The notes under the pieces: generated by a model
What the model was told of the DNA's origin: nothing
What the model saw: only the letters and a program-made list of their open reading frames with translations
Databases searched by the model: none
Program-made: the position numbers and the translations under genes
Part shown: piece after piece, positions 1-64,000 of the stretch
How positions within the stretch are numbered: position 1 is the first letter of the stretch
How the letters are laid out: the number at the start of each line of letters is the position of its first letter
Source: Chelativorans sp. YIM 93263
GTDB lineage: Bacteria; Pseudomonadota; Alphaproteobacteria; Rhizobiales; Rhizobiaceae
Assembly (NCBI RefSeq): GCF_028767125.1
Contig: NZ_JAKCWP010000009.1
Coordinates: forward strand, 98,242 to 162,241
Direction: 5' to 3'
DNA: 64,000 bases

Positions 1-819
1 TTCACTCTCCTGCCCGGCTGCACCCACTTAGGGGGTGGTCTCTGCCGGGCCGAAGAAGAAGTCCTAGCGGCTTCTCTGCGGCTGCCCGACACCGTCTCTC
101 ACCCGGTGCCCGGTTTGTCCGGCGATGCTGACTGTCACCCAGCACCCCGGCGCCGCCGGCCTGTGGCGGGCCCTCACATGCCTCCAGGTACCGGATCCCT
201 GGAGGGGGAGGCGGCCGCCGCCCTCCCTGATCCCCGGTCCGGACCCGGTTCCCGCGAGAGCGATGGGAGCAGAATAAGGGCGGTTGAGAGGGCGGGGATA
301 AAATTCCTAGAGAAAAGAATTTAGCTTGCTGACATCAGCTGACAAATGGTTGAGGGGCGGCGCCCTGCTTCTTCAGCGGCCGGGTCAGCAAACGCTTGCT
401 GTTACGGTGGGTCTGATCTGGTCGAGTACATACCCGTCCTGATCGACACGAGCCGCAGCCAATCCTCCTTGCCGGCGATCGGTTTGCGGAGTTCTTCGTT
501 CTGCGAACCGGCCTAACAGCTTCAAAAGATAGAACTAACTTCGGCCCGACATCTCTCGGTTAGCCCCTCGGAAGCCGGACGTCCGGGCTGCTTGGATGTC
601 ACATAAGTGTGACATTGGCATCTTACGAATCTGCTGATCCTTTCGCGAACGCACCCCGTACGACCAACCGATTCTTTGCTTGATACACGGTACCGATGCC
701 TTGACGGATGTCTTCCAAGGAGTCCCCTGGCTCGGCGGTAAAAGGTGCTGTCAATTCGGGCGGGTACGCGAGAGAGCAGCCTGTTGGCTGATGCGAACCG
801 AACCTTCGGAGTATTTGCG
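1..819. other. Long non-coding stretch upstream of the giant LysM gene
   Basis: No convincing gene is visible. The open frame at 106-324 is a GC-rich, low-complexity Pro/Arg/Gly translation with no family resemblance. At 12-50 there is a nested hairpin: GCCCGGC at 12-18 pairs with GCCGGGC at 44-50, and CACCC pairs with GGGTG inside it. It may be the terminator or stem of something left of the window, but no T-run follows. The roughly 400 bases before position 820 probably hold the promoter of the next gene; I cannot assign boxes with confidence. Confidence 0.5.
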
Positions 820-3800
820 ATGATCTCTCGCGTGTTGTTACAGGCCAGTAAAATCATCAACACAATGCGGTTGGAGGCGAAATCAAAGGCTCTGTTCGAT
901 CAGATTCAACTTGCCAAGAACAGGCCTGAGACTAATTCGCAATCGCCAACGTACAGCAGGCCCAGTGGGGATTATTCATATCCGCGAGTTTCTCAGTCGC
1001 CGCCCTCCTCGGGTCACAGCTTTTTTGAAGCAGCGACACCCCAGTTCACGCCGATGCCGAGCGTTTTCGAAGATTCCACACCCGTGCGCAACGAACCGGT
1101 TAACGCCGAACCGCTGGTGGACGCTGATGAAATAATCGGTGACGTTACTGACGGATGGAGCATCGATCAGATTGCTGAAGACCGGGGGATGACCAGGGAC
1201 GAAGTTATTGCGGCCCTGGAGAATGGTGGAATGGAGGTTGGTGAGACCGAGGCGGAGAGCGCCAATGGAGACGTCCAAACCACTGAAATACATGATCCCG
1301 ATTCCGGTCAAACGGTGACCGAATACTACGACCATCACGACGATAGTTATGAGACTCACATCGATGATGGGGACACCGAAACCACTTTGCCGAGGCGTGA
1401 CGGTTCGGGTCGCAAAATCACCACTGATTATGATTCCGATTCTGGAGTGTTGACTACACGATATGAGGACGACCTCGGATCGGGCACGATCACGGAAGAA
1501 GTTTTGCTGCCGAATGGAACCAAGGTCGAGACGGTAACGCCGACGGGGGAGGCAGCGACCACCACGGTGTACGATGATGGCGCGGCGACCGTTCTTGCAT
1601 CTACGCAGGACCAGAACGGTGGGAATGTGGATGAAATTAAGGAGCAGCTAGCGGCTGGCAAGAGCCTGCGGCAGATTGCTGAGGACAGGGGGGTTACGAC
1701 AGAGCAACTGGTTGCTGAGCTTGAGGCAACCGGAGTGGAGGTCTCAAGCGAAGATCCCGAGCATGCCAATGGGGACGTTCAGACAATAACGCTTGATGAT
1801 CCGCACACGGGCGACACAACCGTTTACTACCACGACTATCATCATGATACGAGCACGACGGTAACGACAGTAGACGGCATCGAGACGACGGTATCGAAAA
1901 ACGGCAACGGCGTTTCACGACATACCGTTCACGACCTCGAGACGGGTGAGAAAACCACGACGATATCGGACCCGAATGCCGGCACCGAAACCGAAATCGG
2001 AGTCGATGAAGACGGCCGGATTACGAAAACCGTAACCGAAGATATCAATGACGGCGAGCCGGTGGAGTACGAAGTTGCGCCTGGCGACAGTCTTATTGAA
2101 ATCGCGAACGATCACGGCGTGACTCTTGAGCAATTAAGGGAGACCAACCCAGAGTTTTTCGAGGGTGGGCGCGATCCCGACCTTATTGACGTCGGCGAAC
2201 AGGTAACTATCGAGGATGGCACTCGCACGACCGTGGAGGTCACCTTCAACGATCACACCCTGATCACGAACCCGGACGGCAGTGTCACTCTGCGCAACAA
2301 CAATACCGATACTGAATTCGACATCGAAGCGGGCAGCCTAGAACATTCGATCGCAGAGACGCTCATAGCCGTAAATCCGGATAGTGCCGATCCGGCAGAG
2401 GCGGAAGAAGCTCAGATCGTCAAGACCGTGATCGAGGGTATGTTCGCCGGTAAAAGCTATGGCGAACTGATGGAGCAGGCGGGCGCGAAGCGGGAAGAGA
2501 CCGAAACCGCCATCGAGGAATATGGCCTTGGCGCCGAAGCTGTACCTACCGTGGAGGAGGATGACGCAGGCAATCCGATAGTCGTCGATTTTCAAGGTGA
2601 GCGGCCCGAAGGCGTGGATCGGGACTGGGGGCCGGTTCGGATCGAGGGCGTCTGGCGCTGGGTCCATCCGGAAGTGGCGCAGGCTATCGCCGCCGAAAAT
2701 ACCGCGCTTGGTGAACTTGAAAAAAGGCAAGCGGAACTGGAGGAGATTGGCGCGCAGATCAATCTCTGGGCTCTTGATCCTGATTCCGAGCAGGCACTTG
2801 AAGGTGCTGGCGAAACGCTCGACGAAGCCTTGGGCAAGCATGGATACTCTTGGAAGCGGCCCGAACCCACGGGCAACCTCTCAGATGCCGAAGCAGATCT
2901 GGCGAATGCGGAGGCGCGCCTGGAGGAGGCGGGCGACGCGCTCGAAGCATACGAGGAAGCCGAGCGTCTGCAGGGCGAGGCCATCAGGCAACAGGAAAAT
3001 CTGCCTTACAAACCCGACCCCAATGCTGAGTACGTTTCCGAAACCGGTAGCGGCTCCGACCTTACGCGCGATGCGAAGGAGTATGAGGCCGCTCTGGCGA
3101 ACATCAAAAAGCTGTTCTATCAGGCGGATTATCAGCGCACCCGCGGCGACGGACTGATTAAGGACTCGATGATCGCGCACCTCGAAAGCCAGTTCGAGGG
3201 CGTCGACGGGCTTCCCGAGGGTGTCGACCCGGTGGAGGTCGTTATCGGGGACGAGAAAGTCCAACTGGCGCCTGATATCGCGGACGCGTATGAGAACGAT
3301 GGCCTGGCGGCACTTATAGAAGGCGGAAAGCCGGTCAGGATACAGATTGAATCCGACGGGGAGAAGGAATGGCGCTGGGTCGATGCCGAACTGGCGAGCA
3401 CCTGGCTGGAGCTCAAGGACCAGCAGAGTATTCTCGATAAGAGTCTGACGATCGGCGAGGCCTACGTCGAATATTTCGATGCACACGGCGAGAGCGCGGA
3501 CATCGAGTTGCAGGCGTATGATTTAGAGCAGCAAATGCGCGCCGAGTACAACGAGCAGAACTCTCACCTGTTCGAGGAAGATAAAAAGCACAGCCGCTTC
3601 AATGGCGATTATCTCGGGTTGTTCACAGGGCAGGAGGTCGTAGAGGAAGACGGGCAACTCTGGATCGTCAATCATTTCGAGCATGGCGACACGCGCAGCC
3701 CGCTGACCTTCAGCCTGGAAAAGATCAATCAGGACAAAGACTTTTACCAGCGGACGCTAAGCGAGGAATGGCTGGCTTCCAACGCGGAATACCAGGCACT

Positions 3801-6800
3801 TTTGGGAGGAAAGTTGGGTCAGCCTCCATTGGAAACGATTAAATCGGACGAACTGGCCGCCGGTGAGAATGTCAACCGTGTTCTGGCAGAGCAACTGGGC
3901 GTGCGCCTTGAGGACCTTGACGGTCAGATTGAGGAACTTGAGGCCGAATTCAACGATCTCCTCGAAGAGCATGGTCCCGGCACAGTCCGTCCTCCCGATG
4001 TGGACATTCCGACTGATTTCGAGCCCGTCGAGATCGAGTTCGAAGGTCAGTCGCTGAAAGTGCACCCTGACGTCGCCGAGGCGTATCAGGAAATAGGCGC
4101 TCAGGCGCTCAGTGAGAGCGACCTGCCGGTGCAGATCGAGATGCCGGGCGGCGAGAACGACGAACAGCGGGAATGGCGCTGGATGGATCCGGAACTGGCG
4201 CAAAAATGGCTTTCGCTCGACGGGGAAATTTTGAATGGCTTCGGACCGATAGACGTGGATCTCGCGGGGCGGACCATTAGGGCACATCCCGACGATGCCG
4301 AGAGCTACGAAATGGATGGCATCCAGGCACTCGGCACCAACGAGTTGCCGGTTCAGATCAAGATGGACACCGACGGAGACGGCGAAGAGGATGAATGGCG
4401 TTGGGTCGATCCGGAAGTCGCTCAGACTTGGTTCGCTTTGGACATGGCGCGGGAAATGCGCTCGGATCTGGAGAGTACGCGCGCGACCGCCGAGTCCGCG
4501 GCGGAATGGCTAAATTTCCAGCGTCAACAGCCGTTGAAGCTGCGCGATGACCCAACCACAGATGATCATCTGATGCGCTTGCAAAGCGCGTATTTCGACG
4601 AAAACAGACAACAGGTGCTCGACGACGTTCAGGTGGAAATGCAGGACCTCTACGACCGGGGTTATGATGATACGTTTCAACCGGTGGACAGCGACACGAT
4701 CGCCGAAGCGTTGAGCCTTGATGTAACCACAGACGAAGGCAGGGAGGCACTCGACAAGGTCGAGAGCGAGATCCGCGACATCGGCGGAGAGGACGCCAAA
4801 GTACGCACGGTGCCATTCTTTTACGTCGATCCAGAAATGGGAAGACAGCAGAGTGCCGTGTTCGCGGTGGAGAATGATGAGGGCAATATCCGCTACGTCG
4901 ATATTGCCGGGAAGTCCTTCAGCAGCGTTGAGGATTTTCAGGACAACAACAATCAGTTTTCCGAAAACGGTCATCTGATCGTGCCGACGGAGTTTCGGAT
5001 GTCGCCTGATGACGATGGAAGCATTGTTCTCGATGTCGTTCAGGCGCGCAACGTTTCGACTTTCGAGAAAGTGGTCGATCCCGTTGTCGGCATAGGCACG
5101 GCGCTGGCGACGGCCGCTTCGTTTACAGTAGCCGCCCCGGTCGCCGCTCCGCTTGCTATCGCGGGAGCGGCTTACCTCGGCGGGCGTGCGGTTGTGCACC
5201 AGGTCAACCATCTTCAGCATGGCGGCGAGTGGGGCGAGAAAGAATCGTTTATAAACATGGCGATGATTGCCACCACCGCTCTGCCGATGGGGGCCAGCGG
5301 TCTTCGCATGGCTGGCATGATGCGCAATCTGAACCTCACCAAGGGGCAGGCCTTCCTGGCCGGCATGGGCGCGGTGCGCGCCGACGGCGCACTCACCGCA
5401 GCCGCCGACGCGGGGAAACTGAGCAGGCTCTGGCACAAGCTGCCCTACGGCCCGGGGCAGGTCAGCACATATATGCGGACCGCCGGTGGCCTGAACAAAG
5501 CCGCATACGCGCTCGACGGGAGCGCGATGGTGATCGGCGCACCCCTCATGTACGTCTCAGCCGAAGATCTGGTGCTCCACTATGACCAGATGTCAGGCCT
5601 TCAGATCGCCGACGCGATCACCGGCTTCACAACCGGTCTCGCAGGTACGGGCATGGGCGCGGCAAGCTTCGTTTCCTATGCTGGCGCCAATAAGACGCCC
5701 GCGCCGTCACCTACGAGGGTCGGCGATATGTCGACATCGTCCCCCGGACGAGGGGATGGCGAGGAAAGCACAGCCGACACCTATGCCGGCCGTTCGGGGG
5801 ACGGATCAATCCCCATTGCTTCGGCAGACAAACAAGCCTCTCCGGATCAACAGGCGTTCCCGGTCAAGGTGGTGCCGGCGGGCACTGATGATGTCGGCGC
5901 TTCGGGGCTACTTGGCATCGCCAATGGTGGACAAGATTGGCCGGCTGGCGGTGACCCGATCGTGTTGCCAAGCGGGGCGGTGGCAAGGAGCAACGACTTC
6001 CCGCGCGCCGTGTGGGATCCCGACACGCAGACCTTAAGCGGTATGCCTGAGCGTGACACGGGAGAATATATCTATACCAGCGCTAAGGATGGTAAGCCGA
6101 GTGGGATCGAAGGAGAATCTCCTTACCTGCGCGGGCTGAACAACGAGCAGCTGGTGGAACTTTACAACAACGAGAAAGCATACATTCCGTTCGATGAAAT
6201 GCTCGAACGGTATGGCGCGAACGGCCCGGTTCTCACGGAAAGATCGATACAGGACATGCTCCCAGACTTTCGGCTGGGGGTGTCGTTGAAGGTCGTTTAC
6301 TATGGAGGCTACATCGGTTTGGGTTCGCCGACCAAGTCGGCTTATGGGTTCGGACTGGGCACGAAGTCGGACTATGGCGCAATTGCATGGGCGGTGGCGG
6401 ACAGCGTGAGCCAGCGCAGCTTGACGCCGCTTAAGGATCAAGTGAGCATTTCCGGCGCGGTTTCCAACCGACCGCAGGAAGGCAGCAATCCCAATTTGCG
6501 GGAAGTCGGACTGTCGACTCACTCCCATCAGCTCGCGTTCCCGATCCGTGCCAGCGATCTTGCCAAAGTCGCAAGCAAAGCACTTTTCACTGAAAACTCT
6601 GGCTTTGATGTCCAGTTAAAGAACGGCAGGGAAGTCGGAATGACGCGGGACGGCTCGGCTGCCGTGGTCGAGGTGACCTACAGCCCGTCTTTGAAAGGCA
6701 CGGAATACACGCCTGCTGTCGGCGAACACGACTTTATGGGCGTACCCGCCTCGGAGAAAGATAAGTTTGTCCGGTTGGAGGGAGAGCTGCCTTACGATCG

Positions 6801-8118
6801 GGTGATGACGGAGTTGAAGGTTAAACCCCGTGTACGAGCTTTGACGAATTTTAGTGAGCTGTACGCCGGGCTTCCTCGTGTCGGCATGGAAAGGCGGCCT
6901 GAATCAACGATCAAAGATGGTCCTCGTCCAGGGGATGCTTTGATAAAGCAGCACTTTGACCAGGCCCAGTTCGCCTTGAGCAAAGTCGAGCTCAAGACGC
7001 AATTGAGGGTAGAAGATCCCGCAAAGGTGCCCGATCTTTTAACTGCAATAGAGGAGGGGGACCTGGGCACGATTCGTGCAATGGCGAATGATGGGATCAT
7101 CGACGCGGAACAGGCTCTGTCACTGGTCGGCCCTCCGTCGGAAAGTGGTTTCCGCCTATCGGCCGTGCCCAACAAGCTCCCGCATAACTACATCAGAACA
7201 CTGACAGGTGACATTGTCCGGGTGCCGAACCCCAAATCGATGCTTAAGGACGTTATCTTCAACACCAGCGCGCCCGACCGGATGCTGGCTGCGGGATACT
7301 ACAAGCTCAGGAATGGAATCAGCGCGAAGTTCCGTCTCGATGGTAACTCCCCGACTCCGGCACGTTACATACCGAATGGCCGCAAGGTCCACGATAATGT
7401 GTACGGCGATTATGACAGGCCAGCCATTCGTACAACTGTGTCCTTCTCAACGCCTCCCGTGCCTCTGCTCTTGTGGGGGGTCACAATGGAAGTTCGCGGT
7501 CAATACAAAAGCAGTCCCAAAACCCCGGCCCGGCCAATCGCCCAGAACGAGATGACGAAGGTCACCTTCGAAAGTAGGGGCGGGCACATTGAGGAACTCC
7601 AGGCACCCGTGTGGTTGTCGGAGGTCGTCCAGACGTCGAGCGAAAGATCGCCGATGATAATTCCGAAAGGAGGGAAGGACTCGCTCAATAACTGGCTTAA
7701 GGGGCTGGCGGATAATGCGCGAAATGATCAAAAGCCGATTATCGACCAATTCCGCTCCAAGTTTGGAAAGGTCCTTTCCGATGGCAAGTTTCTGCGAACC
7801 AAACAAGCCGATGATGTTCTAACGTTCATGTCCTCTCAAACGGGCAGCAAGGAAGAAGGCGTCATTTTCGTCCGCGATGGGAATGGACAAGGTGTCGTCG
7901 CCAATCGGTACGGCTTACCACCCGCGAGTGCCGATAAGATATACCTGCTGCCTGACGACGGTGTGGCGCCGCAGCTAGGTGATCCGGCTTTGACCGATAA
8001 AACCCATTTATTTTACCGGGACCCGCAGACTGGCGAACCCACAGTAGTTCCATGGAATAATGGTGAACTGCGGGATCCTGCAAGCGGTGACAAGCCATCT
8101 CCGGATAGGCACGCGTAG
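820..8118 (+). CDS. Giant LysM / DUF4781-like repeat protein
   Basis: About 2430 residues. The ATG at 820 is chosen because GGAG lies 8 bases upstream; an in-frame GTG at 745 and an ATG at 865 are alternatives. Visible parts: two copies of a helix-turn-helix-like module (residues about 100-150 and 270-320, each with an IAEDRG core and followed by an acidic, His/Asp/Thr-rich strand-rich tract); one LysM domain (about 417-466, starting YEVAPGDSL); four modules ending in W-R-W-V/M and a proline (near 620, 860, 1125, 1200); a long Glu-rich helical stretch; a hydrophobic Ala/Gly segment (about 1418-1456); and a C-terminal third of no recognised fold. The middle resembles DUF4781 proteins of rhizobia from memory. 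No signal peptide is seen. LysM implies peptidoglycan contact; a secreted effector or toxin role is only inference. No immunity-like gene follows. Confidence 0.85.
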   Translation: MISRVLLQASKIINTMRLEAKSKALFDQIQLAKNRPETNSQSPTYSRPSGDYSYPRVSQSPPSSGHSFFEAATPQFTPMPSVFEDSTPVRNEPVNAEPLVDADEIIGDVTDGWSIDQIAEDRGMTRDEVIAALENGGMEVGETEAESANGDVQTTEIHDPDSGQTVTEYYDHHDDSYETHIDDGDTETTLPRRDGSGRKITTDYDSDSGVLTTRYEDDLGSGTITEEVLLPNGTKVETVTPTGEAATTTVYDDGAATVLASTQDQNGGNVDEIKEQLAAGKSLRQIAEDRGVTTEQLVAELEATGVEVSSEDPEHANGDVQTITLDDPHTGDTTVYYHDYHHDTSTTVTTVDGIETTVSKNGNGVSRHTVHDLETGEKTTTISDPNAGTETEIGVDEDGRITKTVTEDINDGEPVEYEVAPGDSLIEIANDHGVTLEQLRETNPEFFEGGRDPDLIDVGEQVTIEDGTRTTVEVTFNDHTLITNPDGSVTLRNNNTDTEFDIEAGSLEHSIAETLIAVNPDSADPAEAEEAQIVKTVIEGMFAGKSYGELMEQAGAKREETETAIEEYGLGAEAVPTVEEDDAGNPIVVDFQGERPEGVDRDWGPVRIEGVWRWVHPEVAQAIAAENTALGELEKRQAELEEIGAQINLWALDPDSEQALEGAGETLDEALGKHGYSWKRPEPTGNLSDAEADLANAEARLEEAGDALEAYEEAERLQGEAIRQQENLPYKPDPNAEYVSETGSGSDLTRDAKEYEAALANIKKLFYQADYQRTRGDGLIKDSMIAHLESQFEGVDGLPEGVDPVEVVIGDEKVQLAPDIADAYENDGLAALIEGGKPVRIQIESDGEKEWRWVDAELASTWLELKDQQSILDKSLTIGEAYVEYFDAHGESADIELQAYDLEQQMRAEYNEQNSHLFEEDKKHSRFNGDYLGLFTGQEVVEEDGQLWIVNHFEHGDTRSPLTFSLEKINQDKDFYQRTLSEEWLASNAEYQALLGGKLGQPPLETIKSDELAAGENVNRVLAEQLGVRLEDLDGQIEELEAEFNDLLEEHGPGTVRPPDVDIPTDFEPVEIEFEGQSLKVHPDVAEAYQEIGAQALSESDLPVQIEMPGGENDEQREWRWMDPELAQKWLSLDGEILNGFGPIDVDLAGRTIRAHPDDAESYEMDGIQALGTNELPVQIKMDTDGDGEEDEWRWVDPEVAQTWFALDMAREMRSDLESTRATAESAAEWLNFQRQQPLKLRDDPTTDDHLMRLQSAYFDENRQQVLDDVQVEMQDLYDRGYDDTFQPVDSDTIAEALSLDVTTDEGREALDKVESEIRDIGGEDAKVRTVPFFYVDPEMGRQQSAVFAVENDEGNIRYVDIAGKSFSSVEDFQDNNNQFSENGHLIVPTEFRMSPDDDGSIVLDVVQARNVSTFEKVVDPVVGIGTALATAASFTVAAPVAAPLAIAGAAYLGGRAVVHQVNHLQHGGEWGEKESFINMAMIATTALPMGASGLRMAGMMRNLNLTKGQAFLAGMGAVRADGALTAAADAGKLSRLWHKLPYGPGQVSTYMRTAGGLNKAAYALDGSAMVIGAPLMYVSAEDLVLHYDQMSGLQIADAITGFTTGLAGTGMGAASFVSYAGANKTPAPSPTRVGDMSTSSPGRGDGEESTADTYAGRSGDGSIPIASADKQASPDQQAFPVKVVPAGTDDVGASGLLGIANGGQDWPAGGDPIVLPSGAVARSNDFPRAVWDPDTQTLSGMPERDTGEYIYTSAKDGKPSGIEGESPYLRGLNNEQLVELYNNEKAYIPFDEMLERYGANGPVLTERSIQDMLPDFRLGVSLKVVYYGGYIGLGSPTKSAYGFGLGTKSDYGAIAWAVADSVSQRSLTPLKDQVSISGAVSNRPQEGSNPNLREVGLSTHSHQLAFPIRASDLAKVASKALFTENSGFDVQLKNGREVGMTRDGSAAVVEVTYSPSLKGTEYTPAVGEHDFMGVPASEKDKFVRLEGELPYDRVMTELKVKPRVRALTNFSELYAGLPRVGMERRPESTIKDGPRPGDALIKQHFDQAQFALSKVELKTQLRVEDPAKVPDLLTAIEEGDLGTIRAMANDGIIDAEQALSLVGPPSESGFRLSAVPNKLPHNYIRTLTGDIVRVPNPKSMLKDVIFNTSAPDRMLAAGYYKLRNGISAKFRLDGNSPTPARYIPNGRKVHDNVYGDYDRPAIRTTVSFSTPPVPLLLWGVTMEVRGQYKSSPKTPARPIAQNEMTKVTFESRGGHIEELQAPVWLSEVVQTSSERSPMIIPKGGKDSLNNWLKGLADNARNDQKPIIDQFRSKFGKVLSDGKFLRTKQADDVLTFMSSQTGSKEEGVIFVRDGNGQGVVANRYGLPPASADKIYLLPDDGVAPQLGDPALTDKTHLFYRDPQTGEPTVVPWNNGELRDPASGDKPSPDRHA

Positions 8119-8130
8119 GTCAGATTTTGC

Positions 8131-8162
8131 GTCCAACCATCAAGCTGGCGCCGTGGTTGGAC
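8131..8162. terminator. Hairpin between convergent genes
   Basis: A perfect 9-bp stem (8131-8139 with 8154-8162) with a 14-base loop lies just after the giant LysM gene and before the stop of the converging methyltransferase gene. Neither flank has a clear T-run, so intrinsic termination is likely but not proven. Confidence 0.5.
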
Positions 8163-8187
8163 CCGCCGCCTGAGGATTGGTTTAAGC

Positions 8188-9000
8188 TTATCCAGAGATA
8201 CTTGACTTGCGTGCAACGCACTCACATCGACATCGCAAGTAGAGCGCGTCGGGTTTGTTGCCCCACGCATCCCACGCTGTAACGGCTTCGGCGAGTTCTA
8301 ATTGCGTCGCAAGGCCCTTTTCCATGAGTTTGGGGCCGAGAGATTTCAGGCTTTGTTTTGCGTCTTCTATCGTTTCCCGGCGGGTCTCGTCATCCATGCT
8401 ATGATTGACAAAACTCGCTCCGGTCCAGATCGGCAAGAAGCCATTTGCTCGCAAGATTTCGCCTTGCCGCCGTCCAAAATTGATTGCGTCCGGTTCGTCG
8501 TGCTCATACCACCGCTGCCAAAGATCGAGCGACGTTCTCAGCCCGGGGAGATCGGGATAGAGAACATTACCGCCAACATCTGCGTCCCTCGTCGCAAGCA
8601 GGCCGCCAGGACACAGCACTCGCTTCGCTTCGCTCAACGTTTTGGTTAGCGTTGGTGTGTCCAGATGATAAAGTACGGCGTGGAAGAAGACGGCATCGAA
8701 TTCTCCTGCCGCAAACGGCAACGCGGTCATGTCGGCTTCAACGAACGAGAAATTGCCGCCGCCTTCCGATCCGACGAGTTCGTTCGCCGCAGCGATTGAC
8801 CGCGCTTGGATATCCACACCAACCACCGACTTTACATGTGGCGCCATAGTTGCCGTGATTGTTCCGGGACCGCACCCAACATCCAGGAGACGCATATCAG
8901 CTCGTAGGAATGGGATGAGGAAGGCTGATGACTCCTGCCCTCTCTTCTGTTGAAAGCTCAAAATTGAGCTATCGTAGCGGGCTCGTTTCAACTCCATCAT
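8188..9000 (-). CDS. Class I SAM-dependent methyltransferase
   Basis: 270 residues. The N-terminal half is a Rossmann-like methyltransferase fold: motif I LLDVGCGPG at about residues 38-46, an acidic ribose-binding residue in VVGVD, then the VEADMTALPF motif and the DAVFFHAVLYHLD motif typical of the Methyltransf_11/25 group (UbiE-like). The C-terminal third is variable and would set the substrate, which cannot be read from sequence. It is a single gene converging on the LysM gene, with about 210 bases to the purB stop upstream. A small-molecule substrate is more likely than nucleic acid. Confidence 0.85.
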   Translation of the reverse strand: MMELKRARYDSSILSFQQKRGQESSAFLIPFLRADMRLLDVGCGPGTITATMAPHVKSVVGVDIQARSIAAANELVGSEGGGNFSFVEADMTALPFAAGEFDAVFFHAVLYHLDTPTLTKTLSEAKRVLCPGGLLATRDADVGGNVLYPDLPGLRTSLDLWQRWYEHDEPDAINFGRRQGEILRANGFLPIWTGASFVNHSMDDETRRETIEDAKQSLKSLGPKLMEKGLATQLELAEAVTAWDAWGNKPDALYLRCRCECVARKSSISG

Positions 9001-9213
9001 CGGCCATCTCCGTCGAAGGCAAATCCGCCCTCAACGATTGATCATGCAGATGACCGGCCTGTGACGATCGACAGTTCATTACTCATGGCAGTTGGTCGCC
9101 GGCAAGCCGCTGAAACGTGAGTGGGGGACGCTCGCGTAGGAAACGAGCGGGCCGCATACGGGAGTAAAACTCGCCGAACAGCAGGGCGCGACCGCAATTC
9201 ATTCCATCATGCG

Positions 9214-10515
9214 CTATCCAAACACCCGGTTGAAAATCGTGTCCACATGCTTGGTGTGATAGCCGAGGTCAAATTTCTCCCGGATTTGCTCTTCCGAGAG
9301 GGCTGCGCGGACATGCTTGTCGGCCAGTAGTTCCTCAAGGAAATCAGCGCCGTGTTCCCAAACCTTCATGGCGTTGCGCTGGACGAGCCGGTAGGCGTCT
9401 TCGCGGCTGACGCCGGCTTGCGTGAGTGCCAGGAGAACGCGCTGGGAGTGCACAAGACCGCGGAACTGGTTGAGGTTCTTTTCCATTGCGTCCGGGTAGA
9501 CCACGAGCTTTTCCATCATACCGGTCAGGCGGCTGAGGGCGAAATCGAGCGTCACCGTGGCGTCCGGCCCAATCATGCGCTCCACGGAGGAGTGGGAGAT
9601 ATCGCGCTCGTGCCAAAGTGCGACATTCTCCATCGCCGGCATGGCGTAAGCGCGGACCATACGGGCAAGGCCCGTCAGGTTTTCCGATAGAACCGGATTG
9701 CGCTTGTGCGGCATGGCCGACGAGCCCTTCTGGCCGGGCGAGAAATATTCCTCAGCTTCCAGCACCTCCGTGCGCTGGAGATGGCGCACTTCGACGGCCA
9801 ACCGCTCTATCGAGGAGGCGATGACGGCCAGCGTGGCGAAGAACATCGCGTGCCGGTCGCGAGGGATCACCTGGGTGGAGACCGGCTCGGGTGTCAGCCC
9901 CATTTTCTCCGCCACGTGTTCTTCGACACGCGGATCGATATTGGCGAAGGTGCCCACGGCGCCGGAAATAGCGCAGGTGGCGATCTCTTCGCGCGCGTTT
10001 ACAAGCCGCTGGCGACAGCGGGCGAACTCCGCATAAGCCTGCGCCAGTTTGAGCCCGAAGGTGATGGGCTCGGCATGGATGCCGTGGCTGCGGCCGATCG
10101 TGATCGTGTCCTTGTGCTCCAGGGCGCGCTTTTTCAGGGCTGCGAGCAGGGCGTCGAGGTCAGCCAGCAGAATGTCGCTGGCGCGCACGAGCTGCACGTT
10201 GAAGCAAGTGTCGAGCACATCCGACGATGTCATGCCCTGGTGAACGAAGCGCGCGTCCGGGCCAACGATCTCTGCCAGATGCGTGAGAAAAGCGATGACG
10301 TCGTGCTTGGTCTCCCGCTCGATCTCATCGATGCGGTCGATGTCGAAGGTCGCCGGACCGCCTTTCTCCCAAATGGTCTTCGCGGCCTCTTTCGGCACGA
10401 TCCCGAGTTCGGCCATGGCATCGGCGGCGTGAGCCTCGATCTCGAACCAGATACGAAATTTCGTTTCGGGCGACCAAATGGCGGCCATTTCGGGCCGCGA
10501 ATAGCGCGGGATCAT
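9214..10515 (-). CDS. purB: Adenylosuccinate lyase PurB
   Basis: 433 residues, the usual length. It splits adenylosuccinate to AMP and fumarate, and SAICAR to AICAR and fumarate, in purine synthesis in the cytoplasm. The family signature GSSAMPHKRNP is present in the centre; the GMTSSDV and GRSHGIHAEP motifs carrying the active-site residues are also intact. The N-terminus MIPRYSRPEMAAIW is typical of alphaproteobacterial PurB. It is transcribed alone or with the downstream methyltransferase. Confidence 0.98.
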   Translation of the reverse strand: MIPRYSRPEMAAIWSPETKFRIWFEIEAHAADAMAELGIVPKEAAKTIWEKGGPATFDIDRIDEIERETKHDVIAFLTHLAEIVGPDARFVHQGMTSSDVLDTCFNVQLVRASDILLADLDALLAALKKRALEHKDTITIGRSHGIHAEPITFGLKLAQAYAEFARCRQRLVNAREEIATCAISGAVGTFANIDPRVEEHVAEKMGLTPEPVSTQVIPRDRHAMFFATLAVIASSIERLAVEVRHLQRTEVLEAEEYFSPGQKGSSAMPHKRNPVLSENLTGLARMVRAYAMPAMENVALWHERDISHSSVERMIGPDATVTLDFALSRLTGMMEKLVVYPDAMEKNLNQFRGLVHSQRVLLALTQAGVSREDAYRLVQRNAMKVWEHGADFLEELLADKHVRAALSEEQIREKFDLGYHTKHVDTIFNRVFG

Positions 10516-10594
10516 GCGTCTGCCTGCTCCTCATGAAAGACAGGGTGCGTCGTAGCAGAAGGCGGGCTCAAGTCAACGCGGGCGGCCACGAAGC

Positions 10595-11317
10595 TCACAA
10601 CCGCCCCGTCACCGCCATAAAGCGGTGGTCCGGACCCTCAAAACCGAAACGGCGAACTGCGATAATGACGGCGAAGACTGCCGGCTCGCCCCGGGGGTGG
10701 TAGGTCTGAATCCCGGCGATCGAGTAGCCAAGGGGGCAGCCGCGGCTCGACGGAACTCTTTTGTCCTCATGGACGATCCCGGTCTGCTCTCCTCCTGACG
10801 TGCCGATCCTCAGCAGGCGGAAGCCGAAGATCCGTTCTCCGAGGTCGCGGCAGTTTTCAGGATACTGCAGGCTCAGTTCCTCGAGCCGGAATTCGAGCGT
10901 TTCATCGAGCGGCGGCATGATGGGACGAGGATTGACCATCATTCGATGTGGCTCGGCGGACAGCTCGGTCACGGCGTTCCAGCCGGCACGGAATCCTTCC
11001 GTCAAGTTCTCGTCGGAAATAACTGACTCTGCTTGATCTTTCGCATCAGCACGCGCCTCTTCGACAGTTGCCTGCCCATCCTGAATGTGCACGCGGACGG
11101 GCGTGCTGGGCAGGAAGCGGTCAGCCGCCGTGTCGATGTAATAGCGGTTCGCGTAGGGAAAGCCGGAGCCGTCCTGCACGCCGTATTCTTCGAAGGCGAA
11201 GATGGCCCCGTCGGGGCTGAAGCCCAGGATGTTCAACGTTGCCATGTCACCGGCTCGAGCGGTCACTCCCACGAAGAGGAATGCGGTCAGGATCGCAATC
11301 GGGCGCAGCACTCGCAT
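10595..11317 (-). CDS. DUF2259 secreted protein
   Basis: 240 residues with an N-terminal signal peptide (hydrophobic core about 7-20, likely cleavage after ARA). The mature start, with LNILGFSPDGAIFAFEEYG, is the hallmark of the DUF2259 family of predicted periplasmic proteins in Rhizobiales. Two cysteines (in ENCRDLG and RGCPLGY) could form a disulphide. The function of the family is unknown. It lies on the same strand between the P1 peptidase and purB, with short gaps, and may be cotranscribed. Confidence 0.85.
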   Translation of the reverse strand: MRVLRPIAILTAFLFVGVTARAGDMATLNILGFSPDGAIFAFEEYGVQDGSGFPYANRYYIDTAADRFLPSTPVRVHIQDGQATVEEARADAKDQAESVISDENLTEGFRAGWNAVTELSAEPHRMMVNPRPIMPPLDETLEFRLEELSLQYPENCRDLGERIFGFRLLRIGTSGGEQTGIVHEDKRVPSSRGCPLGYSIAGIQTYHPRGEPAVFAVIIAVRRFGFEGPDHRFMAVTGRL

Positions 11318-11342
11318 CGGCAGGCTCCTGTTTGTTCACGGT

Positions 11343-12368
11343 TCAGATGGGTTCCGGTCCGTTGTGCCTCTCCGACCATACCGGAAACACATCGCCCTCG
11401 GCTTTTTCGGCGGTGAAAACGCCACGTGCAATGGCGCGGGCCATGACGGAAGCGGCGGCCGCGTGGAGCTCGATGCTTGCAGACATCTCCAGATCCACGC
11501 CGCTGCGCCCGGTCGCGAGCGAAAAGATGAGGTCGCCGTCAAAGGGCGTGTGCGCCGGCCAGATCGCGCGGGCGAAGCCATCATGCGCGGCGATGGCCAG
11601 CCGGCGGGCGGCGGCTTTGTTGAGCTTGGCATCAGTGGCGACGATGCCGATGGTGGTGTTGCCGCCGGGCGCGGCGCTGTCGAGCTTGGTGACGACCTTG
11701 CGTGCGTCGGCGGGAAACGGGGTGGGGAGGCCAAGCCCGCCGAACTCCGCGCCCACCTCGAAAGGGGCAGCCCAGAAATGGCCGGTTTCGCCTATCGTGG
11801 GAGAGCCCACCGGGTTGACCGCGACCAATGCCCCGACCGTAACGCCGTTCGGAAGCACACAGGAGGCAGAGCCAAGTCCGCCCTTCAGCTTCGCCGTCGT
11901 GGCGCCGGCGCCGGCGCCATGAGAGCCGAGCCTGAATTCGATGGCGGCCGACTTTGCCGCGGCATGCCCGAGCTCGCGATAGGGCGGGTAGCCCTTCCAA
12001 TCCTTATCGCCGCCATTGGCGAGATCAAAGAGGATGGCGGCGGGAATTATCGGGACGCGCTGGCCTGCGACCTCGAAGCCGACGCCCTTTTCGCGCAGGG
12101 CAGCCTGCACGCTCGATGCCGCATCGAGACCGAAGGCGGAGCCGCCGGAAAGGACCACTGCATGCACGCCTTCGACGAGATTATGCGGCGCCAGAAGGTC
12201 CGTTTCGCGCGTTCCCGGCGCGCCGCCGAGCACCTGTACGCCGGCCACCGCCGGCTCCTCGCACACAACGACCGTAACGCCGGATTTCAGCCGCGCGTCC
12301 TGGCTGTTGCCGACCGCGAGGCCTGCGACATCCGTAATGAGGTTCCGGGGGCCGGGCTCGAACATCAT
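11343..12368 (-). CDS. P1-family aminopeptidase (DmpA / BapA type)
   Basis: 341 residues. Members are Ntn-hydrolase-like aminopeptidases or D-esterases (family S58) that mature by self-cleavage in front of a Ser. The N-terminal NLITDVAGLAVGN, the VLSGGSAFGLDA motif and the GGLGSASCVLPNG segment holding the expected nucleophile Ser are present. No signal peptide, so probably cytoplasmic. The start ATG overlaps the stop of the upstream binding-protein gene by 4 bases (ATGA), so the two are translationally coupled. Confidence 0.92.
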   Translation of the reverse strand: MMFEPGPRNLITDVAGLAVGNSQDARLKSGVTVVVCEEPAVAGVQVLGGAPGTRETDLLAPHNLVEGVHAVVLSGGSAFGLDAASSVQAALREKGVGFEVAGQRVPIIPAAILFDLANGGDKDWKGYPPYRELGHAAAKSAAIEFRLGSHGAGAGATTAKLKGGLGSASCVLPNGVTVGALVAVNPVGSPTIGETGHFWAAPFEVGAEFGGLGLPTPFPADARKVVTKLDSAAPGGNTTIGIVATDAKLNKAAARRLAIAAHDGFARAIWPAHTPFDGDLIFSLATGRSGVDLEMSASIELHAAAASVMARAIARGVFTAEKAEGDVFPVWSERHNGPEPI

Positions 12369-13429
12369 TCGACCTCCACGAATTCTTCGCCGTCATAACG
12401 GAAGAGGCGGTACAACTCTCGCGAAAGATCGCCCTTGCCATCGAAATCAACCGGCCCGATGGCGGTCTCGAAAGTCGTTGTTTGAAACACCTCCTCGATG
12501 GGGAGGCCATCTTGTTGCGCGATGCGCGCGGCTGCCGCGGCGACCTGCAGCGCCGTATAGCCCGGGATCACGTAACCCTCCGGGACGGTATCCGCCGTCT
12601 CCAGGGCGGAAAGCACATCTTCCTGGGCCAGATCTTCCCACCGCGGCGGGCCGATCATCAGAACACCTTGCGAAAGCGGCACCTCGCCGTCAGAGGCGCG
12701 CAAAGCCTCGCCGCCGGCAAGCACGACATCGTAGTCGAGTTGTTCGGCATCGCGCGCCATGATGGCGATGTCGGCGCGGTCGCCGCCGACGAAGACGTGC
12801 GTTGCTCCTGCGCGGCGCAGGCGGCCGAGCAGGCCGATCTGATTGTCGAGCTGCGGACGAAACGTATCGAAGAGCACCGGCTTTAACTCTGCGCGTTCGG
12901 CCGCCGCGCGAAAATGCTCCGCAAGCTCGCGCCCATAGATCGTTCCGTCATCGACAATGGCGAAGAACACATCCCGCCAGCGGCTCACCAGGATATCCGC
13001 CACCGCGTCGCGCTCCCCATCAGCACGGGGACCGAGGCGGAATACAGGCCAGCCGGTGCGTTCCTTCCCGTCGGTGAGACTGTCGGTGCGTACGGGCGTG
13101 ATGACCGGAATGCCGGCTTCGGCGAGGAGGGGCAGGGCGGCTTCGACGGCCGGTGTGCAAAGAAAGCCGATTACGAACTGGACATTTGCTTCGAGAAGAG
13201 CTTCCGCAGCCTGCCTGCCACCTTCTTCGGTGCATGCACTATTGGATTCGACAAGTTCGACGCCATCATTCTCACGTATGGCGGCGCGCGCGCCTTCGGC
13301 AAATTGTTCGCCGAGAATTGCGAAAGTCTCCTCGACTGGCGCAGCCAGGCCGATCGTCACCGACTGTGCATGGGCGTGGCCGGCGGCTGCAAACACGCCG
13401 AGGTAGAACGCGAGAAGGGCATAACGCAT
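12365..13429 (-). CDS. LivJ-like periplasmic substrate-binding protein
   Basis: 354 residues with a signal peptide (cleavage probably after HAQA) followed by VTIGLAAPV, which opens the Peripla_BP_6 two-lobe fold used for branched-chain amino acids and similar ligands. A hinge-region ITPVRTDSLTDG and the pattern FFAIVDDGTIYGRELA are typical. No permease or ATPase genes adjoin it; instead its stop overlaps a P1 peptidase start, so it may serve a distant transporter or a signalling role linked to peptide or ester breakdown (inference). Confidence 0.88.
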   Translation of the reverse strand: MRYALLAFYLGVFAAAGHAHAQSVTIGLAAPVEETFAILGEQFAEGARAAIRENDGVELVESNSACTEEGGRQAAEALLEANVQFVIGFLCTPAVEAALPLLAEAGIPVITPVRTDSLTDGKERTGWPVFRLGPRADGERDAVADILVSRWRDVFFAIVDDGTIYGRELAEHFRAAAERAELKPVLFDTFRPQLDNQIGLLGRLRRAGATHVFVGGDRADIAIMARDAEQLDYDVVLAGGEALRASDGEVPLSQGVLMIGPPRWEDLAQEDVLSALETADTVPEGYVIPGYTALQVAAAAARIAQQDGLPIEEVFQTTTFETAIGPVDFDGKGDLSRELYRLFRYDGEEFVEVE

Positions 13430-13575
13430 TATGACAGGCCGTAAATCCTCGTGGACAATCTCCCTCTCTGGTAAATGGTGGCGAGGCTTGGCGCAACACG
13501 CTATAGGCGCACGGACGCCCCACTTTCAAACGGCGGGGCAGCGACCTATCTGTAGCGAGGAGACGGGGAGTTCTT

Positions 13576-14070
13576 GTGCTGAAGACCAATGACATCGCAC
13601 CACAGGATTATCGGGACGCAATGGCGCACTTCGCCGGCGCCGTGCATATCGTCACGACGGACGGCCCGAACGGCCGTCGCGGTGTCACGGCAATTGCCGC
13701 CTGCTCGGTTTCCGATAGCCCGCCGATCGTGCTGGTTTGCCTGAATCGCGAAAACCCCAACAACAAGTGTTTTCTCGAAAACGGCGTCTTCGCCCTGAAC
13801 ACGCTCGCTGCGGAGCATCAGGAGTTGTCAAACGCGTTTTCCGGGCTGACCGGCTTGCCGCCCGACGAGCGCTTTGCCTTGGCGGAATGGGAAACATTAT
13901 CCACCGGCGCGCCCGTGCTCAAGACGGCCATGGCGGCATTCGATTGCCAGGTGATCGATACCAAGGACCTTGCCACACACCGTATATACTTCGGGAAGGT
14001 GACAGGCCTGCGTGTGGGCGTTAACTTACGCCCGCTCCTTTATCATAACCGGGGCTACCGCGTTCTGTAG
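13576..14070 (+). CDS. Flavin reductase-like protein
   Basis: 164 residues, GTG start with GGGGAG 6 bases upstream. It belongs to the flavin_reduct family (RutF/HpaC-like): YRDAMAHFAGAVHIVTT, the flavin-contacting GVTAIAACSVSDSPP segment and the C-terminal LLYHNRGYRVL are typical. Such proteins supply reduced FMN or FAD to a partner, or bind flavin. It is first in a plus-strand run with the MoxR/CoxE/XdhC genes, 21 bases before the next gene, so it may take part in the molybdenum-enzyme pathway; its partner is not identifiable. Confidence 0.9.
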   Translation: MLKTNDIAPQDYRDAMAHFAGAVHIVTTDGPNGRRGVTAIAACSVSDSPPIVLVCLNRENPNNKCFLENGVFALNTLAAEHQELSNAFSGLTGLPPDERFALAEWETLSTGAPVLKTAMAAFDCQVIDTKDLATHRIYFGKVTGLRVGVNLRPLLYHNRGYRVL

Positions 14071-14091
14071 AGATTTTCTCCCGGAGATATC

Positions 14092-15021
14092 ATGCCCGAA
14101 ACCACCGCACGCGCCGTTCCGCAATCGATCGACGAAACGCTCGATCTGTTGTCGGGGGGCGGCTATGTGGCCGATCGCGCACTGGCGACGGTGCTCTATT
14201 TGAGCCTGGCTATGCAGCGCCCACTCTTTCTGGAAGGCGAGGCCGGTGTCGGCAAGACCGAGATTGCCAAGGTGTTGGCGCAAGCGCTGGGCCGCCGCCT
14301 GATTCGCTTGCAATGCTATGAAGGGCTGGACGTCTCCTCCGCAGTCTACGAGTGGAACTACGCCGCGCAGATGATCGAGATCCGCATGGAAGAAGCGGCA
14401 GGCGTGACGGATCGCAGTGCAATGGAGCGCAACGTCTTTTCCGAGCGGTACCTGATCCGCCGGCCGGTCATGGAAGCCTTGACGGGCGAGGCGGGTGCGG
14501 CGCCGGTCTTCCTGATCGACGAATTGGACCGCACGGACGAGGCTTTCGAGGCTTTTCTTCTGGAAATCCTTTCCGACTATCAGGTCAGCGTACCGGAGTT
14601 GGGCACCATCCGTGCCGAGGAGCCGCCCATCGTCATCATCACCACCAACCGCACCCGCGAGATCCATGACGCGCTGAAGCGGCGTTGTCTTTATCACTGG
14701 GTGGACTATCCCGATGCAGAACGGGAACTGGAAATCGTCCATCGTCGGGTGCCGAAGGCCAATGAACAGCTCTCGCAGGAAGTGGTCGCCTATGTCCAGC
14801 GATTGCGCGAATTCGACCTTTTCAAGGTGCCCGGCGTGGCCGAGTCAATCGACTGGGCGAGCGCACTGACGGAGCTCGACAAGATTGCTCTGGATCCGGA
14901 AACCGTCTCCGACACACTGGGCGTGCTGCTGAAATATCAGGATGATATCGCGCGTCTACAGGAAGGCGAGAGCGCAAAGATACTGAGTGAAGTTAAAGCC
15001 GAGCTTGAAGCTGCAGGCTGA
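14092..15021 (+). CDS. MoxR-family AAA ATPase (CoxD-like)
   Basis: 309 residues. Walker A GEAGVGKTE at about residues 46-54, Walker B VFLIDELDR, and the sensor region IVIITTNRTREIHDALKRRC place it in the MoxR/CoxD group. With the VWA protein directly downstream (2-base gap) it forms the usual MoxR-VWA pair. In carbon monoxide dehydrogenase systems CoxD/CoxE act in metal-centre maturation, so it probably remodels a molybdenum hydroxylase together with its partner. Confidence 0.94.
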   Translation: MPETTARAVPQSIDETLDLLSGGGYVADRALATVLYLSLAMQRPLFLEGEAGVGKTEIAKVLAQALGRRLIRLQCYEGLDVSSAVYEWNYAAQMIEIRMEEAAGVTDRSAMERNVFSERYLIRRPVMEALTGEAGAAPVFLIDELDRTDEAFEAFLLEILSDYQVSVPELGTIRAEEPPIVIITTNRTREIHDALKRRCLYHWVDYPDAERELEIVHRRVPKANEQLSQEVVAYVQRLREFDLFKVPGVAESIDWASALTELDKIALDPETVSDTLGVLLKYQDDIARLQEGESAKILSEVKAELEAAG

Positions 15022-15023
15022 AT

Positions 15024-16277
15024 GTGGCCAGGGCGAAGGGAAAGAAATCCACGGAGAGCGCCGATCCCCAGGGCCGGCTTGCCGATAACATCGTCTATTT
15101 TGCGCGCACGCTGCGCAAGGCCGGCCTGCGCCTCGGGCCCGGCGCCGTAACGGACGCGATCCGCGCCGTTCTGACGGCCGGCATTGGAAGCCGAGACGAC
15201 TTTTACTGGACGCTGCATGCCGTTCTTGTCACCCGGCACGAGGATCACGCGGTTTTCGACAAAGCATTCCGCCTGTTCTGGCGCTCGCGCGAACTCGTCG
15301 AGAAGATGCTCGCGATGCTGTCGCCGGTCGCGCCCGATCGCGCGCAGAAGGAAAAGCCAAAGGCCGGCGAGACGCGGGCGAGCGACGCGCTCTTCGAGAA
15401 CCGGCAGCAGGACCGCCCGAAGCAGGAAGAGGTGGAAATCGACGCTCGCCTGACGCTCTCCACGGAAGAGGTGCTGCGCGAGAAGGATTTTGCGCAGATG
15501 ACGGCTGAGGAACTCTCCGCCGCGCGGCGGGCTCTTGCCGGTCTCGTCATGCCGAACGATCTGGTGGTCACGCGCCGTTTCCGTTCGAACGCGCGCGGTA
15601 ACCGGGTCGATCCGCGCGCGATGATGCGTTTCGGTTTGCGCACCGGCGGCGATCTCATCCTGCCGAAGTACCGCTCTGCGCGGCAGGTGCATCCGCCGCT
15701 TGTGGTGCTGGCGGATATTTCGGGCTCCATGAGCCAGTACACGCGCATCTTCCTGCATTTTCTGCACGCGCTTGCCGAAAAGCGCCGGCGCGTGCACAGC
15801 TTCGCGTTCGGCACGCGGCTGACCAATCTCACGCGGCAACTGCGCCACCGCGATCCTGACGAGGCGTTGGCCGAATGCACCGCTGCGGTGCAGGACTGGT
15901 CCGGCGGCACGCGGATCGGCCAGACGATCGGCACGTTCAACCGTCTATGGTCACGCCGTGTGCTGGGGCAGGGCGCAACCGTCCTGCTGATCACCGATGG
16001 CCTGGAACGTGACGACATCGAAACACTGTCACGGGAGATGGAGCGCCTCCAGAAGTCGTGCCGCCGGCTGATCTGGCTCAATCCCTTGCTGCGCTTCGAC
16101 GGGTTCGAAGCGCGGGCGCGCGGGGTTCGCGCCATGATGTCTCATGTGGACGAGTTCCGCCCGGTCCATTCGCTCGATGCGCTTGCCGATCTGTGTACTG
16201 CGCTTTCCGCCGATCCTCCGCGCAGGGCTCGGGCGCGTGCGCGCCATCGGGGACTTGGCAAGGAGGCCCTTGCGTGA
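15024..16277 (+). CDS. VWA-domain protein (CoxE-like)
   Basis: 417 residues, GTG start immediately after the MoxR stop. The C-terminal half holds a von Willebrand A domain with the MIDAS motif DISGSMS (about residues 230-236) and the conserved Thr/Asp region around GTRIGQTIG and LITDGLERDD. The N-terminal half resembles CoxE proteins (DUF58-less, Arg-rich). Partner of the MoxR ATPase, likely a metal-dependent adaptor in cofactor insertion. Confidence 0.94.
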   Translation: MARAKGKKSTESADPQGRLADNIVYFARTLRKAGLRLGPGAVTDAIRAVLTAGIGSRDDFYWTLHAVLVTRHEDHAVFDKAFRLFWRSRELVEKMLAMLSPVAPDRAQKEKPKAGETRASDALFENRQQDRPKQEEVEIDARLTLSTEEVLREKDFAQMTAEELSAARRALAGLVMPNDLVVTRRFRSNARGNRVDPRAMMRFGLRTGGDLILPKYRSARQVHPPLVVLADISGSMSQYTRIFLHFLHALAEKRRRVHSFAFGTRLTNLTRQLRHRDPDEALAECTAAVQDWSGGTRIGQTIGTFNRLWSRRVLGQGATVLLITDGLERDDIETLSREMERLQKSCRRLIWLNPLLRFDGFEARARGVRAMMSHVDEFRPVHSLDALADLCTALSADPPRRARARARHRGLGKEALA

Positions 16278-16309
16278 CCATATTGATGGCCTGGTGAGGA
16301 AACGAGAGA

Positions 16310-16648
16310 ATGCCCGAATACGTTGAAACCGATCAGCCACTCGATCCCCTCATGATCGCCGAGGACTGGATGCGGTCCGGCAAGGATGTGGCAATCGCGA
16401 CGGTCGTGGAAACCTGGGGATCGGCGCCGCGGCCCATCGGCAGCCATCTGGTCATTGATAAGGAAGGGCATTTCGAAGGCTCGGTTTCCGGCGGCTGTGT
16501 CGAAGGTGCTGTGGTGGCCGAAGCCGTGGACGTGCTTGAAGACGGCACGCCGCGCATGCTCGAATTCGGCGTTGCCGACGAGACCGCCTGGGAAGTCGGT
16601 CTTTCCTGCGGCGGCCGTATCAAGGTTTACGTCGAACGGCTGGGTTAG
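16310..16648 (+). CDS. XdhC/CoxI family protein, N-terminal half
   Basis: 112 residues, with a GAGGAA ribosome site. This is only the XdhC_CoxI N-terminal domain: IATVVETWGSAPRPIGSHL followed by the Cys-containing GSVSGGCVEGAV, the conserved motif of molybdopterin-cofactor-handling XdhC proteins. The Rossmann half is encoded by the next gene, 3 bases on. This split arrangement is common in Rhizobiales and is not a broken gene. The pair helps sulphurate and insert Mo cofactor into xanthine-dehydrogenase-type enzymes. Confidence 0.93.
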   Translation: MPEYVETDQPLDPLMIAEDWMRSGKDVAIATVVETWGSAPRPIGSHLVIDKEGHFEGSVSGGCVEGAVVAEAVDVLEDGTPRMLEFGVADETAWEVGLSCGGRIKVYVERLG

Positions 16649-16651
16649 CCC

Positions 16652-17359
16652 ATGGACCCGTACTCCCTGAAAAAGCTCAACCAATGCCGCCGTGAACGTC
16701 GCGCTGTGCTTCTTCTTACCGACTTGAGTGATGGTCGCGACCGGGTGGTCGTAGAAGGCGATGCCGTCGCCGGCTCGCTTGGGGATGCGATCGAAAAGGC
16801 GTTTCGCTCCGGCAGATCCGGTTCGGTTGAGGTCGACGACCGAAACTTCTTCCTGAACGTCTATATACCGCCACCGCGTCTGGTGATGATCGGGGCGGTC
16901 CATATCAGCCAAACGCTCGCGCCCATAGCGAGAATGGCCGGCTTCGATACACATATCATCGACCCGCGCACGGCTTTCTCTTCTTCCGAGCGCTTCCCGG
17001 GTGTTCGGCTGGACGCCGAATGGCCGGAGGAGGCGCTGAGGCAAAGTCCGCTCGATCCCTATTGCGCGCTCGCAGCCCTCACGCACGATCCCAAGATCGA
17101 TGACTTTGCCTTGAAGGCGGCTCTGGAGGCGGGCTGTTTCTATGTCGGTGCGCTGGGAAGCAGGAAAACCCATGGCAAGCGTGTAGACCGACTGACGGCG
17201 GATGGGGTGCCGCAGGCCCAGCTCGATCGCATCCGCGCGCCCATCGGCCTGTCCATCGGCGCGGCGAGCCCCGCAGAGATTGCCGTTGCCGTGTTGGCGG
17301 AGGTGATCGAAGCACTGCGCTCGCGCGGGCTGGAACAACGCGCGGGCAAGGCGGCATGA
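16652..17359 (+). CDS. XdhC family protein, Rossmann (C-terminal) half
   Basis: 235 residues. It begins with a poorly conserved 70-residue segment, then the NAD-binding-like XdhC_C domain: RLVMIGAVHISQTLAP, HIIDPRTAF and the family motif YVGALGSRKTHGKR, ending in GAASPAEIAVAVLAEV. It overlaps the next gene by 4 bases (ATGA). It complements the preceding N-terminal XdhC half. Confidence 0.93.
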   Translation: MDPYSLKKLNQCRRERRAVLLLTDLSDGRDRVVVEGDAVAGSLGDAIEKAFRSGRSGSVEVDDRNFFLNVYIPPPRLVMIGAVHISQTLAPIARMAGFDTHIIDPRTAFSSSERFPGVRLDAEWPEEALRQSPLDPYCALAALTHDPKIDDFALKAALEAGCFYVGALGSRKTHGKRVDRLTADGVPQAQLDRIRAPIGLSIGAASPAEIAVAVLAEVIEALRSRGLEQRAGKAA

Positions 17360-18972
17360 AATTCGGCCCGATACCCGTCGAGAAAGCCGAAGGCGCGGTG
17401 CTGGCGCACGCGACCGTGGCCGGCGACCGGCGCTTCCGCAAGGCGCATCGCCTGACCGCGGATGACATTCGCCAGTTGTCCGAGGCCGGCGTGCAGGAAG
17501 TGATCGCGGCCGTTCTCGCAGCCGACGATCTCGACGAGGACGAGGCAGCCGGGCGCATCGCTGGCGCCCTCGGCACGGCCTATGTCCAAGCGCGGGCGCC
17601 GGCAACGGGCCGGGTGAATTTTCACGCGGCGGAAGCCGGCGTCTTCCTGGTCGACCGGCAGGTCATCGACGCGATCAATCGCATAGACCCCGCCATTACG
17701 ATCGCCACGCTGGAACCCTACGCGCGGGTCGAGGCGGGGCAGATGGTGGCGACCGTGAAAATCATTCCCTTCGCCGTGCCCGAGGCGCTGGTGGCGCGCG
17801 CCGAGGCCGCCTGCGCGGGCAGCGATGCCTTTGCCCTGCGGCCTTTCCAGCCCAAGCGCGTTGGCCTGATCCAGACCACCTTGGCCGGCGTGAAGGCGAG
17901 TGTTCTGGACAAGACGGCGCGCATTACCGAAGCGCGCCTTGCGCGCTCCGCGAGCCGGATCACGCATGAGGAACGTCCCCCGCATAAGGAAGAGAGTGTT
18001 GCTCGGGCGATCCGCGCGCAAGCACGCGAAAACGACATGGTGTTCGTCTTCGGCGCCTCGGCTATCTGCGACGAGGAAGACGTCATCCCGGCCGCGATCC
18101 GCCGCGCCGGGGGCACGGTCTACCGCGTGGGGATGCCCGTCGATCCCGGCAACCTGCTGGTCGTCGGATCGCTGGACGGCAAGCCCATTCTGGGCGCGCC
18201 CGGCTGTGCCCGCAGCCCCAAGCTCAATGGCTTCGACTGGGTGATTGACCGGCTGATCGCCGGGATGGATGTGACCTCCGAGGAGATCGCCGGCATGGGA
18301 GTGGGTGGCCTGCTGATGGAGATTCCAACGCGTCCGCAACCGCGTGAGGCAACGCCGAAACCGGCACCTGCCAAGGTCTGGACCGTCTTGCTTGCCGCCG
18401 GCCAGTCACGCCGCATGGGCAGGGGAAACAAGCTGCTTGCCGAGTTCGACGGCAAGCCTTTGGTTCGCCGCACCGCCGAGCGTGCCATTGAGAGCAAGAC
18501 TGGCGGCACGGTGATCGTCACAGGCCACGAGGCCGAGGCCGTTTCGGGGGTGCTGTCGGGACTGGACTTGAAGCGAGCCCATAACGACGCTTTTGCAAGC
18601 GGACTGGCCAGCTCGCTCAAGACCGGTGTTCGCGCACTTCCACCTTCGGCCGGCGGGGCGCTGATCATGCTGGCTGACATGCCGGAGATCACGACGACCG
18701 ACCTGAACCGCCTGATCGAGGCCTTCACAAAGGCCGGCGGCAACGCAGTCATCCGCGCCACGCATTCCGGGAAGCGAGGCAATCCAGTCATCCTGCCGCG
18801 CGCGCTGTTCTCCGAAATCGATCTGCTGGAGGGCGACACCGGCGCACGGCAAATCATCGAAGGCGCACCGCTGGAGGTGATCGATGTGGAATTGGGGCGC
18901 GCAGCGAGCGTGGATGTCGATACGCCCGAAGCGCTGAATGCAGCTGGTGGTGTCCTTGATCCGCAACACTGA
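17356..18972 (+). CDS. Fused molybdopterin-binding and MobA-like NTP-transferase protein
   Basis: 538 residues in two parts. Residues about 1-335 form a MoeA/CinA-like molybdopterin-binding domain. From about 340 a nucleotidyltransferase of the MobA/MocA type starts, with WTVLLAAGQSRRMGRGNKL as the NTP-binding loop and the MLADMPEI metal-site motif. By family, the second half attaches CMP or GMP to Mo-molybdopterin, so the protein likely makes the dinucleotide cofactor used by the hydroxylase served by this cluster. It overlaps the XdhC gene and closes the operon. Confidence 0.93.
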   Translation: MKFGPIPVEKAEGAVLAHATVAGDRRFRKAHRLTADDIRQLSEAGVQEVIAAVLAADDLDEDEAAGRIAGALGTAYVQARAPATGRVNFHAAEAGVFLVDRQVIDAINRIDPAITIATLEPYARVEAGQMVATVKIIPFAVPEALVARAEAACAGSDAFALRPFQPKRVGLIQTTLAGVKASVLDKTARITEARLARSASRITHEERPPHKEESVARAIRAQARENDMVFVFGASAICDEEDVIPAAIRRAGGTVYRVGMPVDPGNLLVVGSLDGKPILGAPGCARSPKLNGFDWVIDRLIAGMDVTSEEIAGMGVGGLLMEIPTRPQPREATPKPAPAKVWTVLLAAGQSRRMGRGNKLLAEFDGKPLVRRTAERAIESKTGGTVIVTGHEAEAVSGVLSGLDLKRAHNDAFASGLASSLKTGVRALPPSAGGALIMLADMPEITTTDLNRLIEAFTKAGGNAVIRATHSGKRGNPVILPRALFSEIDLLEGDTGARQIIEGAPLEVIDVELGRAASVDVDTPEALNAAGGVLDPQH

Positions 18973-18986
18973 CCGCGGTCTAAGCT

Positions 18987-19592
18987 CTAGTCACGAAAGT
19001 CGAGCAGCACCTGCGGATTGACCTCGGCGTCGTAGGATGCGTCCACCTCGTATTTCACGAGCGTGAAACCGCCGGAGCGGAACTCCCAAGCACCGGAGGA
19101 GGAGGCGTCGCCAAGCCCTCTCCATCGCATGTGAGAAACGATCTCCTGTGCCTGCGGATCGAAATGCGAATTCACCAGCATTTCGACCGTCTCATATCCC
19201 GTGAAACGGATGTCTTCCACACGCTCGTTCGCGTCGTCTTCGTAGCGGATATCAAGCGCCGGTGTCGCGAAGGTCAGCGGGCCAAGCTCTCCGCGCTGGT
19301 TCTCAAGCAGATAGGCGTGCGTCACATTGTAAGCGCCTCGGGTGCAAAAGAAGCGGAACAGATGCGCTTCTTGCGGCGGTTCATCCGCGTCCTGATACGG
19401 ATACTTGAAAGAGAGCACATGGTGCTGCGGCGCTTCCGGTGACGCGGAGCCGGTCTGGCACCGGTCCGCGTAAAGCCTATCAAAGAGTGCCTTTGCTCTT
19501 TCGAGCGGGCGATCGTCAGGACCGGAAGGTTCGGTGGCGAGTGCCAAGGACGGCAATAAAAAAAAAGCCGCCGCGGCCAGGAAACGTCTCAT
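18987..19592 (-). CDS. Secreted protein of unknown function
   Basis: 201 residues with a clear signal peptide (MRRFLAAAAFFLLPSLALA, cleavage likely after LA). The mature part has two cysteines (in DRCQTG and FFCTRGAYN) that could bond, and the FCTRGAYNVTHAYLL segment is reminiscent of DUF1176-type periplasmic proteins, an uncertain match. It converges on the molybdopterin gene with a 14-base gap and is divergent from the J-domain gene. No function assigned. Confidence 0.75.
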   Translation of the reverse strand: MRRFLAAAAFFLLPSLALATEPSGPDDRPLERAKALFDRLYADRCQTGSASPEAPQHHVLSFKYPYQDADEPPQEAHLFRFFCTRGAYNVTHAYLLENQRGELGPLTFATPALDIRYEDDANERVEDIRFTGYETVEMLVNSHFDPQAQEIVSHMRWRGLGDASSSGAWEFRSGGFTLVKYEVDASYDAEVNPQVLLDFRD

Positions 19593-19733
19593 GAACTGCT
19601 CCGCTTGATGTGATCTGAATAATTTTCACGCGTAGCATGAAGCCGCGGTCATTCGAACGTAGCTCGTTAAATTTGCGCCGTGCACGCAGACTTTTGTTAA
19701 CGCGCGCTCGCTAGGCTCGGTCAGATTGCATTG

Positions 19734-20213
19734 ATGGGTGATCGGATGACGACAAAAGGGGCGCCGCGCAAATTTGCGAGCATTCTGGATGATCTGCTCG
19801 GCGACCGTGCGAGAGAGCCTGATCGCGCGCACCTGGTTTCCCTGGATCATCTCTCGGTGGCGGAAGAACTGCATTCCGGCCGCATCAGCATCGCCGAAAA
19901 CTTTGTGGAAGCGGCTTATAGCATGTTTGCGCACGGTTCGGCTGCACCCGAAAAGGCCGAGAACGGTGATAATGAGGTCGAGCCGGAACCTTCGGTGGAT
20001 CCGGGCGATATCGCCCGTGAGCTCGGACTGGTCAAACGTTTTCGGCCGCGGGATCTGGATAGGCTGCGCCGCGATTTCGCACTGCGCAATCATCCTGACC
20101 GCGTGCCTGAACACTTGCGGGCGCGCGCCATGATCCGCATGCAGGTGGCGAATATGCTGATCGACGACGCCAAGAGCGGCAGCTCCAAGAAAGGCTTTAA
20201 GAAAAAGCCATAA
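19734..20213 (+). CDS. J-domain-like protein
   Basis: 159 residues from the ATG at 19734 (TTG at 19731 and ATG at 19746 are alternatives; no strong ribosome site). The C-terminal third is a short J-domain: LRRDFALRNHPDRVPEHLR carries the HPD tripeptide that stimulates DnaK ATPase, followed by helix IV and a Lys-rich tail. The N-terminal 90 residues are acidic and unrecognised. It probably recruits DnaK to a specific client. It converges on the MATE gene with a 17-base overlap. Confidence 0.8.
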   Translation: MGDRMTTKGAPRKFASILDDLLGDRAREPDRAHLVSLDHLSVAEELHSGRISIAENFVEAAYSMFAHGSAAPEKAENGDNEVEPEPSVDPGDIARELGLVKRFRPRDLDRLRRDFALRNHPDRVPEHLRARAMIRMQVANMLIDDAKSGSSKKGFKKKP

Positions 20214-21639
20214 GTCTCGACCGACCCAGCCAGCGAACCAGAAGCATCACGGCAACCACCGCAAGCCCGGTGAACAGGCCAAGCCAGATCCCAGCGCCCT
20301 CGAGACCCATCGGGAAGGCAAGTATGACGCTGGTCGGCAGGCCGATGCCCCAATAGCCAATGGCGGCGTATATCATCGGCACGGTCGTATCGTGCAGCCC
20401 GCGCAGCATCCCACTGGCCACGGCTTGCGCGCCATCGACAACCTGAAAGAGCCCGGCAAGCGCCAGAAAGGTGACGGCAAGCATAATGACCGGCTGGTTC
20501 TCCGGAGCGCCCAGATCCAGAAAACCGGCGATCAGCAGCCGCGGCGCGAACAGCATGATCAGCGCCATCAATGCCATGAAACTGACGCCGAGGGTAAAGG
20601 CGGTCCAGCCGGCACGCGTCACCGCCTCGGCGTTCTGCGCTCCGTAAGCGCGACCGACCCGAACGGTTACGGCCTGCCCGAGTCCCATGGGTACCATGAA
20701 GCTGACGGATGCAATCTGAATCGCAATGGCATGGGCAGCCAGCGAAATCGCGTCGATGAGGCCCATCAGGAACGCGGCCGCGTTAAAGATCGAAACCTCG
20801 AAAGTGAGAATGGCGGCGATTGGCAGGCCGAGCTTCAAAAGCCCGACATAGCGCGGCCAGTCAGGCCGCCAGAAGCGGCCGAACAACTGATAGCGGCGAA
20901 ACTGCCGGTCGAGCGAAACCACGATCACCAGACCGAAAAACAGAAATATGCTGGAGAGCGTGGTTGCCATGCCGGAACCCGCAATCCCGTAGGCCGGAAA
21001 GCCAAGATTGCCGAACATCAGACACCAGTTCGCCAGTACGTTGAAGGCCACGCAGAAAACTGTGATCACCATCGCCCAACCCGGCCGCTCGAGGGCGGAG
21101 GTGAAGGATCGCAGCACGATATATCCGAAGAAGGGCAGGGCGGCCCACTGCAGTGTTCGCATGTATTCGTTGGCTGCGGCACTGAGCGCCGGATCCTGTC
21201 CCATGGCCAGAAGAATGGCCTCGCAATGCCACAACACGAACCAGATCGGCACCGAGATGGTGATTGCAAGCCACAGGCCCTGGCGGGTCGTGCGCCGCAC
21301 TTCACGCAGCGCACGCTGGCGGCGCCCGATAGCGCTGGCCATCATGGGCGAGGTGGCCATCATCAGGCCGAGACCGAAAATGATCGGCAGGAAATAGAGA
21401 TTATGACCAAGCGTGCCGGCGGCAAGCGCCTGGGGCGAGAGCCGGCCCATCATCATCACGTCGGTCACATTCATGGCCGTCTGGGCGAGGTTGGTCATAA
21501 CCATTGGCCAGGCGAGCACGACCATGGCGCGCGCCTCCGAAAACCATGATTTGACCGGCGGTGCACCCGCGCCCGAGGCCAGCACTGTCATGACCTGACT
21601 GTCCCGAAAGAATGATGTTTCTTGTTGCGAACTACTCAT
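20197..21639 (-). CDS. MATE-family multidrug/Na+ antiporter
   Basis: 480 residues with about 12 hydrophobic helices. The MatE repeat is seen twice: MVLAWPMVMTNLAQTAMNVTD near residue 40 and GLPIAAILTFEVSIFNAAAF near 270. Members export cationic compounds or toxic metabolites in exchange for Na+ or H+ across the inner membrane. It is a single gene, divergent from the aldo/keto reductase. Confidence 0.95.
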   Translation of the reverse strand: MSSSQQETSFFRDSQVMTVLASGAGAPPVKSWFSEARAMVVLAWPMVMTNLAQTAMNVTDVMMMGRLSPQALAAGTLGHNLYFLPIIFGLGLMMATSPMMASAIGRRQRALREVRRTTRQGLWLAITISVPIWFVLWHCEAILLAMGQDPALSAAANEYMRTLQWAALPFFGYIVLRSFTSALERPGWAMVITVFCVAFNVLANWCLMFGNLGFPAYGIAGSGMATTLSSIFLFFGLVIVVSLDRQFRRYQLFGRFWRPDWPRYVGLLKLGLPIAAILTFEVSIFNAAAFLMGLIDAISLAAHAIAIQIASVSFMVPMGLGQAVTVRVGRAYGAQNAEAVTRAGWTAFTLGVSFMALMALIMLFAPRLLIAGFLDLGAPENQPVIMLAVTFLALAGLFQVVDGAQAVASGMLRGLHDTTVPMIYAAIGYWGIGLPTSVILAFPMGLEGAGIWLGLFTGLAVVAVMLLVRWLGRSRLMAFS

Positions 21640-21808
21640 GGCGGGGCGTTCTGCCCGCTGGCGGCTTTTATCTGCTGACGGCGTGCTGACAAGTGAATTT
21701 TCTTTGCGTGATGCAGCAATTCTCCTGATGGATCGGATCGTTGCGCGCGCTCGCCCGGATCTATAAATATCGCGAAAGCCTACTGAAACAGTTTACCGGA
21801 GATTCTTC

Positions 21809-22858
21809 ATGGAAAAGCGCCGTCTCGGCCGCACCGATCTTCTCGTGACCCGGATATGCCTCGGCACCATGACCTGGGGTGAGCAGAACACCGAAGCCGG
21901 AGGTCACGAGCAAATGGATCATGCCTTCGAGCGGGGCGTGAATTTCCTGGACGCGGCGGAGCTTTATCCTATTCCGCCCAAGCCGGAGACGCAGGGGCGC
22001 ACGGAGGAGATCATTGGCACCTGGATGAAGGCGCGCGGAAATCGCGACCAGGTGATCGTCGCCTCAAAGGTCGTCGGCCGAACGGCGAATGAGTGGTTCC
22101 GCGGTGGCCGGCCATCGAAACTGGTGCGCGCGGACATCATGGATGCGGTCGATAAATCCTTGAAACGGCTTCAGACCGATTATCTCGATCTCTATCAAAT
22201 CCACTGGCCGGACCGTACCGTACAGTTCGGTGGCAATCCGACCCGCCTTACCGCCATTCCCGAGCAGCCCGATGACGAGACGCCGATTGCCGAGACGCTT
22301 TCGGTGTTCGATGAATTGGTCAAGGCCGGCAAGATCCGCCACTTCGGTCTTTCGAACGAAAGTTCGTGGGGGGTGATGCGCTATATCGCTGAGGCCGACA
22401 AGGGCGTCGGGCCGCGCGTGGCCTCGCTCCAGAACGCCTACAGCCTCGTCAACCGCACGTTCGAGGTAAACCTTGCCGAGACCTGCGTGCGTGAGGATGT
22501 CAGCCTGCTGGCCTATTCGCCCTTGGCCCAAGGCTATCTGACTGGAAAGTATGACCACGGCGCACTGCCGGAGGGCTCGCGCAAGCAGCTCTTCGATCGG
22601 CTGAAGCGTTATGAGAAGCCCGGCGCGGCGGAAGCCATTCTGGCCTATAACGAGATTGCCCGCACATTCGGGCTCACCCCGGCCACCTTCGCCCACGCAT
22701 TCGTGAACTCGCGGCCTTTCCTGACTGCGAACATTGTCGGCGCCACCAGCATGGCCCAGCTCAAGGAAGCGCTGGATGCGGCCGAGGTTGAATGGACGGA
22801 GGAAATGCAGGCGGCGGTGGACGAGATTCATCAGAAGGTCGGCAATCCCTGTCCTTAG
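21809..22858 (+). CDS. Aldo/keto reductase, Tas-like
   Basis: 349 residues, GGAG 6 bases before the ATG. NADPH-dependent oxidoreductase with a TIM barrel. Catalytic Asp/Tyr (FLDAAELYP), Lys (VIVASKVVG) and His (YQIHWPDR) are visible, and the inserted loop VQFGGNPTRLTAIPEQPDDE is typical of the Tas subgroup. A 6-bp-stem hairpin follows the stop (22857-22876). A diverged 153-base copy of its middle part lies 1.5 kb downstream (23899-24051). Confidence 0.95.
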   Translation: MEKRRLGRTDLLVTRICLGTMTWGEQNTEAGGHEQMDHAFERGVNFLDAAELYPIPPKPETQGRTEEIIGTWMKARGNRDQVIVASKVVGRTANEWFRGGRPSKLVRADIMDAVDKSLKRLQTDYLDLYQIHWPDRTVQFGGNPTRLTAIPEQPDDETPIAETLSVFDELVKAGKIRHFGLSNESSWGVMRYIAEADKGVGPRVASLQNAYSLVNRTFEVNLAETCVREDVSLLAYSPLAQGYLTGKYDHGALPEGSRKQLFDRLKRYEKPGAAEAILAYNEIARTFGLTPATFAHAFVNSRPFLTANIVGATSMAQLKEALDAAEVEWTEEMQAAVDEIHQKVGNPCP

Positions 22859-22935
22859 GCGTGTCGGAAAACGCCTCCCTCCTTCGTCCTTGGGGCATCG
22901 AAGCCGGCAGACGCCGGAGAAAGAGGGAGACTAAG

Positions 22936-23871
22936 ATGTTTACAAAAACGCTGATCGCCATGATCACGGCAGCCGCAGCCATTTCCGCCATGCCAGCGGC
23001 TATCGCGCAGGACGGGGAGACCACAACGGACACGCAAGCAGCCAAGAGCGGTTATATCGAAGCTAACGGCCTCGATTATTATTACGAGGTTCACGGCGCG
23101 GGCGAGCCGCTGCTACTTTTGCACGGTGGGCTCGGAACCACCGACATGTTCGACGCCGTTCTGCCAGCGCTCACCGCTGAACGCGAGGTGATCGCCGTAG
23201 ACCTTCACGGCCATGGGCGCACAGTGCTCGGTGATCGCGATATCGATTTGATCGACATGGGCAATGACATGTCCGTGATTCTGAACGAACTCGGCTATGA
23301 CAAGGTCGACGCCATGGGCTACTCCATGGGCGGGGGCGTGGCGTTCCGGCTCGCGGTGCAGCACCCGGAGATGGTGCGCCGGCTGGTGCTGGTTTCCACC
23401 GGTTTTGCGCGCGACGGCTTCTATCCGGGAATTCTGGAACAGCAGGCCCAGGTTGCCGCGGATATGGCCGAGATGATGAAAAATACGCCCATGTACCAGT
23501 CCTATGCCGCGGTCGCGCCGCATCCGGAAGATTTCCCCAAGCTGCTCGACAGCATGGGTGCGCTGATGAGCAAGCCCTATAATTGGGCCGAGGACGTGAA
23601 AACGCTGAAAATGCCGGTGATGCTCGTCTATGGCGACAGCGACATGTATCGTCCGGAGCATATAGTTGAATTTTATCAGTTTCTCGGCGGCGGTTTGCGG
23701 GATGCCGGCTGGCAGCGCGAGCACATGTCGAAAAATCGCCTGGCGATCCTACCGAACCTGACCCACTATGACATCTTTCTCGCGCCCCAACTGACAGACA
23801 CTGTGCTTTCGTTCCTGATGAGTGAGAGCACCGTAAAGAGCTGGGCCGAGCAGGTGGAGGAGGGGCGGTAG
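22936..23871 (+). CDS. Secreted alpha/beta hydrolase
   Basis: 311 residues from the ATG at 22936, which has GAGGGAGA upstream and starts a good signal peptide (cleavage after AIAQ). Alpha/beta hydrolase fold: oxyanion loop LLLLHGGLGTTD, nucleophile elbow GYSMGGG (Ser), acidic residue in YGDSDMY and catalytic His in NLTHYDIF. Substrate unknown; probably a periplasmic esterase or lactonase-like enzyme. It sits between the intact aldo/keto reductase and its remnant copy. Confidence 0.92.
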   Translation: MFTKTLIAMITAAAAISAMPAAIAQDGETTTDTQAAKSGYIEANGLDYYYEVHGAGEPLLLLHGGLGTTDMFDAVLPALTAEREVIAVDLHGHGRTVLGDRDIDLIDMGNDMSVILNELGYDKVDAMGYSMGGGVAFRLAVQHPEMVRRLVLVSTGFARDGFYPGILEQQAQVAADMAEMMKNTPMYQSYAAVAPHPEDFPKLLDSMGALMSKPYNWAEDVKTLKMPVMLVYGDSDMYRPEHIVEFYQFLGGGLRDAGWQREHMSKNRLAILPNLTHYDIFLAPQLTDTVLSFLMSESTVKSWAEQVEEGR

Positions 23872-23898
23872 ACGTCGCCGCGACAGAGTGCCGTCATT

Positions 23899-24051
23899 GG
23901 CGGCAATCCAACCCGATTTAGCGCCTTTCCCGACCAGCCCGAGGACGAAACCCTGATCGCGGAGACGCTCTCGGTGTTCGCTGAACTGGTGAAGGCCGGT
24001 AAAATCCGACACTTCGGTCTTTCGAACGAAAGTTCGTGAGGGATGATGCGC
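23899..24051 (+). pseudogene. Remnant of a second aldo/keto reductase
   Basis: These 153 bases align without gaps to 22229-22381 inside the Tas-like reductase. The frame reads GGNPTRFSAFPDQPEDE and continues to FGLSNESS, then a TGA (24037-24039) where the intact gene has a Trp codon. Neither end of the gene is present. It is a decayed duplicate or a scar of recombination between tandem reductase genes. Confidence 0.85.
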
Positions 24052-24124
24052 AGTGGGGTACCGCTCAACCGCCGGCTGTGGAACACTGGTGCCGTCCCTG
24101 TCGAGCTTTACGAGGAGAAGCAGC

Positions 24125-24553
24125 ATGAGCGATGAAGACGCAATCGAAAAGGTGCTGAGGACCTTACTGAAGGGCTTCGCCGAGCGCGACGCCGAAGTCC
24201 TGCGCGACGTCTATGTCGAGGATGCGGACTGGACCAATGCCTTCGGGCGCACGCTCTCCGGGCGCGAGGCCATCGTCGATTATCTCAAGGAGCTGTTCGC
24301 CGATCCGAATTTCGCCCAGGGCGAGATCGTCGCCGAGCCGGAAATCTCCGTGCGGCCGGTGGGCGAGGACACGGTGGCGGTGAAGACTTATACCCAGGTA
24401 AAAGGGCAGGGCACCGTCGAGGGCGGAACGCTGCCAGTACGGCACAATCATTCGCTGAAGTTGCTGGCGCGCCAGCCGGACGAAAGCTGGAAGGTTGTCT
24501 CGGAAATTTACATGGACGCGCGCCAGGAGGTGACGCACGTCCATCCCGAGTGA
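24125..24553 (+). CDS. SnoaL/NTF2-like protein (SgcJ/EcaC family)
   Basis: 142 residues from the ATG at 24125 (GAGGAG 6 bases upstream); the upstream in-frame extension has no such site. It has the cone-shaped NTF2 fold pattern: an N-terminal helix with LLKGFAERDAEVLRDVYVEDADW, the GREAIVDYLKELF helix and C-terminal strands ending in SWKVVSEIYMDAR. Function unknown; family members include ketosteroid isomerase-like enzymes and small binding proteins. Confidence 0.85.
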   Translation: MSDEDAIEKVLRTLLKGFAERDAEVLRDVYVEDADWTNAFGRTLSGREAIVDYLKELFADPNFAQGEIVAEPEISVRPVGEDTVAVKTYTQVKGQGTVEGGTLPVRHNHSLKLLARQPDESWKVVSEIYMDARQEVTHVHPE

Positions 24554-24563
24554 GGCCGTAGGG

Positions 24564-25124
24564 TCAGGCGGCGCGGCGCTCGTGCCGGCCTTCGCGGATT
24601 TCCTCGCTCAGCTTTTCGCAGAAGGGATCGAGATCGCCGGGATGACGGCCGGTGACGAGGCCCTGGTCGGTGACGACCTCGCTGTTCTCCCACCTGCCGC
24701 CGGCGTTCATCACGTCCGTCTTGACCGAGTTATAGGAGGTGAGGCGGCGATCTTTAACAATTCCGGCCTCGATGAGTACCCAGGGGGCATGACAGATCGC
24801 GCCGACGACCTTGTTGTCGTCCCAGAAGCTCTTGACGAAGTCCAACGCCTTTTGCTCAACGCGCAGAAGATCTGGATTGATCTGACCGCCCGGCAGAACA
24901 ATGGCGTCGTAATCCTGCGGACTGACGTCATCGAGCGTTTTATCAACCGGGACCGGCCGGCCCCAATCCGTCTTGTCCCAGCCCTTTATCTGGCCGGGTT
25001 CCAGCGAGACCACGTCCACTTCCGCGCCTGCCCCGCGCAATTTCTCGAGCGGTACCTCCAGTTCCGATTGCTCGAAGCCGTGGGTCGCCAGAATGGCGAC
25101 GCGCTTGCCCGAAATGTCCTGCAT
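24564..25124 (-). CDS. DJ-1/PfpI-family protein
   Basis: 186 residues. Type 1 glutamine-amidotransferase-like fold with the nucleophile-elbow Cys in VGAICHAPWVLIEAG (Cys near 109), the conserved Glu in GFEQSELEVP and the LPGGQINPD loop. Close to the YhbO/PfpI group, whose members act as stress-response proteins with proposed deglycase or chaperone activity. It converges on the SnoaL-like gene. Confidence 0.93.
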   Translation of the reverse strand: MQDISGKRVAILATHGFEQSELEVPLEKLRGAGAEVDVVSLEPGQIKGWDKTDWGRPVPVDKTLDDVSPQDYDAIVLPGGQINPDLLRVEQKALDFVKSFWDDNKVVGAICHAPWVLIEAGIVKDRRLTSYNSVKTDVMNAGGRWENSEVVTDQGLVTGRHPGDLDPFCEKLSEEIREGRHERRAA

Positions 25125-25310
25125 GACTTTTCTCCATTGTTGGGATGTCTCCCAACTGAGGAAGGAGCGGTCAGTTCCCCATGCGCGCGGCGGCGAAATT
25201 AACGAATCGATTCAAACTTTATTGGCAACTCTGCGCTAACGATGACGGCTTATCCGCTGCAAGGCATCATCGCGCCTTCGCGCTGTCTCGTTACCCGCGT
25301 ACAGGTCGCC

Positions 25311-26282
25311 ATGCGAATATCCGTGATTGCATTCATTCTTCTGGCTAGCCTGGCTGTTGCCGGCTGCTCGGCCCGATCGGGCGTCGATGCTCTGGAAAGC
25401 GTGAATACATCGCCGGAGGTCACAAGTTCCATCGCCACGGTGGACGCTGCTGTCGCGGCAGGAAACGTAAACGTCGAGCAGATCATACAGATGACTGCAC
25501 TTGCCGAGCCCGAGCACCTGAATGCACCGGCACTGGAGCAGGTGGCGATGCGTGTGCCGCCGGCTCCCGCTACCCGGTCGCAGTCAAACAAGATCTATAA
25601 GCAACGTTTCAGCGACGCGCATCCGGTGAATTTCGGTAAGGTGACGCCGCAGCACCATCCTGTCCACGGCGTCGATGTCTCGCGCTGGCAGGGCGAGATC
25701 GATTGGCAGGAGCTGCGCCGGCAGGGCGCGAACTTCGCCTATATCAAGGCGACCGACGGGGGCGACCATGTCGACCCGATGTTCAGGAAGAACTGGGAAG
25801 CCGCGCACCAGGCAGGCATCAAGCGCGGCGCCTATCACTTCTTCTATTGGTGCCGCACGGCTGCCGAGCAGGCCGACTGGTTCATCCGCAACGTGCCCAA
25901 GGTGAAGGGGGCGCTGCCGCCGGTGCTGGACGTGGAGTACAACCACCAATCCAACTGCAAGCGCCGCTGGTCGACAAAAGACGTTCGGGAAAAGATGCAG
26001 GTCTTCATGGACCGGTTGGAGCGACATTACGGGCAACGGCCGATCATCTATACCCCGCCCGATTTCTACGCCGACCATCTGAAAGGCGCGTTCCCAAATC
26101 ATCCTTTCTGGCTGCGCTCGGTGGCCGCGCATCCGTCAAAAGTCTATCCGGGGCGGGACTGGGTGTTCTGGCAGTATTCCGGCACGGGGCTGAGTCAGGG
26201 CGCCAACGGTCACATCGACCTCAACGTCTTCCGCGGCGATGAAAAAGCCTGGTGGCGCTGGGTGAACCAGGCAGCGGGTTGA
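25311..26282 (+). CDS. GH25 lysozyme-like lipoprotein
   Basis: 323 residues from the ATG at 25311, which gives a lipoprotein signal peptide with lipobox LAVAGC (Cys near 20). After a 90-residue linker the GH25 (Chalaropsis-type lysozyme) domain begins with GVDVSRWQGEIDW; catalytic acids are in this motif and in PVLDVEYN, and the end HIDLNVFRGDEKAWW is typical. It would cut the MurNAc-GlcNAc bond of peptidoglycan from the outer or inner membrane surface. Confidence 0.93.
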   Translation: MRISVIAFILLASLAVAGCSARSGVDALESVNTSPEVTSSIATVDAAVAAGNVNVEQIIQMTALAEPEHLNAPALEQVAMRVPPAPATRSQSNKIYKQRFSDAHPVNFGKVTPQHHPVHGVDVSRWQGEIDWQELRRQGANFAYIKATDGGDHVDPMFRKNWEAAHQAGIKRGAYHFFYWCRTAAEQADWFIRNVPKVKGALPPVLDVEYNHQSNCKRRWSTKDVREKMQVFMDRLERHYGQRPIIYTPPDFYADHLKGAFPNHPFWLRSVAAHPSKVYPGRDWVFWQYSGTGLSQGANGHIDLNVFRGDEKAWWRWVNQAAG

Positions 26283-26325
26283 GGGTGCGTCCGTAGGCTA
26301 ACCCTTTAGGACGCTGGAGGAAACG

Positions 26326-26790
26326 ATGTCGCAGGAAGGCTCTTTTGCGGTCCATGAACTGACCGATGACGACATGGACCTGTTCCGCAAATTGCTTGCC
26401 GTCTTCGGGCAGGCATTCGAGGAGCCGGAGACCTACACAAGCGCACAGCCCGGTACGGCCTACCTCCGCAAGCTGCTAGGCGGCGATCAGTTCATTGGCC
26501 TGGCCGCTATTGAAGACGATGCCGTTATCGGTGGGCTCGCGGCCTACGAACTCCAGAAGTTCGAGCAGGAACGGAGCGAAATTTATATTTACGACCTGGC
26601 CGTTCTCGCGCAGCATCGCCGCAAGGGTGTGGCAACCGCCCTTATCAACGCGCTCAGGTCCATAGGTGCGGCACGGGGTGCTTATGTCATCTTCGTTCAG
26701 GCCGATCCTCCGGACGCGCCTGCCGTTGCGCTCTATACCAAGCTCGGAGTGCGGGAGGACGTTCTGCATTTCGACATTCCCGTGGACTGA
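26326..26790 (+). CDS. AAC(3)-I-like GNAT acetyltransferase
   Basis: 154 residues with GGAGGAAAC before the ATG. GNAT fold: SEIYIYDLAVLAQHRRKG holds the acetyl-CoA pyrophosphate loop, followed by VATALINALR and the C-terminal DAPAVALYTKLGVREDV. The order and wording of these segments match aminoglycoside 3-N-acetyltransferases of the AAC(3)-I type closely (recalled, not searched). It is a plain chromosomal gene with no mobile element beside it, so it may be an intrinsic homologue whose true substrate is unknown. Confidence 0.85.
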   Translation: MSQEGSFAVHELTDDDMDLFRKLLAVFGQAFEEPETYTSAQPGTAYLRKLLGGDQFIGLAAIEDDAVIGGLAAYELQKFEQERSEIYIYDLAVLAQHRRKGVATALINALRSIGAARGAYVIFVQADPPDAPAVALYTKLGVREDVLHFDIPVD

Positions 26791-26805
26791 CCTGGCGACG
26801 CGGCG

Positions 26806-27282
26806 TCACTCGACAAAAGCCGCGAGGTTGGCAAGCGTCGAGTTCAGGCCGGCGTCGTGATCTTCCTTTGAGATGCCGGTCGGGACGTTTTTGGCCGTAA
26901 TCGTCACCTCCGTACCGCCCGGTACGGCGATGAGGCTCCACGTCATCGTCATCTCACCGGCAAACGCCGGATCGTCGGCCTCGAAGGTGATGGCCTGCAC
27001 GATGCGCTCGTTCTCGACCAGCTCGACGAAGCGCCCTTCGACAATGTCGGTGTCGTCCGATGTCTTGCCGGCACGGGACGGGTCGGGAGCCTCATAGATC
27101 AGCGCTATGCGGAAGGCTCCGCCCGCGCGCGGCTCAAAGGCGAAAATCTCGCCCTTCATGCCGGTAGGCGGAAGCCATTCGACCAGCGCATCCGGGCTCA
27201 CGAAGGCGCGGTAAGTGGCGCGGGGAGAAGCCTTGATGAGGAGAGAGGCGCGGTCTGTTCTTTTGGTCCCGTTGCCGGCCAT
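26806..27282 (-). CDS. SRPBCC (AHSA1-like) domain protein
   Basis: 158 residues from the ATG at 27282; the open frame extends upstream but the extra 54 residues are not family-like. START-like AHSA1 fold: RTYRAFVSPDALVEWLPPTG-type opening (here ATYRAFVSPDALVEWLPP), GGAFRIALIYEAP and the C-terminal helix KEDHDAGLNSTLANLAAFVE. Such small proteins bind hydrophobic ligands; no partner is suggested by neighbours. It converges on the acetyltransferase. Confidence 0.9.
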   Translation of the reverse strand: MAGNGTKRTDRASLLIKASPRATYRAFVSPDALVEWLPPTGMKGEIFAFEPRAGGAFRIALIYEAPDPSRAGKTSDDTDIVEGRFVELVENERIVQAITFEADDPAFAGEMTMTWSLIAVPGGTEVTITAKNVPTGISKEDHDAGLNSTLANLAAFVE

Positions 27283-27358
27283 GGCGGTGGCTCTTTCTTG
27301 CGCCCGTGAATCAGGCAACTGTACTGCAGTAAGGCGGGCGACACGAGCGTAGGAGGGC

Positions 27359-29050
27359 TCAATCGCTCGGTGGAGGCGAGGAATCTTCCTTGTCCTTCGA
27401 TTCCAACAGATGGCGCTTCCGGGGCAGGTAGATTCCTCGGTCAAGGTCCCTGAGGTAAGCGATCAGCGCCTCCTTCACCTCGTTGTGCAGGTACCAGCAG
27501 GAGAAGGAATCCGTACCCGAAATCCAGATCCACAGCACGGCGGTCTCGCCGGTGACTTCGGCCATCTCCACCAGCGGCCTGTCGTCCGTCGAGCGCGGGT
27601 CTCCTTCGACGACCTCCACGACCTTCGCCCGAATCTTGTCGACGTCGATTCGGTAGTCGACTGGAAGCTTGATGATCCGCTTCACCGCTTCGCCGTCCTT
27701 CGAAAAATTCTCCAGCGGTCGGGCGATGAACTCCGAATGCGGCACGATCAGCCGCGTGTTGGTATATGTATGGAGGATCGTATGAGCGAAGGAGATGTCC
27801 TCGACCGTCGCCCAATGCCCGTCGAAGAGAATGATATCGCCAATGCGAACGGGGTCGGTCATTGCGATCTGCAGACCGGATACCAGGTTTCCCAGCAGCG
27901 GGCGCGCCGCGATGGCCACCAGAACACCGAGCGCGCCCGCCGAAGCGAGAACGGAGATTCCGAAATTTTCGAAAAGGCCCACCCGCATCAACACGTAGCC
28001 GATGCTCAGAAGGGCGATGGCAACGAGCGCCAGCCGCCGCGCGATATAGGTGGTTGTCTTGGTGCGTCGGTTTTCCGGATCGTCTACTGCAAGCGATACC
28101 ACATAGCGTTCGCTCAGCCTCAACGTGATGAAGCCGACTGCCCGCACGAGCAGCCAGGCTCCCGCCGTCAGCGCCACGCCCTCGGAGATTACGTCGAGAT
28201 AGGCTGCCACCGGTCCGGTCAGCAGGAACAGATGCCCCGTTCCGGCGCGAAATGCGAGTGCGCTCGTCAATATGGCGAACGGCCAGGCGAGCTTTCGTGT
28301 TTTCCGCCCTCGCGTCGGCCTCAGGCGCCTAGCGAACCAACGTACCAGATAATGGACAATGGAGCCGACAAAGAGAGCAGCCAGGAACAGAACGGTGGCG
28401 GCCGACCATTCCCAGACCGAAGGCTCGCCGAGCGTCCGGAGGCGTTCTCTCAAGGGTATCCAGCGGCTGAGGAGGCCGGGCTCGATCTCACGGAAGATCG
28501 CATCCACCCGCTCCACGGCAAAGGGCGAGAAAAGCCAGGCGGGTTCCTCTTCACCGGACCGGTAGCGCTGGATGCTGAAGGGGATTGGCCGTCCCTCCAG
28601 ACGGACTTCGCCCAGTTCCACCGAGCGTCGGCTGTAGGGGCCGACCGACTGCTGAAGACCCGGCAGGACACGGGCGTCGGGCTGGTCGGGCAGTTCGCTC
28701 CAATCGATCAAACCGTACCGCCTCAGGACAAACGCCATCTTGAGGGCAAGATCGGGCCCCCGTTCGGCCTGCTGGTCGACGGGGATTGCATTCAGATTGA
28801 GAGCATGTGCGGCTCTGGCGAAATCCTGATTGCGGATTGCATTGAGGAAGGACTCGACGGCGGCACGGGGCGTGTCGAGGCGCAGCGGATCACTGAGATC
28901 CGGCAGCCCTTCATTGATCGCCTCGACCTCGAACGCCAGCGACGACTCTTGTTCCCCTCCATTCTGGGCGAGAGCTACCGCCGATAGCGCCAGGGAGCAG
29001 AGGGCGAAGGCAGCTAAAACGAGAAAACGGCGCACGCGCTCCAGCCTCAT
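27359..29050 (-). CDS. MscS-family mechanosensitive channel
   Basis: 563 residues from the ATG at 29050, chosen because it opens directly with a signal peptide (cleavage near AVALAQ); an ATG at 29101 adds 17 residues. A periplasmic N-terminal region (to about 180) precedes several transmembrane helices; the pore-lining helix and beta domain are seen in SAGALGVLVAIAARPLLGN and VRIGDIILFDGHWATVEDI. Large MscS-like proteins open under membrane tension. A truncated oxidoreductase remnant lies upstream on the other strand. Confidence 0.92.
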   Translation of the reverse strand: MRLERVRRFLVLAAFALCSLALSAVALAQNGGEQESSLAFEVEAINEGLPDLSDPLRLDTPRAAVESFLNAIRNQDFARAAHALNLNAIPVDQQAERGPDLALKMAFVLRRYGLIDWSELPDQPDARVLPGLQQSVGPYSRRSVELGEVRLEGRPIPFSIQRYRSGEEEPAWLFSPFAVERVDAIFREIEPGLLSRWIPLRERLRTLGEPSVWEWSAATVLFLAALFVGSIVHYLVRWFARRLRPTRGRKTRKLAWPFAILTSALAFRAGTGHLFLLTGPVAAYLDVISEGVALTAGAWLLVRAVGFITLRLSERYVVSLAVDDPENRRTKTTTYIARRLALVAIALLSIGYVLMRVGLFENFGISVLASAGALGVLVAIAARPLLGNLVSGLQIAMTDPVRIGDIILFDGHWATVEDISFAHTILHTYTNTRLIVPHSEFIARPLENFSKDGEAVKRIIKLPVDYRIDVDKIRAKVVEVVEGDPRSTDDRPLVEMAEVTGETAVLWIWISGTDSFSCWYLHNEVKEALIAYLRDLDRGIYLPRKRHLLESKDKEDSSPPPSD

Positions 29051-29218
29051 AGTTTCTGCTGAAACAAGGGGTAACGCGGCGGTGATGCGCCCGTTCCGCA
29101 TGAACTTGCGGGGAGGGTGGAGGGAGGGCCTGCCTACGTCCCGCAGGAGTGTTGAAATCGCCGCAACGGCGAGCGGATGGCTCGTCGGTGAGTTCCACCA
29201 ACATTCGGCTATAATCGA

Positions 29219-29513
29219 ATGAAGGCGGCTCCTCCCGGAAAGCTACTTGTCGATACCCCCAAAATTCCCGGCGATCTACAAGGCCGAGGCGCAAGGCGGT
29301 GTGGACTTCCTCAACAAACTCAGGGGCAAAGATGACCTGGACTGGACCTTTCTTTCGCCTTCAGCCGCCTTTGTCCCCGGTGGGCGCACTGGCACCTTCC
29401 GCCTGGACAAGGACCAGCTCCTGACCAACGAGAACGGCAGCAGCATCTCCTTTGAAGATTTTGCCATTGCTCTCGCGGACGAAATCGAGACGTCCGGCAG
29501 CGTTTCACCGTAG
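29219..29513 (+). pseudogene. Truncated, frameshifted NAD(P)H-binding (SDR-like) protein
   Basis: Only the C-terminal part of an atypical SDR (NAD(P)H-binding, YwnB-like) protein is left: DLDWTFLSPSAAFVPGGRTG, then TFRLDKDQLLTNENG and ISFEDFAIALADEIE. The frame at 29219 (MKAAPPGKLLVDTP) runs into the wrong frame at the C5 run 29256-29260; removing one C joins it to PKFPAIYKAEA. The NAD-binding N-terminal half is absent, so the remnant cannot be a working enzyme. Confidence 0.8.
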
Positions 29514-29745
29514 GCTACTAAGCCCCAACCCTAAGCCTCAAAAATTGTGTGCGGCGGCTTGCTCGCAGCACCTTTGCACTACGCACCCTGCCTACGAAGG
29601 AGGCCAACGGCAGCTTTTTGTACCTCGCCTCGCGAGGTGCGAATGTGTCGCGCGACAAGCCAATGGCCATTTGGTCAAAAAATCCTAGCTATCATTCAAA
29701 GGATCGTATCACCCATTCAAGAGTTGGCCAGTGCAGGTTCCCCAA

Positions 29746-30174
29746 ATGAGCCATGGACACAACGAGACACAGGTTCCGGCGGTAACAGGCATCCGAGGGA
29801 AGTGCCCACGGTGCCAAGAAGGCGACCTGTTCGAAGGCTTTCTCAAGCTCGCTCCAAAGTGCAAGGTTTGCGGTCTTGACTTCAGCTTTGCCGATCCTGC
29901 GGACGGGCCCGCCTTCTTCGCAATGAGCATTGCTGCGGTACCCGCACTTGCTTTCGCTCTCTGGTTCCAGTTCACCTTCGAACCACCCATATGGGGCCAT
30001 ATGTTTACAACATTGCCGCTGACCGTCGGCGCATGCGTGCTGCTGCTAAGGCCGTTAAAGGGGTGGCTCGTCTGCTCCCAGTATTATCACAAGGCCGAAG
30101 AAGGTGTCATTGACCGTGAGTGGCATACCGCTGAGGCGCGTCGCCGGAAAAACGAAGGCTCCGGAAGCCATTGA
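29746..30174 (+). CDS. DUF983 membrane protein with zinc-ribbon
   Basis: 142 residues from the ATG at 29746 (GTG at 29731 possible). The N-terminus has a four-Cys ribbon, GKCPRCQEGDLF and CKVCGLDFSF, followed by two transmembrane helices (about 60-80 and 88-105) and a basic tail. This is the DUF983 layout. In alphaproteobacteria some DUF983 genes sit with cytochrome oxidase assembly genes, but here there is no such neighbour. Confidence 0.9.
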   Translation: MSHGHNETQVPAVTGIRGKCPRCQEGDLFEGFLKLAPKCKVCGLDFSFADPADGPAFFAMSIAAVPALAFALWFQFTFEPPIWGHMFTTLPLTVGACVLLLRPLKGWLVCSQYYHKAEEGVIDREWHTAEARRRKNEGSGSH

Positions 30175-30450
30175 TCCCACTGTAGTTCTGTAGCCTGCCA
30201 CAATTCGCGACCCAAAGTCCCTTACTTCACGGACCTAAAGTTCCATACCTGGACCGCCAGAAAGGGGATAACGAGGTCGGTCTGTGCGAAGAGAGGGTGG
30301 TAAGTATACGTCACCAAGTGGCAGTTAAATGCCCGGTGAATACAGACACGAGGAGAGCAATGCCGTGCACAGGCGCGATTAACGATTACTTCAACTCGTG
30401 CTGGACAGCCTGACACTGCGCGCTAGTATTGCTGGGCAAGGAGAGCTTCT

Positions 30451-30663
30451 ATGATCTCACAGATCGTCACCGTACTTCGTCCCGTTTGCGTAGCTGCGAC
30501 AATCGCACTCGCGGTCGTCTTGATTCTCTGTTTCTGGGGCTGGGAAGTTGTGTCTTGGGAAACGTTCTGGAAGTTGTTCTTCTCCTACGTCGCTCTTATG
30601 GTGGCTTCTACGTTGATTTGTTATATTGACGATCCTGCCCGACTCTCTGGCCGGCAGCAGTAG
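30451..30663 (+). CDS. Small two-helix membrane protein
   Basis: 70 residues with a good ribosome site (AAGGAGAG, 6 bases before the ATG). Two hydrophobic segments at about 10-30 and 38-58 around a short polar loop. No family recognised. It is the last gene before sequence with lower G+C and candidate transposon-end sites. The stretch 30175-30450 before it holds nothing I can name. Confidence 0.55.
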   Translation: MISQIVTVLRPVCVAATIALAVVLILCFWGWEVVSWETFWKLFFSYVALMVASTLICYIDDPARLSGRQQ

Positions 30664-30779
30664 CACCATCGTCCGTTGTCGGGACGGGAATGACCTCAAG
30701 ATTCAGTTCGGAACTTAGGCTCCTAGAGTCTGAACTTTGGGTCTCCCACCCCACCAACCCTGTGAAGGCGGGCATAGTT

Positions 30780-30889
30780 TGTCCCAAACTCACATATAAG
30801 TAACTGAAATCGTTAGATGTGAGTTGAAAAGCGGCAATGTGGTTTGTCCGCAATGGCAGCTTGGCGATGTCCCAAAACATCGGAGTGAG
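30780..30889 (+). repeat. Candidate left end of the Tn7-like element (TGTCC repeats)
   Basis: Three same-direction repeats of TGTCC followed by CAAA or GCAA occur at 30780, 30845 and 30869, with a 9-bp inverted repeat (30787-30795 with 30817-30825) between the first two. Tn7-like ends start with 5'-TGT and carry an array of TnsB sites reading inward, which fits position 30780 as the terminus. The third repeat also contains the CATCGG half-site found upstream of tnsA. The matching far end and a 5-bp target duplication were not found. Confidence 0.4.
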
Positions 30890-30907
30890 ATTGGGGGTCC
30901 GTTCAAT

Positions 30908-31285
30908 ATGGATGAAACTGCTGGAATACAATTTGAGGCTTGCCGCCGGCCGTTTTACGATTTCGAATGAAATGGGCCGTTTCGAGCTAGCAAGATGTAT
31001 GTCGATGAGCGAAGCAACATCGAAAACTTTATCGTACCAACTCTCAAACTGCGTATGGAGATGGGGTGGATTGGCCCCGTTGAGAGGCTGATCAATTTCT
31101 ACATGCCAACTATTCGAAAAATTTGTTCCGAGGAAACAATTTCTATTTTTGAAGAAGCAAAATTATGGCTCGAACGTGCCATCGAGCATGAGCGTATACA
31201 CGGAAAAAATAGCCTACTGAACTACGATCATCCGGTTTGCAGGAGAGCGTTAAAACGTATCGAGAAGAGTTCACATTCTCATTGA
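30908..31285 (+). pseudogene. Small unknown gene interrupted by an in-frame stop
   Basis: From the ATG at 30908 the frame reads MDETAGIQFEACRRPFYDFE, then a TGA (30968-30970), and stays open in the same frame from 30971 to 31285; an ATG at 30995 could restart it as a 96-residue protein. The second part has normal amino-acid variety (for example WIGPVERLINFYMP and EEAKLWLERAIEHERIHG). No family recognised. Lower G+C than the surroundings suggests transferred DNA. Confidence 0.35.
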
Positions 31286-31648
31286 GGTGGTCTGATCTTC
31301 ATCAATCATACTCGTTAGGTCATCCCGTTCATCAAAGCGAGAAGTTAGTATATCTCCACTACCCAGATCGGTGCCATAGTACCACGACTCTGTTGATACC
31401 GACCCATCAGGATGTGTAACAACAAGAATAGATCGCACGATGCATGTTTCTCGATATTTACTATCATAGACTAGGGACAGCTGCACATTGATTGCATTGG
31501 CGGCGGCGAGCGCCTGTGCTTCAGTGAAGAAAAAGCCAACAAGTCTACCAAGAGTGTCCCTTGAACACCACTTAATAATTCCCGATACCAAAACAGTAAC
31601 AGCGATTGGACCTCCGCGGCCGGCAATTTCCTTGGTTTGGTTATCCAT
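31271..31648 (-). CDS. Unknown small protein downstream of tniQ
   Basis: 125 residues with a strong ribosome site (GAGGAGCG about 5 bases before the ATG), 32 bases after the tniQ stop, so it may be the last gene of the transposon operon. The sequence alternates strands and one helix (FFFTEAQALAAANAINVQLSL) and has a Ser/Asp-rich C-terminus. No family recognised. Its 3' end overlaps the converging remnant by 15 bases. Confidence 0.6.
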   Translation of the reverse strand: MDNQTKEIAGRGGPIAVTVLVSGIIKWCSRDTLGRLVGFFFTEAQALAAANAINVQLSLVYDSKYRETCIVRSILVVTHPDGSVSTESWYYGTDLGSGDILTSRFDERDDLTSMIDEDQTTSMRM

Positions 31649-31680
31649 TCAACGCTCCTCTGAATTAAGATGCTGCCTAC

Positions 31681-33538
31681 TCACCGGTCGTGAGTGATTC
31701 GAATTAGCGTATTTTCGGCTGCATACCTGAAATAGAACCGGGCACCAATGATTACTGGATCGAAAGCTGGCTTGATTTCGACCGATTCCAGACGTGCTTT
31801 CATCCGCATGAAATGCTCCCCGCGCTCTTTGGCGAGATTCATAAGGGAGACATAGGATCGTTGGAACCGAGCCAAGTCCTCTGGCATGACGATCGTTTGC
31901 GGGCACCGATTGATCGGGTTCACCGCAGTGCGTGCGGGGAGATACCCGTGTTCGATCAAAGCTTTCACGACCTGCGTCTTCGTTCCCAATTGGTGCTCAA
32001 CTTCTCGAAGCGACAATCCGCCGTGGTCCTCGAGCATCGTTTTTTCGCGAAGCTCATCGGGGTCCACAAGCACCGCCATGTAGCCACGCTCGTTGGCATC
32101 ACGGAAAGCACGCTCCAGCTTACCCGCCAGCAATAAATCCAGGATCTCGACCGCTTTGCAGTTCGCCTTCCGAACGGCCTGAGGGACGCTGCACAACCCG
32201 TGTTCCTGGTCCGTCAACAGCTTCGTGTTCGCCAGCAGTCGGTCAAGAAACACGCTGATATCTTCGCGACGAAACCGGAACTGGAGACCATGTTCGGCTC
32301 CCGCCTTGACATGAGGAGCAAGGTAACCCCGGTCGACCAGGATACCCCAGTGAACCCGTGGTGCATTTACGAGTTTTCTGCGCCTCCTTCGCGGACACGG
32401 TGTCCTTGACCTCCGCAACAAATTCCGCGATCTCCTCAGCATCGAGCATGATGCGGGCATTGGCCAGCGTCGCAGTATCCTTGGAGAGGACATCCGCTTC
32501 GATGAGAAGCTTTCGCAGGCGCTTTGGGTGCACACCGAATTCCTTGGAGGCCGACTGCACCGAATGCCAGCGTCGATCTGTGATCGGGCCGAAGAGGTCA
32601 TCACCCGGGCCGAGAGGAAGGGTGTCAATCGCGTGCTCGCGGATCAGCTTTCGAACCGGGTCGTAAGCGGGGTCGTCGGAATCGTGTGCGAGCGTCTCGT
32701 ACAGACGACCGTAGAGCGCCCGTCCACCAACATCTCCGGTCTTGCCCCCGAAAGCGGCCTGCTTCTCCGACAGCCAGCTACGGATTCCATCCTCACCACA
32801 GGAGGTGATGGAAAAGCCGGCTGCCCCCGCCTGCCACCAATCGTCCCCGCTGAAGCTGCGGATCGGAGCCTTGAGGCCGCGCGTCACCACGGCACCCAAT
32901 AGCTCGGTGAACCTTGCGGCGACATAGAAGGGCAGGGCGTCGAGGAAGGGAGCGGCACCGACGTGTCCGTTAATCCGGTCGAGGAGATAATGTTCGAAAG
33001 CCGAAGGCTCGCGCACAACCGAACGCTTAGCCGCTTCCGGGATTTCCCAGCGGTCCACTTGCACCATCGCAGCAAAATCATGGATCATCGAAGGCTCCTG
33101 CTGCACGGAGCACTCGACAAGCGACACGTTGTGGACGTTACATGTCCGGATGAACGAGATCAGCCATTTCCTGCGGCCCCATGCCCGTGCCAGGGGGTGC
33201 TCATCCTGGCGGCGCATGTCTTCAGCCAGGCATTCGGGACAGAAACGCAGGCGGTTGCGGATCATCAGGTTCCGCGTCATCCGCTGGCCGTCGACTTGGT
33301 ACCCGTCCGCCGTTTTCAGGATCGCGCTGTCTCTGAGAGAACTCACGTCGATGTCTGCCAGATATGCAAGTCTCGAGAGGGCAGCGTCACGGCCATCCAC
33401 CACGTCCTGAAAGTTGAAGCCCAGATCGGCGCAGAAGTGGCGTGCTTCCAGGCGGCCGTTCATGGCCGCCAGTCTGGAGCAGAAGCTTGCCGGGGTTTCG
33501 CCGGAATGAAGACGGGTTCTGATAGTTAACTGGGTCAT
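31681..33538 (-). pseudogene. tniQ: TniQ/TnsD-family target selector, one-base frameshift
   Basis: Reading from the ATG at 33538 (GAGGAG 7 bases upstream) gives a TniQ N-terminal domain: ETPASFCSRLAAMNG, and a zinc-finger region RFCPECLAEDM with TCNVHNVSLVEC. After about 388 codons the frame is lost at a TTTT run on the plus strand (32374-32377, AAAA in the gene); skipping one A joins VSAKEAQK to LVNAPRVHWGILVDRGY and keeps a further 230 residues open, with helix-turn-helix-like segments that would bind the target site. Joined length is about 618 residues, typical of TnsD-like proteins. It could be a true mutation, slippage expression or a sequencing error. Confidence 0.88.
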
Positions 33539-33548
33539 GTCCGTCTCC

Positions 33549-34619
33549 TCAAACCTTTCGGCGGCGTTTCGGGGCAGGGGAGACCTCTTCGGCTGGACGA
33601 TCTCGGACAAGAGCAGCCGAAGGCTGAAGCATTTGCCAGTCGGCGCGAAGAAATACGTTCTCGTCCTCAGTACAACCGGAGAAGCGGCTGTAAGCCGCCG
33701 CGAAATGTCTCGCCTTCACCTGTCCGCCTGCAGCTTCATCGAACATCGCTTGCTCGATCGCGCCGCGGACGAGTTGAATTACAACGCCGAAGCGGCCGTA
33801 GGCGGCGTGGAGCAGGCGGTGGATGAACTCGTCTGGCAGGGCCGAGGCGAGCTGCATTTCGGCGTGCTTTGTCACCATGTGTTCGATCATCTTTCGTACG
33901 GAGACGGCGTCTTTCGCAAATTCCAGGTTGCTGAACTCGAAGATGCGGGATCTGCGCATCAGCTGCACATCGGATGAGACCAGGCGCGCGAGTGTCGGAA
34001 TACCAGACAGGATGAAACACACAGGCCAGTCCGGCTGTTGCATGACGTTCTTGATTGTATCCGACAGCTTTTGCCGTTCGGTGTCGTTCAGCGTGTTCAC
34101 GGCATGCTGCATCTCATCGATGTGAATGAACATCACCTTGCGAATCCGGATCTGCTGACGGACGAGCTCCCACACCATGTGTTCTTTGATTTCTCGGGAG
34201 AGGGGATATCCCAACGCCCTAAGTACTTCCCGCCCCAATTGCTTCAGCGTGCAAGGGGAGGGGGCCACGACGCTGATCAGGGGAGATGTCGAGATGCCAT
34301 AACGGTCCTGGTAGGGCTGAAATTCGGCTCTTTTCGCGATGATGCGTTTGAGAAGTGTCGTCTTCCCCGCCCCGGAATCTCCGATGACCACCAGCGCCGA
34401 CCCATCGCGGCGTACGCTGTCGTGCGAGCTGGCGGCATTCTGGATGAGCATCTCGATCTCAGTTGCAAGAGCCGCATCCGTTGGAGTGGAAACGTGCTTC
34501 GAGTGCAGCTTTGCAAGGCGTTCTGCCCGGTCACGTGTTTTGTCGGGCATTGCCGATCTCAGACGGGCGAGCGCCTCTGCGGCGTCTTCTGGAAAGTGGA
34601 TTTGTTCCAAAGTCTCCAT
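33549..34619 (-). CDS. tnsC: TnsC/TniB AAA+ transposition ATPase
   Basis: 356 residues. Walker A GDSGAGKTT at 80-88, Walker B MFIHIDEMQH near 168, and a sensor region CFILSGIPTLARLV. TnsC-type regulators form ATP-dependent filaments on target DNA and bridge TniQ to the TnsAB transposase. The C-terminal tail ends in a run of basic residues (PAPKRRRKV). Stop lies 10 bases before the tniQ start. Confidence 0.95.
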   Translation of the reverse strand: METLEQIHFPEDAAEALARLRSAMPDKTRDRAERLAKLHSKHVSTPTDAALATEIEMLIQNAASSHDSVRRDGSALVVIGDSGAGKTTLLKRIIAKRAEFQPYQDRYGISTSPLISVVAPSPCTLKQLGREVLRALGYPLSREIKEHMVWELVRQQIRIRKVMFIHIDEMQHAVNTLNDTERQKLSDTIKNVMQQPDWPVCFILSGIPTLARLVSSDVQLMRRSRIFEFSNLEFAKDAVSVRKMIEHMVTKHAEMQLASALPDEFIHRLLHAAYGRFGVVIQLVRGAIEQAMFDEAAGGQVKARHFAAAYSRFSGCTEDENVFLRADWQMLQPSAALVRDRPAEEVSPAPKRRRKV

Positions 34620-34640
34620 AATTGAGTTCCTTTCTCTTCA

Positions 34641-36896
34641 TCAGTCGTCGAACGACCAGTCATCAGTGCGACCGGCTTTATCGGATCCGTCGTCATCATC
34701 GGCGTAGGGTTCGACGTCCATCGCGTAAGGGGACGGTTGCGGTTCCGGCATTACAGGGGTGGCGCGAACGTGATCGTCGTCGGGATTGAGGTCGTCGACC
34801 GGTGGGTCTTCCCACCATCTTTCCGGAAGGGTGATGATTTCGCCACCCGGGGGCGCATGGACCTCACCGTCATCCATGATCTCGAATGTACGGAAGTGGG
34901 TACGATCGACTTCACGGAAGTATTCCCTGTTCATCACTGGTGAGCCAAGTTCGGCGCGTTGGGCAGCCATTTCGCCGTAGGCCCGGCATTCGGAAATTGC
35001 CTCGGCGACTACTGCTTGGGAAACACGGGCATTATCGGCGTGGACACGGGAGAGATGTTGGACGGCGGCAATCCATTCCCACACGCTGACGCCCTGAAAT
35101 CCGTCGAATCGTGGCAGGGCCGCCGCCCATCCGCCGCGCTCCTCGTGCCAGAACGAGATCTCGCCGAGATCGAAACGGTTCACGCGGATGTGGATGGAGG
35201 GATTTGCCTTCGAGGCCCGGATCTTTTGGAGCAACGGCGACTGGTAATGGATCCCGAGGAAGCGGACACCTTTGCTGCCAATTCTGCACTCGCAGTGGAC
35301 CCCGAAGATGCTCCGACGCTGAAATGGAGCTGGCGGTGGAGTGACCGGATCCCGCTTTGTCATGCGGAGCCACGCGTTGCGGGGCGTTTCGCCGGCAAGG
35401 CCCGTATGCGGCGTATTGTGATAGGCATCCACAATGGCGCGGACGAGAAGGCGGTTCAGTTCCTCCACGGAGATGGACGCGTTGCCTTCCGAGTCATAGT
35501 TACCCCGGAGCACGACGTTCGCAAATGTCTGTCCAGTGTACCAAGCGAGGAACCGCTGTCGAATGGTCAGGAACATCCGCTCCACGGTTCCCCGCAGGTG
35601 TGGCTTCCCTGAAGGCGGGATAACAGCGTTGCCGGTCAGCGCCAGAACCGTCGCCTTGAAAGAGTTGGCCACATAGGCAGCGCCGGCGTCCGTATAGACG
35701 CATTCCGGCGTGCCATGCATTTCCCAAGGCGTTTGGGCTCCCACTGCGTCTGCGATGTACTGCTTGTCATGGACCGCCATCTCCAATGTAGCGATGGACG
35801 ACTCCGCCGACGGCGGCTTGTCGATAAACCGCATTGCCAGAATGCAACGCGTTGCAACGTCAATCGCGATCGACAGCCAGACTCGGGCGGGTTTGATCGC
35901 TTCTTTTTCTTTTTCGGAAAGAGTGTTCCAGATGCCGATATCCATAAGGATCGTCATCAACTCCACTTCGTACTCATCCATCTCCACGCGCTGCAGAGGA
36001 CGTTCGACGTCGATGCCTGTCTGGGTGATCTGGAGCTTCCTTGTCGCGTAGTCCGTGCCCATTCTTCCGGCCAACACGAAAAAGTGGTCGAGTTTGTCGA
36101 TCATGGTTTCGAAGGTGCGGCGGCTCGGCGAACGGAGAGGTTCCAGGCCTTTCAGCGCCCGTTCCTTGTTCAGCAAAAACAGCTCCGCATTCATGTCTCT
36201 GAACAAGGTGGCCTTCGATGGCTTGTTCGAGCTGGCGTACCCCGCCGCCCACTTGCGGTGGATTTCAGTTTCCTCGGCCGTGAAACGCGACGGGCGCGTG
36301 CCGGGATACCGGTAGCCGTCTCGGAGAGAACGGGCGTCAAACCCGGCTTGCTCGTATCTTTTCAACCAGCGACGGAATGTGCGCGGCGATACGGCAGCGC
36401 GCCGTACTTCTTTGGTTCCTCCGCGAGGTTTCCTGCCCTTTGCGCACGCCTCGGCGTCATCGAGTTCCGTTTGCCGTGCACGCATGTATTCGGCGAGGGA
36501 TTCATCCGAGCGGGAGTAACGGCCTTCGGCTTCGAGGCGGAAGAAGTCATGGATCAGAGAATGTCGCCAGAGGATAGTATCTTGGACCTTCTCGCTCAGA
36601 TCAGTAACCGGAAGTGCGCTGTGTTCGGCGCGAACATGCGCGTCAGACCCGCGAAACCAGTCCGTGTCGACGTTCAGTTCTCCATCGGCGATCTTGCGGT
36701 AGACGAGTTCATGCGAGAAGTGCTCGACCAGTTCCGGGTTGTCATGGCGGCGGAAGACATGCCCGCTGGAACTTTTTCGGTCATACATGTACGCCGTGTT
36801 TCCGATCTTGATACGATCGTGCCGCCCGAAACGGTAAAAGGGAACAACCGGAGCGTGCGATCCGATGGATGCAATGGTGTTTTCAGCGAAGCTCAT
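34641..36896 (-). CDS. tnsB: TnsB-type DDE transposase
   Basis: 751 residues. N-terminal DNA-binding region with helix-turn-helix motifs (SPRTFRRWLKRYEQAGFDA near 170-190), then the Mu/TnsB-type RNase H core: likely catalytic D307 (VEMDEYEVEL), D403 (VYTDAGAAYV) and E439 (RGTVERMF), all present, followed by the beta-barrel and a Pro/Asp-rich C-terminal tail that would contact TnsC. It cuts the 3' ends and joins them to target. It overlaps the tnsA stop by 4 bases. Confidence 0.96.
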   Translation of the reverse strand: MSFAENTIASIGSHAPVVPFYRFGRHDRIKIGNTAYMYDRKSSSGHVFRRHDNPELVEHFSHELVYRKIADGELNVDTDWFRGSDAHVRAEHSALPVTDLSEKVQDTILWRHSLIHDFFRLEAEGRYSRSDESLAEYMRARQTELDDAEACAKGRKPRGGTKEVRRAAVSPRTFRRWLKRYEQAGFDARSLRDGYRYPGTRPSRFTAEETEIHRKWAAGYASSNKPSKATLFRDMNAELFLLNKERALKGLEPLRSPSRRTFETMIDKLDHFFVLAGRMGTDYATRKLQITQTGIDVERPLQRVEMDEYEVELMTILMDIGIWNTLSEKEKEAIKPARVWLSIAIDVATRCILAMRFIDKPPSAESSIATLEMAVHDKQYIADAVGAQTPWEMHGTPECVYTDAGAAYVANSFKATVLALTGNAVIPPSGKPHLRGTVERMFLTIRQRFLAWYTGQTFANVVLRGNYDSEGNASISVEELNRLLVRAIVDAYHNTPHTGLAGETPRNAWLRMTKRDPVTPPPAPFQRRSIFGVHCECRIGSKGVRFLGIHYQSPLLQKIRASKANPSIHIRVNRFDLGEISFWHEERGGWAAALPRFDGFQGVSVWEWIAAVQHLSRVHADNARVSQAVVAEAISECRAYGEMAAQRAELGSPVMNREYFREVDRTHFRTFEIMDDGEVHAPPGGEIITLPERWWEDPPVDDLNPDDDHVRATPVMPEPQPSPYAMDVEPYADDDDGSDKAGRTDDWSFDD

Positions 36897-37603
36897 CTGA
36901 AATCTCCTTGTGCTGCGGCAAGCACGTCGTGGTTCACGCGCACGTACGTGTGGCCACCGATGCGCGTGTGCAGAGAATCGCGCGCGACCGGTTCGAGGAC
37001 GCCCTCATCGATCAGGCACCAGAACGCAGTCCTGGCGAGGCCGGGATCCAACGCTGCTTTCAGCAGGTCGTGGACACGGACCAAGCCCTCGATTGTGGAG
37101 GCGATGCGCAGAAGCCTGGCGCAATCCTCCTCGTTGCGCATCCGCCGTGCCCTGAGTACATTTTCAGCGTTGTACACGCGCGCCCGGCTAATCTGCCTCT
37201 CGGTGAGGATGACCGCCTTGTCCGCGATGCGAGCCAGGCTCTGCCGCCGGATCAGCTCAATCTCGACGTCAAGGCGTGTTCGTCTGACGCGCCAGAAAGG
37301 CTTTACGGCATAGGCTACCCGGCAGCCGTCGTCGAACACCGCGAGAAGGTCAAAGGTGTGTTTGCGTTTCACCCTCTCATGGTCGACGTACCAGACCGCT
37401 TTCGGCTGCTCCCAGAGTTCGCGGACGTCACGTCTGGCCAGCAAGACCGTCATCGCTTTGGCCTCAAGGAGGCTTTCTGCGATCATGCTGCGGTTCGACG
37501 CGGCGTTTGCGACGCTAGCGCGCGCAGACGCCTTCGTTTTCCAGTCGAAACGTCGGGAAGCGTTAGAGTCTCCGGGCGGCACCCAAACTTGGGTCATGCT
37601 CAA
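36893..37603 (-). CDS. tnsA: TnsA-type endonuclease
   Basis: 236 residues (M3 at 37597 has the better ribosome site, GAGGT). The restriction-enzyme-like fold shows likely catalytic E47 (SLLEAK), D85 (HTFDLL) and K101 (YAVKP), and the motif RELWEQPKAVWY common to TnsA. It cuts the 5' ends of the element so that transposition is cut-and-paste. The C-terminal part carries a winged-helix-like segment for TnsB contact. First gene of the module. Confidence 0.9.
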   Translation of the reverse strand: MSMTQVWVPPGDSNASRRFDWKTKASARASVANAASNRSMIAESLLEAKAMTVLLARRDVRELWEQPKAVWYVDHERVKRKHTFDLLAVFDDGCRVAYAVKPFWRVRRTRLDVEIELIRRQSLARIADKAVILTERQISRARVYNAENVLRARRMRNEEDCARLLRIASTIEGLVRVHDLLKAALDPGLARTAFWCLIDEGVLEPVARDSLHTRIGGHTYVRVNHDVLAAAQGDFR

Positions 37604-37781
37604 GACCTCGTTCGCGCGGAAGGCACGGTATTTCGCACCCTCCTCCCGTGGTCTCGATCACCCGACCCGTGAACAGGTGGTCAGGACGCAGAAACGTCGT
37701 CGTCGAGGTAATGTTTCCCGACGCCAGGGCAATGCCCGCACGACGATCATGGAGATGTTTCAGAAAATGCCGTTCACTCAT
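37563..37781 (-). CDS. Possible small leader protein before tnsA
   Basis: 72 residues, AAAGGA 7 bases before the ATG. It overlaps the first 41 bases of tnsA in another frame, which would couple their translation. The text (FLRPDHLFTGRVIETTGG and a Pro/Arg tail) matches no family I know. It may be a regulator of the transposon or a chance frame. Confidence 0.35.
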   Translation of the reverse strand: MSERHFLKHLHDRRAGIALASGNITSTTTFLRPDHLFTGRVIETTGGGCEIPCLPRERGLEHDPSLGAARRL

Positions 37782-37837
37782 GAAGCTGTCCTTTCAATGC
37801 AATGCCGTTGATGCTTGATGAAAGGACGATCCGGACG

Positions 37838-37964
37838 CCGATGCTGGACATCGGCATGAACACATACCGATGTTTAGGCCTTCGCCGTGCGGTCGTCCCG
37901 CTCAAATATCGATATGCGTTTCGTCATGGTGTTTCGACCTGTGGCTGCCGATGGGGCGCATCGG
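37838..37964. promoter_or_regulatory. CCGATG-N5-CATCGG dyads upstream of tnsA
   Basis: The perfect dyad CCGATG-N5-CATCGG occurs at 37838-37854 and again at 37948-37964; a further CCGATG (37867-37872) pairs with the first CATCGG across 12 bases. Such arrays upstream of tnsA could be TnsB sites of the element's right end or operators for a dimeric repressor. A CATCGG half-site also lies in the candidate left end (30878-30883). Confidence 0.5.
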
Positions 37965-38341
37965 GAGGAGGCTTATGTCAGCATGAGGGAGGAAGATCAA
38001 GATCCCGAAACCGGCGGGATGTTCTCTACAAATGTCATGTGACGATTCGGCAACAGTGAGGTGTCCGGGCTTAAACTCTGTGCTTGCGGGATCTTGGGCG
38101 CATGGCGATCACGTGCAAGAAGGATACCCCCTATTTCCGCTTCCGCCCCCTACAAGCCGTCGAAGATTGGCTCGCCTATCCCTGTGGCTTCTACGAATCC
38201 GGAGCGGACGTGATATTGGCCGGACAAAAAGGTTGGTAAAGCTGATGGAATGTCCCAGACCGCCTTGGGCGCTCCGGATCAGGCTGAAATGTAAGGTGGT
38301 CGATCTCCAGCGCCCGTTCGAGATGTGCCCACGTTGCCGCT
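37965..38341. other. Short stretch without a recognised gene
   Basis: A 45-codon plus-strand frame (38102-38239, starting MAITCKKDTPYFRF) is open but has no convincing ribosome site or family; minus-strand frames overlap each other with no better claim. This stretch may contain the right boundary of the Tn7-like element. Confidence 0.35.
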
Positions 38342-38764
38342 TCAAACTCTTCCGGCCTCCTCATGGGTAGAGCCGATCCGTGCACCTTTTTCGTCTAGAC
38401 AATGAAAGCGACCAGTCAAACGGCCGAATATGATCAGAATACGTTTTACGAGGCGTGGAGACTCATTATCCGGCGCTACGGGATCTACAATCCATACACG
38501 CAGAGTGGAGTCGAGCTGTTGAGCGAGAGGATCCGGGTCGATAGCGTTTCCGAGTGACTTGCCAACTTTCTTGCCGTCCACGGTGACATAGCCATGCACG
38601 AGGATACGCGTTGGAAGCGGCAACCCAGCCGACAACAGGACGCCGATGGCGTGGAAGCGTAGAATGCCCTTTCCAATAACGTGCTCACGAAAGGAGGCGG
38701 TGAGCCAAAAACGAGAGAAGTTGTCGCCAACAGTCGCGAGAACGTGATGAGCGTCTACGGCCAA
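38342..38764 (-). pseudogene. Fragment of a methionyl-tRNA synthetase-like gene
   Basis: The middle of this 140-residue frame reads HVIGKGILRFHAI, LSAGLPLPTRILVHGYVTVDG and KKVGKSLGNAIDPDPLAQQL, which is the MetG core including the KMSKS loop region, here KVGKS. The catalytic HIGH half and the anticodon-binding domain are missing, and a stretch after RFHAI is deleted. It cannot charge tRNA as it stands; it looks like debris of an accessory MetG copy brought in with the island. Confidence 0.7.
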
Positions 38765-39104
38765 TCGCTCGCCCAGCAGCTCAACGCTTCGTTCAGCTCC
38801 GGCGGCCGGAGGTGAGGGGAGTAGCCATGGACGCCCAGCGCGTTGGCGAAGCGGCTCGCCATCATCGACATCATCCTCCTTTTGGGGGGCTGGTGATGCC
38901 TAACACCGAAGTCCACTTCATTCTTAATGCCGCAAGCTCTCGAGGACCGCTATGTCTTCGAGACCGCTGACCGTGGCCTCGCCGTCAAGGCGTCGACGGG
39001 CAGATACGATGACCACATGCTTCAGTTCATCAATTACGTGGTCGCTACCTACACAGCCAACCCTCCCACCAACCGCATCGAGGTGCCCAGTGATTGCAGC
39101 CTGC
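38765..39104. other. No supported gene
   Basis: Two overlapping plus-strand frames start at 38927 and 38952 and run past 39104, but neither has a ribosome site or a family resemblance, and both overlap the coding part of the converging membrane protein gene. Nothing else is visible. Confidence 0.4.
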
Positions 39105-40406
39105 TTATTCAGACTCCTGGTTTACTGGCGGTCTCGGTTTTGTCTTGGGCGGCTTACCTGTGAAAAGCGATTTGGTTGCGAGTCCCTTCACTTGATCCGT
39201 GAAGCCTGGAATAACTGCTATGGCTTGCTTCACCACATCCGACGAGGCAAGTTCATGCCATGGGCTGCCATGGGTATCCGTCTCCACAAGACGCAGGGGA
39301 AGTTCATCAAGGCGAGATAATGCTGATGTGAGCAGCTTCGTCTCCATATCCTTATCAAACCTCGCGGCCTCGCGCCGAAAACCTTCATATGCGCGAGAGA
39401 TAGAGGCTTTGAAGGCATAGTCCTCCGCGAGCCGGAACCGCTGACCGATCTGTTTCGTTGCCAGCCACGCAAACCAGACCGGCGCGCCGACGGACAAGAT
39501 AGACAGGACCAGATTCAGTACTATGATCGACGTAGATGCGTTTGGATTCCTGAAAAGTTCTGAGAGTGCGCTCAACTGCTCCGAACCAAAATAGCTACCG
39601 GCAATAAGAGCGGTGACGAGACCGACGACCCAAATCCACATCGATGTAGCCAAGGCGTTAGATCGCTAACTAAATGCGGCAGCCAACCCAACGCTGGTGG
39701 CGGCAGAGTAAGCTGTCTCGCAGCGCTCTAGAACGGCGTTGGCTTCTTCCAAACTCCTCTGTAATTCCTTGTCGAAATTGTCCGCATCCGTCCGTACGTC
39801 TACAATGCGCCCCTGATCTTGGGTGGCCTCTCGGAGGAGATCCTCGATCTTTTGCCGCGCTTCGGACAGCGATTCCAAGTCCGTGGGCAACTGATCGGCG
39901 GCATTGTAAGCCTTCTCAATTCTCTCCACCATCGCCGCTAGCGAAGCAGTGCGGGGACTTAGGTCTTTCAGTCGAGCTTCCATACCGCGCAACTGAACAG
40001 TCAGCTTTTTCAGCCTGCGTCTAGCTTCTTCATGATCATCTTGCCTCAGCACTGGGGAAAGTGCTTTTTCTAGGCCTCTCAACGTAAACAGATACGCTGG
40101 TACGGCTTGATTTGCGTTGGTCCATAGCTGAACTACTGTGCCAGACTGTAGATGCTGCAGACGGCGCACGTAATCTTGTAGACGCGCCTCATGATCGCCA
40201 ACCTGATCCCCACCTTCTTCCTCTATACGATCAATGATAGATTGAGTTTCTTCGATCAGTTCTACACGTGTAAGACCCGGAAAACTCCAGTTGTTATGTG
40301 CGATTCCGAAAGGCTCGTCATTCGGAATTTTTGTTTCCAGTACTGCTATGATCTTCTCTAGCTGTTCCTTGATTGCCGTGAGTGCCTTATGCAAGTCCCC
40401 CCCCAT
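39105..40406 (-). pseudogene. Coiled-coil/membrane protein split by an in-frame amber codon
   Basis: From the ATG at 40406 there are 246 codons of helical, coiled-coil-rich sequence ending GLAAAFS, then TAG (39666-39668). In the same frame the text continues as RSNALATSMWIWVVGLVTAL with two transmembrane helices (WVVGLVTALIAGSYFG and VLNLVLSILSVGAPVWFAW), then a charged region with KQIGQRFRLAEDYAFKAS to 39105. Together they read as one protein of about 433 residues: cytoplasmic coiled coil plus a membrane-anchored tail. Family not named; similar proteins occur in rhizobia from memory. A single base change explains the break; readthrough is possible. Confidence 0.75.
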
Positions 40407-40589
40407 TGATGGTCACCGTTGCTGAACGAGCGTCACATAGGCGGCGCGGGATGTCTAGCGACCAGCTTCTTGCCACTTGCCCACGGCAGAGGCTCAGGCC
40501 CTGCCGGGGGCAAGCAGATTACCCTGGGCAAGGGAAAGCCTGCGCAAGGGCATTGAGGCTCACGAGGAACCAATCCTTAGAGGCGCTTT

Positions 40590-40931
40590 CTACTGGGCCC
40601 TGTCCGGCGGGACGCCTTGGGGCAAGCCGAGCCTGTAATACCTGGATAATGTCCTGGCATATCCGAGCGTCGGTGCGAAAGCGAAAATCGCGGTCGTGAT
40701 GCCGAGGTCGCCTTCTTCGATATGCGGGTGTCCCAGAACTCTTCCAGACAAACATACGGAAGGCCTCAATTTCAGGCTCCAGCCTTCGATCATCGGCGCA
40801 TTCGACAACGCCGCATCGTCGGGATGATTTCCATTGCGGATTTGCTCGAGATCGTTGGCGAGCCTGCGAAGTCGCTCGATTTCGAACTCCAGACCGGGAA
40901 CATGTGCCCGGTCGTCGGATACCATGATCAT
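40590..40931 (-). CDS. DUF6634-like small protein
   Basis: 113 residues, AAGGAG 6 bases before the ATG. The text LRRLANDLEQIRNGNHPDD, APMIEGWSLKLRPSVCLSG and the end ARTLSRYYRLG match my memory of the DUF6634 family of Rhizobiales, often carried on plasmids and islands. Function unknown. It is 180 bases downstream of the FtsH-like gene on the same strand. The stretch 40932-41111 holds nothing obvious. Confidence 0.7.
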   Translation of the reverse strand: MIMVSDDRAHVPGLEFEIERLRRLANDLEQIRNGNHPDDAALSNAPMIEGWSLKLRPSVCLSGRVLGHPHIEEGDLGITTAIFAFAPTLGYARTLSRYYRLGLPQGVPPDRAQ

Positions 40932-41111
40932 GAATGTCTCCTTGCGCCAGCGGACCGTCGCTGGCGTGAATGTTCTATTGTTGGATATGTGAGTGTGTGG
41001 GGAGACAGCGTATGAGAGGGCCGTGCTTTGCGAGCAGCTCCGGAACCTTGGCTTGTAAGCTCCGTGTACGCTTCACGAGGACCGAAGAGGGGATATCCAT
41101 TGACATCCTCC

Positions 41112-43043
41112 CTAAGCCATCTTCTTTTCAGCGCCGGGCATGCGTCCCTGGAACGACTGCCGTGCGAAAATTTCTGCGACTTCGTCTCCGGATAGCTGCC
41201 GCCGTCGTAAGAGTTCTTCTGCGATCTTTTCGAGCACAGATCGGTGTTTGCCAACGATACCCTTGGCGCGTTTGAACTCTCTGGACAATACGTTGTCCAC
41301 CCGTCGCCGAAGGTCGGGAACTCTTCGGAGCTGAGCCGGCACGTCGTCCTCGGTCATTCCTACGAGATAGGTGAGATGCTCCCCCAAACCGAAGGAAGCT
41401 TCCATCAGCAACGCGTGGACCGTGGCTAGGTGGAGGTCAGCCCCCTCTCGGCCGCCTCCGCCTGCAGAGCGGGATCCTAGAATAACTTCCTCTGCGGCGA
41501 GTCCCCCGAGTTGCATGGCGATTTTGTTCAGGAGATTGGATTTTGTCATTTCCGGAAACGTACTTTCGCTGAAGCACATTCCACCCCCGGACTGCAGCGT
41601 GTCTCCCCCGAGTTCGAGCGATTTGGCAATGGAGACATGTTCAAGCTGGCCGATCTCCAGGACATGTCTGACGACTGCGTGCCCGGATTCGTGCACCGCG
41701 TATCTCCAGAGCAGTTTTTCAGGAAGAGCAAACCGCTTCGGCAGGCCTGCGACCAAGTCGGCGACCGTCATCGAGCGACGAGCACGGCGCGCGTAACGGC
41801 GTGCATCACGTGAGAGCTGTTCCAGTCGAGCTCCCGTCCAGCCTTCGGTTCGATCAACGACTTCGGACAGGTCGACACCGACAAGATTGTCTCTCAAGTG
41901 CCACCTCAGGATCCCGTCGCGAGCATCCCGATCGGGGAGGGGAATGCGGATATGCCGATCAAGTCTCCCCGGCCGGACCAAAGCCGCATCCAGCTTCTCC
42001 GGATAGTTCGTTGCTCCGATCACGACGACGCCTTCACGCCCACCCACGCCATCGAGGCACTCTAGAAGCCCATTGACGACTTCCGTGCTGTAGTGGGTGT
42101 TGTCGCCCGAAAAGCGGGCCCTGTCGCCCACGCTATCGATCTCGTCGATCAGAAGGATTGATGGGGCATTTTCCATCGCTTCCGCGAATGCCGCGCGCAT
42201 CGCTTTCAGTAGGTCACCTAAGTGACCCCGTGCTTGCCACTGTGCCACTGAGGCCGCTACCAAATGGACATCGCAGGTACGCGCCAGAGCTTGAGCATAT
42301 GTGGTTTTGCCACACCCCGGAGGACCGCTTACCAGAGCTCCACGATCTACGTCGTCCCAAGGAACATTGCCTGCTCGCCAATCGTCGAGGTCCGTAGCAA
42401 GCTCCTTTCCCCAATCGCTGGCTTCGCCCATGCCACACAGATCGTCCAACTTCGGCCCTGATACCAAGCTTCGCTTGGGACCGGCGACCCGCGTCATGGC
42501 CTCAATGGTTTTGGTGATGTTCCTTCCTTTCCGCCACGCAGCGGCGGCGATCCGGAGAGGGAACTCCGCGATCTGGGTAGCCTGTTCGCCTGTAAGTGTC
42601 TGGCCGAAGAAAAGCTTTGCCGCCGCTCGGACATGCCGCGTGTCCGGTTTCTGAATTTGGATGACGGCATCGGCAATGCCATCCACGCCGTCGGGGAGGG
42701 ACTCGCAGGAGTCCGCCAACAGGATGAGCTTCTCATGCCCGGCCACCGCCTCCAACAGATTGTAGCTTCGGTTGAATTTTCGTCGGGTGGCTTGAAACAC
42801 TTCGATCCATGCATCGTCGATCTTCGTCCGGCGGCTCGGTTGCCAGCCATGAAATGCGCGGTGGACGACCTCGTGGTAGAGATCGAAATCCTGCGAATTG
42901 GGGACAAGCAGCGCCAGGACCTGCGGCTCGCCATTACGAAAGATCTGCTCCTGCCGGACCGAATGGACGATTGAGCAAAAGGCCAGGAACTCGGCTGGTT
43001 TGCGCAGCTGTTTCGGTACTTTGGGTTTTCGCTTACGGCTCAT
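41112..43043 (-). CDS. Soluble FtsH-like AAA+ zinc peptidase
   Basis: 643 residues. The N-terminal 230 residues are unrecognised and have no transmembrane helix, unlike true FtsH. Then an AAA+ module: Walker A GPPGCGKTT near 240, Walker B ILLIDEIDS near 295, second-region-of-homology Arg residues in ALVRPGRLDRHIRI. The C-terminal M41 peptidase domain has the zinc motif HESGH near 451 and the third-ligand Asp in GREGADLHLAT, so both ATPase and protease sites look intact. It would unfold and degrade cytoplasmic proteins. Its upstream partner, 64 bases away, is a TnsA-like nuclease behind a LexA box. Confidence 0.9.
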   Translation of the reverse strand: MSRKRKPKVPKQLRKPAEFLAFCSIVHSVRQEQIFRNGEPQVLALLVPNSQDFDLYHEVVHRAFHGWQPSRRTKIDDAWIEVFQATRRKFNRSYNLLEAVAGHEKLILLADSCESLPDGVDGIADAVIQIQKPDTRHVRAAAKLFFGQTLTGEQATQIAEFPLRIAAAAWRKGRNITKTIEAMTRVAGPKRSLVSGPKLDDLCGMGEASDWGKELATDLDDWRAGNVPWDDVDRGALVSGPPGCGKTTYAQALARTCDVHLVAASVAQWQARGHLGDLLKAMRAAFAEAMENAPSILLIDEIDSVGDRARFSGDNTHYSTEVVNGLLECLDGVGGREGVVVIGATNYPEKLDAALVRPGRLDRHIRIPLPDRDARDGILRWHLRDNLVGVDLSEVVDRTEGWTGARLEQLSRDARRYARRARRSMTVADLVAGLPKRFALPEKLLWRYAVHESGHAVVRHVLEIGQLEHVSIAKSLELGGDTLQSGGGMCFSESTFPEMTKSNLLNKIAMQLGGLAAEEVILGSRSAGGGGREGADLHLATVHALLMEASFGLGEHLTYLVGMTEDDVPAQLRRVPDLRRRVDNVLSREFKRAKGIVGKHRSVLEKIAEELLRRRQLSGDEVAEIFARQSFQGRMPGAEKKMA

Positions 43044-43107
43044 TGGAGTGACTCCGGATACGCCCGGGACAAGGTCCGGTTCATCAAGTTTCGGGGAAAG
43101 GACGTTG

Positions 43108-43746
43108 TCAGTCGCGCCAGCGTCTGACGGAGGTTTCCGGTCCGATCAACGCTTCATCGAGATCGACTTCGACAAAGCGGTTCAGGATCAGCGAGGAGAG
43201 ACCTGCTATCGGCCGCGTCTCCTGGAACGCCGGAAGGCAATCGGCCACCGACAGTGCTCCGTGTTCGCCCAGCGCCGCCAGAAGACGGCTGCGGTCTCCA
43301 AGAGCGCAGTGCCACCGGGAATCTCGAAGCAGGTCTATGGCGTTCCGCAGCCGGTAGCCGCTGCTGACTTCCTCAGCGCACAAGGAGGCATATCGATATC
43401 CTCGGGACGTGACCTCATGGGCGATCCATGAGGGTGGAGTTCGATCCTTCGCCTGTTTGACATCCATGATGACCAGTTCACCGTCCTTTTCGACCAGGAA
43501 GTCTGGGATGTGAACGTCGGTGCCATTTTCCAGCACCAAAGGCAGACAGGTCCATGAGATCACCTCCCGGTCGACATCCAGCAGGCAACCGAGGTTCCGG
43601 GCTGATTGGTTCCGGAACAAAGGATGATCGAGGCATCGGACCGTGCCGTAGGGATGAAACGAATGTTGAGTTGCTTCGGCCCGGATGGAGGCAAGAAGAG
43701 TCTGATCGGCGGTGGGGAGAGTGGTCACAGGACACTCCATACGCAA
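43108..43746 (-). CDS. TnsA-like endonuclease-fold protein
   Basis: 212 residues (M3 is an alternative start). Residues 40-100 match the TnsA N-terminal nuclease fold: LLDVDREVISWTCLPLVL, then IPDFLVEKDGELVIMDVKQA-type strand pair with D82 and D95-x-K97. The Glu expected in the first helix (SxxLE) is replaced (QSARNLG), so cleavage may be weakened or use another residue. It differs from the true tnsA at 36.9-37.6 kb and lies outside that operon. It precedes the FtsH-like gene and has an SOS box upstream. Confidence 0.75.
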   Translation of the reverse strand: MRMECPVTTLPTADQTLLASIRAEATQHSFHPYGTVRCLDHPLFRNQSARNLGCLLDVDREVISWTCLPLVLENGTDVHIPDFLVEKDGELVIMDVKQAKDRTPPSWIAHEVTSRGYRYASLCAEEVSSGYRLRNAIDLLRDSRWHCALGDRSRLLAALGEHGALSVADCLPAFQETRPIAGLSSLILNRFVEVDLDEALIGPETSVRRWRD

Positions 43747-43832
43747 AACACAAGCATGAGACGCCGCCAGTCAGCGGTGTCGGCACCTGGTCAAACGTAT
43801 GAGGCGTATGAGCATCCTGTTCATAATGACAA

Positions 43833-43847
43833 GAACAAATAGAGAAC
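43833..43847 (-). promoter_or_regulatory. LexA (SOS) box, GTTC-N7-GTTC
   Basis: Read on the minus strand the 15 bases are GTTC-TCTATTT-GTTC, a perfect match to the alphaproteobacterial LexA direct repeat. It lies 87 bases upstream of the TnsA-like start at 43746 and points toward it, so the TnsA-like/FtsH-like pair should be repressed by LexA and induced by DNA damage. Confidence 0.85.
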
Positions 43848-43860
43848 AATTTTCGGGCTG

Positions 43861-44424
43861 TCAACCCGAACCAGGGCCCATTTGAAAACCGGCGGGAAGA
43901 TGCCCGGTTTCGGGGAGGGTGATAGTTTTCTCGATGCGCTTTTGCTGTCGGGGTGGAATCAACCATCGGTTCTGCTGTGGGTTGAACAGGCCCGGCAACG
44001 TGAAATACCGATGAATGCGCAAAAAGTCCTTTGTATTCATCGTTGCGACAGGGGCGTCTTTGACAATGGCCGTAGCGGCGATCGCGAGATCCTGCCCAAG
44101 CTTCAACCGCTTCGCATTCAAGGCGGGTACGCAAAGATGTCGCAAGGCTGGAACGCAAGTCATTCGGGCATAAAGGCGGGCTATTCTCGCGTCCATTTCA
44201 AGGAACGGAATATCCGACGCAAGGATGTCATCGAGCCATGAGGACAATTCTGATGCCTTTTCGGGATTCGCATCTTCCAGCATGGTGATTCCCCGCTGTA
44301 TTTCGAATACAGCGGAAAACGGAAGGGATATTGCTCTCCCTTGATAGTCAATCCAGCGCACGAGATTAAGGTCAGGATATTTCTGCTTCAGATTGCTGAG
44401 GACGCATGTGTCTAGAATGAACAT
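43861..44424 (-). CDS. PIN-domain toxin, VapC/FitB-like
   Basis: 187 residues. PIN fold with the acidic metal-binding set: D5 (FILDTCVLS), E41 (VFEIQRG), an Asp in LGQDLAIAATAI and one in NTKDF. FitB-like proteins are Mg-dependent ribonucleases kept in check by a small antitoxin normally encoded just upstream. The C-terminus is about 40 residues longer than usual. No antitoxin gene is recognisable directly upstream; a Phd-like gene lies 530 bases away on the other strand. Confidence 0.88.
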   Translation of the reverse strand: MFILDTCVLSNLKQKYPDLNLVRWIDYQGRAISLPFSAVFEIQRGITMLEDANPEKASELSSWLDDILASDIPFLEMDARIARLYARMTCVPALRHLCVPALNAKRLKLGQDLAIAATAIVKDAPVATMNTKDFLRIHRYFTLPGLFNPQQNRWLIPPRQQKRIEKTITLPETGHLPAGFQMGPGSG

Positions 44425-44957
44425 TAAGACGGGCCTTAACGTGCCTTGAGATCGTTATTTTCCCGCCAGGTCTGTTTTCTGGAAAAAGTAGTTAATAAAC
44501 TGCAAATAGTCATGCGGGGGCTACTCAATTGAGTTTTGACAGCCGCAGCTGACATGATCCGTCCTTGCCGACTGCAATGCGAACGCCGAACACCCTCGAG
44601 TTGACGAATCAGTCTGGCCGGGGAGCTGACACGCCTGGCACCAAACGCAGATGACGGATTCGGGTCGAGAAATCCTGTTAATCGGCCTGGAACAATTATC
44701 CCGTTCTGAGCCCCGGACGACCTCCTCCACAGTGCGGGCAGCGGCGTTGGAAGATGTCCGAGCATAAATGCCGGCAGGTGACGCATTTTGCCTGCCGATA
44801 ACCGAGCCGAAAGAATTCGCCATGGACTTTTCATGGCTTCGCGAATTCTTCTATGGGCTCTCGCGTCACAGCCGTAGTAGTATCGGTTCTGGGACTCAGT
44901 CCCAGTTTGGGTGCTAATTCAGAACGCGTGATCCTGCAAAGGCGGTAAGGATTTCCT
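44425..44957. other. Intergenic stretch between toxin and antitoxin-like genes
   Basis: A minus-strand frame 44436-44834 is open for 133 codons and ends 11 bases before the toxin start, the place where an antitoxin should be, but its composition (Arg/Ser/Leu-rich) fits no antitoxin. Another frame in the same stretch, without a start codon, reads a four-Cys ribbon-like text (KCVTCRHLCSDIF, RCPHCGGG), suggesting a decayed small zinc-binding gene. A short palindrome (CTGGGACTCAGTCCCAG, 44889-44905) lies before the Phd-like gene. Confidence 0.4.
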
Positions 44958-45185
44958 ATGGCAAAGAATCCATCCAGGAGAGGTCTTGAGCAAAAGGATT
45001 CGAATTCGTGGATGGTCGAGGACGCCCGCGTGCATTTCGATGCTCTGCTTACGGCGGCTTCTCAAAGGGGACCGCAGCGAATTATTGACGATGACCGTGA
45101 GTTCACGGTCAGCTTGTCTCGTGCTACGGCGACGCCGATAGGTAACAAGCTGTTGTCGAAGGGCGGTCCAATCGAAAATCACTAG
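44958..45185 (+). CDS. Phd/YefM-like antitoxin
   Basis: 75 residues. The segment SWMVEDARVHFDALLTAASQ followed by GPQRIIDDDREFTVSL is the pattern of Phd/YefM antitoxins (helix, then strand pair that binds DNA). The toxin-wrapping C-terminal tail is short. It could neutralise the nearby PIN toxin, but the opposite orientation is unusual, so it may belong to a lost toxin. GTAAGGAT before the ATG may serve as ribosome site. Confidence 0.65.
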   Translation: MAKNPSRRGLEQKDSNSWMVEDARVHFDALLTAASQRGPQRIIDDDREFTVSLSRATATPIGNKLLSKGGPIENH

Positions 45186-45321
45186 CCTCTATCACCGTGA
45201 CGGTCGGACGGGGGAAGCCGTCTTGATGGATAAGTGGCGCATTCTGCTTCGCACGGACCAAGCGAGTACGTATCCCAGGGTACAGAGATCATGGTCCTCG
45301 GCGTCAACCAGCGCCCATGCG

Positions 45322-46980
45322 CTATGTCTCCGGAAGCTGAGACTGACGCAGAAACGTTTTCGGCAACGGCTTTTCATCTTCCTGCAGGCTTTCGACCATC
45401 TGCTCGTATTCGACATTCGGGTCCAGCATCGCCGCAAAAGCACCACGAGCGTACATCATATCGTCGTCAGGAAAGAGTTCGGCGCGCACGTAAGTTTGAA
45501 ACAGCTCGAACTCTGCGAGGTTCACCAGTGCCCTGCGTAGTTGTGACCTCCTTACGGTGGACATCTTATTTGCCGCTGTTGCCGGCAGAGATTTAAGGGC
45601 CCTCAGCTCTTCTTCTGCGCTTCCGAGTTTCCGCACGTGCAAAAGCTTTTTGGCGGCGCGGAGGTCCGACAGTTCCTGACTGATGTCTTTGCCCCGCAAT
45701 CCCTTGGCAGTTTTAAGCCAACGTTTGTACCTTTTGAGTTCGACAGCTTTCATCCTCCATTCGGCTTTCGCAATCGCGTTGGGTTCGATTGGATTGGCCG
45801 GAACCTTTCTTCTGGCATGATCGACAATCGCGCGTCCTATCGCTTGGGCCAGCGGTGGAGGAACGGAATTCGCCAGCATCTGCTGCCGGCTGCGCGCGAC
45901 TGGAGCAAGCTCGGTTTCGGACAAGCTCCCGTCTTCTGGCGAAGGGAGCTTCCAATCCCACCACTCAGGGTATCCTGCGAGGCGCGAGAACTGATGAAAC
46001 GTAAGCTGCTGTAGCTTCCTGAGGTCGACAGGATCACCGATGGTAGGCCGATAGTACTTCGACAGCCGGTCAGTCGATGTACGGATAAGGGTAGGGGAGG
46101 GCCTGTCGGTTCTCTGAATCGCTCCTGAGGCCGCGCCTCCGGGTGAACGGTAGTAAAAGCGTGTGTTGGGGTCTCGCTCTGATAAGCATTTCAGATCGCG
46201 CTTGCGCAACCGATAGCTCCCATATTCGGGACTATCCTTTGACACCAGGTCTGGGCATTCTGCGTCCAGGGAAAAATCTTCAAATTGGGTACCAAACTCG
46301 TTGCCCAACAGATCCGCGACGGACATGCGTTCACGAGATTTGTACTGGTTCAAGTAAGCGTGGAGCCACCCGTCTGTCTCTTCTAGGCACCCGGCCAAGA
46401 TAAGACGCTCTCGGTTCTGTGGCGTGCCGAAATACGAAGCGTTCAATACAGTTTCAGTAAGACCGTACCCGCCAAGTTCGAAAATGGCACGTGCTCGCCA
46501 GTAGACCTCGGAGTTACGAAGTCCCTTTACGTTCTCCATGACAAAGTATCTCGGGCGTGCAGCGGCCACGAGAATAGCGAATGCTTCCGTCAAGCTCGAA
46601 AGCGGACTCTCATCACCTTCTCCCTTGCCTGCCGCCGAAAACGGTTGGCAAGGCGGACCGCCGAATATGATATCCGGACGGTCCAATGCGATTTCCGGAG
46701 CTGTGTCGATCACCGCCAGCAGATCGGCCACATGATGTGGAAGATGACTTTTATGTATGCGACCGCGTTGCGACTTTCTTCCAGCCTCTGCGGCCGACTG
46801 CTCCACCGGCGGGCGAAACATTTGTATCGGGTTCTTCACGTCCTTTATGTTTGCCCGGTGGATGTCGATAACCGCTGGGTCGTGATCCAGGGAACGGATG
46901 ATCTTCACGCCTGCAGATTGCATGCCATAGGCGAATCCGCCTGAGCCGCAGAAAAGGTCGATTCCTCTCAATGCCAGCAT
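45322..46980 (-). CDS. C5-cytosine DNA methyltransferase
   Basis: 552 residues. All key motifs are visible: motif I IDLFCGSGGFAYGM, motif IV GGPPCQPFSAAGKGEG with catalytic Cys111, motif VI FVMENVKGL, the QNRERLILAG motif and motif X NSVPPPLAQAIGRAI. A C-terminal extension of about 160 helical, charged residues follows motif X and is unusual for a plain Dcm; it might contact a partner. No restriction endonuclease or Vsr gene adjoins, so it acts alone or protects the island. Confidence 0.96.
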   Translation of the reverse strand: MLALRGIDLFCGSGGFAYGMQSAGVKIIRSLDHDPAVIDIHRANIKDVKNPIQMFRPPVEQSAAEAGRKSQRGRIHKSHLPHHVADLLAVIDTAPEIALDRPDIIFGGPPCQPFSAAGKGEGDESPLSSLTEAFAILVAAARPRYFVMENVKGLRNSEVYWRARAIFELGGYGLTETVLNASYFGTPQNRERLILAGCLEETDGWLHAYLNQYKSRERMSVADLLGNEFGTQFEDFSLDAECPDLVSKDSPEYGSYRLRKRDLKCLSERDPNTRFYYRSPGGAASGAIQRTDRPSPTLIRTSTDRLSKYYRPTIGDPVDLRKLQQLTFHQFSRLAGYPEWWDWKLPSPEDGSLSETELAPVARSRQQMLANSVPPPLAQAIGRAIVDHARRKVPANPIEPNAIAKAEWRMKAVELKRYKRWLKTAKGLRGKDISQELSDLRAAKKLLHVRKLGSAEEELRALKSLPATAANKMSTVRRSQLRRALVNLAEFELFQTYVRAELFPDDDMMYARGAFAAMLDPNVEYEQMVESLQEDEKPLPKTFLRQSQLPET

Positions 46981-47747
46981 TCCAAGCCCCTGTTTCCCCG
47001 CTTGGGAAATTGGCTGCGGAAAGTTGATGGCTCGTTAATCCGTACTCCTGGCAAGACCGGACGGGCTTGCGGGCGATCTCCTTGGACCTGCCTCGCTCGC
47101 CAGAATGCTCGATCGTAGGCCGCTCCCCCAGTTTCGCTCAGAGCGTCATCCCGATCCGGCATACCGATTGGGATTGATGCTGAGCGGAACAAACCCGATT
47201 CTCCATCCCATTCGACACAGCGGAAGCGGTCCCGGCAGTCGAATCGCCGTCTATGCGCAGCAGGGGACAACATGCGCTGTTCCGGCGGCTACGACGTCTG
47301 GCATCGATCCATGAGGCGGAAGGCTTTCGATTTCAACGGAACGGCAGCATTTGACGCATTCTATCCGACAGCCGACCGTCTCCGAGCCAGGGCCAGCTTT
47401 TCGCCGAACCAATTATGCGCGCCCACGTGCCCGCGTTTCCAGAGCGAGTATACTTTCGGCTTGTGTGGGGCCGACTACAGTCGGTCCGGGTTCGAAGGAT
47501 TCGGCGGTTATCTGCCGTTCCGCCGCCGAACCCAGTTCAGCTGTTCTGAGCTGGCCGCGCCAGATCCACAAGCCGTCGCAACAGAATTTTGGACGGAACG
47601 ATTCCAAAAATCCGATCTTCCTTGAAGCAGTGGTGCTTTGGCAAACAGCGCATTCGACAGCAAGCATTCCAGGTCGTTGCACTCGAGAGAGATGAGTCAG
47701 TATCTGCTGAACTGCCCACGAGCCCTGATGCCGAGCAGCATGCGGTG
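46981..47747. other. Long stretch without a supported gene (island border)
   Basis: Short frames exist on both strands (46968-47273 minus, whose stop overlaps the methyltransferase start; 47272-47625 plus; 47413-47766 minus) but none has a family match or good ribosome site. An interrupted inverted repeat lies at about 47138-47180 (ATCCCGAT and ATTGGGAT inside GCTCAG/CTGAGC arms). It separates the accessory island from the two-component genes and may contain decayed DNA. Confidence 0.45.
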
Positions 47748-48392
47748 TTACATGTCCTCTGTCCATACTTCCTTTGCGATCAACGATGCCTCGAGTCTGT
47801 TCCTCACCTTGAGCTTCTCCAAGATACTGGAAACGTGGAATTTCACGGTTTTCTCAACGACGCCCAATTCGGCGGCAATTTCGCGATTGCTCATGCCAGT
47901 GGCGACCAGGCGAAGAGTACGTTCCTCCTGTGGCGTCAACAGATTCAGGGCGCTAGATTTTTGCTGCTTGTCCTTATTCCTGGCGACCAGCCGCATCGCG
48001 AGGTTGGGCGTGACGAACATTTCGCCTGCCGAGATCTTCTTAAGCACCTCAATCAGGTCATCGGTAGTAATGCCTTTCAGGACATAGCCGACTGCCCCTG
48101 CATCCACGGCCTCAAAAAGGTCATTACCCTCTTCCGAACCGGTGAGCATCACGACTTTCGGAGGATTATCCATCGCTAGGGTTTCTCGAGCTGCTTCGAG
48201 CCCGTTTCCCGGCATCTCGATGTCAAGTAGAGCGATGTCCGGCTTTCGGTTCCGGGCGAGTTCGATAGCTTCTTGCGCCGTTCCGCCTTCGCCGACTATA
48301 TTGAATTGGCGCTCGAGTTTAAGGGTCTGAATCACTCCGGCCCTGAAGAGGGCGTGGTCGTCGGCCACTATTACAGTGGTTTGCTTATCCAT
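47748..48392 (-). CDS. NarL/FixJ-type response regulator
   Basis: 214 residues. Receiver domain with phospho-acceptor Asp in PDIALLDIEMPG and the DD pair in IVADDHALFR; Thr/Lys switch residues in VVMLTGS and YVLKGIT. The C-terminal LuxR-type helix-turn-helix is LTPQEERTLRLVATGMSNRE, then IAAELGVVEKTVKFHV. It starts 1 base after the histidine kinase stop and is its cognate regulator. Likely targets include the divergent RTX operon. Confidence 0.95.
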   Translation of the reverse strand: MDKQTTVIVADDHALFRAGVIQTLKLERQFNIVGEGGTAQEAIELARNRKPDIALLDIEMPGNGLEAARETLAMDNPPKVVMLTGSEEGNDLFEAVDAGAVGYVLKGITTDDLIEVLKKISAGEMFVTPNLAMRLVARNKDKQQKSSALNLLTPQEERTLRLVATGMSNREIAAELGVVEKTVKFHVSSILEKLKVRNRLEASLIAKEVWTEDM

Positions 48393-48393
48393 C

Positions 48394-49785
48394 CTAATCT
48401 TCTTCCCCAGACAACGACAGCCTCATTTCCACCCTCGTGCCTCCCCCCGGCATCGAACTGACGGTTAAGGTTCCGCCGAGGCTTTCCACCCTCTCGTGCA
48501 TTCCGATCAAACCAAGCCCGGCTTCAATGCTCGATCGGGATTCACCACTCCCTGCGTCGCGAACGGAAACTGTCAGCATCGAGCCAGACCAACTCGCGGA
48601 CACCGACTGTCCTAGGCCGAGGGCGTGTTTGAAGGCGTTGTTGAGACCTTCTTGGACAAAACGATAAACGCAGATGTTTACGGCTTGAGGGAAAGTTTTG
48701 GTCAGCGTCTGGCACTCAACCGAAACGTCTGTATCCGTGCGCTTCTTGTGCGAAGCGACGGCAAGGCCCACCACCTCGCATAGTGGCAAGTTTTCGATCT
48801 CCGGAAGCATCAAACCTTTGGAGATTGTCCTTATGTCATTAATTGCTTCTGCGATTGTAAACTCAAGCGCGTCGAGATTGCCTTGCCGCTCTTCGGGAGA
48901 CCTCGCACGGCGAATATGCCCCACCTTCAGCGCTGCCAGCCCCATCAACTGTGTGGGACCGTCATGTAGTTCGGCACCAACACTGCGAAGGTATTTCGCG
49001 TTGAGTTCAGCGAGGCGGCTGGACGCGCGTTGTGCACGCTCCTTCAATGTCCTGTTCTGTTCCGACACAGTTCGGACATGTCTTATCTTCGCGTGAAGGT
49101 CCCTTCTTTGCTCCTGAATTGTGCGGTTTGCCCGATAGACTATGCCGAACAGAGCGGCCATCACCATTGCTGTAACCACGATGGTAGCCATCCAAGCTTC
49201 GGCTCGCACACGAAACAATTTGGACGCGAGTACCGCGGGCTGCTCGTGGACTTCGGCTACCGCTATAATTCTGCCGGTGAGATACTCGCGCAGCGGGACA
49301 TATATTTCCAGGTACTTTTTTTCGAACTGCCGCGACACATGCTCCGCGGCATCAAGATCCGTGTAACGCGCGGCAACATCTCCATTCAGCGCCGCGAGTA
49401 GCCCCTCGGGCGGGGGAAATCGTTGGCCGACAATCTGCCTTGATTTCGAATAAACGACCAAGCCGTCAGGCTTCCAGATGTCGATATGAGGATACCTGTT
49501 CTCAAACGTCTCGGAACCGAGCAGGTCATCAAGAGAGGCTGAGGCCGTTTCGGGGAAAACCCTTTCATTCGCCAGCTCCTGCACAAGGGGGGACAAGATA
49601 TTCTCCATGAACAGTGCCGAGGATGTCGCGGTATTCTCAACAGCTGCTTTCGACACGATCCCCGCAACCAAATAGCCGGCGAGGGAGGCTGCGGCCAGCA
49701 TTACCAATCCGCCTGCAACGGCAAACTGGCGCATCAGGCTCCACGATCGGAACCCCTCGACAGTGCTCTTCATCCTGTTAGCCAT
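48394..49785 (-). CDS. Membrane sensor histidine kinase (HisKA_3, NarX-like output)
   Basis: 463 residues. A transmembrane helix near 20-45 and a second near 200-222 (ATIVVTAMVMAALFGIVYRA) enclose a periplasmic sensor of about 155 residues with dCache/PAS-like text. A coiled coil leads to the phospho-acceptor motif ELHDGPTQLMGLAAL (His near 279), then an HATPase_c domain with GLGLIGMHERVESLGG as the G box. The signal is unknown. Coupled to the response-regulator gene downstream. Confidence 0.93.
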   Translation of the reverse strand: MANRMKSTVEGFRSWSLMRQFAVAGGLVMLAAASLAGYLVAGIVSKAAVENTATSSALFMENILSPLVQELANERVFPETASASLDDLLGSETFENRYPHIDIWKPDGLVVYSKSRQIVGQRFPPPEGLLAALNGDVAARYTDLDAAEHVSRQFEKKYLEIYVPLREYLTGRIIAVAEVHEQPAVLASKLFRVRAEAWMATIVVTAMVMAALFGIVYRANRTIQEQRRDLHAKIRHVRTVSEQNRTLKERAQRASSRLAELNAKYLRSVGAELHDGPTQLMGLAALKVGHIRRARSPEERQGNLDALEFTIAEAINDIRTISKGLMLPEIENLPLCEVVGLAVASHKKRTDTDVSVECQTLTKTFPQAVNICVYRFVQEGLNNAFKHALGLGQSVSASWSGSMLTVSVRDAGSGESRSSIEAGLGLIGMHERVESLGGTLTVSSMPGGGTRVEMRLSLSGEED

Positions 49786-50092
49786 CCTCCCCCTGAGGGC
49801 TCAGCAGGACGTATATAAATGAAATACAGTTCTTATAACACGGCGAAAGGTCTGATTCAGATCTGGACTTTGGTCCAGACAGCATCCCCGGCTAAGGACC
49901 AGGAGCCACCCTGAACCATGGCCCGGAGACGTTCATTCGTCCGTGCCCTCATTTCGTTACACTAACGGGCATTACGGACCCGCCCTGCTTTTTGCATCAT
50001 TTCACCGAGTTTGCGCCGCTACCTCCGAATACCGGGTCGCGACGATGGATCTGCCCTAAAAAATGGGGCGCGAAAGAAGTGGGGAAAGCACC
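49786..50092. promoter_or_regulatory. Divergent control region of kinase and RTX operon, with a dyad
   Basis: About 300 bases between two divergent starts. At 49862-49879 lies a perfect dyad, TCTGGAC-TTTG-GTCCAGA, a good candidate operator for the neighbouring NarL-type regulator. An AT-rich block (49811-49845) next to the kinase start could hold its -10 element. The remainder shows no clear sites. Confidence 0.5.
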
Positions 50093-53000
50093 ATGGTAAA
50101 GCTGGTCAAACACGACCTGGAATTCATTCTGAAACAGGTCAAAATCGCAGAACAGCACTCAGCGGGGACGCCGCTTGATGAACTGGTGGACAGTGCACTG
50201 CTTCCCTACGGTCTCCGCACGGTCGACGGAAGCTATAATAATTTCGGAATCGGGCGCGAGCAGTGGGGCGCGTCGGGCGAGCAGTTCAAACCAATCGTTG
50301 ACCCGAACTACATCGAGGGAAGCGGATCACTGCCTCCGGGCTACCCCACCAACAATGACTACGGGCAGCCGAATGACGTTGTAGACGCAGAACCACGCCT
50401 GATCTCCAATCTCGTAGTGGACCAAACCTTGGGCAATCCAGCGGTCATTTACGCCGCGCTGCAACATGGGGGGGTGGCTACCAGCAGCGAGATCATGAAC
50501 GCCCTCGGCCAAATCCGCGATGCCCATACCCTCGTGGAGGGTACGGAAGAAGGCTCGCCCGCCAACGTGATCGCACAAGCGGATTTGGATAATCTCCTGG
50601 AGCAATACGGTATCGAAATGGACGGTCCCACCGTCATGCTCCCGAACGTAGCACCCGACGACGGGATTTCGGCCTCCTACAACTCCTTCTTCACGCTGTT
50701 TGGTCAATTCTTCGACCATGGGCTCGACCTTGTGGCCAAAGGCGGCAACGGTACCGTATATATGCCACTGTCACCGGATGATCCGCTCTACAACCCCGAC
50801 GCCCCGCACACCAACTTTATGGTGATGACGCGCGCGACGCCGGGTGATGAGGCGGCAAACGTCACAACGCCTTGGGTCGATCAGAACCAGACCTACACCT
50901 CGAAGCCCTCGCATCAGGTATTCTTGCGCGAATACCACGTGGTCGATGGCGTTCCTGTCGCGACAGGGCGTCTCCTCGACGGTGAGCGTGGCCTCGCCAC
51001 GTGGGCGGATGTGAAGGAACAGGCACGGACGCTGCTGGGAATCGAGCTTACAGATAAGGACGTCGGGAACGTGCCCGTCATTGCCGTCGACCCGTATGGC
51101 GAATTCATACGCGGTTCAAACGGCCTTCCTCAGCTTGTGGTTGGATTCGACGGCGACGGGCACCCTCTGCTGATGGAGGGCGACCTCGACAATCCTGTCG
51201 ATCCCTCAGCAGTAGGAGCCGCAAGAACCGGGAGCGCGTTCCTCGACGATATTGCGCATAACGCGGTACCAGTCACCAACACCGACGGCGAGCTTGTCCC
51301 GGATACTGACGGCACAATCGAATCCGTCATGGGCCAGAACACGGAGTACGATGCGGCCCTACTTGACGCGCATTACATCACTGGCGACGGGCGCGGCAAC
51401 GAGAACATAGGATTGTCAGCCGTCCATCACATTTTCCATTCGGAACATAACCGACTGGTTGATCATACGAAGCAGGTCGTGCTCGAATCCGGGGATCTGG
51501 AATTCCTCAACGAGTGGCTACTCGATCCAGTGGCGGACTTTCCGGCGACCGCGGCGGAAACCGAGGCTCTGGTGTGGGACGGTGAGCGCGTTTTCCAGGC
51601 GGCCCGCTTCGCAACGGAAATGCAGTATCAGCATCTGGTCTTTGAGGAATTTGCGCGCAAGGTACAGCCGGACGTGGACGTGTTCATTGTCCAGCCTGAC
51701 GCGGAACTTGATCCGACTATCTTCGCGGAATTCGCGAATGTTGTGTATCGCTTCGGACATTCAATGCTCAACGAGACCGTCGACCGTATAAATGCGGACG
51801 GCACCCGTGAGGATATTGATCTTTTCGACGCCTTCCTTAATCCGCTGGCGTTCGGGTCTGAGAGCGTCGACCATTACGAGGCAACTGGCGCGATCATCCG
51901 TGGAATGACCGGGCAGGTCGGTAACGAGATCGACGAATTCGTCACCAACACACTTCGTAACCAGCTTCTGGGAATCCCGCTCGATCTCGCGGCGATCAAC
52001 ATCGCCCGCGGCCGCGACACAGGTACACCGACGCTCAACGAGGCACGGGCAGCGTTCATGGAGATGGCTGGCGGCGACAGTCAGTTGAAGCCGTATGAAA
52101 GCTGGTCGGACTTTGGTCTCAACCTCAAGAATCCGCTGTCTCTCGTCAACTTCATCGCCGCTTACGGCACACATGCGTCCATTGCAGAAGCCTCCACAGC
52201 CGCGGCGAAGCGTGAAGCCGCCTGGGACTTGGTCATGGGTGCGGCAGGAGAAACCGCCTCGGAAAAGCAGGCACGTATTGACTGGCTCAATGCTTCAGCT
52301 TCCGAAACGGGTGTCGACGAAATCGACCTGTGGGTCGGCGGTCTTGCCGAGAAGAAGATGTCCTTCGGCGGCATGCTCGGGTCGACGTTCTCGTTCATCT
52401 TCGAGATGCAGATGGAAAGCCTGCAGGATTCCGACAGGTTCTATTATCTTTCCCGTGTCCAGGGCCTCAACCTGCTTACTGAGCTGGAGAACAACTCGCT
52501 GGCAAAGATGGCGCTGCGCAACACCGATCTTGGCGAGTCCGGCTTCGCTATCCCGGCCGACATCTTCGCCGCGGCGGACCACGCCTTGTATATGGATTAT
52601 GACAAGCAGCTTCAGCTGACGGGCGAGGAAGACCCCGTACATGATGATCCCGTGCTCGAGGGCTATTCAAGTCTCGTTGAGCGCCGCGATGCCGACGATG
52701 ACGGCATTGCTGAATACATCCGCTACAACGGAGCCGACCATATTGTCGTCCAGGGAACTGACAATGACGACACGATCGTAGCAGGCGATGGCGACGACAC
52801 CGTCTGGGGCGGCGACGGGGCTGACCGGATCGAGGCAGGGTACGGCGTGGATCTGATCAATGGCGGTGACGGCGACGACATCATCACAAATTCCGGAACC
52901 GACATCGGCGAAGTGGACATGCTCAAGGGGGACGCCGGGGATGACGTCATACATGGCGGCAGTGGACTTGCGCTCATTTTCGGCGGCGAAGGCAAGGACT

Positions 53001-56000
53001 TCCTGATGACCGGCCCGGATGGCTCGGAAGTGCGTGCCGGAACCGGAGACGATTTCGTGATGGGCGGCGACGGGCCGGACGTGCTCTTCGGCAACGAAGG
53101 TAATGACTGGGTCGAGGGTCACGGGCGTTTTGAATACATTGCAGGCGACAATGGTGAGCTGTTCTTCAACTCAACCATAATCGGCCATGACGTGATCAAT
53201 GGGGGGCAGGGCGATACCGACTACGATGCCGACTCGGGCGATGACATCATGGTCGCGGGCGAGGGCATTCAGAAGAACATCGGCATGTGGGGGCACGATT
53301 GGGTCATCTACAAGGGCCAGCAAGTCGCCGGCGATGCCGACATGAACTTCCCGATGTTCCCCAACTTGCCGCTGGAGGTGCTGCGCGACCGCTTCAGCCA
53401 AGTCGAGGCCTTATCCGGCTGGGAGAACGACGATGTGCTGCGCGGAGACGACCGCGTGTTTGACGACAGTTTCGAACTTGATCTCGAGATCGAAATCGAG
53501 GATGAGGAAGTAGAGGATCCCGAAGAGGAAGATCTCGACGGCGATGACGTGGATCCCGGCACTGACACGCCCGGAACTGTCACACCGCCCACGGAAACGG
53601 TGGAGGTTATTGAGAGGCCTGGGCCGGATTTCTACGATCCGACGCCGGAGGGCAATTTCGTCCATAATGAACTCGATGAGTCAGGCATCGCGCGCATCGC
53701 CGGACTCGATCAGATAGTCACGTCCGACATGCTACGCGAGGTCGACTACTGGGCCGATGGTTCAGGCGACAGCAAACTGGCTTTTGTTGGCGGCAACATA
53801 CTGCTCGGCGGCGGCGGCAGCGACTTCTTCGAGGGCCGCGGCGGTGACGACGTCATCGACGGGGATGCGTGGCTCAACGTCCGCATCTCCATACGGGATG
53901 CAAACGGCGTGGAGATCGCCACGGCCGAAGGCATGGATGCCGAAGTACGGGGAGCGGGCGGCCAACAGCTTCACGACGGAAAGCCGTTGACTGCATTGAT
54001 GCTCGAAAGGATCTACAATCCGGGCCAGCTCCACATCGTGCGAGAAATTCTTCACGACAGCCGCGGTACCGATACGGCCTACTACTGGGACGTACGCGAA
54101 AACTACTCTTTTAACGGCACCAGTGATGGACGGCTCGTTGTCGAGCATGTGGAGCAGACAGAGCAGGCATTCGATCCCATAACCGGGAAAAACCGGACGT
54201 CTGACGGCAGTGACATCTTGTCCAATATTGAGCAACTCGAATTCGGGGATGGTGTGGTCGATGTGACGACCGGGAGCGAAGCTGGCGAGACGCTCGAAGG
54301 GACGGGTAACGATGACATCATGCTCGGCATGGGCGGGGATGATGTCATCAACGGCCACGGCGGTGACGATGTCCTCATCGGTGGAAGCGGAGACGACACG
54401 ATGAACGGCGGAAACGGTGACGACCGCTTGGTCGGTGGTGCAGGTTCCGACACGATGAACGGCGGCGCTGGTGACGACACCTACATCTTCGGCACTGCAG
54501 ACGGATCGGATATCGTGGGCGAAGCACCGGATGGCGGCGTTGCAGATAGGATCGTCATTGAGGCGGACGGTGGGCAACTCGGCTCCCTCAATGCCTATGA
54601 TGACGATATCGGATCCGACAGCGGAGATTTGGTGGTCGAGATCGATGGGCAGCAGATAACCGTGGAAGGCCACTTCGAGGGGACCAATTCGGAAACTGGC
54701 ATCGAGCGCATTAACTTCAACGGCGCAACATTGGCTGGGTACGAACTCGGCAATGAAGATTATTTCGTCAGCAAGGCGGACCCGGGCGACAATGTTCGCA
54801 CTGGGTCCGGAGACAACGACTTCATCGTGGGCGAGAATGGTGTCATTGACAGGCTCGAAGGCGGCGAAGGGAGCGATATCCTGCTGGGGGGCAGCGGGGG
54901 CGACAGGCTTGACGGTGGAGCCGGAGCAGACCTGATGCTCGGAGGAACTGGGAGCGACACCTACGTCGTGAATGACGAAGGCGATGTTATCGCGGAAGCT
55001 CCCGGGGGTGGAACTGCCGATACAGTGCAAGCAAGCATCGACCATACGCTTGCCGATGAAGTGGAGAACTTGACGCTCGTCGGCAGCCTGCTATCGGGCA
55101 CAGGCAACGATCTCGACAACGTCATCACGGGTACGAATGCCGGAAATACACTGGACGGCGGAGCAGGTGATGACATTCTCGAAGGTCGAAATGGCAACGA
55201 CATCCTGATCGGCGGCGCTGGGAACGACGAGCTCAATGGTGGCAATGGGGTGGACACTGCCTTGTATGCCGGACCGGTCGGCAACTACGACTTTGGCCTC
55301 GACGGGAACAGTATCGTGGTGACCAACACGACCGGAGCTGAGGGCTTTGATATCTTGGATGCGGTCGAGCGGCTGGAGTTCGAAGGCCAAGTTTATACAA
55401 TCGTCAGCGGCACGGATGCGGGTGACGATGCGCTGAACGGGACCAATGGGGCCAACGGTGCGCAGGCAGTCCTCGGAATGGGCGGAGACGACACACTCAA
55501 TGGAGGGGGCGGCCCTGACCTCATCGTGGGCGGCGACGGAAATGACACCGTCAGCGGCGGAAACAGCAACGATACCGTTCTATGGAGCTCCCGTGACGGA
55601 CGCGACGTGATCGACGGCGGCAACGGCATCGACACAATCAATATTTCGGGCGATGCCTCTGCCGAAACGTATCACATCTGGACACGAGACGCCTGGATCG
55701 ACGAAGGCAATGACGGAAACCAGCTTTCGCTCGATACCGAGATTGTCGTTACCCGGAACGGGATCGACAATGCCGCCGTCATCGCGGAACTCGACAACGT
55801 CGAAGAGATCGTCATCAACGGAAAGGGAGGTGGGGACACCTTTGTACCGCACGGTGACTTCGCTCCCACGAGCCTCTCGACCAGCACCATCACGGTAGAA
55901 GGTTCCGGTGGCAACGATACAGTCGACATCACGTCTTTGCTTTCGGCACACCGCATCGTGTTCAAGTCGGGTGGAGGGTCCGACACGATCATTGGTGAAC

Positions 56001-57136
56001 TTCGTCCCCAGGATGTCGTCGTGCTCGGTGAAGGGAATTCTGTCGAAGACTATGAGTTTACCGATAACGGGGACGGTTCAACGACGATCGTGTCGGATGG
56101 ACATTCGGTCACCTACTTCGGCACGCCGACCTTCAATGAGACGATGGATGGTGATGACAGTCACCATGCAGGGAACGACAATGATGACGGTCCCGAAGAT
56201 GATCACGATGATAATGGCAGTGAGGATCATGACGATGATAACGGTGGTGAAGGTGATCAGCAATCATGCGATAACGGCGAAGACCAGGGTACAGTAACGC
56301 CCACGGCTCCCCCGACGGCCGCCATTGTTGGCACCGGGAATGCGGATGCCTTGGTGGGTACCGAGGGAAACAACACTTTCATGGCCCTCGGGGGAAGGGA
56401 TGTCGTCTTCGGGAAGGAGGGCAATGATGACCTCCTTGGCGGCAGCGGAGCCGACATGCTTTACGGCGACGGCGGTAACGACCGCATCCTTGGTGAAAAC
56501 GGCGACGATTTCATCAATGCCGGGGCAGGCGGAGATACCGTCTTCGGAGGCAATGGCGACGACTTGATCGTGGCGGAAAGGGATGACGGCGACGATACCT
56601 ACTATGGCGACGACATGGTTGGGGGATCGGGCACCGACACGCTCGACATGTCGGCAATCAACGCCAACATCACTGCCGATCTCGGCACCGGGTTCATGGG
56701 ACGCGGCAGCGCCTCCAGTGCCCAGACCGGGAATGATACGATCTGGGGCATCGAGAACATCGTGGCCGGATCGGGCGACGACACGATCACCGCGGGCAGT
56801 CCTGTAAACGTCATCGACGGAGGGGAGGGCGACGACACCTTCCGCTTCCTCTCGGCCGCCGATGCGGACGGGGATACTGTCATGGGTTTCCAGCCCGGCG
56901 ACAGGATCGACCTCAGCGGTATCGACGCAAACGAATGCGCCTCCGGCAACCAGTCGTTCACCCTAGTTTCCGATGCATTCACGGGGTCTCGTGGAGAACT
57001 CCTTGTCTCTCACGAAACACGGGACGGCGAGGATTTCACAATCGTCCAGGGAAACACTTCGGGCGGCTCCGAAGCTGACTTTAAGGTCAGCATCAAGGGA
57101 TCGCACAACCTGACCGGCAGCGACTTCAACCTCTAG
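50093..57136 (+). CDS. RTX haem peroxidase (peroxicin-type), type I secreted
   Basis: About 2347 residues from the ATG at 50093 (GGGG stretch upstream; the ATG at 50063 is less likely). Residues about 165-850 are an animal-type haem peroxidase: distal His in QFFDHGLDLV (near 209), proximal His in YRFGHSMLNETVDR (near 556) and the family motif NIARGRDTGTPTLNEAR (near 640). From about 883 on come blocks of GGxGxD nonapeptide repeats that bind calcium outside the cell, with an acidic spacer near 1130-1180 and an Asp/His-rich tract near 2020-2065. There is no signal peptide; export would use the ABC/HlyD pair encoded next. Such enzymes oxidise halides or organic donors with peroxide; the natural substrate is unknown. 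Confidence 0.95.
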   Translation: MVKLVKHDLEFILKQVKIAEQHSAGTPLDELVDSALLPYGLRTVDGSYNNFGIGREQWGASGEQFKPIVDPNYIEGSGSLPPGYPTNNDYGQPNDVVDAEPRLISNLVVDQTLGNPAVIYAALQHGGVATSSEIMNALGQIRDAHTLVEGTEEGSPANVIAQADLDNLLEQYGIEMDGPTVMLPNVAPDDGISASYNSFFTLFGQFFDHGLDLVAKGGNGTVYMPLSPDDPLYNPDAPHTNFMVMTRATPGDEAANVTTPWVDQNQTYTSKPSHQVFLREYHVVDGVPVATGRLLDGERGLATWADVKEQARTLLGIELTDKDVGNVPVIAVDPYGEFIRGSNGLPQLVVGFDGDGHPLLMEGDLDNPVDPSAVGAARTGSAFLDDIAHNAVPVTNTDGELVPDTDGTIESVMGQNTEYDAALLDAHYITGDGRGNENIGLSAVHHIFHSEHNRLVDHTKQVVLESGDLEFLNEWLLDPVADFPATAAETEALVWDGERVFQAARFATEMQYQHLVFEEFARKVQPDVDVFIVQPDAELDPTIFAEFANVVYRFGHSMLNETVDRINADGTREDIDLFDAFLNPLAFGSESVDHYEATGAIIRGMTGQVGNEIDEFVTNTLRNQLLGIPLDLAAINIARGRDTGTPTLNEARAAFMEMAGGDSQLKPYESWSDFGLNLKNPLSLVNFIAAYGTHASIAEASTAAAKREAAWDLVMGAAGETASEKQARIDWLNASASETGVDEIDLWVGGLAEKKMSFGGMLGSTFSFIFEMQMESLQDSDRFYYLSRVQGLNLLTELENNSLAKMALRNTDLGESGFAIPADIFAAADHALYMDYDKQLQLTGEEDPVHDDPVLEGYSSLVERRDADDDGIAEYIRYNGADHIVVQGTDNDDTIVAGDGDDTVWGGDGADRIEAGYGVDLINGGDGDDIITNSGTDIGEVDMLKGDAGDDVIHGGSGLALIFGGEGKDFLMTGPDGSEVRAGTGDDFVMGGDGPDVLFGNEGNDWVEGHGRFEYIAGDNGELFFNSTIIGHDVINGGQGDTDYDADSGDDIMVAGEGIQKNIGMWGHDWVIYKGQQVAGDADMNFPMFPNLPLEVLRDRFSQVEALSGWENDDVLRGDDRVFDDSFELDLEIEIEDEEVEDPEEEDLDGDDVDPGTDTPGTVTPPTETVEVIERPGPDFYDPTPEGNFVHNELDESGIARIAGLDQIVTSDMLREVDYWADGSGDSKLAFVGGNILLGGGGSDFFEGRGGDDVIDGDAWLNVRISIRDANGVEIATAEGMDAEVRGAGGQQLHDGKPLTALMLERIYNPGQLHIVREILHDSRGTDTAYYWDVRENYSFNGTSDGRLVVEHVEQTEQAFDPITGKNRTSDGSDILSNIEQLEFGDGVVDVTTGSEAGETLEGTGNDDIMLGMGGDDVINGHGGDDVLIGGSGDDTMNGGNGDDRLVGGAGSDTMNGGAGDDTYIFGTADGSDIVGEAPDGGVADRIVIEADGGQLGSLNAYDDDIGSDSGDLVVEIDGQQITVEGHFEGTNSETGIERINFNGATLAGYELGNEDYFVSKADPGDNVRTGSGDNDFIVGENGVIDRLEGGEGSDILLGGSGGDRLDGGAGADLMLGGTGSDTYVVNDEGDVIAEAPGGGTADTVQASIDHTLADEVENLTLVGSLLSGTGNDLDNVITGTNAGNTLDGGAGDDILEGRNGNDILIGGAGNDELNGGNGVDTALYAGPVGNYDFGLDGNSIVVTNTTGAEGFDILDAVERLEFEGQVYTIVSGTDAGDDALNGTNGANGAQAVLGMGGDDTLNGGGGPDLIVGGDGNDTVSGGNSNDTVLWSSRDGRDVIDGGNGIDTINISGDASAETYHIWTRDAWIDEGNDGNQLSLDTEIVVTRNGIDNAAVIAELDNVEEIVINGKGGGDTFVPHGDFAPTSLSTSTITVEGSGGNDTVDITSLLSAHRIVFKSGGGSDTIIGELRPQDVVVLGEGNSVEDYEFTDNGDGSTTIVSDGHSVTYFGTPTFNETMDGDDSHHAGNDNDDGPEDDHDDNGSEDHDDDNGGEGDQQSCDNGEDQGTVTPTAPPTAAIVGTGNADALVGTEGNNTFMALGGRDVVFGKEGNDDLLGGSGADMLYGDGGNDRILGENGDDFINAGAGGDTVFGGNGDDLIVAERDDGDDTYYGDDMVGGSGTDTLDMSAINANITADLGTGFMGRGSASSAQTGNDTIWGIENIVAGSGDDTITAGSPVNVIDGGEGDDTFRFLSAADADGDTVMGFQPGDRIDLSGIDANECASGNQSFTLVSDAFTGSRGELLVSHETRDGEDFTIVQGNTSGGSEADFKVSIKGSHNLTGSDFNL

Positions 57137-57146
57137 CGCGACGATC

Positions 57147-57172
57147 CCGGGGCAGGCAAAGACCTGCCCCGG
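57147..57172 (+). terminator. Intercistronic hairpin after the peroxidase gene
   Basis: A perfect 10-bp GC-rich stem (57147-57156 with 57163-57172) with a 6-base loop, no T-run. It lies between the peroxidase and the exporter genes and could act as partial terminator or 3'-end stabiliser, setting more peroxidase than exporter mRNA. Confidence 0.6.
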
Positions 57173-57203
57173 CGTGACGGCAGCAATTCCGGGGGGACTG
57201 GCG

Positions 57204-58970
57204 ATGCGTTCCAAGGAAACAATGACGGCTTCAAAGCGCAGGAGTGCAGAGAGCCTCACAAAAGGCTTCAGGGGCATCTTCGGCTTTCTGTTCGGGATGT
57301 CAGGGATCATCAACATTCTCGCGCTTACGGGCGCGTTCTACATGCTTCAGATCTATGATCGCGCCCTCACCAGCGGAAGCGTACCGACGCTTTTAGCCAT
57401 CTCGGTTTTGGCCATAGGCCTCTACTTTTTCCAGGGTCTCTTCGACGCCATCCGTTCGCAGATACTCGTGCGCATTGGAGCGCGCCTGGACAGGAAAGTA
57501 GCACCGCTGGCGCATGAGGTGGCGATAGATATGCCGCGTTTCGGCTTTTCGACCGCGGAGGCGCTCGAGCGGGGCCGCGACGTCGATACGGTACGCGGCT
57601 TTCTCGGCAGCCAAGGACCGATGGCGCTTTTCGACCTTCCCTGGATGCCACTCTTCCTCGCTTTCGTCTACATGCTCCACCCGTGGCTAGGTGCCCTCAC
57701 GATCGGAGGGGCATTCGTCCTGACCATGCTTACGATCGTGGCTGAATTGCTGACACGGAGGTTGAGCTACGCCACCCACCAGGCCGCGGTCACCCGCAAT
57801 GCGATTGCAGATTCCAACACACGCAACGCCGATGTCCTGAAAGCGATGGGATTTGCCGGCAGGGCCATATTGCGGTTCCGGCGGGCCAACGAAGAACATC
57901 TGGAGCTGCAGACCCGAACCAACGACATCAGCGGCACGTTCGGCGCATTCTCCCGCGTACTGCGCATGATCCTGCAGTCAGCCGTTCTCGGGCTGGGAGC
58001 GTTTCTCACCATTCAGGGAGAATTGAGCGCGGGCGCAATTATAGCAGCCTCGGTAGCATCCGCCCGCGCGCTAGCTCCCATTGATCTCGCCATCGGCAAC
58101 TGGAAGAACGTCGTATCGGCGCGGACCGCCTTTGGACGCCTCAAGGAAACGGCGATGGCTCTAGCGGACAATGAAGTCCCAATGCCGCTGCCGGAACCAA
58201 AAAAGTCCCTGAAAGTGGAGACCATAACAGTCGCTGCTCCCGGTTCCGGCCGAGTCCTGCTGAGCGATGTAAGCTTCGAGATGAAAGCTGGACAGGCTCT
58301 CGGCATTATCGGCCCCAGCGGCGGTGGCAAAACGACGCTAGTTCGTGCCCTGACCGGCATCTGGCCTGTCTTGCGCGGGAGCGTGAGGCTTGATGATGCA
58401 GAGCTTTCACAGTGGGATGATGAGGCTCTCGGACAGTATGTCGGATACCTTCCACAGGAGGTGGCGCTGCTCGACGCGACGGTCGAGGAGAACATCTCGC
58501 GACTCCACGAAGGACCCGATGCCCGCGCCATTGTCGAAGCGGCAATGGCGGCGGGTGTCCATGAAATGATTGTACGGATGCCGGAAGGATATCGCACGGA
58601 GCTGGGACCGCTCGGCGTCTCGCTCTCAGGGGGGCAGCGGCAGCGCATCGGTCTGGCTCGCGCCCTATTCGGCAATCCGTTCGTCGTGGTGCTCGACGAG
58701 CCGAATTCAAATCTCGATGGAGAGGGGGAGCGGGCGCTCACCGCAGCAATCGAAGACGTGAAGAGTCGCGGCGGCATCGTCGTGGTGATCGCCCACCGCC
58801 CAAGCGCACTGGCTGCCGTGGACTTAGTAGCTGTCGTCCAGAACGGCAGAATGACAGCCTTCGGTCCCAAGGAAGAGATAATGGGCAACGCAAAAGCGCG
58901 GGAAGCTCCGGCCGCGGAGCTTAAGACCCGTCAAGAGGCGCGGCCCATGGCCGCTCGGGTGATGGCATGA
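57204..58970 (+). CDS. Type I secretion ABC transporter (PrtD family)
   Basis: 588 residues from the ATG at 57204 (GGGGGG 7 bases upstream; the ATG-like start at 57174 is less likely). About five to six transmembrane helices, then the ATPase: Walker A GPSGGGKTTLVRAL, signature LSGGQRQRIGLARAL, Walker B VVVLDEPNSNLDGEG and switch His in VIAHRPS. No N-terminal C39-like domain, as in PrtD/HasD exporters. It would drive both RTX proteins across the inner membrane. Its stop overlaps the next start by 4 bases. Confidence 0.95.
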   Translation: MRSKETMTASKRRSAESLTKGFRGIFGFLFGMSGIINILALTGAFYMLQIYDRALTSGSVPTLLAISVLAIGLYFFQGLFDAIRSQILVRIGARLDRKVAPLAHEVAIDMPRFGFSTAEALERGRDVDTVRGFLGSQGPMALFDLPWMPLFLAFVYMLHPWLGALTIGGAFVLTMLTIVAELLTRRLSYATHQAAVTRNAIADSNTRNADVLKAMGFAGRAILRFRRANEEHLELQTRTNDISGTFGAFSRVLRMILQSAVLGLGAFLTIQGELSAGAIIAASVASARALAPIDLAIGNWKNVVSARTAFGRLKETAMALADNEVPMPLPEPKKSLKVETITVAAPGSGRVLLSDVSFEMKAGQALGIIGPSGGGKTTLVRALTGIWPVLRGSVRLDDAELSQWDDEALGQYVGYLPQEVALLDATVEENISRLHEGPDARAIVEAAMAAGVHEMIVRMPEGYRTELGPLGVSLSGGQRQRIGLARALFGNPFVVVLDEPNSNLDGEGERALTAAIEDVKSRGGIVVVIAHRPSALAAVDLVAVVQNGRMTAFGPKEEIMGNAKAREAPAAELKTRQEARPMAARVMA

Positions 58971-61318
58971 TCGAAATCAAAGGAACGAGAACGCAAGAAG
59001 CGGAATCCAACGCTGCCCAGCGCTATTTCTTTAAGAACGCGAGCAAGAAATCGAAGACACCCGCCATTCTGGCCATTTCTATCACGGGCCTTGCCCTTTA
59101 CCTCAAATCGCTCTTTCCCGGCAGTGCAGAGGAGGAGGGAGAAGAAGCGGCCGGATCGGAAGAGAACGAACTGGTCGCGGAAGCCGATCCGCTAAACTTC
59201 CAAGAGCTACCACCGGAATTGTTGAACCAGAATCCCACAGGTACCGCAGAGGAGCCGACGGGGCCCGAAGGTTCGGGAGGAAGGCTGCTCGAGGTTACGC
59301 CACCAATGGATTTCACGCAGGTCGAGACGCTGGATCTGGGAGATTTTTATAGTCCCGAATTGAGTTGGGATGACTTTCAATCGCTCGGTGTCGAGAATCG
59401 GGCTTACTTGGCCGCAAACGATAATTCTGTCAGCCGCCAAGCGTTCGATCCGGTTGTGCCCGGTGCCGTAGTCGTCGAAAAAGAAGTTGACGGCGAAACC
59501 GATGGCAATGACAGCCAAACGGACGACGACATTGATGACGGAAAAGACGATGAAGCCGATGAGGACAATAAATCCGCGACGGACCGCGACAGCAACGACG
59601 GTAACTGCGGCGGGGCCTCCCAAACGAGCAACCGTGCCCCGAGAGTTGCAGGTCCTGTCTACCTCACGGATGTGTCAGGCTGCGCCATTCTCGCTATCGG
59701 TCTCTCAGAACTCTTGCAGAACGCAACGGATCCTGACGGAGACGCGCTCGCGGTGCAGAACCTTACGGTCTCATCGGGTTCGATTACACAGACGGATGAA
59801 GGCTGGGTTTTCCAGAGTGGGCCACAGATGCTCGGTCCCGTCACGATCTTTTACGATGTCACTGACGGTGGAGCCTCAGTATCACAGACTGCGCATTTTT
59901 CGGTCGTGAAGTCACGCCTCGAAGGAAGTTCCGGAGATGACGCGCTCCTGGGCAGCATGTGTGCCGACGAAATCGATGGTGGTAGCGGCGACGACAACAT
60001 TGACGGCCGCTGGGGCAACGATGTTGTCGTCGGCGGGGATGGACATGATCATATCGTCGCGGGAGCCGGAAACGACATCGTATTCGGCGGCAATGGCGAC
60101 GACATAATCTTCGGCGGTCAAGGCAGCGATCATATAGCCGGAGGAGCGGGCAATGACCGCCTCTTCGGAGAAGACGGTGATGATATCGTTTTCGGTAACG
60201 ATGGGAACGATCGCCTGAGTGGGGGGCACGGCGACGATCTGATGTCTGGAGGCGCGGGGAACGACATCGTTGCAGGGAATTCCGGAAATGACACTATCTC
60301 CGGCGATGAAGGCGAGGACATCCTGGAAGGTGGCTCCGGCAACGACGTCGTGGACGGCGGCTCGGGGGACGATTCCATTATGGACGGTACGGGAGAGGAT
60401 GTTGTCTACGCCGGAACGGGCAACGATGCGGTGGTCGCGAGCCTCGACGGCGAGAATGACCTTTATCACGGCGGAGAGGGTTGCGATGCGATCGACTATT
60501 CCGAGACCGTTGAAGGCGTAGCAGTAGACCTCGCGAAAAAAACCGCCGTTGGCATCGAGATAGGTAATGACAAAGTTGCGTCCTTCGAAGCGGCATATGG
60601 CGGCAGCGGCAGTGACGAGTTAACGGGAAACGAGGGCAGCGACACCCTGTACGGCAACCAGGGGGACGACCTGATCGATGGATCGTCCGGTGATGACGTG
60701 CTCTACGATGGAGAGGGTGAGGACACGGTTCTGGGCGGGGCCGACAACGATCGCTTTATGGCTGCAGCCGATGGAGACGACGATCATTTCGACGGCGGAA
60801 AAGGATGCGACACGCTGGATTATTCTGCGACGAAACAAGGTGTGACCGTCAATTTGCACAGCGGCACTGCGTGCGGCGTTGAGATCGGGGAGGACACCAT
60901 TTCCGGTTTCGAGACCGCCATCGGGGGAACAGGGGACGATTATTTCATCGCCGGAAACGCGCCCGCTGTGCTGGTCGGCGGGGAGGGGGAGAACACGTTC
61001 GAATTTCCACCCTCTCAGCCCCATGAGACCCCGAACGCTTCCAACTACGCGATTCTCGATTTCAAGGTCGGCGACCTGATCAGGATATCCAAATACGACC
61101 TATTCGAGGAAGTACTCGACGAACTGGACGACCGTTTCGAGCAAATATACGGCGATGACGCCGACGACAATATCCCGATACGTTACAGACACGAATGGAA
61201 TGATGAAATGGAGCGGACTGTGATCGAGGCCGACCTCAACGGAGATGACATCTACGAAATCTCGCTCTCGGTCCACGGGCACCGCGAGCTTGTAGTCTCC
61301 GAAGGCACCTTAAGCTAG
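58967..61318 (+). CDS. Second RTX protein with N-terminal membrane anchor
   Basis: 783 residues. A basic stretch and one hydrophobic helix (TPAILAISITGLALYLKSLF, residues 31-50) begin the protein, which is odd for an RTX substrate. An acidic Glu/Asp-rich region (50-220) follows, then a cadherin-like domain (about 222-315: ATDPDGDALAVQNLTVSSGS, TIFYDVTDGG) and calcium-binding GGxGxD repeats (about 320-660), and a C-terminus ending VVSEGTLS. Encoded between exporter and adaptor, so probably a surface- or membrane-retained partner of the peroxidase, or an adhesin. No enzyme domain seen. Confidence 0.88.
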   Translation: MIEIKGTRTQEAESNAAQRYFFKNASKKSKTPAILAISITGLALYLKSLFPGSAEEEGEEAAGSEENELVAEADPLNFQELPPELLNQNPTGTAEEPTGPEGSGGRLLEVTPPMDFTQVETLDLGDFYSPELSWDDFQSLGVENRAYLAANDNSVSRQAFDPVVPGAVVVEKEVDGETDGNDSQTDDDIDDGKDDEADEDNKSATDRDSNDGNCGGASQTSNRAPRVAGPVYLTDVSGCAILAIGLSELLQNATDPDGDALAVQNLTVSSGSITQTDEGWVFQSGPQMLGPVTIFYDVTDGGASVSQTAHFSVVKSRLEGSSGDDALLGSMCADEIDGGSGDDNIDGRWGNDVVVGGDGHDHIVAGAGNDIVFGGNGDDIIFGGQGSDHIAGGAGNDRLFGEDGDDIVFGNDGNDRLSGGHGDDLMSGGAGNDIVAGNSGNDTISGDEGEDILEGGSGNDVVDGGSGDDSIMDGTGEDVVYAGTGNDAVVASLDGENDLYHGGEGCDAIDYSETVEGVAVDLAKKTAVGIEIGNDKVASFEAAYGGSGSDELTGNEGSDTLYGNQGDDLIDGSSGDDVLYDGEGEDTVLGGADNDRFMAAADGDDDHFDGGKGCDTLDYSATKQGVTVNLHSGTACGVEIGEDTISGFETAIGGTGDDYFIAGNAPAVLVGGEGENTFEFPPSQPHETPNASNYAILDFKVGDLIRISKYDLFEEVLDELDDRFEQIYGDDADDNIPIRYRHEWNDEMERTVIEADLNGDDIYEISLSVHGHRELVVSEGTLS

Positions 61319-61349
61319 GACATCGGCGCTTAAAGTACGGGGGTTGCGA

Positions 61350-62654
61350 ATGAAACATGAGAACAGCAAGGAACGGACGTTCACGGTAAGGTCGCGGGTG
61401 TTTTTGGGCTGTACCCTCGGGTTTCTGCTCGTCGCGGGCGCTGGAGGATGGGCCGCAACCGCTCAGCTCGAAGGCGCTGTCATTGCACAGGGATCTGTGG
61501 CGGTGGACCAGAACCTCAAGTCGATCCAGCACCGAGACGGCGGTATCGTCTCCGAGATCGCCATACGTGAAGGAGATGGAGTCGAGAAAGGCCAAATACT
61601 GATCAGGCTCGAAGATGCACAAACGAAGGCAGAACTTGCGATTGTGAAGTCACAATTGATCGAGCTTGCTGCAAGGAAAGCCAGGCTGCTGGCCGAGCGA
61701 GACGGCCTTGAATCTATTGAGTTCCCAGAAAGCCTTTACCTTCAGCATCCCGATATCACTTTGTTGGTGAACGGCGAAACCAGACTCTTCGAAGGGAACC
61801 GCTTAAATCGCGAGAGTCAAAAGCAGCAGCTGGAACTAGGCGCTGAGCAAATCGGCGAGGAAATAAAGGGACTGGAAGCGCAGCGCGCCTCCAAGGACGA
61901 CGAAATCGCCCTGTTGGAAATCGAGTACGAGAAGATCAAGGGACTCGCTGACAAGAAGCTGATCGAGAACACGCGCATATACAATTCCGACCGTGACAAG
62001 GCACGGCTGGCTGGTGAGCGCGGCGAGATCGACGCGGCGATCGCAAGGGCTAGAACCCGCATGAGCGAAATCCGGCTGCAGATAATTTCAGTTGACGAGA
62101 CCGCCCGAACTGAAGCGCAACGTGAGCTAAGTCAGGTCGAAGCCGAAATCTCCGAACTAAATGAACGGCGGTATGCTCTTGAGGATCGCCTCTCGCGCAC
62201 TGATATTCGGGCACCGATTTCCGGGACGATCAATGAACTCAACATCCACACGATCGGCGGCGTTATCACCCCTGCGGAGGTATTAGTGACGATCGTGCCG
62301 CAGGATGCGAAGCTGAAGGTCGAAGCAAGGTTAAGTCCAGCTACCATCGACCAGGTGTCGTCCGGGCAGGCGGCAAGGCTGCGGTTCACGGCCTTCAACC
62401 AAAGGACCACGCCGGAACTCAAGGGGGAGGTGGTCCGCGTGTCTCCTGCCACCACTCGTGACCAGTCGACCGGTGAGACATTCTATCTCGGCGATATCCA
62501 AGTTTCAGAAGAAGAACTCGAAAAGCTTCGCGGCGAAGCTCTTCTCCCCGGCATGCCCGTCGAGGTTTACGTCACCACCGAAGAACGAAGTGCCATTTCA
62601 TATCTCGCGAAACCGCTCTCGGACCAGCTAAACCGCGCGTTCAGAGAGCGGTAA
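61350..62654 (+). CDS. Type I secretion membrane fusion protein (HlyD family)
   Basis: 434 residues from the ATG at 61350 (an in-frame TTG 6 bases upstream is unlikely). One N-terminal transmembrane helix (about 18-38), a lipoyl-like half HRDGGIVSEIAIREGDGVEKG, a long coiled-coil hairpin (about 90-280), the second lipoyl half RAPISGTINELNIHTIGG, and a beta-barrel region. It links the inner-membrane exporter to a TolC-type outer-membrane channel, which is not encoded here. Last gene of the operon. Confidence 0.95.
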   Translation: MKHENSKERTFTVRSRVFLGCTLGFLLVAGAGGWAATAQLEGAVIAQGSVAVDQNLKSIQHRDGGIVSEIAIREGDGVEKGQILIRLEDAQTKAELAIVKSQLIELAARKARLLAERDGLESIEFPESLYLQHPDITLLVNGETRLFEGNRLNRESQKQQLELGAEQIGEEIKGLEAQRASKDDEIALLEIEYEKIKGLADKKLIENTRIYNSDRDKARLAGERGEIDAAIARARTRMSEIRLQIISVDETARTEAQRELSQVEAEISELNERRYALEDRLSRTDIRAPISGTINELNIHTIGGVITPAEVLVTIVPQDAKLKVEARLSPATIDQVSSGQAARLRFTAFNQRTTPELKGEVVRVSPATTRDQSTGETFYLGDIQVSEEELEKLRGEALLPGMPVEVYVTTEERSAISYLAKPLSDQLNRAFRER

Positions 62655-62698
62655 GGGATGGGCGGCCAGCCCCCTGAAAGCAGCCCATCCCTTTCAAG
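62653..62698 (+). terminator. Intrinsic terminator of the RTX operon
   Basis: A perfect 11-bp stem (62653-62663 with 62683-62693) with a 19-base loop ends in TTTC. Its left arm begins inside the TAA stop codon of the HlyD gene. It also faces the converging regulator gene 60 bases on. Confidence 0.75.
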
Positions 62699-62753
62699 CT
62701 TGTCCTGCTGAAGCCCATTACGCAGGTAGGCTTCACTCTAATGAAACCTTTCG

Positions 62754-63416
62754 CTAGTTCCGCCAAGCATCGTTCACGCTGCCTGCCGCTTCAGCTTGGC
62801 GCAATGCGTTTGCAAGCTCGAGGCGGTTCTTTACGCTGTGCTTTTGCAAAAGGACTGTCATGTAATGCTTGACGGTGTTTTCCGTTAAACCCAGCTTGTT
62901 TGCAATTTCCTTGTTGGTACCGCCCTTCAAGAGCAGTTCGGCAACTTGTCGCTCACGGGTACTAAGCCTTGCCCGCCGTTCGGCAGCTTTCCGAATTTCG
63001 GCATGTCGCATGGAGACGATTACCTTGCCCGCAATGCCGGGGCTAATGAAGGTCTCGCCCGAAACGACTTTTGCAACAGCATCCTTGACCTCGTCGCCAG
63101 TGCATTCAGCAGCGAGATAGCCGCCAGCTCCGGCCTCAATCGCCTTTATCGCGTAGTCGATCTTGGTCACGGTGGGGAAAACAAGAACCTTGATGCCGAA
63201 GATCACGATCTTCGAGATCATCCGAATTTCGTGATCCCAATCCACGCAGTCCATCAACACCACTTCAGGCCTATGTTTCACCGCAAGATCGAATGTCCTT
63301 GTGGTATCCAAATCTGCATGGACGAGCCTGTATGTTTCATCTTCGCCAAAAATTCGCATGAGTCCCTCGAGAACGATTGGCTGTCGTTTCACGAGCAGGA
63401 TTCCGTGCTGTTCCAC
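62754..63416 (-). CDS. Second NarL-type response regulator
   Basis: 220 residues. The receiver is diverged: the second acidic residue pair at the N-terminus (IILVKRQ-like, here ILLVKRQ) is missing, while an Asp is kept in EVVLMDCVDWD, so phosphorylation may be weak or absent. The LuxR-type DNA-binding domain is normal: LSTRERQVAELLLKGGTNKE and IANKLGLTENTVKHYM. No kinase gene beside it. Its position, converging on the RTX operon, suggests a role in controlling that locus. Confidence 0.9.
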   Translation of the reverse strand: MEQHGILLVKRQPIVLEGLMRIFGEDETYRLVHADLDTTRTFDLAVKHRPEVVLMDCVDWDHEIRMISKIVIFGIKVLVFPTVTKIDYAIKAIEAGAGGYLAAECTGDEVKDAVAKVVSGETFISPGIAGKVIVSMRHAEIRKAAERRARLSTRERQVAELLLKGGTNKEIANKLGLTENTVKHYMTVLLQKHSVKNRLELANALRQAEAAGSVNDAWRN

Positions 63417-63699
63417 CTATTCCTCCCCCGGCCTGGTGAAGAGAAATTTTAATGGTTTGCCGATTCCCGCGCTACCGGATTATTAAATATTGATTAACAC
63501 AAATGTGGAGGTCTGTACGTCTTGCGAGGTAATGAGCGGCACGTGACGTGGAACACGCGGCCATTCGGCTATCTCCATCCGCTTTAGTCACACTCAGCCA
63601 TCTCAAGAGGAACTTCCGCCGTGCAGTTCACTCCGGGATCTAAACATCAGCTGGTCCGTGACGATGTGAGCTTCGCAATTAAAATTTTATGACGCAACT

Positions 63700-63714
63700 A
63701 TTGCATAACGCAAT
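63700..63714. promoter_or_regulatory. Candidate MarR operator
   Basis: ATTGC-ATAAC-GCAAT is a perfect inverted repeat 22 bases before the ATG at 63737, flanked by two more CGCAAT/CGCAAC half-sites (63672-63698). MarR proteins usually repress their own gene from such dyads. The rest of 63417-63736 shows nothing else definite. Confidence 0.5.
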
Positions 63715-63736
63715 TATTCTGGTGTTTGATGGTTTT

Positions 63737-64000
63737 ATGACGGTCGAACGCAATCCGAAAGATCCCTCCTCGAAGTCAAGCGAGAGCTTGGCGGTGCTGG
63801 GTGTCGATGATCTGGATTGCCTGGAAGACCTGTTGAGCTTCTACGTACGATCGGTGAACTATGCGCTTTCGGCCGATCTCGATGCGCGCTTGGAGAATCT
63901 GGAAGTCGCGCGAGGCACAGGGAAGATAACGGCTCTTTTGCTGATTGACTCCCATCCGGGGATACGTCCGTCCGCGATTGCAAAAGCCACGCTGCGTGAT
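63737..64000 (+). CDS. MarR-family regulator, 5' part (runs off the window)
   Basis: 88 codons are visible. The text ALSADLDARLENLEVARGTGK and ITALLLIDSHPGIRPSAIAK is the start of a MarR winged-helix domain. The ATG at 63737 is preferred over in-frame starts at 63689 and 63722 because the operator-like dyad overlaps the former. The gene continues beyond position 64000; its ligand and target genes are unknown. Confidence 0.85.
   Translation, partial: MTVERNPKDPSSKSSESLAVLGVDDLDCLEDLLSFYVRSVNYALSADLDARLENLEVARGTGKITALLLIDSHPGIRPSAIAKATLRD

Follow-up and report, generated by a model that had tools for sequence, protein, structure and literature searches.

A nuclease-dead TnsA relative and a soluble AAA+/M41 protease behind a candidate SOS promoter, associated with Tn7-like transposons

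A two-gene unit encoding a TnsA-like protein and an AAA+/M41 metalloprotease, located downstream of a LexA-type box in the 64,000-nucleotide stretch of Chelativorans DNA analysed here (the window), recurs across related genomes and is associated with Tn7-like transposons. We propose, tentatively and with somewhat less than even confidence, that the pair is a DNA-damage-induced accessory module of these transposons in which a nuclease-dead TnsA would hand transposase complexes to the protease.

The gene pair and its conservation

The box, the TnsA-like ORF, the protease gene, and the DUF6634 gene are all found on the minus strand at the places given in the original prediction (Table 1). The start of the TnsA-like gene is revised from TTG at 43746 to a likely GTG at 43728 on the basis of aligned homologue starts. 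The block containing the PIN-domain gene and the pair is 90.5% identical in the window and a second Chelativorans locus (L026), and the flanks differ. Neither DUF6634 nor the coiled-coil gene was recognised among the recurrent neighbour clusters of pair loci, and an Rfam search over the whole window returned no family at the gathering threshold.

Table 1. Features of the window discussed in the text.
Feature	Position	Strand	Basis or remark
LexA-type box GTTCTCTATTTGTTC	43833..43847	-	-10 hexamer TATTTG (43836-43841) lies inside the box
-35 hexamer TTGACA	43859..43864	-	Upstream of the box
Leader ORF, 17 codons, MNRMLIRLIRLTRCRHR	43771..43824	-	Longer than the family norm
Predicted attenuator	43726..43824	-	Predicted pairing of leader RNA with GGAG and the beginning of the next gene
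TnsA-like pseudo-nuclease, 206 aa from GTG	43108..43728	-	Aligned starts
Soluble AAA+/M41 protease, 643 aa	41112..43043	-	Pfam domains and conserved residues
DUF6634	40590..40931	-	Pfam E 5.8e-7
PIN-domain gene	43861..44424	-	Within the 3.66-kb block common to the window and L026
tnsA of nearby Tn7-like transposon	36893..37603	-	NF033179 E 2.7e-5, under its cut-off; Pfam TnsA-N E 0.03
tnsB of nearby transposon	34641..36896	-	Family A7; weak HTH/integrase-core Pfam matches
tnsC/TniB-like AAA protein	33549..34619	-	Pfam TniB E 5.3e-16
tniQ	32243..33610	-	Pfam TniQ E 9.5e-22

Scanning genomes at one per species yielded 73 TnsA-like loci, a few of them near-identical to each other and most from genomes with Rhizobiaceae names (two are from Microvirga and one from Rhodopseudomonas). 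In 69 of the 73, the TnsA-like gene is followed within 3 kb by a match to the protease, seven of these matches being partial (L029, L033, L057, L061, L074, L080, and L082). The four loci without a match comprise two at contig edges (L048 and L073), a fragment (L093), and one in which none is present (L063). The distances of the two proteins correlate at 0.87. The original prediction of a two-gene unit is borne out, and the genes do co-occur elsewhere. In plasmids, tblastn detects the TnsA-like gene in 18 records, and the protease gene adjoins it in six of the seven loci examined (L012–L017), all with a full TnsA-like gene; L018 is a truncated TnsA-like gene without a box. Protease relatives also occur without a TnsA-like neighbour (L019 and L020). 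The TnsA-like profile matches 57 of 394 genomes in the family sample; matches were found in 3 of 16 genomes of the genus sample and, with a single TnsA-like protein as query, in 6 of 199 genomes of the order sample. Among viral contigs, 33 stretches fitted the search patterns and none encodes relatives, which is neutral with respect to a defence role. A metallophosphoesterase gene, tried as a third core gene, was rejected as such and is considered accessory, being present at 17/81 loci (in 15 of the 17 it comes next downstream, in the same orientation).

An exact GTTCN7GTTC box, the motif given for Caulobacter LexA in the available part of PMC12700426, lies within 400 nt upstream on the strand of the TnsA-like gene at 67/73 genome loci, compared with 1/73 for a reversed-pattern control; the exact box is absent from L030, L066, L077, L089 (at a contig edge), L090, and L093. 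The window alone contains four such boxes against a chance expectation of 2.56, so that the box by itself is weak evidence, and it is the conservation upstream of the gene that makes it credible.

The TnsA-like protein and the protease

In sequence searches the TnsA-like protein matches a TnsA-like NCBIfam model at 23.1 bits, far under the cut-off of 110; neither Pfam (up to E 1) nor PADLOC (up to E 0.01) offers a family for it, and a PDB sequence search with its profile gave three matches up to E 10, the best at 0.72. The predicted structure (pLDDT 92.7) is matched by Foldseek best to 9bw1, a TnsABCD transpososome (E 9e-8, TM 0.49), and next to 1t0f, a TnsA/TnsC complex (E 2e-5, TM 0.47), indicating, at the level of the model, that the TnsA-like fold proposed originally is present in the window protein. 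Profile comparison links it more to the transposons' type-2 TnsA (probability 95.9, E 6e-9) than to type-1 TnsA (85%, E 6e-6).

The likeness to the TnsA endonuclease is one of fold, and the family differs from it at the active site. As had been predicted for the window protein, most homologues lack a Glu where the first acidic residue aligns. The catalytic Lys (K97) is kept in only two of 69 proteins, those of the window and L026, whereas Asp82 is kept in 67/69 and Asp95 in 65/69; these counts cover TnsA-like proteins of 185–260 codons without internal stops (alignment A6), with broken copies left outside and L073, whose gene runs off its contig, dropped. The loss of the Lys from 67/69 homologues contradicts the notion of an active nuclease as a general rule, and nuclease function as the rule for the family was therefore rejected; judged by these residues, the protein is a nuclease-dead relative of TnsA. 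The K97 mutant suggested originally would be little informative, since this residue is kept only in the window and L026 proteins. Invariant positions lie mostly in the C-terminal half, the part that in Tn7 TnsA contacts TnsC.

The window protease has the AAA (E 3.9e-32) and M41 (E 2.6e-16) domains of FtsH, with Walker A at ∼240–247, Walker B at D300/E301, HESGH at 451–455, and Asp536, and the zinc-site and Walker residues are kept in all 61 aligned proteases (580–720 codons without internal stops, broken copies being outside the residue counts; alignment A5). It differs from FtsH in having a ∼190-residue N-domain and no N-terminal membrane segment. The possibility that it is the housekeeping FtsH is contradicted by a TIGR01241 (FtsH) score of 193.9 bits, far under the cut-off of 600, and by a separate 688-aa FtsH-like frame in the genome. 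The predicted absence of a membrane helix is upheld for the window protein, in which the highest 19-residue Kyte-Doolittle mean is 1.09 and lies in the peptidase part; in the family, 22/61 proteases reach 1.6 somewhere, five of them at residues 113, 429, 508, 510, and 517. The novelty claimed for the N-domain is doubtful: in 5 of the 50 structural matches listed, its residues are aligned to D1, the first AAA domain of ATPases that have two (Rix7, NVL, p97, DRG1, and Cdc48). This is suggestive only, the N-terminal part being barely covered by the structure search, and for that part the lack of matches to other folds carries no weight. The N-domain is perhaps, going by this modelled similarity, a degenerate AAA domain.

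PADLOC matches of the protease span its AAA part only and include IetA models (best E 4.8e-23). The AAA domain is similar to that of the IetAS defence system, in which the partner IetS is a subtilase; the pair differs in having an M41 peptidase fused in the same protein and a TnsA-like partner.

Promoter overlap and the leader region

In 65 of 74 box loci TTGAC begins 17 nt before the box, and TATxxG-like hexamers are thus placed inside the box at 17-bp spacing. By sequence this is a sigma70-type promoter whose -10 overlaps the LexA-type box, and hence a candidate LexA-regulated promoter to which LexA would bind. The SOS control originally predicted is therefore supported, as far as sequence can support it, by both the conserved box and its overlap with the promoter.

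A short leader ORF follows in 70 of the 71 box loci examined, leaving out the near-duplicates L054, L072, and L073. Its ATG lies mostly 3–8 nt past the box, its length is 11–13 codons in 60/70, and its stop is TGA in 69/70. The leader is rich in two codons: AUA accounts for 11.7% of leader codons (91/778) versus 0.22% in the two core genes of the unit, and CGA for 9.8% versus 1.4% in those genes.

For each locus, the RNA beginning at the leader ATG and reaching to the start codon picked for the TnsA-like gene was folded and compared with 30 shuffles. At least six pairs between the leader and the 35 nt that precede this start codon are predicted in 67/69 loci, and leader-to-RBS-region pairs average 16.8 versus 7.5 in shuffles (69 loci), values to be read knowing that the start codon was picked by a Shine-Dalgarno rule that may favour pairing nearby. 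For the window transcript, the predicted pairing takes in GGAG and nearly all of the GTG codon (MFE -42.7 kcal/mol; 27 leader-to-RBS pairs versus 12.3 in shuffles). Cognate arms bind better than swapped arms among 34 representatives (-16.7 versus -13.8 kcal/mol, P 4e-4), a significant though moderate advantage; the cognate arm ranks in the best 5% for 15/69 loci, with a median rank of 0.20. RNAalifold on a MAFFT alignment of the leaders gave zero pairs.

Translational attenuators of the erm/cat type use leader peptides, and the arrangement here looks like one of these, with the RNA of a small upstream ORF predicted to mask the RBS that follows; opening of the hairpin would then depend on ribosome stalling. 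It differs from the erm/cat type in being coupled to an SOS promoter and rich in AUA and CGA. The original prediction included neither the promoter overlap nor the leader ORF and the hairpin predicted for it, nor the association with a transposon family described below.

Association with Tn7-like transposons and possible functions

In the window, genes for TnsA, TnsB, TnsC, and TniQ lie near the pair, TniQ and TniB being recognised by Pfam above the cut-off and TnsA and TnsB by weaker matches. Among the neighbour clusters of pair loci are those to which TnsA, TnsB, and TniB of the window belong; further clusters were read by sequence as type-2 TnsA, TnsC, and TniQ. At 27/81 loci a member of one or another of these clusters lies near the pair, and TnsB does so at 22/81. 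At the level of genomes, a TnsB match up to E 1e-10 is found in 46 of 54 pair genomes, a count leaving out G023, G426, and G500 with weak or partial pair matches. A strong TnsB match (at least 360 bits, at most two candidates scored per genome) is present in 43/57 pair genomes and 8/337 others, giving an odds ratio of 126 (P 6e-37) that is inflated by the use of pair loci to seed the TnsB profile; strong TnsB is missing from 14 of the 57. Shorter TnsB relatives of ∼240 bits are common in genomes without the pair. Pair genomes have 55 strong TnsB genes, of which 37 are on the contig of a pair and 35 within 50 kb of it, and the pair is on the tnsA side in 33 of the 37 same-contig cases.

Distances between protease and TnsB correlate at 0.49 overall (n=20) and at 0.69 in type 1 (n=14), and in type 2 the correlation (r 0.20, n=6) is not significant. 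Mean distances within types are 0.60 for the protease and 0.72 for TnsB, and the protease hardly differs between transposon types. The protein distances show the two genes moving together, and the unit they form seems to have been exchanged between transposon types.

One element containing both genes could be delimited. In G576 it is 26.5 kb long, spans -8848 to +17682 around the pair, and has ends that agree in 10/12 bases, a repeated end motif, and the 5-bp target-site duplication (TSD) AAACT. A second element (L063; TSD CTCAC, ends agreeing in 9/12) contains the TnsA-like gene and no protease. For each element ∼780 end combinations gave three 5-bp matches, and the one with agreeing inverted ends was kept. 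The pair thus probably belongs to the interior of these Tn7-like elements (TnsABC and TniQ, as in CASTs). Their usual gene set would be extended by an additional TnsA that is nuclease-dead, by an AAA+/M41 protease, and by a candidate SOS promoter. The ends of the window's own element were searched for within the window and not found, and searches of same-genus flanks yielded no empty site. The edge of homology between L069 and L075, considered as an element end, was rejected as it lies in a coding end. Of the three functions suggested originally (cell suicide, phage defence, and control of the nearby transposon), the TnsB association and the location of the pair inside the G576 element best fit the last.

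Ends of the form TGT...CGCCAC follow a tRNA(CAU) in L036, L052, L063, and L067, and the G576 end follows a tRNA 3' fragment; behind the tRNA in L055, L062, L155, and L164, no such end is found. The loops of these tRNAs resemble, we assume, tRNA-Ile2, the tRNA that reads AUA. Some elements end a few bp behind such a tRNA, and in the improbable AND-gate reading given below an element might thereby monitor the condition of the site into which it has inserted.

The preferred reading, a damage-induced transposon module, would operate as follows. Upon DNA damage LexA would leave the promoter whose -10 sits in the box, translation would still be limited by the AUA/CGA-rich leader ORF and the hairpin over the next RBS, and ribosome pausing on the leader would open the hairpin. 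The nuclease-dead TnsA paralogue would recognise transposon ends or TnsB/TnsC, and the cytosolic protease would act on the transposase complex bound in this way, by unfolding or degradation. This would either finish transposition, by clearing what remains after strand transfer, or, since excision in cut-and-paste transposition can trigger SOS, prevent further rounds when the excision break has set off the response. The substrate, LexA binding, ribosome pausing, the oligomeric state, and the choice between helping and curbing transposition are presumptive parts of this scheme. It is the simplest scheme in which every part has a role. It is supported by the SOS box with its sigma70-type spacing, the TnsB link, the G576 location, the type-2 TnsA match, and the residue pattern, and weakened by the 14/57 genomes without strong TnsB, the seeded profile, the loose protease-TnsB fit, the failure to find the ends of the window's own element, and the lone protease relatives L019 and L020. 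A complete transposon-encoded AND-gate, in which LexA release gives mRNA, leader pausing opens translation, and the dead TnsA hands the element's own transposase-DNA complex to the protease, is distinctly improbable as a whole.

The AAA+ unfoldase ClpX removes the Mu transposase complex, and the idea of an unfoldase clearing transposase complexes is common to both cases; ClpX is host-encoded and not linked to SOS, whereas the pair protease is encoded with the element, has a TnsA-fold partner, and acts only by proposal. The precedent for a CAST is in the available part of PMC12326709, where PseCAST integration rose on average 4.0-fold with ClpX, and clearance of the post-transposition complex is the hypothesis offered for its role.

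The main alternative, though an unlikely one, is that the pair is defence cargo and a favoured passenger of Tn7-like elements. The TnsA-fold protein would then recognise complexes of phages, plasmids, or rival transposons, and the SOS-induced protease would attack these or bring about cell death. Defence genes are known cargo of Tn7-like elements (PMC8649781, by its title), and the exchange of the module between transposon types and its loose fit to TnsB agree with such a role, as do the defence genes near two plasmid loci (KwaB-like in L016, CBASS in L017) and the PIN genes and C5-methyltransferases near 25/81 and 15/81 pair loci, respectively, a frequency at which the PIN gene is accessory at most. 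However, PADLOC is blank for the TnsA-like protein and sees only the AAA part of the protease, the tie to one transposon family is strong, and the partner is homologous to TnsA. Less probable still is SOS-triggered mobilisation, with the protease destroying a transposition repressor, or the pair acting as an alternative target selector, so that damage turns transposition on. Other mobile elements respond to SOS (PMC12452197, available part), and in G345, G233, and G576 the TnsA-like and protease genes are followed on one strand by frames read as tnsA, tnsB, and tnsC; against this, ∼600 bp separate the protease gene from tnsA, the pair points away from tnsABC at some other loci, and no repressor was found. 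A host-type repair function, for example removal of DNA-protein crosslinks with the metallophosphoesterase as an occasional third subunit, accords with SOS control and with the usual placement of that gene directly downstream but is very improbable, because the gene is missing from most loci and the transposon and TnsA links are left without explanation.

Searches of the open-access literature by title and start of abstract, combining Tn7-like with FtsH, Tn7-like with LexA, and TnsA with metalloprotease, gave no description of the pair; in the available text of two Tn7 surveys, one has no passage on protease, FtsH, SOS, or LexA (PMC8649781) and the other has "protease" in its methods only (PMC10293859). 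Removal of the post-transposition complex matters for CRISPR-associated transposases, and host ClpX, which helps CAST integration, is toxic in human cells according to the accessible part of PMC12326709. If the preferred reading of a damage-induced transposon module is true, an unfoldase/protease that comes with the element and uses a TnsA-like adaptor would meet this need in nature and could serve as an engineering part. A Tn7-like element would in that case also be SOS-controlled, in contrast to the Shewanella CAST, for which the available text of PMC12452197 reports no mitomycin response, in agreement with earlier Tn7 findings, and the leader switch would tie the activity of the element to both DNA damage and translation.

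Genes and remnants near the pair

Of the 17 loci with a metallophosphoesterase gene near the TnsA-like/protease pair, 15 carry it 3' of the protease gene in the same orientation; loci with this gene after the protease include L013, L016, L017, L028, and L029. Fifteen of 81 loci have a relative of the window's C5-cytosine methyltransferase close to the pair. The methionyl-tRNA synthetase-like fragment of the window has the transposon genes on one side and the pair on the other, and the RTX-repeat haem peroxidase there comprises 2357 residues. Elsewhere in the genome that contains the window, a partial M41 peptidase frame (locus L003), adjoined by apparent transposase remains, is 34% identical to the end of the window protease.

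Coordinates of features in the window and at related loci
Feature	Location	Coordinates	Remark
tRNA(CAU) gene beside Tn7-like element end	L036	10953-11027	
tRNA(CAU) gene beside Tn7-like element end	L052	10942-11017	
tRNA(CAU) gene beside Tn7-like element end	L063	2760-2835	
tRNA(CAU) gene beside Tn7-like element end	L067	3467-3542	
tRNA(CAU) 3' fragment beside Tn7-like element end	L162	near 5990	not a whole gene
Type-2 TnsA	L067	12250-13020	alignment A9
Metallophosphoesterase	L013	11573-12412	same strand as protease
C5-cytosine methyltransferase	window	45322-46980	same strand as pair
Methionyl-tRNA synthetase-like fragment	window	38342-38764	Pfam E 1.4e-12
Row: haem peroxidase with RTX repeats, ABC transporter, second RTX protein, HlyD-like protein	window	50063-62654	
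Partial M41 peptidase frame	L003	C7:32953-33363	

Carrier transposons and their flanks

The usual nuclease motif also appears to be missing from the type-2 TnsA of carrier transposons (L067 and six other loci), in which an IDYIP-like sequence occupies the expected acid-x-Lys position in alignment A9. Two elements (L150-L153; contigs G235:C4 and G345:C1) have the same left-hand host flank; in one of them the host block stops 743 bp short of the pair, in the other 7154 bp short of it.

tRNA genes at element ends and the leader

At four loci a tRNA(CAU) gene is followed within a few bp by the end of a Tn7-like element. These end-flanking tRNAs are presumably similar to tRNA-Ile2 in their D and variable loops, and the AUA codons filling the leader, the short ORF between the LexA-type box and the TnsA-like gene, are those that such tRNA-Ile2-like tRNA(CAU) would read.
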